Below, piece after piece: positions 1 through 39,246 of a stretch of 39,246 nucleotides of DNA; positions within the stretch are counted from its first letter, which is position 1; every line of letters begins with the position of its first letter. A model generated the notes under the pieces. It made no database searches, was not told where the DNA came from, and was given only the letters and a program-made list of their open reading frames with translations. The stretch is from the NCBI GenBank assembly GCA_028706415.1, contig JAQWBK010000002.1, positions 1 through 39,246 on the forward strand, in the 5' to 3' direction. The position numbers were made by a program, and so were the translations under genes. This stretch comes from Oscillospiraceae bacterium. GTDB lineage: Bacteria; Bacillota; Clostridia; Oscillospirales; Acutalibacteraceae.

Positions 1-297
1 CGTGATTGCCTGAGACGGTGACGAGCTTGTTGTCGTAGTATTCCCGGCTGCAGCGGTTACACTCCCGGCAGATGTAGCGATACTGATGGTAGTGGAGACT
101 TCCTGCGAGCCTTCGATTGTTACAATTACATCATCATCCAATACATCATTAGAAGTTGCGGTGGTTGCTGTTGTAGTTGTGGTTGGTCGTGTAAAAATCT
201 TGTCCTTTTCGTTTTCAGACTTAAACATAAAGGCATACAAAGCAATTGCAGCAATAACAGTTACAAGACATGATAATATTATTACATTTTTCTTCAC
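1..297 (-). CDS. N-terminal part of a membrane-anchored/secreted protein with Thr/Ser-rich linker, truncated by window edge (GTG start)
   Basis: Reverse-strand open frame from GTG at 297 to position 1 with no stop: VKKNVIILSCLVTVIAAIALYAFMFKSENEKDKIFTRPTTTTTATTATSNDVLDDD...; N-terminal hydrophobic segment followed by Thr-rich linker; GGAGGA RBS just upstream. Not in the supplied ORF track. Confidence 0.7.
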   Translation of the reverse strand, partial: MKKNVIILSCLVTVIAAIALYAFMFKSENEKDKIFTRPTTTTTATTATSNDVLDDDVIVTIEGSQEVSTTISIATSAGSVTAAAGNTTTTSSSPSQAIT

Positions 298-322
298 TAT
301 TCATCCTCCTCCGCACAATGCA

Positions 323-1102
323 TCAATCGTTTTTTTCTATAGCGTAGGTTAACCGTCTGTTGATTTCCTTGGTACATGCTTTCAAATGATTGATTACTAA
401 TTTGTGTTCTTTATCATCCGGGTCAACAACCGTATTGTAAAATTTACTTAGCCCTACTGCACCTATACTTTTGTGACCATTATTGATATCGCTTGCATAG
501 CTGATATCAAACAGATTTCCAACCTCTTTTGTAACAATGGCAATGCCTTGGTTTTTTATGATATCCAGCTCTTTGAATAGCTTTTTGGATGAATCAATGT
601 TCGGCCACTGCTCTTGAGTCGGCAGGCCGTTTGTTTTGTAAAAATCCAGGATACCTCTTTTGTCCATATTTGCCAGCATAACCCGGCCGGTTGCAGTTGA
701 ATAAATATTTCCGAGTATCAGATTTGTCTTTCTTTCTGAAAGCTTGCGCGAGCCTTCTACAAAATGGATTATAAATTTCTTGTTTTCGTGTATAACAGCC
801 AGCAGTGATGTCTGACCAACCTTTAGATTAAGCCATTTTAACATGGGATGGCAGATTTGAATTAGATCCTCCTGAAATCTGCCATACCTTGTTAAATAGA
901 AGGTGGCGGGACCGAGACGATATCCTTTCATGCGTGATATTCTTTCAACGAATCCCGATTCCCTCAGGGTATTCAAGACATGAACGCAGGTACTCTTGTT
1001 GATATTAGTTTTCCTATACAGCTCATCAAGTGTAATACTATCACCATAAACATCCGAAATAGCAGTAAGAATGGTCATGGTTTTTTCCACAGAGTTTAAC
1101 AT
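323..1102 (-). CDS. IclR-family transcriptional regulator
   Basis: 259 aa; N-terminal wHTH (ITLDELYRKTNINKSTCVHVLNTLRESGFVER) and C-terminal IclR effector-like domain (YSTATGRVMLANM, GIAIVTKEVGNLFDISYA); AGGTGAG RBS upstream of ATG. Confidence 0.88.
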   Translation of the reverse strand: MLNSVEKTMTILTAISDVYGDSITLDELYRKTNINKSTCVHVLNTLRESGFVERISRMKGYRLGPATFYLTRYGRFQEDLIQICHPMLKWLNLKVGQTSLLAVIHENKKFIIHFVEGSRKLSERKTNLILGNIYSTATGRVMLANMDKRGILDFYKTNGLPTQEQWPNIDSSKKLFKELDIIKNQGIAIVTKEVGNLFDISYASDINNGHKSIGAVGLSKFYNTVVDPDDKEHKLVINHLKACTKEINRRLTYAIEKND

Positions 1103-1226
1103 TTACTCACCTTTATAATATTTACCGAATATATTCACATGTAATAAACTTGCTGAATTTATATTATATCATAATATTATCGCTAAACATAGGGTAAGAA
1201 TTGGTTATACTATCAATAACATACTT

Positions 1227-1943
1227 TTAAAAGCGCCCATACGTGTTGTAAACTTCGAATGGATCCATACCTTCTGCCATTGCTTTACGACTTGCCTTCT
1301 CACTTTCAAACCAATTTTCGGCGGTTTCAAGCACCTCGACCGTTTTGTCCTTAGGTACAATAACCACACCGTCATAATCTCCGAAAATAAAGTCGCCGGG
1401 ATCCACTCGCAACATACCATCGATCCCGTTTATGTAAATCGGAATCATATATTCTATGATAACCGAGCGTCCCAATCCTTCGACCGGATTGCGAAATCGG
1501 CAAAATGTCGGGAAGTTCATATTAATCAAATAGTTTGAGTCGCGGGTAGAACCGTCAATAACAGCGCCGGAGCAGCCTGCCGCCCGCATGGCCGTTGCTG
1601 TTATTTCACCGAATTGACCGCAGTTTTTATTTCCCTGTACATCAGAAAGCATCACACAGCCATCAATCATGCTTTTCATTAAGCCAAGGCGAATGTTGTG
1701 AGTGTAGGTGTCTGTTTTGGGGGTGGTCTGGCGTCTGATTGTGAATGCCGGTCCCGCCACCTTCATATCAACTGTCAGGGGATAAATCCCGCTATCCATT
1801 GATCGACCGGGCAATCCGATGGATTCCAGCGCGTCGTAGATTAAGGCAGTGTAGAGCTTCAGGTATCTATTACGGATATCCTCTATGTCATAGTCCACTG
1901 TCAGGGGCTTTCTTTCGTAGTTGTCAATGATTTTGTCTTGCAT
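1227..1943 (-). CDS. RraA / HMG-aldolase family protein (putative pyruvate aldolase-type)
   Basis: 238 aa; RraA-like pattern: DALESIGLPGR, VAGPAFTIR, GEITATAMRAAGCSGAVIDGSTRDSNYL, DPGDFIFGDYDGVVIVPK. Confidence 0.82.
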   Translation of the reverse strand: MQDKIIDNYERKPLTVDYDIEDIRNRYLKLYTALIYDALESIGLPGRSMDSGIYPLTVDMKVAGPAFTIRRQTTPKTDTYTHNIRLGLMKSMIDGCVMLSDVQGNKNCGQFGEITATAMRAAGCSGAVIDGSTRDSNYLINMNFPTFCRFRNPVEGLGRSVIIEYMIPIYINGIDGMLRVDPGDFIFGDYDGVVIVPKDKTVEVLETAENWFESEKASRKAMAEGMDPFEVYNTYGRF

Positions 1944-1966
1944 TTCAAATTCTCCTCTTTACGCTT

Positions 1967-2737
1967 TTATAATAAATGTTTCCCGCCGTCAATAAAAATG
2001 TTTTCCCCGGTTATAAATCTGCTGGATTCAGAACAGAGCATGACAACCGTTCCGGTGCAATCTTCGGGACTTCCAATGAACTTTACCGGTATACCATTTA
2101 TGATTTTTTCATGGAAATCAGAATTTGCCAATACTTCTTTGTTCCTATCAGTATATATAGTTCCGGGAGCCACATTATTTACTGTTACTCCATATGGCGC
2201 GTACATTGGTGCAAGCAGCTTTACCATGTTAAGCACGGCATCTTTTGTAGCTGCATACACCAGCATTTCTTTATTGGGCTCAATTTGCTGAATGCTGCCG
2301 ATGGTAATCAATCTACCCCACTTGTTTTTCTGCATATGAGGGACGAAAAGCTGGGCAAGCTTCAGCGATGAACGCAAGTTAATGTTTATCTGAGAGTCAA
2401 ATTCATCATCTGTTATTTGTGTCCATTGATTTCTTATCTGCATTGATGCGTTTAATATAACGATATCGGGAAGTTTGAAGTCCTCAACGATCTGGTCATA
2501 TATCTGATTTGCCGAATTCAAGTTTGCAAGATCGGCATATACCCCTTTGACTTTTCTCCCCATATTTCTGATATCTGCAATAACCGATTCGGAATTCTCA
2601 CCGGGCTTTCTGCAATGCAGAATGACATCCGCTCCATATTCCGCCAATGAGTATAAAATCGCCTTGCCGATACCACGGTTTGATCCGGTTACCAGGGCGG
2701 TTTTACCGCTTAAATCAAACAATCCTTTCATGTGCAA
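1967..2737 (-). CDS. SDR-family NAD(P)-dependent oxidoreductase
   Basis: 256 aa; TGSNRGIGKAI nucleotide-binding motif, LNAS, YAATKDAV catalytic YxxxK, NNVAPGTIYTD. Confidence 0.93.
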   Translation of the reverse strand: MHMKGLFDLSGKTALVTGSNRGIGKAILYSLAEYGADVILHCRKPGENSESVIADIRNMGRKVKGVYADLANLNSANQIYDQIVEDFKLPDIVILNASMQIRNQWTQITDDEFDSQININLRSSLKLAQLFVPHMQKNKWGRLITIGSIQQIEPNKEMLVYAATKDAVLNMVKLLAPMYAPYGVTVNNVAPGTIYTDRNKEVLANSDFHEKIINGIPVKFIGSPEDCTGTVVMLCSESSRFITGENIFIDGGKHLL

Positions 2738-3698
2738 GCTCCTTTTGGCTCATTTCATATAATCCCTTTAAATATCCGACCGCAAACAGCCGTCCCAAAT
2801 TGCAATATCCCGGATTGTCATTATCCTCTCCTGCTAAAGTCGGAACATGGTCAACGCGAACATACCCATCATAGCCAATCTCTTTGTAAGCGAGTATGCA
2901 CTGTGCCATATCGGTCATGCCGTTATCGTGGAAGGTTTCATGAAAATCATGTTTTGTTCCCGATATATCTCGAAAATGAACAAAGTTCAGCTTGCCCATT
3001 TTACCGAATTTTTTTATTGTTTCAAGAATATTCTCACCCATGGCACAGAAGGATCCCTGGCACATTGTAATTCCCATATTTGGACTGGGAACCAGATTCA
3101 CAGCCTTTTCCATTGCATCGTTGCTTGTTAAAATCCTGCCGATCTGCTGAATACTGTCTACCGGGGGATCGTCAGGATGAAGTGCCAGTCGCACACCCGC
3201 CTGTTCGGCTACAGGAACAATTGCCTCTTGCAGATATAGAAAATTTTCCCACAGACTTTCTTTTGTCAGAATTCCATCCTCGGTCAATTGACTGTGATCA
3301 ATGTCGGAATGCCGGTATCCCGTAACCAATGCACCGCCGCGTTCGGGAATATTCCTGCTGGTTCTCAACCAGCCGAAGTGGGCCATGAAGTTATAACATA
3401 AAACTTCAATACCCAGCATTCCCATATGGATGATTAAGCTGCACATCCTCTCAATTTCCACATCTCTGTTGGGACGACCGAATTTAATATTCTGGTTAAG
3501 CGGGGCAGGCTCGATTACCGCCAGCTTAAATCCGCCATCCTCGTATTTTTCTTTCATTTTTTTTAACAGTTCGAAGCTTTCGGCAGTTTCCTCCATGTGC
3601 CCGTCCGGCATTCTTCCTACCGCATATTTAATTCCTATCTGACGGGCGTATTCCCATTGTATATCCGGTTCGCATCTTAAATACTCAGCGATTTTCAT
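2715..3698 (-). CDS. uxuA: Mannonate dehydratase-like (UxuA family) TIM-barrel enzyme
   Basis: Start re-set from the track's 3956 to the ATG at 3698 (MKIAEYLRCEPDIQWEYARQIGIKYAVG...), which overlaps the upstream stop as TAATG. Motifs LALHPDDPP, GITMCQGSF, FVHFRDI, HETFHDNGMTDM, YVRVDHVPTLAGE typical of UxuA-type enzymes. Confidence 0.85.
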   Translation of the reverse strand: MKIAEYLRCEPDIQWEYARQIGIKYAVGRMPDGHMEETAESFELLKKMKEKYEDGGFKLAVIEPAPLNQNIKFGRPNRDVEIERMCSLIIHMGMLGIEVLCYNFMAHFGWLRTSRNIPERGGALVTGYRHSDIDHSQLTEDGILTKESLWENFLYLQEAIVPVAEQAGVRLALHPDDPPVDSIQQIGRILTSNDAMEKAVNLVPSPNMGITMCQGSFCAMGENILETIKKFGKMGKLNFVHFRDISGTKHDFHETFHDNGMTDMAQCILAYKEIGYDGYVRVDHVPTLAGEDNDNPGYCNLGRLFAVGYLKGLYEMSQKELAHERIV

Positions 3699-4561
3699 TA
3701 ATAATTTCTCCTTTGAAACAGTCGATACATTTGCTTTCCCGGCACGTCTGTGCGAATCTTGAATACCGAACCGGCAAGCGGCTGCCGACCAAGGTCGGTA
3801 AAATGGCTTGAGGTGGTTATTATAAGATCGCGAAGATCTTCCCCTGCAAAAACACAACTTGCGACATTTTCCACAGGAATTATAACAGTTTCCAAAATGC
3901 TTCCCGTTTGTGGATCCACACGAACAATCCGGCCGCCACCCCACAATGCTGTCCAAAGCTTGCCTTCTATATCGATTGCCATTCCGTCCGGGCTGCCCAT
4001 GTTTTGGTATTTATAAGCAGTTCGTCGATTTGAAATATTTCCATTCTGCATATTAAAATCAAAAACATCTGTCTTCATGGTGGGGGTATCATTAAAATAA
4101 AATAAATTTCTTTGGGTATCCCAATCAAGTCCGTTGGAATTTCCTATTTCACCAAGCAGCTTATGCATGCCGCCCTCATAATCCATTCTGTACAAAGAGG
4201 CCTTACCTTCCCTGCTCATGGTTCCTAGATAAAACATTCCGTCAGGGCCTGCTTTTCCGTCATTAAAACGGATGCCCTCCATGTTAAAGGGCTTGTTGAT
4301 GATTTTGAGGCTTCCGTTTTTATCTATTCTGTATACACCGTCTTCAAGACCTCCCACAATATCACCATTGGCATCAAGTGCGATACAGCCAATCTGCTGG
4401 GGAATTACAAGATCTGAGATTTTTGCATTATTCCAGTCAAGTTTGCGCAGTCGCTTTCCCTGAATATCAACATAATAAAGCAATTTATTGTGTTGATCCC
4501 AAACCGGACTTTCCGCCACAATAGATAGAGCATCGGTAACAAGTTCGACATTTTTATTCAT
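3698..4561 (-). CDS. SMP-30/gluconolactonase/LRE family protein
   Basis: AESPVWDQHNKLLYYVDIQGKRLRKLD, RFNDGKAGPDGMFYLGTM, SNGLDWD, GSPDGMAIDIEGKLWTALWGGGRIVRVDP: classic SMP-30 beta-propeller motifs. ATG at 4561 preferred; the track extends to a TTG at 4603. Confidence 0.92.
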   Translation of the reverse strand: MNKNVELVTDALSIVAESPVWDQHNKLLYYVDIQGKRLRKLDWNNAKISDLVIPQQIGCIALDANGDIVGGLEDGVYRIDKNGSLKIINKPFNMEGIRFNDGKAGPDGMFYLGTMSREGKASLYRMDYEGGMHKLLGEIGNSNGLDWDTQRNLFYFNDTPTMKTDVFDFNMQNGNISNRRTAYKYQNMGSPDGMAIDIEGKLWTALWGGGRIVRVDPQTGSILETVIIPVENVASCVFAGEDLRDLIITTSSHFTDLGRQPLAGSVFKIRTDVPGKQMYRLFQRRNY

Positions 4562-4654
4562 TATCAGACACAAGCCCTCCAAAGTATTTACTAAAAGACT
4601 CAATTAATCATGTATGTTCATCCTGCATAAAATTTAACCTCAGGAAGTGCGTTA

Positions 4655-4689
4655 TGTCAACAAATTTCATACAGTCAAATTTGTTGACA
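4655..4689. promoter_or_regulatory. Perfect 13-bp inverted repeat (TGTCAACAAATTT-N9-AAATTTGTTGACA), operator-like
   Basis: Left arm 4655-4667 and right arm 4677-4689 are exact reverse complements; located between two divergent operons. Confidence 0.8.
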
Positions 4690-4712
4690 ATTTTCTAGCC
4701 AGCAAATATAAT
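4684..4712 (+). promoter_or_regulatory. Consensus sigma-A-type promoter TTGACA-N17-TATAAT
   Basis: TTGACA at 4684-4689, exact TATAAT at 4707-4712, 17-nt spacer, upstream of the GH2 gene; the -35 lies within the palindrome. Confidence 0.75.
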
Positions 4713-4834
4713 TCAAAGCAGTAAGGTCGTAATTTAGTTAAAATAATTAAATTATTCTGTATATTACTATATATTTCCATCAGAAATGTCAAAAATGTGT
4801 GTAATTTTAATAATTGGAGAACAGGAGAGTTCAT

Positions 4835-7618
4835 ATGGAGCTGAATCATCAATACTATATAGAACCTCGGGAGAAAAACCATATTGAATTATGTGATGAA
4901 TGGAGCTATACATATACCGACAAGCCTGTCGATGATATAGCAGAGCTTGAATGGAACCTGAAAACACAAATACCGAATTCTATATATTGGAGCTTATATG
5001 AATCGGAAGTTCTTCCACATCCGTATGTTGGCTGCAACAGCCGATTATTTTCATGGGTAGATGAAAAAGTCTGGTACTATCAAAAAAGATTTAGTTTAGA
5101 TGATTCCTTTAATATCGGAGACGCTTTTTTATGTGCTGACGGAGTGGCTTATTATTCCCGGGTCTGGCTGAACGGAGCATTACTGGGAAGTCATGAAGGA
5201 ATGTTTGGCGGGCCAATCATAAATGTAGCCGACCGGCTTAATTATAATGGTGAAAACGAGGTTGTTATTGAAGTAAAAGCCTGCAACTATGGCATAAAGG
5301 ATAGATGGAGCCCGCGTAATCACAAGGGTGAAAACACGGCGATTGTACCGTGGAATATTGTTCGAGACAAGGACTCAAGCACCGGAGATTTTATTGTAAT
5401 CGGGCTTTGGCGGGGAGTGCGCATTGAATTCTTGCCAAAACTCCACATAAGCCGTCCCTACCTAACAACAAAATCTATTGAGGGCAACAGTGCCGTACTT
5501 CATTTGGATATGGAAATTGCTGATGGGACAATCAACGAGCTTGAATCTGACCCGGGTTACGCGTCCGGCTGCTACGGTTATACAAGGGCGTTCGATGTCG
5601 GGATAACCGGAGTTAAGCAGAAGGAGCCGGTTGATATTTGTGTTGAGATTCGTGAGAAGCTCACTAATATACGGGTTTATTATAATCAAACTCAAATACA
5701 GTTATACGATCGTGAAAAGAGCTTTATCAATCCCAAGTATTACGAATGTCAATTTTATAATACCGACATTGTAATTGAAAATCCAAAGCTATGGTTCCCC
5801 GTAAACATGGGTGAAGCCTTTTTGTATAATGTTACAATTACTCTCCTTAAAGGTAACAGGGTATATGATACTCACTCCTTCGATTATGGAATAAGGACCA
5901 TCTGCCTGGAAAATACGGCAGGGGACAAATTCAGAAGCCGATGGGGAAAATTCCAATTTATTATAAACGGTAAGCCGATATTTTTGAAGGGTATGAACTG
6001 GGCACCTATTGACTACCTATATAAGTTCAAGAGTGAGGAATACCGTTGGAATCTGGAATTGGTTAAAAATGCTGGTATTCAGCTGCTTCGGGTGTGGAGC
6101 GGCGGAGGAATTCCGGAGAATGATGATTTTTACAGGATTTGCGATGAACTGGGTATTATGGTATGGCAGGACAGCTTTATTGCCAATATGGAAACACCCA
6201 ATTGGCCGCAGGACATACTGGAGCAGCAGGTTTCGATGAATATTTATCGCATACGCAACCATCCTTCACTGGCGGTTCACTGCGGGGGGAACGAGTTTAA
6301 TCCCTATTCATTTGGAAATGCAGCATCCATGTTTGTTATTCAACGCAGTATAGAGGATCTGGATTATTCCAGACCGTTCATACGAACAACCGCAGATATG
6401 GGAAGTGCGCATATCTACAAGGATTTTGAGCCTGTTTGGTATCGGAAAGCATATAAGCAGCTGCCCTTCGTGGGCGAAACGGGTATTCATAGCTTTCCAA
6501 ATTTTAAAACCATCAAGCAGCTTATATCAGAGAAAGAATTGAGCATTTTGCAGGAGCATATGCCGGATTTAAGCAATCCTGTGGTAAAGGAAAAATATCC
6601 GGAGCTGATAAATCACTTTTCAGAGTATGTTCCGAGTCGTGTGCCGCGCATGGTCAACAGAACCAGCCATATTAACGATATTGACAATATTTCTTTAGAG
6701 GATTTTATTGAAGCTACAAATATTGCTTCGGGCGAATTTTATCAAATTATGCTCGAATCCATGCGAGAGAATTTTCCTGTTACATCGGGGATTATGCCAT
6801 GGGTATTCAAGCGTCCGTGGACTACTGTAGCGATACAGTTGGTGGACGGCATGGGGTTACCGGTCGCCCCGTACTACTATGTGTTGAATTCCTATCGCCC
6901 GCTTTCGGTTATGGTTTGTCTGGAGCAGTTGAGCTTTGCTCCGGAGGAGGTCATTAATCTGCCGGTTGCCATTATAAATGACAGCGGCAACAAGCTCGAG
7001 GGGGTTATGCTTAAGCTGGAAATATTGGACCCTGAATTCAAAACAGTATATAAAAAGACCGAAAATGTTGAAATGTCAAGTGAGCAGTATAAAAAGCATT
7101 TTCACTTCCAAGACTTTGAAATTCCGGGTTGGTTCACAGAAAAATACTTTTTCATACATGTCGCGCTTATAAAGGATGACATTATGCTCGGTCAAAGCTT
7201 TTACTGGCCAAGGTGTTTAAAGTGCTTAGAAGACAAAGCGTTTTGTACCGAATTCCGATCTCGCCCGCATGAAAACCTTCGATTTACGGAAGGCCCCTAT
7301 TTAAAGCCGCAGATTGCAGCAGTCGCTTCCGGGGCATTGCTTGGTTGCAGGGTGCTGTCGGTTGAAAGAAAAAGCATTAGAACAGAGCTAAATATTCAAA
7401 TCAAAAACAACTCTGATGTGCCCGCGTTTCCCATCAGCATTAGCTTGGCAAACAGTAATGCACCATTTTACACCAGCGACAACTATTATTTTCAAAGCTC
7501 ACGGCAAACCAGAGATATCAAAATGGTTATTTATGATGAGGATCACACTTTAAATAGTTTTGATATCGAGATTTCGGCGTGGAACAGCAACAAGGAAAGC
7601 ATAAAAGTTGAAAGTTGA
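4835..7618 (+). CDS. Glycoside hydrolase family 2 protein (beta-mannosidase-like)
   Basis: ATG at 4835 with AGGAGA RBS. GH2 sugar-binding N-domain (WYYQKRFSLDD...VWLNGALLGSHEGMFGGP), GKPIFLKGMNWAPID, HCGGNEFN acid/base region, FVGETGIHSFP nucleophile region. Confidence 0.9.
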   Translation: MELNHQYYIEPREKNHIELCDEWSYTYTDKPVDDIAELEWNLKTQIPNSIYWSLYESEVLPHPYVGCNSRLFSWVDEKVWYYQKRFSLDDSFNIGDAFLCADGVAYYSRVWLNGALLGSHEGMFGGPIINVADRLNYNGENEVVIEVKACNYGIKDRWSPRNHKGENTAIVPWNIVRDKDSSTGDFIVIGLWRGVRIEFLPKLHISRPYLTTKSIEGNSAVLHLDMEIADGTINELESDPGYASGCYGYTRAFDVGITGVKQKEPVDICVEIREKLTNIRVYYNQTQIQLYDREKSFINPKYYECQFYNTDIVIENPKLWFPVNMGEAFLYNVTITLLKGNRVYDTHSFDYGIRTICLENTAGDKFRSRWGKFQFIINGKPIFLKGMNWAPIDYLYKFKSEEYRWNLELVKNAGIQLLRVWSGGGIPENDDFYRICDELGIMVWQDSFIANMETPNWPQDILEQQVSMNIYRIRNHPSLAVHCGGNEFNPYSFGNAASMFVIQRSIEDLDYSRPFIRTTADMGSAHIYKDFEPVWYRKAYKQLPFVGETGIHSFPNFKTIKQLISEKELSILQEHMPDLSNPVVKEKYPELINHFSEYVPSRVPRMVNRTSHINDIDNISLEDFIEATNIASGEFYQIMLESMRENFPVTSGIMPWVFKRPWTTVAIQLVDGMGLPVAPYYYVLNSYRPLSVMVCLEQLSFAPEEVINLPVAIINDSGNKLEGVMLKLEILDPEFKTVYKKTENVEMSSEQYKKHFHFQDFEIPGWFTEKYFFIHVALIKDDIMLGQSFYWPRCLKCLEDKAFCTEFRSRPHENLRFTEGPYLKPQIAAVASGALLGCRVLSVERKSIRTELNIQIKNNSDVPAFPISISLANSNAPFYTSDNYYFQSSRQTRDIKMVIYDEDHTLNSFDIEISAWNSNKESIKVES

Positions 7619-7672
7619 ACACACAAGACTTAACAAAGCAGCAACCTTGATATGAATTAGGAGGATATCGGC

Positions 7673-10486
7673 ATGGGACGCAAAGCTTCGGTTTATTTAA
7701 TAACGGCAGTCATGCTGGCGTCGATATTCGGTCAATGTTGGGCTTCCGCCCAAGCGGTTTTAATAGAAAACAGTGACATGAATGAGCCGCAGATAAAAAC
7801 AAATAAGATTACATATCAGGATTATGCCAAGCTGCATACCGATAAAAAATGGTCAGGAGAGATGGTGGATGTCCGACCTGAACCTGAAAAGGCAGATATT
7901 GAGGGGAAATACTGTATATCCGCTGACAAAACGCTTGACTTGAGCGTTGAGGTCAAAACAGCGGGACTGTATAAGGTGATATTAGAATATCAGGCTGCAT
8001 CCCAAGCCAAGAGTAACTTTACACTTGCTTTTTCCATCGACGGGAAGCAGCCTTTTAACGGGCTTTCCGTGCTGTTGCTTACAAGACAGTGGAGGCATGA
8101 AGCCGGAGCGGATTCCTTTATCGAAAATGGTAATGATTTACGCCCAACCATGATAGAGGATCTTTCGTGGCAACCCTATTGTGTGAAAGACAGAGAAGGG
8201 AAGTATGCCGAGCCCTATGCGTTTTACCTTGAGGCTGGAGAACATACCTTATCTTTTCGTAATAATAACGAGGAACTGTATATTCGCAATATCAGATTAT
8301 CGGGCGTAAGCCAGCAAAAAACATATGAACAGTATTTGAAAGAGCATCAAGACGCAACAAAATACGACGGCGAGGACATTTTTATCGAAGCAGAGAAAAC
8401 AGACAGGGTGTCTTCCAGAACGGTTATCGCCATAAACGATATGTCAAGCCCGTTTACAACCCCCTATGACCCGTATTACATAAAGCTGAATACCCTTGGG
8501 GGGAACAATTGGAAGCATGTGGGCGAGAGGGCAACCTGGAAAATAAACGTCCCGAGTGACGGTCTGTATCGAATATCCATGAGGTTCAGGCAGAATTATT
8601 ACAATGGGATTGATACACATCGCAGCTTATACATCAACGGAGAAATTCCTTTCGAGGAAGCAAAGAATATTTCCTTTGCTTACGGCATTGGCTGGCAGGT
8701 TAAAAACATTGGTGACTATTACTTATATTTGGATGAGGGTGAAAATGAAATCGCGCTTGAGGTGGTCCTCGGAGAAAACGGTGCGATACTCAAAGATTTG
8801 GAAAAGGTGATTTATAACCTTAATCGATTGTATCGTTTGGTCATAATGGTGACAGGTACCACGCCTGATATTTATCGGGATTATAATCTGGATAAAGAAA
8901 TCCCGGATCTGATGGAAATGCTTGAGCAGTACAAAAAAGAGATATGGGATTTATTTGATTTGATTGAGCAGAGTTATGGCGAGGGCGGAAGTGAATTATC
9001 CACACTGACCCAGATACGCCATCAGCTTGATGACATGTATAAAAACCCCTCCTCAATTACTCGGGGTTCACGACTTAACCGTTTCAAAACCAACATCAGC
9101 TCGCTGGGCGCATGGGCTAATAAGATCAGAGAGCAGCCTGTCGAAATTGATTCAATTTATTTGTTTGGGGAAGGTGCAAAGCCCCCTCAAGCGGAAACCG
9201 ACCTTTTTCATATAATAGCCCATCGTGCAAAGAGATTTTTGGCATCGTTTTTAATTGATTACAGTGTTATAGGTGATGGGAGCGCCCAATCAAGCATACG
9301 CGTTTGGGTGTCAACCGGTCGGGATCAAGCTCAGCTTCTTAAAAATATGATTGATGACACCTTTACGCCCAAGTTTCATGTTTCTGCACAGGTCGAATTG
9401 GTTCAGGGCGGTTTTATTGAAGCGGTTTTAGCAGGGCAGGGTCCGGATATTGCGTTGGACCGGCCGGAAACCGATCCGGTAAACTACGCGATGCGGAATT
9501 CACTTTATGATCTGAGTGCCTTTGAGGATTTTGATGAAGTAACATCCTGGTTTGAAAAGGAAAGCATAATACCCTTCCGGTATGAGAAAGGCTATTACGG
9601 TCTACCTGTAACCCAATCCTTCGATATGATGTTTTATCGTATAGATATTTTTGAGGAACTAGGGATGAAGGTCCCAAAAACATGGGATGAGCTGGTTTTG
9701 GATTTATTGCCCATATTACAGAGTAACAACATGTCTGTTGGTATAGGTATACTAAACGAGTGCACCGCCTTCAAGACATTACTTTACCAAAACGGCGGTC
9801 AGATTTATTCAGACGACCTGAAGACAGCTGCACTGGATACCCAGATCGCGTATCAAGCATTTAAAGATACTGTGGAATTATATACCGATTACGGGATGCC
9901 ACAGACATACGATTTTATGAACCGTTTCCGCTCCGGCGAGATGCCAATAGGTCTTGCAAACTATACCATGTACAACAATCTTAATATAGGTGCACCCGAA
10001 CTGAGCGGATTGTGGGAAATGGTCGAGATTCCCGGCATACTGGATAAGAACAGCAGCATTAACAATAAGCAGATAATGGCAAACACCGCTGCGATTATGA
10101 ATGCCGATTCAATAAATCCTAAGGCAGCATGGGCATTCTTAAAATGGTGGGTTTCCTCGGAGACGCAGAGTCGATATGGGAACGAGATAGAGTCCATCCT
10201 GGGTGTTGCGGGACGATATACACCTGCTAATGTTGAAGCCATGCGCCAGTTGCCTTGGGAGGTAAAGCAGCTTCAATTATTGGAAAAGCAGCGAAATAAA
10301 TCGATATCCCTACCTAATCTACCCGGCAGCTATTTCACCTCTCGTGCAATTCATAACGCCTTTGTTTCATCGGTAATAGATAGCAGGAACCCCAGAGAAG
10401 AATTGATGTACTGGAACGAAGAAATCAATATGGAGCTGGAAAGAAAGCGTAAAGAATTTGCCTTTAAACCTGAGTTACAGAGCTAG
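7673..10486 (+). CDS. Extracellular solute-binding protein fused C-terminally to CBM-like domains (ABC transporter)
   Basis: 937 aa; signal peptide; two carbohydrate-binding-like beta-sandwich regions (LSVEVKTAGLYKVILEYQ...; IFIEAEKTDRVSS...WKINVPSDGLYRISMRFRQNY); C-terminal SBP family 1 (GGFIEAVLAGQGPDIALD, YGLPVTQSFDMMFYRIDIFEELGMKVPKTWDEL). RBS AGGAGG. Confidence 0.85.
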   Translation: MGRKASVYLITAVMLASIFGQCWASAQAVLIENSDMNEPQIKTNKITYQDYAKLHTDKKWSGEMVDVRPEPEKADIEGKYCISADKTLDLSVEVKTAGLYKVILEYQAASQAKSNFTLAFSIDGKQPFNGLSVLLLTRQWRHEAGADSFIENGNDLRPTMIEDLSWQPYCVKDREGKYAEPYAFYLEAGEHTLSFRNNNEELYIRNIRLSGVSQQKTYEQYLKEHQDATKYDGEDIFIEAEKTDRVSSRTVIAINDMSSPFTTPYDPYYIKLNTLGGNNWKHVGERATWKINVPSDGLYRISMRFRQNYYNGIDTHRSLYINGEIPFEEAKNISFAYGIGWQVKNIGDYYLYLDEGENEIALEVVLGENGAILKDLEKVIYNLNRLYRLVIMVTGTTPDIYRDYNLDKEIPDLMEMLEQYKKEIWDLFDLIEQSYGEGGSELSTLTQIRHQLDDMYKNPSSITRGSRLNRFKTNISSLGAWANKIREQPVEIDSIYLFGEGAKPPQAETDLFHIIAHRAKRFLASFLIDYSVIGDGSAQSSIRVWVSTGRDQAQLLKNMIDDTFTPKFHVSAQVELVQGGFIEAVLAGQGPDIALDRPETDPVNYAMRNSLYDLSAFEDFDEVTSWFEKESIIPFRYEKGYYGLPVTQSFDMMFYRIDIFEELGMKVPKTWDELVLDLLPILQSNNMSVGIGILNECTAFKTLLYQNGGQIYSDDLKTAALDTQIAYQAFKDTVELYTDYGMPQTYDFMNRFRSGEMPIGLANYTMYNNLNIGAPELSGLWEMVEIPGILDKNSSINNKQIMANTAAIMNADSINPKAAWAFLKWWVSSETQSRYGNEIESILGVAGRYTPANVEAMRQLPWEVKQLQLLEKQRNKSISLPNLPGSYFTSRAIHNAFVSSVIDSRNPREELMYWNEEINMELERKRKEFAFKPELQS

Positions 10487-10498
10487 GAGTGCAGACAA

Positions 10499-11425
10499 AT
10501 GATTTTTGGCAGTAAAAAGGGTCCTGAGCTTAACAACAGAAGAGTACGATATAATGACCTTAGAAGCTATTTTACAAGCTATTCTATGCTCATACCTTTT
10601 TTATCAATGTTTTTTATTTTTACATTGGTGCCTATAGTTTCTGCAATTGCTTTAAGCTTTTCCGATTTCAATATGCTTGAGCTGCCAAGCTGGGTAGGGT
10701 GGGCGAATTATCGCCGTCTGATTTTTGAAGATGATGTATTACTGATTGCATTAAAAAACACCCTAATCTTTGCAATAATAACAGGGCCGGTAAGCTATAT
10801 TTTTGCCTTTGTTTTTGCATGGCTAATCAATGAAATGCCTTCAAAAATGCGGGTTCTGATGACAATAATATTTTATGCTCCCTCAGTTTCGGGAAATGTG
10901 TATTTCCTGTGGCAATATATTTTCAGCAGCGATAGCTATGGACTTGTAAATGGGATACTTATTTCAAACGGCATTATTGACGAGCCCATTCTTTGGTTTA
11001 CCGACCCGAATTATAATCTGATAATAATAATAATTGTTCAATTATGGTTATCGCTGGGGGTTAGCTTTCTTGCATTTATTGCAGGTCTGCAATCCATAGA
11101 CCGTACGCAATATGAGGCGGGCGCCATAGACGGCATTCGTAACCGCTTTCAGGAGCTTTGGCATATTACCCTTCCAAACATGAAAGCAATGCTGCTGTTT
11201 GGCGCGGTTATGCAAATATCAGGAGCATTTTCGGTTGGCACGATTACTCAGGCATTGTCCGGAGGCTATATGAGTGTAAGATATTCTACACTGACAATTA
11301 TTAACCACATGACAGATTACGGCACGGTTCGATATGAGATGGGATATGCATCGGCGATTTCAGTTATTCTGTTTATTATGGTTTATCTGTCTAAAAAACT
11401 AGTGTTTCGTCTGCTTAAGTGGTAG
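10499..11425 (+). CDS. Carbohydrate ABC transporter permease (MalF/LplB type)
   Basis: Six TM segments; permease EAA-loop YEAGAIDGIRNRFQELWHITLPNMK. Confidence 0.93.
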   Translation: MIFGSKKGPELNNRRVRYNDLRSYFTSYSMLIPFLSMFFIFTLVPIVSAIALSFSDFNMLELPSWVGWANYRRLIFEDDVLLIALKNTLIFAIITGPVSYIFAFVFAWLINEMPSKMRVLMTIIFYAPSVSGNVYFLWQYIFSSDSYGLVNGILISNGIIDEPILWFTDPNYNLIIIIIVQLWLSLGVSFLAFIAGLQSIDRTQYEAGAIDGIRNRFQELWHITLPNMKAMLLFGAVMQISGAFSVGTITQALSGGYMSVRYSTLTIINHMTDYGTVRYEMGYASAISVILFIMVYLSKKLVFRLLKW

Positions 11426-11457
11426 GTTTCGGTAATATTTAAACAAATAACGAACAG

Positions 11458-12351
11458 GTGAAAAAAATGCTATCAGCAGTAAAGAGAAAGCGTATACGGG
11501 TTTCAAAAGTTAAACGACTCAGCAGGTCACCGGTCACCACATTTTTCTTGGCTTTCATGCTGTTTGTGGTGGGCGTATTTATGGCGTTGCCCATGGTCTA
11601 TGCCGTGGTATCTGCATTTAAACCCATGGAAGAGTTCTTTGTTTTTCCCCCTCGCTTTTTTGTAATTAATCCAACAACCGATAATTTTATATTAATGGGT
11701 CAACTAATGTCCAGCATGTGGGTTTCGTTTGAGAGATACCTCTTTAATACATTATTTGTGAGCGGTCTTTCCACCCTCATTTATACATTTATTGCTGTTT
11801 TGGCATCCTACCCCTTGGCAAAGCATCGATTCCCGGGTTCAAAAGTTATTCGGGAGCTGATTGTTACGGCTCTTATGTTCACCTCCGCGGTTACCGGTGT
11901 TGCACAATATATAATTTTAGCAAGACTGCGTCTTATCAATACATATGGTGCGTTATTGCTGCCTTCGCTAGCAAGCACCATGGGGGTGTTTTTATGCATG
12001 CAGAATCTTACCCTTGTACCGGACGAGATGCTGGAATCAGGCAAAATAGACGGTGCGGGGGAATATCGAATCTGGTGGAGTTTGGTTGTGCCCAATATAA
12101 AACCGGTTGTGGCAACAATCGTTATTTTTCAGTTTCAGAGCGTTTGGAACCAGACAGGGCACCATCTTATTTTTAATGAAGCATTGAAGCCGCTGGCGAC
12201 TGCTCTTTCCCAGATAACATCAGCAGGTATTTCACGAGCGGGTGCGGGTGCTGCGGCATCTCTATTGCTAATGATTCCGCCTATTCTTGTGTTTATCATT
12301 TCTCAGGGCAAGGTAATGGAGACGATGGTGAATTCGGGGATTAAGGGATAA
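11458..12351 (+). CDS. Carbohydrate ABC transporter permease (MalG type)
   Basis: Six TM segments; EAA-loop LESGKIDGAGEYRIWWSLVVPNIKP; ends MVNSGIKG, typical of MalG-type permeases. Confidence 0.93.
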   Translation: MKKMLSAVKRKRIRVSKVKRLSRSPVTTFFLAFMLFVVGVFMALPMVYAVVSAFKPMEEFFVFPPRFFVINPTTDNFILMGQLMSSMWVSFERYLFNTLFVSGLSTLIYTFIAVLASYPLAKHRFPGSKVIRELIVTALMFTSAVTGVAQYIILARLRLINTYGALLLPSLASTMGVFLCMQNLTLVPDEMLESGKIDGAGEYRIWWSLVVPNIKPVVATIVIFQFQSVWNQTGHHLIFNEALKPLATALSQITSAGISRAGAGAAASLLLMIPPILVFIISQGKVMETMVNSGIKG

Positions 12352-12412
12352 AATCTGGTTGAATCGTTAAGATCATAACCAAGCTAAAAGGGGCGAAGGG
12401 TGCTGTGGATAC

Positions 12413-14485
12413 ATGAAAAAATTAATAGTAGTCCTTTTGATGGTTTGTATATCGGTTTTTTCCCCATTAACGGTGTTGGGTAGTCCCGGAACAGGAAAAG
12501 CCTATACATATGACCACAAAGATCAAGCCACCGCGATTCCAGATCCCTATGAGGTTAAAACGGTACTGAACGGTGATAAATTTTCGTTTTCCAAGCCTGT
12601 TGATATGCTATATAAAGGAAATGAACTTTATATCCTTAATGGAGACACCAGTGGAAAAATTGTTGTATTGAATGAGGATTTTACCTTTAACAGATTTATT
12701 TCATTTATAAAAGACGGTAAGCCTTATAAGACGCAAGAGCCCAAAAGCCTATGGATTGATTCGGATGAAACCATACTTGTCGCCGACCGTAGTAGAAAAT
12801 TGGTTTTTCGCATTACTCCTCAGGGGGAGGTTATCAAGGAATACGAAAAACCCAAAACCGATTTGATGGATGAGAACACCGATTATCTTCCTTACAAAGT
12901 GATCACAGACCGTATGAGACGCATTTACATCATGTCCGAGGGTGAGTATCGCGGAATCATACAGCTGGACAAGGACGGCGAATTTGTCAGCTTTTTTGGA
13001 GCGAAATCTGTTGCCGTTACGGGAACTTTATTAATTGACATGCTTTGGAGAAATTTCATGACCGAAGCACAAATAAAAAACAGCAAGAGATACCTTCCTG
13101 TTGAATATAACAACATGACCATTGATGATAGAGGATTTATTTATACAACCAGCGGCTCTGCATCCCAACCTTCTAAATACATTTCAAAGATAAACTCAAA
13201 AGGCAGTGATGTTCTCGATAGCAGCGGTAATTTCGGTGACTATAATCTCGGTAGTTTTATGGGAACATGGTACAAAACCAACTTTAAGGCAATAACGGTA
13301 GATGACTACGGCTATATCTCGGTGTTGGATAAAACATGGAACCGTATTTTTCAATATTCCAGAGAAGGCGAGCTATTATATGTTTTGGGTGGAAACGGAA
13401 GTCAGGAGGGTACATTTTCGGAAATCACCGAAATTATAAGCAAGGATGACAAACTTCTGGTTTGTGATATTTCCTTAAATAATATTACGGTTTTAAAACC
13501 TACTTCATTTGGGAAAGACATACGCAAGGCTAACCTATTGTTTGAAAGCGGGTTATTCCAAGAGTCCATACAACCGTGGAAAAGTGTTTTAAAACAATGC
13601 AGTAATTACGAGGCGGCTTATGTGGGGATTGGCAAGTCACATTATGTCCAGAAGCAGTATAAGGAGGCCATGAAATATTACAAGCTGGGCTATTCGAAAG
13701 CCGACTACTCTCAGGCATTTCAGCGGTATCGTTCACAGGTAATGCGGGATTCATTTCCCACAGTGATGACCTTCTTGGTTGTTGCATTGGTAGCCGGAAC
13801 GATTATATTAAGGCTGGTAAGGAAAAAGTTTGGCTCCAGAAAGCTTGTCCTGGATGAATCGGGAAAGATTTTATATCTGTTTCATGTTTTGGCACACCCC
13901 TCTGACGGGTATCAGGAGCTTCGCTATAACAAAAAATACAGCCTGTTTCTTGCAAACTTCCTGGCACTCAGCTGGTTTATCATAGAGGCATGTTATTTTA
14001 ATTACCGGGGTTTTATTTTCAACAACAATACCCCAGATGATTTTAATCTGGTTTCATTATTTGCTACAACCGTTGGTATGGGTATGGTGTTTTGCTTGTG
14101 CAACTGGCTGCTATCCACTTTTTTTGAAGGAAAAGGCGGGCTAAAGCAGGTTTGGATATATTTTTGTTATGCTTTAGCACCTGTACTTGCCGCGATGATT
14201 ATCGAGATATTTCTATCCCGTGTGCTGACATTGGATGAGTCGATGTTTATCAATTATATCCATGTCATAGGGCTGGTGTGGACTGTATTACTTATTATGG
14301 TTGCGATGGGGCAGCTTCATCAGTATTCATTATCAAGAAATATATTTTCATTAGTGGCATCAGTAATAGGAATATTTGTAGTTCTGTTCTTGGTTTTTCT
14401 GATGTACAACCTGTTTATCCAGTTCAAGTATTTTATCGAGAGTTTTGTGAAGGAATTGCTTTATCGTAGCGAAGTCGGTTTTTAG
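12413..14485 (+). CDS. NHL-repeat/beta-propeller + TPR + Yip1-like multi-TM membrane protein
   Basis: Signal peptide; repeated propeller blades (PVDMLYKGNELYILNGDTSGKIVVLNEDF; DRSRKLVFRITPQGEVIKEYEK; GYISVLDKTWNRIFQYSREGELLYVLGGNG); TPR-like segment (ANLLFESGLFQESIQPWKSVLKQCSNYEAAYVGIGKSHYVQKQYKEAMKYYKLGY); C-terminal ~6 TM helices. Confidence 0.78.
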   Translation: MKKLIVVLLMVCISVFSPLTVLGSPGTGKAYTYDHKDQATAIPDPYEVKTVLNGDKFSFSKPVDMLYKGNELYILNGDTSGKIVVLNEDFTFNRFISFIKDGKPYKTQEPKSLWIDSDETILVADRSRKLVFRITPQGEVIKEYEKPKTDLMDENTDYLPYKVITDRMRRIYIMSEGEYRGIIQLDKDGEFVSFFGAKSVAVTGTLLIDMLWRNFMTEAQIKNSKRYLPVEYNNMTIDDRGFIYTTSGSASQPSKYISKINSKGSDVLDSSGNFGDYNLGSFMGTWYKTNFKAITVDDYGYISVLDKTWNRIFQYSREGELLYVLGGNGSQEGTFSEITEIISKDDKLLVCDISLNNITVLKPTSFGKDIRKANLLFESGLFQESIQPWKSVLKQCSNYEAAYVGIGKSHYVQKQYKEAMKYYKLGYSKADYSQAFQRYRSQVMRDSFPTVMTFLVVALVAGTIILRLVRKKFGSRKLVLDESGKILYLFHVLAHPSDGYQELRYNKKYSLFLANFLALSWFIIEACYFNYRGFIFNNNTPDDFNLVSLFATTVGMGMVFCLCNWLLSTFFEGKGGLKQVWIYFCYALAPVLAAMIIEIFLSRVLTLDESMFINYIHVIGLVWTVLLIMVAMGQLHQYSLSRNIFSLVASVIGIFVVLFLVFLMYNLFIQFKYFIESFVKELLYRSEVGF

Positions 14486-14498
14486 AGGGTGAAACAGT

Positions 14499-16778
14499 AT
14501 GATAATACGGCACAAGCATAATATAAAAGCATTTATCTACACAATAACAATTACCTGTATATTGCTATTTGGTGGACCTGTAGGATGTTCATCAAACACT
14601 GATAAGTCGATACCGTTCGAAAAAAAGAGTTTTGAAAAGGGCAGTATTACAAAATCAACCGAAACAATGGTGGTTGAAACAGAATCGCTGAGAATGAATT
14701 TCAATCCAGTCAAATGCACATTTGATCTTATTGTAAAGGATACAGAGGCTATATGGTCATCAAATCCGCCGGATGAATGGAAGGATCCCTATGCTGCCAG
14801 CATCACAAAAACCGATTTAAAATCTCAGTTACTTGTTACATATAAAATCGACAATACCAAGATGAGAAATACAAACAGCGTAGTTTCCTCCGTAAATAAA
14901 AAAACCTTTACCGTAGCAAGACTGAAAAATGGGATACGTGTAGATTACACATTTAGGGAAGGCTTTGTAATTCCGGTAATGTACGAACTCTTTGATGACA
15001 GCATGGAGGTAAGTATACTATTTTCAGAAATTGAGGAAACCACCGAACAACAAATAAATGAAATAAAGCTGCTTCCTTATTTCGGCGCTGCGTCCGAGTC
15101 CGAAAAAGGCTATTTATTTGTGCCGGACGGCAGCGGTGCAATTATTGATTTTAACAATAAGAAAACGGATTATCCGGTCTATGACAAGATGGTATACGGG
15201 AATGATCAGACCTTACCAAGCGACATTGTGACAACACGTGCGGAGCAGATTCATTTTCCCGTTTTCGGCATGAAAAAGGAAAACGGTGCCTTTGTTGCCG
15301 TCATTGAGGATGGGGATGGTTTTGCAAGAATTCAAGCCTCGGTGGCAGGGAAAAATGCAGCCTTCAATACCGTATACTCAACCGCGATTTATCGTGCCGT
15401 AGAAAGGCTGAATGTTCTGAACGGCAGTCTTGGCACTGCGGGGGCTGTCCTATATTCTGCGGAGGATCCCGTGCGCACAAACTCATACCGTGTAAGGTAT
15501 ACCTTTCTTTCAGGCCAGGATTCAAGCATCGGGGGGATGGCGAAATCCTATCGTAACCGGCTTATAGAGCAGAAAGCATTAACAGCATCAGAGAAGGAAA
15601 CCGCTTTATATATAGATATATATGGCGGAGTAAAAAAGGCGAAATCATTTCTTGGCATCCGATATGATGGAGGGGAGTCGCTTACCTCCTTTTCACAGAC
15701 CCGAGATTTGCTGGACGATTTGCGAAGAGAAGGGGCAGATTCACTGGTTGTGGGATTCCGCAATTTAAGCCGTGACTCGTATAAAGGCAAGCCGGAAACA
15801 TCATTTAAGCCACTTTCAGAGCTGGGCGGCAAAAAGGGTTTGGACAAGCTTCTTGATTATGTAAAGGAAAATGAAATTCCGTTTTATGCATATTCCGATT
15901 TTTATTCCTTTGAAAAAAGCGGGAACTCATTGTCTAAATATTTTAATGTTTGCAAAACCCTTGACCTTGGTGCTGCACAGGTCTACTACAAAAAGCTAAA
16001 CACGAATATTCAGAATAAAACGCGGGACCCATTCTATCTATTATACCCCACAGGCTATCAAAAAGCGGTAAGCAATATGATAAAATCTGCAGATAATAAC
16101 AAGATAGATGCAATTCATTTGGGGGATATCTCCAGTAGGTTGGCAGGGGATTATTCGCGGGGCGGGCTTCAGCGTGACCAGGCAATCAACGCTCTTAAAA
16201 GTGCGTTGGATATGGCAGCCGATAAATCACTTATGCTTAAATCTCCGAACAGCTATCTTCTTGAATATGCAGACTATATTACGGATCTTCCTATGACCTC
16301 CGAAAAGAATCTGTTGTTTGATCGAGATGTTCCGTTTTTACAAATGGTTCTGAAAGGCAGCCTTTCCTACGCTGCATATTCTGCAAATCTGAATAGCACA
16401 TCGGACGACCTGTTTTTGCATCAGGTGGAATCAATGAGCCAGATTCATTATTCATTTATATCGGATAATCCGTCTGATCTTTTAAATACCGACATGGTGG
16501 ATTTGTACGGTTTGTCTCTTGCGCAAAGGGAACTGGCAGTAGCGCAATATAAAGCAATGTTGGCCATTTCACAAACAGTAAATAATGCGTATATTGATGA
16601 ATATTCCGGTGATGGAAGTGTATCCGAGATAAAATACAGCAATGGAGTAACCATATATGTAAACTTTACAAATGAGAATGTTGAATTCGGTGAAATAAGC
16701 ATTCCATCCAGAGGATATGCGGTAGTACGCAATGGCAAAATGTTGTTGTCCGGGAATGAGGTTAGGCAAAATGATTAA
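14499..16778 (+). CDS. DUF5696-like lipoprotein, putative TIM-barrel protein
   Basis: 759 aa; lipobox-like FGGPVGC; secreted; C-terminal half alternates alpha/beta like a TIM barrel (ALYIDIYGGVKKAKSFLGIRYDGGESLTSFSQTRDLLDDLRREGADSLVVGFRN...); architecture and gene neighbourhood recalled for DUF5696 proteins. Confidence 0.68.
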   Translation: MIIRHKHNIKAFIYTITITCILLFGGPVGCSSNTDKSIPFEKKSFEKGSITKSTETMVVETESLRMNFNPVKCTFDLIVKDTEAIWSSNPPDEWKDPYAASITKTDLKSQLLVTYKIDNTKMRNTNSVVSSVNKKTFTVARLKNGIRVDYTFREGFVIPVMYELFDDSMEVSILFSEIEETTEQQINEIKLLPYFGAASESEKGYLFVPDGSGAIIDFNNKKTDYPVYDKMVYGNDQTLPSDIVTTRAEQIHFPVFGMKKENGAFVAVIEDGDGFARIQASVAGKNAAFNTVYSTAIYRAVERLNVLNGSLGTAGAVLYSAEDPVRTNSYRVRYTFLSGQDSSIGGMAKSYRNRLIEQKALTASEKETALYIDIYGGVKKAKSFLGIRYDGGESLTSFSQTRDLLDDLRREGADSLVVGFRNLSRDSYKGKPETSFKPLSELGGKKGLDKLLDYVKENEIPFYAYSDFYSFEKSGNSLSKYFNVCKTLDLGAAQVYYKKLNTNIQNKTRDPFYLLYPTGYQKAVSNMIKSADNNKIDAIHLGDISSRLAGDYSRGGLQRDQAINALKSALDMAADKSLMLKSPNSYLLEYADYITDLPMTSEKNLLFDRDVPFLQMVLKGSLSYAAYSANLNSTSDDLFLHQVESMSQIHYSFISDNPSDLLNTDMVDLYGLSLAQRELAVAQYKAMLAISQTVNNAYIDEYSGDGSVSEIKYSNGVTIYVNFTNENVEFGEISIPSRGYAVVRNGKMLLSGNEVRQND

Positions 16779-17673
16779 AAGCACAAATCGGAAACCGAGG
16801 CCAATGTCCCTAGAGCGAAAAACCAAATGGTTTGGATGGGTGTTTATGGCCCCGTGGCTTCTGGGGCTTATCTACTTTTTCATTATTCCCTTTGCCTCCT
16901 CTTTCATATATTCAATTAACTTTGTCACAATAGGTGAAACCGGTCTGGATTACGAGTTTTTGGGTCTCAAAAACTATGCTTACATGTTGCAGGAGGATGC
17001 GAGTTTTGTAAGAGATGTGGTGGGAGAGGTAAAAAATGTATTGACCCAAGTTCCCATCATTCTTATTTATTCAATATTTGTTGCTCTTTTGCTGAACCAG
17101 AAATTCCCCGGTCGTTTATTTGCCCGCTCTTTATTTTTTATTCCGGTAATAATCGCATCCGGTCTGGTGATTCAGATTATCCAAAAAGATTTATTTGCGA
17201 ACACCAATATGAGGGCGGATGAAAGTTCGATATTCCAGATTGGGCTGATAAGCGAAATTCTGGGGAATCTAAACTTTGCCTCTGATTTGATAAATATAAT
17301 AACCACTGCGGTTGCTCAAATATTCGATTTGTCCTGGAAATCCGGGGTACAAATATTACTGTTCCTCAGCGCTCTGCAAAGAATTCCGCCAACATATTAT
17401 GAAGTGGCATCGGTAGAAGGTGCCAATGCTTGGGATGCATTTTGGAAAATAACATTCCCGGTTCTTTCACCGTCATGTTTATTAGTAGGTGTTTATACAA
17501 TCGTTGATTCGTTCACCAGTCAAACTAATCCAGTTATGAAAAATATCATCACGCGTTTTAATGAAGTCAAATATGGATATGCATCTGCATCTGCAATTAT
17601 ATATTTTATTGTTATCGGAGCATTTCTCGGGGCTGTTATGCTCCTTGCAAGAAAAAGGGTTCATTACACATAA
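16771..17673 (+). CDS. Carbohydrate ABC transporter permease (MalF-type), second system
   Basis: ATG at 16771 overlaps the stop of the preceding gene; TM segments; EAA-loop YEVASVEGANAWDAFWKITFPVLSP. Confidence 0.92.
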   Translation: MIKSTNRKPRPMSLERKTKWFGWVFMAPWLLGLIYFFIIPFASSFIYSINFVTIGETGLDYEFLGLKNYAYMLQEDASFVRDVVGEVKNVLTQVPIILIYSIFVALLLNQKFPGRLFARSLFFIPVIIASGLVIQIIQKDLFANTNMRADESSIFQIGLISEILGNLNFASDLINIITTAVAQIFDLSWKSGVQILLFLSALQRIPPTYYEVASVEGANAWDAFWKITFPVLSPSCLLVGVYTIVDSFTSQTNPVMKNIITRFNEVKYGYASASAIIYFIVIGAFLGAVMLLARKRVHYT

Positions 17674-17723
17674 AATCAACAACAAGCAGCGACACTATGA
17701 ATATTAAATGTCGAGGAGTTATT

Positions 17724-18713
17724 ATGGATTTGCAAAAAGCTCTACAAAATAAATCAAAATTGCATATAAGCACCCATAACAAACAACATATCGGAAATTT
17801 TCTCTTTTTTCTGTTTCGGACGGCGTTTTTTATTGGCATGAGCTATGTATTGCTTTTTCCGCTTATTGTAATGCTATCCCGTGCTCTTCGCCCATACAGC
17901 GATATGTACAACCCCAGCATTGTATGGATCCCCAGCAAGATTACATTTGAAAATTTCAGTTATGCACTCAAGGCACTGGGCGGTTGGAGCTCTATTTATA
18001 AAACATTACGTATTGTGTTTGTTAGTACGCTGCTGACCATGGTTTCCTGCTCTATGGCAGGTTATGGGCTTGCCCGATATCGCATTAAAGCGGTGCCGTT
18101 TCTGACAGCCATTGCCGTTTTCACCTTTATTGTTCCGATTCAGACCTATGTAATTCCTATATTTATACAATTTCGGTTTTTTGATTTTTTTGGAATCGGT
18201 TCTTTGATAGGACTGTTTACCGGCGAAAAGCTGGTAGTCAATCTCACCAGTTCAGAAGCCATATACTATATACTCAACATTCTCGGTAGTGGCACTCGTT
18301 CGGGACTGTTTATCCTGGTGTTCATGCAGACATTTAAAGGGATACCTCAGGAGCTGGAGGATGCATCACGCGTTGATGGCTCGGGGGAATTCAGAACATT
18401 TTTTCAAATAATGCTGCCAAATGCGGTTCCCGGCTTTATTGTAACCTTTGTAATGTCGATGGTTTGGCAGTGGAACGATTATTTCTTCCCATCAGTGGTA
18501 TACCGTCAGGACTTTTTCCTATCCAAAAACATGATGCAACTTCGGGTGCTCGCGACCAAAGCCCTTGGTCTCAATTCATATGCGACCAATCTTTCAGAAA
18601 CAGTGGTTATGTTCGCTGGTTGTTTTATTTATATTGCACCGCTGCTGTTAATGTATATGGTTGCACAAAGATACTTTTTGCAAAGTGTCGAAAGAACGGG
18701 AATTACAGGATGA
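17724..18713 (+). CDS. Carbohydrate ABC transporter permease (MalG-type), second system
   Basis: GAGGAG RBS before ATG 17724; TM segments; EAA-loop LEDASRVDGSGEFRTFFQIMLPNAVPG. Confidence 0.92.
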   Translation: MDLQKALQNKSKLHISTHNKQHIGNFLFFLFRTAFFIGMSYVLLFPLIVMLSRALRPYSDMYNPSIVWIPSKITFENFSYALKALGGWSSIYKTLRIVFVSTLLTMVSCSMAGYGLARYRIKAVPFLTAIAVFTFIVPIQTYVIPIFIQFRFFDFFGIGSLIGLFTGEKLVVNLTSSEAIYYILNILGSGTRSGLFILVFMQTFKGIPQELEDASRVDGSGEFRTFFQIMLPNAVPGFIVTFVMSMVWQWNDYFFPSVVYRQDFFLSKNMMQLRVLATKALGLNSYATNLSETVVMFAGCFIYIAPLLLMYMVAQRYFLQSVERTGITG

Positions 18714-18760
18714 TTGGAAAATGAATTATAGATATAAATTATTAAAACAGGAGTGATTTT

Positions 18761-19582
18761 GTGAGAAAGCGAATTTGTCTAATACTAATCGCAGGACTGA
18801 CATTAACCATGATAATGTCGGGTTGCGGAAACGGGGATTCCGAGGTGTCAAGCGATTCAAAGGTCACTTCCACATCCGATACCAATCAGCAAACCGAGAC
18901 AACAGTTTCCGAAAGTACAACGGTTAAAAAGACCGTAACAAGCACGACAACAAAGCCCTCTAAGGGGGAAAGCATAATCGGTAATGTTTCAGATTTACGA
19001 ACAGAATATAAACGACTTCCGAATTTTGAGAAACTTTCACAAGCCCAATTAGAGCAGGTAATATCCAGAGCCGATATTACCAAGCTCAGCATAAGCAAGG
19101 ACAAGGCGCATATAGCAAAGGGTGCAAACGCCGCGATAAAATTCGAGTATATCAGCACATCATCATGGGCACAGACCATATTTGCCAAAAAACTTGATAA
19201 ACCTCTTTCCAATGGAGCTGGAGAAACTTTTATTATAGACCCGGTAGAGGAACCCCTTGACGGTTATAAAGGATTGCGCTTTTGGATAGATTTGACCAGA
19301 CCGGAAGGAAAAGCAACCGAGAAGATGGAGCTAGTTTTCTTTATGGGCAACTGGTCAGCAGGATATCGCAGCGATAATCAATATACCGTTACCCTTCCTG
19401 ATAACAACTATAAGGGGTATATTACTCTTCCCTTTGACAAGTTTGTCAACGGTTACAAACCCGACACCTTACAATGCAACAAAACCACAATTGATTATTT
19501 TGCATTTAAACTACTTACTCCGAATGTGAAAGACACAGTCATATATATATCCGGCTTTCAAGCATATCGTGAAGTCTTTTAG
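18761..19582 (+). CDS. Lipoprotein with Ser/Thr linker and one beta-sandwich (CBM-like) module
   Basis: GTG start; lipobox MIMSGC; Ser/Thr-rich linker; C-terminal module (YKGLRFWIDLT... GYITLPFDKFVNG) resembles modules of the 24772-26910 protein. Confidence 0.75.
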   Translation: MRKRICLILIAGLTLTMIMSGCGNGDSEVSSDSKVTSTSDTNQQTETTVSESTTVKKTVTSTTTKPSKGESIIGNVSDLRTEYKRLPNFEKLSQAQLEQVISRADITKLSISKDKAHIAKGANAAIKFEYISTSSWAQTIFAKKLDKPLSNGAGETFIIDPVEEPLDGYKGLRFWIDLTRPEGKATEKMELVFFMGNWSAGYRSDNQYTVTLPDNNYKGYITLPFDKFVNGYKPDTLQCNKTTIDYFAFKLLTPNVKDTVIYISGFQAYREVF

Positions 19583-19621
19583 TTTACTGGAATTTCAAAA
19601 ACAATAGGGGAGGAAAACAGA

Positions 19622-22600
19622 ATGAATAAGAAAAAGAGTCTGGCGTTAATAGCGGCAATAGTTTTGCTTTTTACCATGGTTATGACGACGTCATTTATTG
19701 TGGCGGTTGCGGCAAACTACACGGTAGAGACTAATATTGATCAGGCTTATCTAACAGGCATGGGTTCGAATATATTAAAGGGAAAAACACTGCTAGAAGG
19801 AAGCGACTGGTCTGAGGCTAAATCCAGCAACTATAACGGCACCTATTATTTAACAGACGGGGTTCTTGTTCATAAAAAGGATCTCGGGAACCTGTACTAT
19901 GGCAATTTAGGCGTGCTGTTTTATAACAGCATAAATAAAATGTTTGTATACGATTTAGGCGCAAACTATACAGCAACCAAAGCCTTGGTTGCCGGCATCT
20001 ATGATGCTGCCGAGAACTATTGTATAAATGAATACAAGCTTTTTTTGTCTACGGACAAAAAAACACTGTTTACGGATGAGAGCCTGATTGTGCATTACAC
20101 TAATAACCAGTGGGTTGCAGGGGATGAAGTGAATTCACCCGGTGCGGCACAGGCATTTCTGTTCAATCAAGACACCCAACCAAGCGGACGCTATTTCGGT
20201 ATTCAATTAGTAGTCCCCAACAGCAGAACCATAGTTGACAAGACTGCTTACCTTAACCAGTTTGGTCTGTACGGCATGCCCGCGGATTATACGGTAAATA
20301 ACGAGGTCCAGCAAAGCGATGTTACCGCGTTGGGCGGCAACATCTTGAAGAATAACAGTAAATTGTATAATGCGGCAGATCCCGCAGCATGGGTAGAAAT
20401 TACTAGTTCTAGTAATTATAACGGAGTACCTTTTTTGAATGACGGAGTTCTGCGTCATTCCCAAAGCGGTGGCACCCTATATCGCGGTGAGGAAGGCTTG
20501 ATTTTCTGGGCCGGTTCAGGGAAGAAATATGCATACGATATGGAAATTTCATACTCGGCGGAGGATATACTGGTCGCAGGCGGCTATGATATGACCGGCG
20601 GCGGGGCGGATTACAGCATATCGGAATATAAGGTATTTTTATCGAATAACAAGGTTGATTTATTCAGTGATGCAAATTGCGTTATATACTACATAAACTC
20701 TGAAAAGGCTCCTGCACAATGGTTTGAGTACAATGACCTAGCTCAAAAGCCCACCGGACGATATTTCGGTGTTGAAATAATAAAAAGCAATGAAACCTCA
20801 ACCAATGTATACCTTAACCAGTTTGGCGTGTACGGATATCCGGCGGGATATACGGTGGTTGACGGTCTAAAGCAGAATACCACGATTGATGAGTTTGGAC
20901 AAAAGCTGGGTTCGAATATTTTAAGCAAGAAAACATTAGAGGTATATTCAGATGGTACCTATTCGGCCCCAACATACGGCAGCGATGGTTATTCATCGGT
21001 ATCAAGGTACACGGATAACACCGTCTATTCTGCCCACACTACTTTTTATGAAGGCAACGGAAAGATGCTTGCATACGACATGCAGGATACCTACCAAATC
21101 AGCAAGTTGATGGTTGCCGGCATTTACGACACTGCGGTAAATAAATGCATCGCGAAATATAAAATCTTCATATCAGATTCAAAGGATGCTTTATTTAATG
21201 ATGAAAATTGTGTTGTAAGTCACACAAACAACGCATGGGCGGCAGGCTCGGACAGCTTCTTGGGAGGGGCACAGGCCTTTCTGATAAATCATGACAGCTA
21301 CATTACAGGACGGTATGTTGGATTTCAGTTTGAGGATGCTTCTTGGACCGAAACCGTTGTGAGAATCAGTGAGCTGGGCGTATACGGTTCACCGGCAAAC
21401 GGCAGGTTTACGGTATCCCAAGGGGTCACTCAGCTGGAATATAACAAACAAGGTACGAATTTACTCACCGGAAAAGATATGTATAAGAATAATATTGATA
21501 CCAATGCATTCAGCCTAGTTACCAAGGATAGTACCGGCAGAGCGACTTCTGAGCTCGCCAACGACAATATTACCCAACAGCTTCGTTGGTATGATAATGC
21601 TAAAAATTATGGGACAATGCTCTATTACAACCTCGGTGATGCGTATGAAATTGAGAAGCTGGTGGTTGCGGGAATATATGATTCGGTAAACAACTATTCG
21701 CTGGCTCATTATGAGATCTACATTTCTAACAGCCTGGATACCCTCTGGAATTCTTCCAGCATGGTTATCGATTATTACAACACAGCCTATAAGCCGGGCA
21801 GCACCGGTGATCTCATGGGTGCCGTGCAATTGTTTGAATTCACTAATGGCAATCTGCCCAAAGGTCAGTATTACGGTATACATATTCCCGACTCGATGGC
21901 TCCGTTGTATCCGACAAGCCCGGCAAACTATTTTAAAGAGCTGCGTATCAGCGAGCTTGCGGTTTTTGCCAACAAAGCTAATGCGGGTTATACCGTAACC
22001 CAAAATATGACCCAAGAGGAATATGAAGCTCTTGGTAACAACATATTGAGCGGTAAAAAGCCTTACGACACGAACTGGTCGCTTATTGAATATGACAGCT
22101 CCGGTTATCGCAAGACCGAATGGCTTACAGACGGCACACTCGTGGGAGTCCCGCTTGACCTTGCGGTTGATTTCTGGAATGGTGACGGAAAAAAGCTTGC
22201 TTATGATATCGGGCATGGGGATTATATTGACAGGTTACTCGTTGGCAGCTGGTATTCACCCACCGATAATCAAACACCGGCAAATTATAAGATTTATGTT
22301 TCAAATACGCAGGAAACCCTTTGGAATACCGAGAATTGTGTAACGAATTATTATAACAACGCATGGAAGGCAAATTCCTCGGTGAATGCGGGCAGCACCC
22401 AGCTGTTTACCTATGGCGTAGCTGGGGCGGAGCTTCCATACGGACGATACATCGGCTTTGAGTTTGTGGATTGTAATGTCACCTCTGCAACGCTTCGGCT
22501 TTGGGAGATTGGCGCGTATACCATGACCGAGATTCCGGTTGCGGATAACGGTATTACCGCGATTCAAAGGGTGGCAAAGGATGGCGAGGCTTATGATGTT

Positions 22601-24361
22601 CCGGCCGGAAGCGGTTCGCTGAAGGTAGGAAATATATCAACCGGCAATCATACCCTGACGGTAACCGACCAAAATGGCGATAATCATGTATATTTTGTAG
22701 CCGATGGCACGGTTACATATCAGAGTCAGTTTACAAATTCCACCACATTCCTAGGCTCTGCTATTCGTGTGCAGAATCCGCAGGGATTGCGTTTCAAAAC
22801 CTCAATGACCAAATTGGCCAGAGATTCGGGTAAAATCATTGAGTATGGCACGGTTGTGGCAAAAAAATCGGCGCTGAACGGCAAGGAGCTGGTGGTCGAT
22901 TCACCCGATTATACAAGCATTAAAGCCGTTGCATTTAATGCCACCGACGGAACCGAAATTATCTATGGGGAAAATGAAACAACGGTAGAATATACAGTGG
23001 CTTTGTATAACATTGCCCAGAGGAACTACCGCACATATTATTCTGCAAGACCATATATGATTTGTGAGGATGCGAGTGGAAACCTATTTACAGTCTATGG
23101 TGAGACACAAACCAAGCGAATTCTTTCTGTTGCCGAACAAGCAAGCACCGAACTGGAAAAATACAGCCCGATTGTTCAGGAATATATTATGTCGATTGTA
23201 AACAACAGTGAAATAGCTACCATTTCTCAGGCATATGCAACATCCCTCAATGTGACACCGGAAATGCTGCAACAATCAGTTGTATCCGAAGGGAACAAGG
23301 CAAGAATTGCTAAGGTACTTAGAAAAGCTGCCTTGGGTGAGGATATTACCCTTGGGGTATTGGGAGGCTCAATCACTGCCGGTGCATCGGCATCTCCCGG
23401 AAGAGCATACGCTAATCGCGTAAGGGATTGGTTGCAGAATGAATTCCCGGATACCAATGTAAAATTGGTGAATGCGGGAATTGGCTCAACCACCTCTATG
23501 GTTGGGGTTCACAGAATTGAAGCCGATCTACTTAAATACGACCCCGACCTGGTTATTGTTGAATATTCGGTCAATGAATCGGATTCTCAGCTTACATTTG
23601 AAAATGTCATACGCCGTGTTATGTTGGAGGAACAGGAAATCGGGTTGATTATGCTGTTCACCATGAGGGATAACGGATGGAATAACCAGGATGCAGAGAT
23701 ACCGATTGGTACTCATTACGGTGTTCCTATGATCAGCTATCGCGATGCCATCTGGCCGGCCATTGAAGACCCGAATAATACCGATTTCGAATGGGGTACA
23801 GTCGGAGCAGACACTGTTCATCCCAATAATAAAGGTCATGAGATTATTGGTGCTCTAATCGGGGATTATCTCGCAAGGCTCTATTCCGAGATTGATACAA
23901 TCGGCACGACCGTTCCCGTATTGCCGGATGTTATGTTCACCGATATATACATGGATGCTATTCTTTATACCTCCGCAACACTTCCGAAGGATATGATCGT
24001 TTCTCTGGGAAGCATGGCGGTTAACACCAACGCTTTTCATCAGTTTAAGAATGGCTGGACGGCGACCTACGATGGCAATGCCGCCCAACCGATGGTACTT
24101 AATCTGGGGCCATGTCAGTCTGTAACCCTCCTAATCAGAAGAACGGCAAAGGCAGGTGCGGGCAAGGCTCTTGCACAGCTTGAAACACATTCAAGGCTGA
24201 TAACAAAAACATGTTCGAATGCCTACCCGGGATTGAACGCCGATTATGCCGATGCCATACAGCTTTTTACCACCGACACAGCTGAGGATATGGTTCTTAC
24301 TATTACACCTGAGCTTACAGAAGGCCAGTATTTTACTCTGCTTGGTATTATGATTGCTTAA
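19622..24361 (+). CDS. Large secreted multi-modular SGNH/GDSL hydrolase with five tandem discoidin-like repeats
   Basis: 1579 aa; signal peptide; five repeats starting xYTVxxxxxQ...GxNIL; C-terminal SGNH blocks GVLGGSITAG, VNAGIGSTTS, VEYSVNES, DTVHPNNKGHE. Confidence 0.87.
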   Translation: MNKKKSLALIAAIVLLFTMVMTTSFIVAVAANYTVETNIDQAYLTGMGSNILKGKTLLEGSDWSEAKSSNYNGTYYLTDGVLVHKKDLGNLYYGNLGVLFYNSINKMFVYDLGANYTATKALVAGIYDAAENYCINEYKLFLSTDKKTLFTDESLIVHYTNNQWVAGDEVNSPGAAQAFLFNQDTQPSGRYFGIQLVVPNSRTIVDKTAYLNQFGLYGMPADYTVNNEVQQSDVTALGGNILKNNSKLYNAADPAAWVEITSSSNYNGVPFLNDGVLRHSQSGGTLYRGEEGLIFWAGSGKKYAYDMEISYSAEDILVAGGYDMTGGGADYSISEYKVFLSNNKVDLFSDANCVIYYINSEKAPAQWFEYNDLAQKPTGRYFGVEIIKSNETSTNVYLNQFGVYGYPAGYTVVDGLKQNTTIDEFGQKLGSNILSKKTLEVYSDGTYSAPTYGSDGYSSVSRYTDNTVYSAHTTFYEGNGKMLAYDMQDTYQISKLMVAGIYDTAVNKCIAKYKIFISDSKDALFNDENCVVSHTNNAWAAGSDSFLGGAQAFLINHDSYITGRYVGFQFEDASWTETVVRISELGVYGSPANGRFTVSQGVTQLEYNKQGTNLLTGKDMYKNNIDTNAFSLVTKDSTGRATSELANDNITQQLRWYDNAKNYGTMLYYNLGDAYEIEKLVVAGIYDSVNNYSLAHYEIYISNSLDTLWNSSSMVIDYYNTAYKPGSTGDLMGAVQLFEFTNGNLPKGQYYGIHIPDSMAPLYPTSPANYFKELRISELAVFANKANAGYTVTQNMTQEEYEALGNNILSGKKPYDTNWSLIEYDSSGYRKTEWLTDGTLVGVPLDLAVDFWNGDGKKLAYDIGHGDYIDRLLVGSWYSPTDNQTPANYKIYVSNTQETLWNTENCVTNYYNNAWKANSSVNAGSTQLFTYGVAGAELPYGRYIGFEFVDCNVTSATLRLWEIGAYTMTEIPVADNGITAIQRVAKDGEAYDVPAGSGSLKVGNISTGNHTLTVTDQNGDNHVYFVADGTVTYQSQFTNSTTFLGSAIRVQNPQGLRFKTSMTKLARDSGKIIEYGTVVAKKSALNGKELVVDSPDYTSIKAVAFNATDGTEIIYGENETTVEYTVALYNIAQRNYRTYYSARPYMICEDASGNLFTVYGETQTKRILSVAEQASTELEKYSPIVQEYIMSIVNNSEIATISQAYATSLNVTPEMLQQSVVSEGNKARIAKVLRKAALGEDITLGVLGGSITAGASASPGRAYANRVRDWLQNEFPDTNVKLVNAGIGSTTSMVGVHRIEADLLKYDPDLVIVEYSVNESDSQLTFENVIRRVMLEEQEIGLIMLFTMRDNGWNNQDAEIPIGTHYGVPMISYRDAIWPAIEDPNNTDFEWGTVGADTVHPNNKGHEIIGALIGDYLARLYSEIDTIGTTVPVLPDVMFTDIYMDAILYTSATLPKDMIVSLGSMAVNTNAFHQFKNGWTATYDGNAAQPMVLNLGPCQSVTLLIRRTAKAGAGKALAQLETHSRLITKTCSNAYPGLNADYADAIQLFTTDTAEDMVLTITPELTEGQYFTLLGIMIA
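19715..22527 (+). repeat. Five tandem coding repeats (~180-195 aa each), starting near 19715, 20285, 20846, 21404 and 21986
   Basis: Shared signatures: YTV....Q....LG.NIL; LVAGIYD; YKIFIS....LF; GRYFG..; YLNQFGVYG / RISELGVYG. Confidence 0.85.
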
Positions 24362-24580
24362 GCTAAAAGGGAAGCACTGTTAAGAAATGAGGAAGTTACA
24401 GGGGGAAATATCTGGTTGGATTACGATATGGGATCGGGTATTGATGACGCGATTTGTCTTGCCTGTTTTTTGCAGCAGGTCGACTGGCCTGATCCAGCGA
24501 CCTCAAATGCGGTACGCACAGTCATACATTCCCCCAAGCCGCGACAAGAGCAGGCTGAGAACTTCCCAGCTTTCATTTAA
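24362..24580 (+). pseudogene. Possible remnant of an inosine/uridine-preferring nucleoside hydrolase N-terminus
   Basis: Frame read as EEVTGGNIWLDYDMGSGIDDAICLACFLQQVDWPDP...*; IWLDYDMGSGIDDAxxLA resembles the nucleoside hydrolase DxDxGxDD metal site; stops after ~70 codons, no full-length partner. Confidence 0.38.
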
Positions 24581-24617
24581 CTTTACAGAATGATGATAAT
24601 TTGAAGGAGGGAAAGAG

Positions 24618-24728
24618 ATGAATAAAAACTATCAGGCTCCAAGCATGGAAATTCAGCTACTCACCTTAAAGGACCATATTACAACAAACAGCGATGTTTT
24701 ACTCGACTCGGAAAACTTGGATGTTTAA
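24618..24728 (+). CDS. Small peptide ORF (36 aa) MNKNYQAPSMEIQLLTLKDHITTNSDVLLDSENLDV
   Basis: Strong RBS (GAAGGAGGGAAAGAG) before ATG 24618; TAA at 24726-24728; below the track's length cutoff. Confidence 0.72.
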   Translation: MNKNYQAPSMEIQLLTLKDHITTNSDVLLDSENLDV

Positions 24729-24771
24729 TAGTACCAAAAATACAATTTAAAATGTGAAAGGGGTTAATCTT

Positions 24772-26910
24772 GTGAAGTACAAAAAAGTACTTGCAAACGC
24801 TTGTGTCTTATCATTGGTTTTGTGTCTTATCGTAGGTTCTATGGCATTTTCTATAATGGCGGCTACCGAATATGAATATGTAGAATCACAGTTCTTTAAC
24901 GAATCATCTCAGCAAATTTGGGATCTTTGCAAGCTAGAAGGAGCCGACACCACGGTAACGGCAGGAATTACAGATCCGACACATAAACCGGCAGGCGTTG
25001 CGTCCTCAATAAAGCTGCACTCTGCCGGGACAGCCAGTTATCCCGCTGTTTACTTCTGGAATGAGAAAAACACGGGCGGGCGTATACCTCACGGCAATCT
25101 GTTTGGAACTTCAAAAGCAATAGAGTATGAAGGTATCCGCATTTGGCTGCAAACAGATAGCACGAATTTCTATAGCAAAATTATGATTTATATCGGGGAT
25201 ATGTATACCGGATACTGGCCATCCAGTTTTTATCAGTACATGTATATTGTCCCCGAGGGCGGGCAGAACGGCTATATTGACATACCGTTTGCGAGCTTTG
25301 TCAACGGAAGCGGTGTTGCACTTCCTGTAGGCGATGTTCTGGACTTTATCACCATAAAGCTTAATGATTCGGCCAAAAAGGTGGAAACCGATGTCTATAT
25401 AGCCGACCTCAAGCTGTATCGTGAAAGTGATGTCACCACCACGTCAACAACAACTACTACGGCAACCACAACCACAGCTTCAGCTGCAACCACCACAGAT
25501 ACCACTACCTCTTCCGCCTTGGATGCAACCACAACAACTACTGCTAATACAACCACAACCGATCCTCAAGATAAGTATGAATATCTTAAATCCGATTTGT
25601 TTAACAATGCTACACAGGAGATGTGGGATAAAGTTAAATACGAAGGCACCAATACCAAGGTTACAGCCGGAATTACAGATTCTGCGCATAAACCCACAGG
25701 CGTTGCTTCCTCATTCATGTATCATACGGCGGGTACAACCAATTATCCAGGAACTTATTTCTGGGAAGAAAAAGCAGGTGGTACACGCGCACCCTTTGGA
25801 AGCTTGTTTGGAACAGCCAATGTAGCTGATTATGAGGGCATACGTTTATGGCTGCAAACCGCTGACAGTAATCAGTACAAGAAAATCATCATCTGCATTG
25901 GCACCATGAGTGGGAATAGCTACTGGCCAAGCAGTACAACAGGATTTTACACCTATACCTTAACCATTCCGGATGGTGGACTGGATGGATACTTTAACAT
26001 ACCATTCTATTCGTTTACAAACAATTTGGATGAATCAATACCGGTTGGAGATGCCCTGCATTTTGTCGCTTTCAAATACTCCGATTCTTCGATGAGAGTA
26101 TCTGACACATATTTTGCCGACCTCCAGCTGTACCGCGAAAAGGGTAATCTCCCCGACGACAATAATGACGATACCGATACCGAAGAGCCGATTATATATG
26201 AGTATTTGAGATCCGAATTGTTTAATGATTCTACCCAAGGCATGTGGGATAAGTCAAAGTATGAGGGCGAAGGCAATATCGTTACAGCAGGAATTACAGA
26301 CGCTGCGCATAAGCCTGCAGGAGTGGATTCGTCATTTAAATTCCATACAACCGGATCATCCTTTTATCCCGGAGTCTATTTTTGGGAAGAGAAGGCCGGA
26401 GGGCAGCGCGCACCTTTCGGAAATCTGTTTGGAACGGCAAAGGTCAGTGAATATGATGGCATACGGCTTTGGATACAAACAGCGGACAATAATGCGTTCA
26501 ACAAATTAATTATATACATTGGCTTTATGTCCGGTTCCACTTACTGGCCTAGCGATGCAGTAGGCTTTTATATGTGTAATGTAGTCTATCCGGCAGGAGG
26601 CCAGAACGGGTATGTAGATATCCCGTTTGAAAGCTTTAAGAACAAGCAGGAGGAGCCGATAGCGGTTGGAGACGCCCTTAACTTTATTGCATTTAAGTAT
26701 TCTGACAGCACTATGAGGGAGTCCGATACTTATTTTGCCGACCTGCAGCTTTATCGTCAAAAGGGTTCCGATTCCGGTTCGAAGTCTCCCGGAACAGGTG
26801 AAAGCAGTACATCAACCTTGTTTATTATACTGTTTGGTGCATTCATAGTTGGTACCGGCTCGTACATTTATGAAAGAAAAGTGAACAAACGCCGCAGAGC
26901 CGACAAGTAA
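24772..26910 (+). CDS. Secreted three-module (CBM-like) protein with Thr-rich linker and putative SPxTG sortase signal
   Basis: GTG start at 24772 (track uses GTG 24754); signal peptide; modules at about 24868-25428, 25573-26142 and 26194-26763; C-terminal SPGTGE + hydrophobic span + KVNKRRRADK. Confidence 0.8.
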   Translation: MKYKKVLANACVLSLVLCLIVGSMAFSIMAATEYEYVESQFFNESSQQIWDLCKLEGADTTVTAGITDPTHKPAGVASSIKLHSAGTASYPAVYFWNEKNTGGRIPHGNLFGTSKAIEYEGIRIWLQTDSTNFYSKIMIYIGDMYTGYWPSSFYQYMYIVPEGGQNGYIDIPFASFVNGSGVALPVGDVLDFITIKLNDSAKKVETDVYIADLKLYRESDVTTTSTTTTTATTTTASAATTTDTTTSSALDATTTTTANTTTTDPQDKYEYLKSDLFNNATQEMWDKVKYEGTNTKVTAGITDSAHKPTGVASSFMYHTAGTTNYPGTYFWEEKAGGTRAPFGSLFGTANVADYEGIRLWLQTADSNQYKKIIICIGTMSGNSYWPSSTTGFYTYTLTIPDGGLDGYFNIPFYSFTNNLDESIPVGDALHFVAFKYSDSSMRVSDTYFADLQLYREKGNLPDDNNDDTDTEEPIIYEYLRSELFNDSTQGMWDKSKYEGEGNIVTAGITDAAHKPAGVDSSFKFHTTGSSFYPGVYFWEEKAGGQRAPFGNLFGTAKVSEYDGIRLWIQTADNNAFNKLIIYIGFMSGSTYWPSDAVGFYMCNVVYPAGGQNGYVDIPFESFKNKQEEPIAVGDALNFIAFKYSDSTMRESDTYFADLQLYRQKGSDSGSKSPGTGESSTSTLFIILFGAFIVGTGSYIYERKVNKRRRADK
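24868..26763 (+). repeat. Three intragenic module repeats with a poly-Thr linker between 1 and 2
   Basis: Each module: YEYxxSxxFN(x)S/ATQxxWD..K.EG...TAGITD..HKPxGV.SS...YPG.YFWEEKxGG.RxPxGxLFGT...YxGIRLWLQTxD...GY.xIPF.SF.N...PVGDAL.F..xKxxDS...D.YxADLxLYRxK; poly-Thr/Ala linker 25435-25563. Confidence 0.9.
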
Positions 26911-26924
26911 CAACAGCTTAGGAT

Positions 26925-26968
26925 AAAGGGGCGACCTACCTTGCGGTGTACGGCCGCCCCTTTATTTC
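26925..26968 (+). terminator. Rho-independent terminator-like hairpin
   Basis: AAAGGGGCG (26925-26933) pairs with CGCCCCTTT (26955-26963), followed by a T-rich tract TTTATTTCTT. Confidence 0.75.
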
Positions 26969-27021
26969 TTAAATTATTACTCTTAACGATTATTTGGTAA
27001 GCAGAAAGGTAAGACCATAGA

Positions 27022-28320
27022 ATGACAAAACGATGGGTGGCAATGCTCTCAATTGTTGCGCTACAGCTTTTTGTTTCGGCCTGTGCGAAAAGAGATGGGG
27101 CATCTGTTGTGTTAACAGAGTCTTCCCTTAATAAAACAAATCCGACCGCGGCGGTTACACACTCCAGTGAGGTTAAAAAGGATCACCTTATTCCGGCGGA
27201 GGTTACCATGGACAATATACAAGATACGGCGAAGCAATTGGGAATAACAAATGAAATGTTAATTAAATCAATTGTTTCCAAGGGGAATTCGGTTCGCGTT
27301 GCCAACGTGATTAGAAAAGGTATGCGCGCAGAGGATATTACAATTGGTGTTATTGGAGGTTCGGTTACGGCAGGCACCGCAAGTACACGCGGGAATGCGT
27401 ATGCGAATGTAATCCAAGAATGGTTGAAGAGCACCTTCCCGGAAAGTCGGATCAATTTGATAAACGCGGGGAAAGGCGCAACCAATTCGATGGTAGGCGT
27501 CCACAGAATCCAGCCTGATTTGCTCTCAAGAAAACCCGACCTGGTGGTAGTGGAATACGCTGTCAATGACGGCAGCAACACCGACATTCAGGAGGCTTAT
27601 GAGAACATTATTCGCAGGGTATTAAAATCAGGGGCTGCCGTCATACTTCTGTTTATTAACCGTGAGCATGGAGAAAGCGTTCAGGACACTCAGGAGAAAA
27701 TCGGTAAGCACTATGATCTGCCCATGATTAGTTTCAGGGATTCCGTTTATCCATTAATAAAGGATAGCACTATTGCATGGTCATATTATGCAGCCGATAA
27801 TGTCCATCCCAATGATACCGGACATGCCATGCTCGGAACGTTGGTCAATCATTACCTTGCCTTGGTATATTCTGATATTGAGAATGTCAAAACCGTGGCG
27901 CCTTCTATTGCCAACCCGTTAATCTCAGATAGCTATGAAAATGCTACAATGTACGGTGCCTCGGGATTAAAGCCGACTTCTATCGGAAGCTTTGAGGTGG
28001 TTCCTTCTCCTACATATCAGTTTAAAAACGGCTGGCAGACCATAGGTGGTACAAAGCCGATAGTGTTTGAGATAAGTAAATGCAAGATTTTGCATCTTAT
28101 GATACTTAAGAATCCTGACGAAAATGCGGGAAAGGTTCGAGTTACAGCGAATAATAGTACTACAATCATCAATTCCCGATTCCCTGGAGGTTGGGGGAAA
28201 TATGCGGAAGCAGTCAAAATTTACTCGGGCAATACAGAAGATAAGGTTATTGTAACGGTGACACCGGAGCCTACTGATGAGGAATCAACTCTCACGCTGC
28301 TTCGGGTCATGGTTTCATGA
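27022..28320 (+). CDS. SGNH/GDSL hydrolase lipoprotein (paralogue of the C-terminus of the 1579-aa protein)
   Basis: Lipobox VSAC; IGVIGGSVTAG, INAGKGATNS, VEYAVNDG, DNVHPNDTGH. Confidence 0.87.
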   Translation: MTKRWVAMLSIVALQLFVSACAKRDGASVVLTESSLNKTNPTAAVTHSSEVKKDHLIPAEVTMDNIQDTAKQLGITNEMLIKSIVSKGNSVRVANVIRKGMRAEDITIGVIGGSVTAGTASTRGNAYANVIQEWLKSTFPESRINLINAGKGATNSMVGVHRIQPDLLSRKPDLVVVEYAVNDGSNTDIQEAYENIIRRVLKSGAAVILLFINREHGESVQDTQEKIGKHYDLPMISFRDSVYPLIKDSTIAWSYYAADNVHPNDTGHAMLGTLVNHYLALVYSDIENVKTVAPSIANPLISDSYENATMYGASGLKPTSIGSFEVVPSPTYQFKNGWQTIGGTKPIVFEISKCKILHLMILKNPDENAGKVRVTANNSTTIINSRFPGGWGKYAEAVKIYSGNTEDKVIVTVTPEPTDEESTLTLLRVMVS

Positions 28321-28397
28321 TTAATAGAAATATAGAATACGGATTTTGAATATAGGGCTTAACAGATATAAAACCAGGAAAGGAAATTGATAATAAA

Positions 28398-29783
28398 ATG
28401 AAAAAGATAATAAACATTTTAGCTGTTTGCTTTATTATTGTTGTGATAGCAGGCTGTAATGACAAAACTCCCAGCAGCAAGGTCACCAGCAACATATCAA
28501 GTGAAAACAAAGACGGCATTGCCGCCACCGGTTCGAAATATGCCCAGGGCATTACTATGTCAAAACTTGAAAACAAAAAAATAAAAATAATGGTTAACCA
28601 AGGCATGGATTTTCTTAAAAGTATGGATTCGGAGGATGCACCGAACACAACATTAAACACCCTAAATACATGGAAAGCTACCTATGGCACCGACGCCGAG
28701 CTTGAGGTTGTAAACTGGGACGATTTCAGCACCTACCTTGCGACAGCAGCGGCTGCGGATATGATGCCGGATGTCGTTATCGGTGGACAGGTTTGGTTCC
28801 CCTCTTGGCCTGCAAAAAACCTGGTGCAGAGCCTGGATGAGTTTGATGAATACCTGGATTTGGACGATCCGATGTGGCGCAAAGATATTATGGACCAGTT
28901 TAAATGGAATGATAAACACTATGTCGCGTATGCCCAGGTGCCTGAACACTTTTATATTTGCTACAATAAAACAAAATTTGAGTTGGTGGGTGAAACCACC
29001 CCGCTGGAGCACTGGAAAAACAAGAATTGGAACTGGACACAATTTGTTAAAACGGCGAAAAGCATGTCCGACCCTGATAATGATGAGTATGGTTATACCG
29101 GCTGGAATCTTGCGGCAGGTAAAGCGATCTATCCGATGATAAAAATAGACGGTAAAAACATCACTTCAAATGCAACCTCTCAGGAAGTGGTCAGATGGTT
29201 TACAGAGCTTAATAACCTCCATAAAACCGGTACTATCCGCACCGACAATGATCGAGCAAACTTCCTGCAACTCTTCCCGGCGGGGAAGGATGCGATGATA
29301 AGCATTTCTCCGGAAGAGTATATCCGCATGAGACTCAAGCTGGATATTACCGGCGGGGATGAGTTTGAGCTTGCACCGTTCCCGATATTTGATCCGAACG
29401 GAGAAACCATGTCAAAAACCACCGTAAACATCTATGGCTTATCAATTACATCAAAAGCGCAGAATCCCGAGGGTGCGGCGGAATATATCCGTCTAAACTT
29501 CAAGATCATCAACAATATTGAAGATTCATTCGGTGAATTGGGACGCTTTGGCAAATTACTTAACAAGGATGAAAAATCAGCTATTATCGAAGCGAATAAA
29601 ACACCGGTTATGGCTAATTACCTTTCCGGTTTTGGTAAAGCATACTTATTGTTTCAGGATAATGTGGGTGAAACAATTTATTCGCCAACCAAGGAAGGCT
29701 CCATAAAGTCGCTATTAGACGCATATGACCCGTTGCTCAAAGCGGAAATAAAAGAGTTTACAGATTCCTTGACCGCAAAATAA
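28398..29783 (+). CDS. Extracellular solute-binding lipoprotein (ABC transporter, family 1)
   Basis: Lipobox VIAGC; DMMPDVVIGGQVWFPSW, KNLVQSLDEFDEYL, WNDKHYVAYAQVPEHFYICYNKTKFE: SBP fold signatures. Confidence 0.88.
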   Translation: MKKIINILAVCFIIVVIAGCNDKTPSSKVTSNISSENKDGIAATGSKYAQGITMSKLENKKIKIMVNQGMDFLKSMDSEDAPNTTLNTLNTWKATYGTDAELEVVNWDDFSTYLATAAAADMMPDVVIGGQVWFPSWPAKNLVQSLDEFDEYLDLDDPMWRKDIMDQFKWNDKHYVAYAQVPEHFYICYNKTKFELVGETTPLEHWKNKNWNWTQFVKTAKSMSDPDNDEYGYTGWNLAAGKAIYPMIKIDGKNITSNATSQEVVRWFTELNNLHKTGTIRTDNDRANFLQLFPAGKDAMISISPEEYIRMRLKLDITGGDEFELAPFPIFDPNGETMSKTTVNIYGLSITSKAQNPEGAAEYIRLNFKIINNIEDSFGELGRFGKLLNKDEKSAIIEANKTPVMANYLSGFGKAYLLFQDNVGETIYSPTKEGSIKSLLDAYDPLLKAEIKEFTDSLTAK

Positions 29784-29853
29784 CAGGAGGGATTGCGGGA
29801 AACAATTTATGGTTTCCCGAATTTCTCTCCATCAGGCTGAAAGGAAGAATCTA

Positions 29854-32076
29854 ATGAAAATAAAGCATTTTCGATGGTTGAGCTTTGTCTTGGCGGCAGC
29901 ATTGTTATTCACCGGATGTGGTTTGGGAAAAGAGAACAGCAGCGACATTTCCACCAATTCGTCGGTAAAATCTTCACAAACCACCACGGTACCCACTAAC
30001 AGCTCAGAAATTATTATTGACACACCGGATATTAGTAGTGAAGAGGTGAGTGGGAATAAGGAAAAGGGTAAATTCCCGCTGTTTTCGAATCAGATCGATT
30101 ACTCTAAAGGAGAAAATATTCCTCAAGAAGAAGAGTATCTGAGTTATCTTGCAATGCTAAAGTTTAGGCATGAATTCAAGGACATGATTAACCATAAATC
30201 AGAAGTCGCTGCAGTCCGATTGGTTAAATTAGGCGTGTTTGACAAGACCAAAAATTTTTATCCGGATAAAACATTAACGGTTATCGAATTTTTTAAATAT
30301 TTATTTATAACAGCCGGATTGGATATAAAGAACAAGGATGACGCTGCTTTAATTGAATTGGCAAAAAGCTCTAAGCTGATTGAGGATGATGATTTCAAAG
30401 ATTTCAATCATGAGCTTACCAACCAAGAGCTTGCATATTTGGTCGATAAGGCGGTTGCTGACCGCTCCAACACCGGGCAATTTGCAATGATGATCAGCGA
30501 TTTCAGCAGCGTTTCAGATAAAATGAAGAGAAGCGTACTGCAGGTGGTTGGTCTTGGTATTCTCGAGTGTAACGGTAAATTTCAGCCAAAGAAGGCAACA
30601 ACCAGGGCGGTTGTGGCGGATGCTTTATACAGGCTGGTCAATACAGGTTATCGTGTAGTCCTCCCTTATGAATTGGGTGAAAGCTATAATGAGGATACAG
30701 ATATCCTTTTAGTAAAATCCGAATATATAGAGAATCCGGGCGGAATACAGCTTGGTCTTTCATCGGGTTATAATAAACAGGATATTACATTTGATTTATT
30801 TGGCAAGCGCCCCATCGACCGTGTTGAGTTTTATAAATGGAGAACCATCGAGACCAAAAAAGGGAAATACAACTTTGGGACATTTTACAATGATCTGGAG
30901 GCTCATAAGCTGGGGAGTACCGTTATTTCCTGTGTGGATATCAGTGCCAATTTGAACTGGAATCCCGATTTTGCAATGAGCAATATTCCCGAGTTTTATG
31001 AGCAGGATATTACAAATAAAGCAACCCGTACAGCCGCAAAGCAATTTCTTTATTCTTTTGTACAGGAAATGATGAAGGCGGTTTATGGCGATGTTATTTT
31101 GTCAATTGATTATGAGCTTGACTGGCAGCAAAGATTGTCGGGAGTTTCTGAAGCTCACAGAAGCCGTGCGGCTATATTTGCGGACTGGTATGTTGAAGCT
31201 TGCAATGTCGCAAGAGAAGCCGCCAAAGCAGTGGGTGCGGCAGATCGTCTTAAGCTGATGGTCATTTATAACAATGTCACGGATCATCATAAGCTTGGTA
31301 TCAAGGAAAATGAATGGATGAAAAAACTGGGGCAAGCATCCGATTATATCGGGATTGATAGCTATCAGTTCCCTCAGGATAAAAGTGACCCATCAATAAC
31401 TCTGCAAAACATCCGTTTCCTTATAAATAACTATTCGTACGGTAAACCGGTCATGATGGTGGAGAACGGACTTGTTGCGAAATGGGATGAGACGGAAAAG
31501 AATAAGACGACGGGTTTATCCACCCTTCAAGAACAGGCTAAATATTTTCAAAATCTGTTTCGAGAATTCCAGTTTGCGCTGGAAAGAGGAGATTTCATAA
31601 ATAAGAATTTATCCGGTTTCCTCATATGGCAGCTCATGGATACAACCGAAGTCGGAGCACTCGGACTTCTCGACATCAAAGGAATCGAAAAACCATCTGT
31701 TAAAACAGTGCAGGAAGGTTTTAAATCCATAGAAAAGCAGAGACAGTTTAACCCATCTGTCCTAACCAAAGTTACGGATGCTACATACGGGGCGGATATT
31801 AAGGTTGAGAGCGGAACAACTTATGAGAAGCTTACCTATATAACACGCAACTGGAATGGAAAAGAGAATGGGACCTTCCGCATTAAGCTGAAAAACCCGG
31901 GTACAGTTTTTATAACCGTCAACGGTGACAACCATTATGTAATTGACCGTATGGCAGATATCCATGAAATCCCTATTAAGGACGCCCTTAAAAAGGGAAA
32001 TAATGTTATTGACATTTATTTTGGCTCGGAGAAAACACCATTTGAACAGTCAGTTTTAAAGGTATTGCTGCATTGA
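29854..32076 (+). CDS. SLH-like domain lipoprotein with TIM-barrel (clan GH-A-like) putative glycosidase
   Basis: Lipobox FTGC; two SLH-like units (AAVRLVKLGVFDKTKNFYPDKTLTVIEFFKYLF; VLQVVGLGILECNGKFQPKKATTRAVVADALYRLVN); DRVEFYKWRTIETKKGKYNF, SIDYELDWQQ, KPVMMVENGL. Confidence 0.78.
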   Translation: MKIKHFRWLSFVLAAALLFTGCGLGKENSSDISTNSSVKSSQTTTVPTNSSEIIIDTPDISSEEVSGNKEKGKFPLFSNQIDYSKGENIPQEEEYLSYLAMLKFRHEFKDMINHKSEVAAVRLVKLGVFDKTKNFYPDKTLTVIEFFKYLFITAGLDIKNKDDAALIELAKSSKLIEDDDFKDFNHELTNQELAYLVDKAVADRSNTGQFAMMISDFSSVSDKMKRSVLQVVGLGILECNGKFQPKKATTRAVVADALYRLVNTGYRVVLPYELGESYNEDTDILLVKSEYIENPGGIQLGLSSGYNKQDITFDLFGKRPIDRVEFYKWRTIETKKGKYNFGTFYNDLEAHKLGSTVISCVDISANLNWNPDFAMSNIPEFYEQDITNKATRTAAKQFLYSFVQEMMKAVYGDVILSIDYELDWQQRLSGVSEAHRSRAAIFADWYVEACNVAREAAKAVGAADRLKLMVIYNNVTDHHKLGIKENEWMKKLGQASDYIGIDSYQFPQDKSDPSITLQNIRFLINNYSYGKPVMMVENGLVAKWDETEKNKTTGLSTLQEQAKYFQNLFREFQFALERGDFINKNLSGFLIWQLMDTTEVGALGLLDIKGIEKPSVKTVQEGFKSIEKQRQFNPSVLTKVTDATYGADIKVESGTTYEKLTYITRNWNGKENGTFRIKLKNPGTVFITVNGDNHYVIDRMADIHEIPIKDALKKGNNVIDIYFGSEKTPFEQSVLKVLLH

Positions 32077-32091
32077 AAAAATAACCATTAA

Positions 32092-32139
32092 ACATACAAG
32101 GTTGGGGTGGACATATGCATCCATCCCAACCTTGTATGT
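32092..32139. repeat. Long perfect hairpin (15-bp perfect stem)
   Basis: ACATACAAGGTTGGG (32092-32106) vs CCCAACCTTGTATGT (32125-32139); stem extends inward. Could act as a terminator though no clear T-tract follows. Confidence 0.75.
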
Positions 32140-32159
32140 CAGAGCGACAACTACTAATA

Positions 32160-32257
32160 CCAATTTCAATTAGAAAGACGACAAGATAAAATGCTTAACA
32201 AAAACTATATACGCAAGTTTTTGCTGACATTTTGCCTTTCTTTCTAATTTGGATTGG
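32160..32257. repeat. Inverted-repeat (MITE-like) element B
   Basis: CCAATTTCAATTAGAAAG (32160-32177) vs CTTTCTAATTTGGATTGG (32240-32257), 15/18 complementary. Confidence 0.55.
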
Positions 32258-32270
32258 CGAAATAGAATTA

Positions 32271-32376
32271 ATACTAATCTCAATAATAAAAGCCGATAAA
32301 ATGGAGTGATGCGTTCTTTAAAGAAGAACGCGACTTGAGCGACAATTTTATCGATCCTTTTATTTGAGATTAGTAT
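32271..32376. repeat. Inverted-repeat (MITE-like) element A
   Basis: Terminal ATACTAATCTCAA (32271-32283) exactly complementary to TTGAGATTAGTAT (32364-32376); arms continue as AATAAAAG..GATAAAAT vs ATTTTATC..CTTTTAT; central GCGTTCTT-TAAAG-AAGAACGC stem. Confidence 0.7.
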
Positions 32377-32401
32377 AACAGTGAATACAGGGAGGAATAC
32401 C

Positions 32402-34396
32402 ATGTTTACAAATCATATAGACTACAGCCGTGGTGGAGACTTACCAAAGTTTGAAGCATATCTCAACTATAATTTGTATGTGAACCAGCGGCATGAATAT
32501 CAGGATATGCGGGGTAATGACGCCGAGGTGGCGGCTGTCAGATTGGCTGAAAAAGGGATAATTAAAAAAACCAGTTGTTTTCGTCCCAACGACCCGGCAA
32601 CTGCAACCGAATTTCTTCTCGGAATACTCAAGCTGAAAGGACTCGCTGCCCGGGAGCTTGAAGCAAACAAGGTTGTCCAATTGGCCACACTTTGTGGTTT
32701 GGTGGATGAGGGAATGTTTGATAAGCCCGGCTTGCACCTACTTACAATGGAAGAACTTGCTGTTATCATAGACCGCGCCCTTGAGAAATTAGAAAATGTT
32801 AATCAATATGCCATGATGCTGGCGGATTATTCGGAAATTGCGGATGATAAAAGGGAAAGCGTATTGCAAGCCATCGCACACGGAGTGTTGGAGTGCTCCG
32901 GTGTATTCCACCCAAAGGAGTACGCTTCAAGGGCGAATGCCGCCAATGCCCTTTATCGGCTTGCCAATCCCGGGGCAAGGGTCATCTTACCCTATGATAT
33001 TGGTAACGGGTATAGGGAAGATACGGATGCCTATCTTGTAAAATCGTCATATAAGCAGAATCCCGGGGGCATTCAACTTGGTACTTGGTCAAGGTATAAC
33101 CATCAGGATCAAACCTTTAAGCATTTTGGCAAGCGCCCGATTGACAGGGTGGATTTTTATAAATGGGTAAATATCGAAAAAGAAAAAGGCGTCTATACAA
33201 TGCCTTCATTCTTCAATGATAAAAAAGCGCACAAATTTGCAAATACCATTGTAACCTGTCTTGATTTAACGGCAAATCTTGTATGGAACGAGAGGTTTTC
33301 TAAAAGCAATATTCCGGAGTTCTACGAACAGGATATCACAAATCCGGAAACCCGTGCCGCAGCTGGAAAAATGCTTTATACCCTGGTGCAGGAGTTGATG
33401 AAGGCGGTAAAGGGCGATGTAATTTTTACATTTGACTATGAGTTGGATTGGCAACAGATGTTTGAGGTGGTTTGTGATGATACCTTCAAGCGCATGGAGA
33501 TTTGGGCAGATTGGTATGTGGAAGCTTGCGGCATTGCACGTCAGGCAGCAAAGTCGGTTGGCGCCGCAGATCGCTTTAAAATAATAATAATATATAATAA
33601 TATTACAGAAGTCTGCAAGCTGGGCGTTAAATATAACGAGTGGCGGTTAAAATGTGCCGCAGTATCAGATTTCGTGGGGATCGACAGCTACAATTACTTT
33701 CCAGCCGACCGTACCGATCCGGCGGCGACCATTCAAAACGCTCGCTTTTTAATTAACAACTATTCCGGTGGTAAGCCGGTCATGATGATCGAAAATGGTA
33801 CCAGAGGCAATTCCGACACAATGGATGAGTTTTTGGGTATAACAACGCTTGAAGTACAAAAGAGATATTACGAAAATCTGTTTCGGGAATTTCGTTTTGA
33901 ATTGGAAAAGGGCAGGTTTCTCAACCACAATCTCGCCGGGTATCTTTTCTGGGATCTGATAGATGGTGCCGAGCAGGGAGAGTTCGGTGTGCTGGACTAT
34001 TCCGGGAAAGAGAAGCCGGCAGCCCGAGCAATTCGTGGCGGAATTCGATTACTGGAAAAGCAAAAGCAATTTAATCCGTCGTTACTTATTTGCACCCAAC
34101 CTGCCGGAGATAAGCCAACGATTGCGGTTGAAAGCGGCTGTACTTATGAGAAGCTTACATATGTAACTAAAAGCCTGCAAGGTAAGAAAACGCTGAAAAT
34201 TGAATTGGAAGATCCCGGAACGGTGCTTATTTCTATTAATAACACGGTTAATCTGTCAAGCAGTCAGATGCAGACAACCCACATATTTAGTCTGAGCGAG
34301 GGTATTGATAAAAGGTTTAATGTTATCGATGTCTACTTTGGCGCTGAGCAGATACCCATGAATCAGAAAGTTTTGCTGTTTGAGCTGAGCGATTAG
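32402..34396 (+). CDS. Paralogous SLH-like + TIM-barrel putative glycosidase lacking a signal peptide
   Basis: GGGAGGAA RBS before ATG 32402; protein starts directly with MFTNHIDYSRGGDLPKFEAYLNY, collinear with the mature part of its neighbours; TFDYELDWQQ and KPVMMIENG conserved. Confidence 0.8.
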   Translation: MFTNHIDYSRGGDLPKFEAYLNYNLYVNQRHEYQDMRGNDAEVAAVRLAEKGIIKKTSCFRPNDPATATEFLLGILKLKGLAARELEANKVVQLATLCGLVDEGMFDKPGLHLLTMEELAVIIDRALEKLENVNQYAMMLADYSEIADDKRESVLQAIAHGVLECSGVFHPKEYASRANAANALYRLANPGARVILPYDIGNGYREDTDAYLVKSSYKQNPGGIQLGTWSRYNHQDQTFKHFGKRPIDRVDFYKWVNIEKEKGVYTMPSFFNDKKAHKFANTIVTCLDLTANLVWNERFSKSNIPEFYEQDITNPETRAAAGKMLYTLVQELMKAVKGDVIFTFDYELDWQQMFEVVCDDTFKRMEIWADWYVEACGIARQAAKSVGAADRFKIIIIYNNITEVCKLGVKYNEWRLKCAAVSDFVGIDSYNYFPADRTDPAATIQNARFLINNYSGGKPVMMIENGTRGNSDTMDEFLGITTLEVQKRYYENLFREFRFELEKGRFLNHNLAGYLFWDLIDGAEQGEFGVLDYSGKEKPAARAIRGGIRLLEKQKQFNPSLLICTQPAGDKPTIAVESGCTYEKLTYVTKSLQGKKTLKIELEDPGTVLISINNTVNLSSSQMQTTHIFSLSEGIDKRFNVIDVYFGAEQIPMNQKVLLFELSD

Positions 34397-34420
34397 TATA
34401 AAATATCGCAAGGGATTATA

Positions 34421-34455
34421 GGTTGAAAGAAATTCTTCTTTCAACCGGGTTTTGT
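34421..34455 (+). terminator. Probable rho-independent terminator
   Basis: GGTTGAAAGAA (34421-34431) / TTCTTTCAACC (34436-34446), 4-nt loop, followed by GGGTTTTGTG. Confidence 0.55.
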
Positions 34456-34540
34456 GCTCTTCTGCTGTAAATCGTGGCAGAATCTTTGGCGGCGCCGAAA
34501 TCGCACAACTCCCCAACGGCTGAAAGGAATGGAGCTTTCT

Positions 34541-36820
34541 ATGAATAATAATGCTAAAAGGTGTTTGGTGATTGTTCTATCTATGATACTTTTGTTTGCA
34601 GCATGCCACGCCGGAGAGCAGGTATCCGATACCGATTCTTTCTCCTCCAAAACCCCTAATACCGTAAACACCTCGGTCAATTCAGGAATTTCTACTTCAA
34701 CTTTTTATATGGATGAATCAACTGCATCATCCGGCAGTACAGGTGGTTCAAGTGGTATAGATGTAAGCACAAGCCGGTCGGTGACAGGCACCGGAATCAA
34801 TACAAACCGAGGAACAGCAGATTTCAGGCAGTTTTCAAACACTATTGACTATACCGGCGGCGGTAAGAGCAAAAAAGGCGAGGACTATTTAGATTACAAG
34901 AAATATGCAGCCGGTCGCCATGAGTTTAAGGATATGATAGGGCACGAATCAGAGGTTGCGGCGGTGCGGCTGACCGATATGGGAGTTTTCCCAAAAACAA
35001 CGAATTTCGGGCCATCCGGTTCGGTTACAGTCGTAAATTTTATAAGGTATTTGTTCGCAGCCGCCAATATTACCAAGGGTTCGGCCACAGACAGCCAACT
35101 CATAAAGCTGGCAGAGAGCAACAAGCTTATTGAAAAAGGTATTATAGGCGACTACAACATCAATATTACCAATGAACAGCTGGCGTATATTATCGACAGG
35201 GCAGTGGCCGACCGGGATAATGTCAGCCAGTATTCCATGATGATAAAGGATTTAAGCAGTATTGACAGCCGCTTAAAGCAGGGAGTATTGCAAGTGGTCG
35301 GCTTGGGCATAATCGAGTGCTCAAACGGGTTGTTTCAGCCTAAAGCCGCCGCTAAAAAATCTGTTGTTGCGGATGCATTATACCGCCTTGTAAATACCGG
35401 AGCCAGGGTCATAACACCATACGATCTCGGGGAACTGTATAAGGACAACAAAAATTCATACCTTGTAAAATCATCATATAAGCAAAACCCCGGCGGCATA
35501 CAGTTGGGGTTCTATTCCAATTATAATTTTCAGGACATGACCTTTACCACTTTTGGTAAAAGGGCGGTTGACAGGGTTGAGTTTTACAAGTGGACAGCCA
35601 TGGAAACCTCAAAAGGCAATTATAATTTCAAGACTTTCGGAAATGATCTGGCAGCTCATAAAATGGGAAACACCGTTATATCCACAATTGATATTAGTGC
35701 AAATACTACTTGGAATTCCCAGTTTGGAGCAAGCAATATTCCATCGTTTTATCCTCAGGACATTACTAACAGCATCACGCGCGCCGCTGCAAAAAAGTTT
35801 TTATATGCGTTTGTGCAGTCCATGTTGAAAGCAGTTCACGGCGATTATATTCTCGCAATAGATTACGAGCTTGACTGGCAGCAGGCGCTTTGGAATACCG
35901 AAGCCGGAATCAGGCGAGCAAAATTATTTACAGAATGGTATGAGGAGGCATGTTCGGTTGCCAGAGACGCGGCAAGAGATATCGGCGCCAGCGATCGACT
36001 AAATATTATTGTTATCTACAATAATATTACATCGCTTCATTTGCGAGGAGCAAATAAAAACAGTTGGATGCTAAGGCTTGCGGCTGCGTCGGATTATGTT
36101 GGTATCGACAGCTATCAATTTTATGACGATAAAACCGACCCGTCTTATACATTGCAGAATATCCGCTTTTTAATTAATAACTATTCTCTGAAAAAGCCGG
36201 TGATTATGTGCGAAAACGGGTTGGACGGTATTAAAAATCAAACCGATTCTGTGACCGGACTTTCATCTCTTCAGGTGCAGGCAAACTACTACAGGAACTT
36301 ATTCCGAGAGTTTCGCTTTGCTTTAGAAAAGGGGGATTTTCTCAACAAAGACTTGAGCGGGTATCTTGTCTGGGAGCTTAAAGATAAAAATATCACCAGC
36401 GGGAAAGGAATAAAGGATTATAAAGGGGGCGACAAACCTGCCGTGCTGACCGTCAAGGAAGGGATAAAATCTATAGAGAAGCAAAAGCAATTTAATCCCT
36501 CGATATTGAATTCGGTCAGGGATGCTACTAGCGGTGCAGACATAGCCGTAAACAGCGGGGCGGCTTATGATAAGCTAACCTATATTACTCGTAACCACCC
36601 AAGCTCAAATGGGGGATCCCTTAATATCAGGCTTAAAAAGCCCGGCACAGTGTTCATTACAGTGAACGGCGAGGTTCATTATGTCAGCAAAACAATGAGC
36701 AGTTCACATTCCATATATATCTCTAAGGGTCTAGAAAGTGGATTCAATGTAATTGATATATATTTTGGATCTGAAAAAACGCCATTCACTCAACGAGTCG
36801 AATCAGTATCGTTGATATAA
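34541..36820 (+). CDS. SLH-like domain lipoprotein with TIM-barrel putative glycosidase (third paralogue)
   Basis: ATG 34541 with GGAG RBS; lipobox FAAC; Ser/Thr linker; same architecture; AIDYELDWQQ, KPVIMCENGL. Confidence 0.8.
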   Translation: MNNNAKRCLVIVLSMILLFAACHAGEQVSDTDSFSSKTPNTVNTSVNSGISTSTFYMDESTASSGSTGGSSGIDVSTSRSVTGTGINTNRGTADFRQFSNTIDYTGGGKSKKGEDYLDYKKYAAGRHEFKDMIGHESEVAAVRLTDMGVFPKTTNFGPSGSVTVVNFIRYLFAAANITKGSATDSQLIKLAESNKLIEKGIIGDYNINITNEQLAYIIDRAVADRDNVSQYSMMIKDLSSIDSRLKQGVLQVVGLGIIECSNGLFQPKAAAKKSVVADALYRLVNTGARVITPYDLGELYKDNKNSYLVKSSYKQNPGGIQLGFYSNYNFQDMTFTTFGKRAVDRVEFYKWTAMETSKGNYNFKTFGNDLAAHKMGNTVISTIDISANTTWNSQFGASNIPSFYPQDITNSITRAAAKKFLYAFVQSMLKAVHGDYILAIDYELDWQQALWNTEAGIRRAKLFTEWYEEACSVARDAARDIGASDRLNIIVIYNNITSLHLRGANKNSWMLRLAAASDYVGIDSYQFYDDKTDPSYTLQNIRFLINNYSLKKPVIMCENGLDGIKNQTDSVTGLSSLQVQANYYRNLFREFRFALEKGDFLNKDLSGYLVWELKDKNITSGKGIKDYKGGDKPAVLTVKEGIKSIEKQKQFNPSILNSVRDATSGADIAVNSGAAYDKLTYITRNHPSSNGGSLNIRLKKPGTVFITVNGEVHYVSKTMSSSHSIYISKGLESGFNVIDIYFGSEKTPFTQRVESVSLI

Positions 36821-36858
36821 CATCAAAGTATAATATGTAACGGAAGAGAGTGTATGAT

Positions 36859-38220
36859 ATGAGCTTTTCAAAAGATTTTGTCTGGGGCGCAGCCACTGCC
36901 GCATATCAGATTGAAGGAGCAATAGAAGAGGACGGCAAGGGCTTATCCGTATGGGATGTTGCATGCAGAAGAGAGGGCTATGTCAAACAGGGGCATACAG
37001 GACAGACTGCCTGCGATCATTATCATCGTTTTGATGGCGATGTGGATATTATGAAGCAAATCGGGTTACATGCATATCGGTTTTCCGTATCCTGGCCGCG
37101 GGTACTACCGGAAGGGATAGGGAGGGTTAATGAGAAGGGTCTGGATTTTTATGATCGATTGGTTGATGAACTTTTAAAGCATGACATAGAACCCTATCTA
37201 ACGCTTTTTCATTGGGATTACCCTCATGAGCTGTTCAAAAGAGGCGGATGGTTGAATCCGGACAGCAGCCAATGGTTTGCCGAATATACCCGAGTTATTG
37301 TTGACAGGTTATCTGATAGGGTACATAACTGGTTTACTCTTAATGAACCGCAGTGTTTTATAAACTTTGGACATTTAACCGGAAGGCATGCACCATGTTT
37401 AAAACTAGAGCTTGGAGAAGCACTCTTGGCCTCTCATAATGCCCTACTTGCCCATGGTAAAGCCGTCCAAACCATTCGCCAATACGGAAAAACCCCCGCT
37501 AAAATCGGTTGGGCACCACAAGGGCATATTTCTTATCCGATCTCGGACAGCGAGGAGGATTTAAATGCGGCAAGAAAGAATATGTTTGCAATAAAACAAA
37601 AAAACCTGTCATCTAATACCTGGTGGATGGATCCTGTTTACAAGGGAGAGTATCCGGCGGACGGGCTGGAGCTGTTTGGAAATTCTATGCCGACCATCAG
37701 ACAGGATGATATGAAGATAATTTCACAGCCTTTGGACTTTTTCGGTGCCAACTGCTATAATGGCTATCCGGTAAAAAGCGATGAAAACGGAAATTCGGTC
37801 TTTGGGGGCCGTGAGGTAGGACATCCTGAAAGTGTCGGGGAATGGCCGGTTACTTTTGATTGCCTGTATTGGGGTGCAAAATTCTTTTATGAAAGGTATG
37901 GCCTTCCGTTTGTTGTTGCAGAAAATGGCATGCCCAATTGCGATTGGGTTGCCACCGACGGGCATGTACATGATGGACCAAGGGTCGACTTTTTATACCG
38001 CAATATAGCAGGGCTTATGAAAGCAGCGAATGAACAAATACCATTGGGTGGATATTTCTGCTGGTCGTTGATGGATAACATGGAGTGGATGCACGGCTAT
38101 ACAAAACGTTTTGGATTAGTTCATGTTGATTATATAACCCAAAAAAGGACCATTAAGGATTCCGGTCATTTTTATAAACAGATAATTGCATCAAACGGTG
38201 AAATATTATGTAACCCGTAA
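36859..38220 (+). CDS. Glycoside hydrolase family 1 (beta-glucosidase-type)
   Basis: FSKDFVWGAATAAYQIEGA, YRFSVSWPRVLPEG, TLNEP acid/base, VVAENGM nucleophile, CWSLMDNMEW. Confidence 0.96.
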   Translation: MSFSKDFVWGAATAAYQIEGAIEEDGKGLSVWDVACRREGYVKQGHTGQTACDHYHRFDGDVDIMKQIGLHAYRFSVSWPRVLPEGIGRVNEKGLDFYDRLVDELLKHDIEPYLTLFHWDYPHELFKRGGWLNPDSSQWFAEYTRVIVDRLSDRVHNWFTLNEPQCFINFGHLTGRHAPCLKLELGEALLASHNALLAHGKAVQTIRQYGKTPAKIGWAPQGHISYPISDSEEDLNAARKNMFAIKQKNLSSNTWWMDPVYKGEYPADGLELFGNSMPTIRQDDMKIISQPLDFFGANCYNGYPVKSDENGNSVFGGREVGHPESVGEWPVTFDCLYWGAKFFYERYGLPFVVAENGMPNCDWVATDGHVHDGPRVDFLYRNIAGLMKAANEQIPLGGYFCWSLMDNMEWMHGYTKRFGLVHVDYITQKRTIKDSGHFYKQIIASNGEILCNP

Positions 38221-38262
38221 TGCACTGAAGGCATCGTGATGCGTTATGCCGGAGAAACCACT

Positions 38263-38301
38263 TGCATCTTAAAAGAATGCTTTCCTTTCTTTTAAGATGC
38301 A
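38263..38301 (+). terminator. Strong hairpin 3' of the GH1 gene (likely terminator)
   Basis: TGCATCTTAAAAGAA (38263-38277) and TTCTTTTAAGATGCA (38287-38301): 15-bp perfect stem, 9-nt loop; weak downstream T-rich region. Confidence 0.6.
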
Positions 38302-38345
38302 CAGCTTTATAAGCATTTTATAATAAATTCTGGGTAGTATTTATT

Positions 38346-38543
38346 GTCTCAACTATTGGTTTAAAACTTTCGCCTTCCAGGCGAAGAATTTGAGACGGTG
38401 TTGACCGAAAAATTCTTCGCGCCCTTTGGAAGCGTAGGTTTTAAACGTTCGGCTGACAGCTGGCGCACAAAGGTTAGTAAAAGAACTTTAGACGGCTTCC
38501 AGCCGCCAGCCGAACCCCTCGGCTTTCAGCCGAGGGTGGTTGA
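38346..38543. repeat. Structured intergenic array of hairpins
   Basis: TTCGCCT-TCC-AGGCGAA near 38369-38385; CGGCT-TCC-AGCCG 38493-38505 nested in GTTCGGCTG (38447-38455)/CAGCCGAAC (38507-38515); CCCTCGGCT-TTC-AGCCGAGGG 38516-38536; outer CTCAAC/GTTGAG. Confidence 0.6.
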
Positions 38544-38624
38544 GTTAAATGGGGATACCCATCTGCTTAATGTTATGCGATCGTTTACTTGGAAAACAGG
38601 AACAAAACTTAACAGTGTACAGCC

Positions 38625-38660
38625 TACCAAAGAAGCCGCAGTAATGAGGCTTCTTTGGTA
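38625..38660. repeat. 13-bp perfect inverted repeat
   Basis: TACCAAAGAAGCC (38625-38637) / GGCTTCTTTGGTA (38648-38660); may be a terminator for the convergent QueG-like gene. Confidence 0.6.
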
Positions 38661-38770
38661 TAACAAAGAGGGCTGAACTAGACCGCTGACCTGGATCGTC
38701 TGCCTTGACAACCAAAATATATCCCCTAAAACTCAATGGTGGCAATCGTACTTTATACTGTTCTCACCTT

Positions 38771-39246
38771 TTACTTGAGAGCAGTACTATACAAATTCAG
38801 ATTGCGTTTGAGCACATTAACTCCTCGCCAAGCATATGCCCTGTTTTCAAGGTCATTAAGCGAATCATGGGTAAGGCAGGGTGGGAATGCTTTGTCGAAG
38901 CAGGGGTGGGGTTGGATTTTTACGCCCAAATTTTGGGGGCAAGCCTCCTGACATTTGTCACAGCCCCATACCATACCGCTTTTACGCAAAACCACCGCCT
39001 GCTCGGGATTTAATTCACCTTTTAACTGTGAAATGCGGGATGCACAGGCTTCCCGCGAGGAGCTTCCGACACATTCACCGGGGCAGGAGGCGGAGCAAAT
39101 TCCGCAATGATTGCATTCTTCAATGGTTTGAACCGGCAGATCCAGCCACAGATTTGTAACAATGGTACCAATGAAAACCCATGAGCCGAAATCGGGATTG
39201 ATAAGAAGACCGTGCTCCCCAATACAGCCCAGTCCCGCCAAGGCGG
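38771..39246 (-). CDS. Epoxyqueuosine reductase QueG-like 4Fe-4S double-cluster protein, C-terminal part (truncated by window edge)
   Basis: GLGCIGEHGLLINPDFGSWVFIGTIVTNL; CNHCGICSASCPGEC and CDKCQEACP ferredoxin-like cluster motifs. Confidence 0.78.
   Translation of the reverse strand, partial: ALAGLGCIGEHGLLINPDFGSWVFIGTIVTNLWLDLPVQTIEECNHCGICSASCPGECVGSSSREACASRISQLKGELNPEQAVVLRKSGMVWGCDKCQEACPQNLGVKIQPHPCFDKAFPPCLTHDSLNDLENRAYAWRGVNVLKRNLNLYSTALK

Follow-up and report, generated by a model that had tools for sequence, protein, structure and literature searches.

The stretch of DNA analyzed in this work (the window, 39,246 nucleotides) belongs to a MAG of 1.56 Mb, 79% complete, and contains three intact, collinear ORFs, all on the plus strand, here named P1, P2 and P3. 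P1 (29854-32076) and P3 (34541-36820) are of the lipoprotein type, with signals LLFTGC and LLFAAC, respectively. P1 is 740 aa long from the ATG at 29854, with an RBS-like aaaggaag; its residues are counted from 29809, within a 755-aa ORF, and those of P3 from 34454, the ATG at 34541 being its likely start. P2 (32402-34396) carries no signal peptide and is predicted to be cytosolic: the protein opens directly with MFTNHIDYSRG at an ATG (32402) placed after a good ribosome-binding site, ggagg, and the only in-frame start upstream, a GTG at 32381, would not add a signal peptide.

Pairwise identities of 48-57%, far beyond chance, bear out the initial annotation of three tandem paralogues. All three share the same domain order, consisting of an N-terminal segment, an SLH-like region, a barrel and a C-terminal beta domain. 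The motifs originally described were largely recovered: DYELDWQQ and (M/I)M(V/I/C)ENG are present in all three proteins, and the C-terminal PGTV...FNVIDVYFG motif is found as (F/N)NVID(I/V)YFG. The N-terminal segment is likewise common to all, its proposed FSNxIDYSxG consensus being only approximate, as it reads FTNHIDYSRG in P2 and FSNTIDYTGG in P3. The same three genes, all intact, are present in a near-identical locus from a separate assembly (L004), with 3 mismatches in 10,999 bases, which makes it unlikely that misassembly in a single bin produced the array.

Three inverted repeats lie in the gap between P1 and P2 (32092-32376), including a 32-nt pair, 78% complementary and 42 nt apart, which ends just upstream of P2; they could correspond to a MITE-like element or to a regulatory hairpin.

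Relatives and genomic context

Two more full-length homologues, bringing the family to five members, were found, both in a Clostridia MAG from water-deer caecum (G959). One (at L005) is predicted to be secreted and lies inside a conserved ABC-transporter/GDSL-esterase locus. The other (at L033/L035; L035:10453-12381), 642 aa long, has its own ribosome-binding site, lacks a signal peptide and is predicted to be cytosolic; it carries the variant DYEVDWEM, and among its neighbors are a GH3-like gene and genes of the aromatic-amino-acid pathway, with no ABC transporter or esterase cassette like that at L005. A division of the members into secreted and cytosolic branches was considered and dropped, being unsupported in the tree (bootstrap 36-66).

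The family seems to be rare. Nearly 1,300 genome searches, covering the family, the order, the phylum and the relatives of G959, some genomes being drawn more than once, produced no further full-length match; nothing was found in the phages searched, and only SLH regions in the plasmids searched. Many weak genome matches to the full-length profile are confined to roughly its first 150 positions, corresponding to the signal peptide and the SLH-like start, or to SLH-like positions, and were ignored. Two weak matches to the barrel profile proved to be unrelated proteins, a GH2-like enzyme (L026) and a periplasmic-binding protein (L029). When genome contigs were scanned with two conserved peptides, only L004 and L005 matched; since members whose motifs have changed would escape such a scan, rarity is stated with lower confidence.

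Gene order around the array is conserved in the secreted water-deer homologue. A sugar-ABC-type solute-binding lipoprotein (28398-29783, plus strand) adjoins P1 and is syntenic, with 49% identity to its water-deer counterpart; two ABC permeases (16732-18713, plus strand) share 61% and 67% identity with their counterparts upstream of the L005 homologue. A 1579-aa GDSL esterase with an F5/8 type C domain (19622-24361, plus strand) and a membrane-anchored protein with three repeats (24754-26910, plus strand; 32% identity), possibly glycan-binding, are syntenic as well. Permeases, a small protein, the esterase, the three-repeat protein, the lipoprotein and the P-family genes are thus common to both lineages. 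The window locus additionally contains GH2, DUF5696, Yip1 and GH1 proteins, and the L005 locus GH20, GH3 and a phosphotransferase-type kinase. The GH1 gene, just downstream of P3 (36850-38220, plus strand), encodes an ordinary beta-glucosidase (Pfam E=3.9e-140; TIGR03356 above cut-off). Taken as a whole, the locus reads as one for the use of a glycan, whose esterified nature is suggested by the presence of the GDSL genes.

Other features of the region deserve mention in their own right. The three-repeat proteins (24754-26910 in the window and L005:2800-5106) end in a C-terminal membrane anchor, match no Pfam family and are neighbors of the esterase in both lineages; they may represent a new glycan-binding module. 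A full-length DUF5696 protein (14499-16778, E 2e-152) has the orientation of the transporter genes; DUF5696 was not mentioned in the literature searched. A 937-aa protein (7673-10486) features a solute-binding domain at residues 579-835, following more than 500 residues mostly without assignment, with a weak Golvesin_C match. Finally, a minus-strand cassette (323-4603), encoding an IclR regulator, an RraA-like aldolase, a short-chain dehydrogenase, a UxuA-like mannonate dehydratase and an SMP-30 lactonase, looks like one for uronate or aldonate catabolism.

The SLH-like region and the C-terminal domain

The SLH-like region of P1 (residues 120-278; 30166-30642, plus strand) appears to comprise about three units. 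Pfam SLH (PF00395) matches it just under the cut-off (E=0.001, 19.4 bits, as compared to 20.8); no member exceeds the cut-off, and outside P1 the model gives no match at all. A tblastn match to an S-layer-homology protein (E=1e-6) was also obtained. Weak as the sequence matches are, the fold predicted for this region in the P2 model is similar to that of the SLH domain of Bacillus anthracis Sap, 3pyw (Foldseek, TMt 0.60), although local pLDDT ranges from about 33 to 83. Since this match extends over 173 alignment columns of a target of 178 residues, three units seem to be present rather than the two initially proposed. The two members devoid of a signal peptide retain the SLH-like units, and anchoring to the wall cannot therefore be their sole role.

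The C-terminal domain (31759-32073 in P1, plus strand), about 100 residues long, is predicted by the models to be all-beta and jelly-roll-like; in the P2 model it weakly matches CBM36 (1w0n) and the RetS sensor.

The barrel and its putative catalytic residues

Between these two regions, about 350 residues (30706-31758 in P1, 33032-34081 in P2 and 35459-36502 in P3, all on the plus strand) are expected to form the barrel. No Pfam or NCBIfam model matched this part of any member at a limit of E 10, the GH1 (PF00232) and GH113 (PF22612) models included. A search of PDB sequences with the five-member barrel profile gave only four matches, all of GH1 type (E 0.07-0.29) and all located at the ENG nucleophile.

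The same profile was compared by hhalign with GH profiles built from fetched genes, each comparison being accompanied by 30 column-shuffled controls. Scores exceeded the shuffled maxima for GH1 (94.6%, 64 vs 34), GH113 (86%, 49 vs 23) and GH42 (33%, 38 vs 21), and also, by less, for GH26 (5.6%, 29.5 vs 23), and did not for GH39. With a smaller GH113 profile, limited to five clear members, the probability was 35-47%, and all 40 shuffles scored lower. The aligned part comprises strands 6 to 8 only; the first half of the barrel aligned significantly with no GH profile, the GH42 score (25.2) being close to its shuffled maximum (24.2). Profile-profile comparison thus places the barrel in clan GH-A, as judged from these three strands.

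The two AlphaFold models, obtained with four sequences, are poor (mean pLDDT 52-54). Both still show beta/alpha alternation, seen in the better one as strands 4-8 with helices between them; the first half of the barrel is poorly modelled, and its fold is putative. Foldseek matches include GH10, GH26, GH53, GH51 and GH35, with barrel-wide TM-scores mostly below 0.4. The best match, to the inverting sialidase family GH156, has an rmsd of 17-20 A on these poor models, and was taken as a hint only.

The strand-7 nucleophile initially proposed within KPV(I/M)M-ENG finds clear correspondence in these comparisons. E552 of P1 (MMVENG; 31462-31464, plus strand) aligns with the nucleophiles of GH1, GH42 and GH113, is invariant in the five members and corresponds to E463 in P2 (33791-33793) and E587 in P3 (36212-36214); its assignment as the nucleophile is well supported at the level of sequence comparison.

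Assignment of the acid/base to E436 (DYELDW; 31114-31116, plus strand; E346 in P2, 33440-33442, and E472 in P3, 35867-35869) is plausible, and is based on position and spacing. In both models, poor as they are, a strand is predicted to end just before D-Y-E (residues 429-432 in P1, 339-343 in P2), followed by strands 5 and 6 and by a strand ending at the ENG glutamate, so that the DYE glutamate would directly follow the strand lying three before it. Besides E552, E436 is the only invariant glutamate at a predicted strand end. The two residues are separated by 115-121 positions within the family, a spacing which equals that of GH39 (117-118) and falls between those of GH26/GH113 (80-99 in GH113) and of GH42 (155-159) and GH1 (187-196). 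The acid/base glutamate initially proposed after strand 4 therefore fits predicted secondary structure and spacing, its register being fixed by no profile alignment.

In all five members the residue preceding this glutamate, within the motif D-Y-E-L/V-D-W, is a tyrosine, where clan GH-A enzymes usually have an asparagine. The initial annotation regarded the missing asparagine as an unusual catalytic-site signature, which was overstated in that such a lack is not unique within clan GH-A: the fetched sequences of GH26 have a histidine there (RPLHE) and those of GH113 a cysteine (IGCE). Both are beta-mannanase families and members of clan GH-A (PMC9032380). The replacement is thus unusual within the clan, not unprecedented. 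In GH164, the equivalent Asn-159 touches O2 of the sugar (PMC7105311).

Likeness to individual families is partial in every case. With GH1 the proteins share the D..G...Y of strands 6-8, the ENG nucleophile and the strand-8 W, but they lack the TxNEP acid/base motif and carry the additional SLH-like and C-terminal domains. GH113 shares the strand-7 KPxxxxE-G, the subsequent EQxxxYxxxF-like helix and the strand-8 W, the register of IGCEL and IDYEL at strand 4 being matched by eye alone. GH26 (PF02156) resembles the family in its non-Asn residue before the acid/base and in its SENG/TENG nucleophile, but the profile score is weak and no Pfam match is found. In GH42 (PF02449), nucleophile and strand-6 D-x-Y are aligned, and a W..iE..G.Y.F segment after strand 2 is shared, whereas its SNE motif has no counterpart here.

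Overall, these proteins are probably retaining beta-glycosidases of a new clan GH-A family, as yet without a model in Pfam or NCBIfam, an assignment derived from sequence. The divergent or undescribed GH family originally suggested is supported in part, and was mostly a step in the right direction: the barrel is GH-like and divergent, free of Pfam and NCBIfam assignments and of solid PDB sequence matches. That they form a remote branch of an existing family, whether GH1, GH113 or GH42 or some recent CAZy family that Pfam and NCBIfam lack, would account for the profile similarity to GH1 and GH113, but seems unlikely, given that no barrel matches at E 10, that the GH1 acid/base motif is absent and that similarity is not seen over the full length. 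It is quite improbable that the barrel, at least in some paralogues, merely binds glycans: loss of the conserved asparagine and the tandem arrangement, which allows some copies to lose activity, would be compatible with this, but both glutamates and the surrounding residues are unchanged in all five members, even at identities as low as about 40%. Very little credence can be given to a substrate-assisted, GH18-like enzyme acting through D-x-E (D434, E436), with E552 not serving as nucleophile: IDYE does resemble the DxE motif, a feature of clan GH-K, and the homologous locus does contain GH20 and sugar-kinase-like genes, but the GH18 profile stays below its shuffles (20 vs a maximum of 24), and the invariant E552 aligns with GH-A nucleophiles.

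A possible mechanism and its implications

Should the proteins be retaining enzymes of clan GH-A, the standard two-step mechanism can be proposed, in which E552, at the end of strand 7, would attack the anomeric carbon, and E436, at the end of strand 4, would first protonate the leaving group and then activate water. With tyrosine in place of asparagine before E436, the 2-hydroxyl in subsite -1 would lose its usual contact, pointing to a sugar that is not simply gluco-configured. As lipoproteins, P1 and P3 would be located outside the membrane, next to the GDSL esterases, trimming a decorated, probably acetylated glycan, the fragments of which may enter through the neighboring ABC transporter; inside the cell, degradation would be carried on by P2 and the GH1 enzyme.

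If the assignment is confirmed, clan GH-A, itself a large group of glycosidases, would gain one more family, in which a residue at a position that shapes sugar recognition is changed. The SLH-like units of members devoid of a signal peptide would call into question the rule by which an SLH module stands for surface anchoring, and the transporter-linked locus would be marked as one for a glycan used by gut bacteria.
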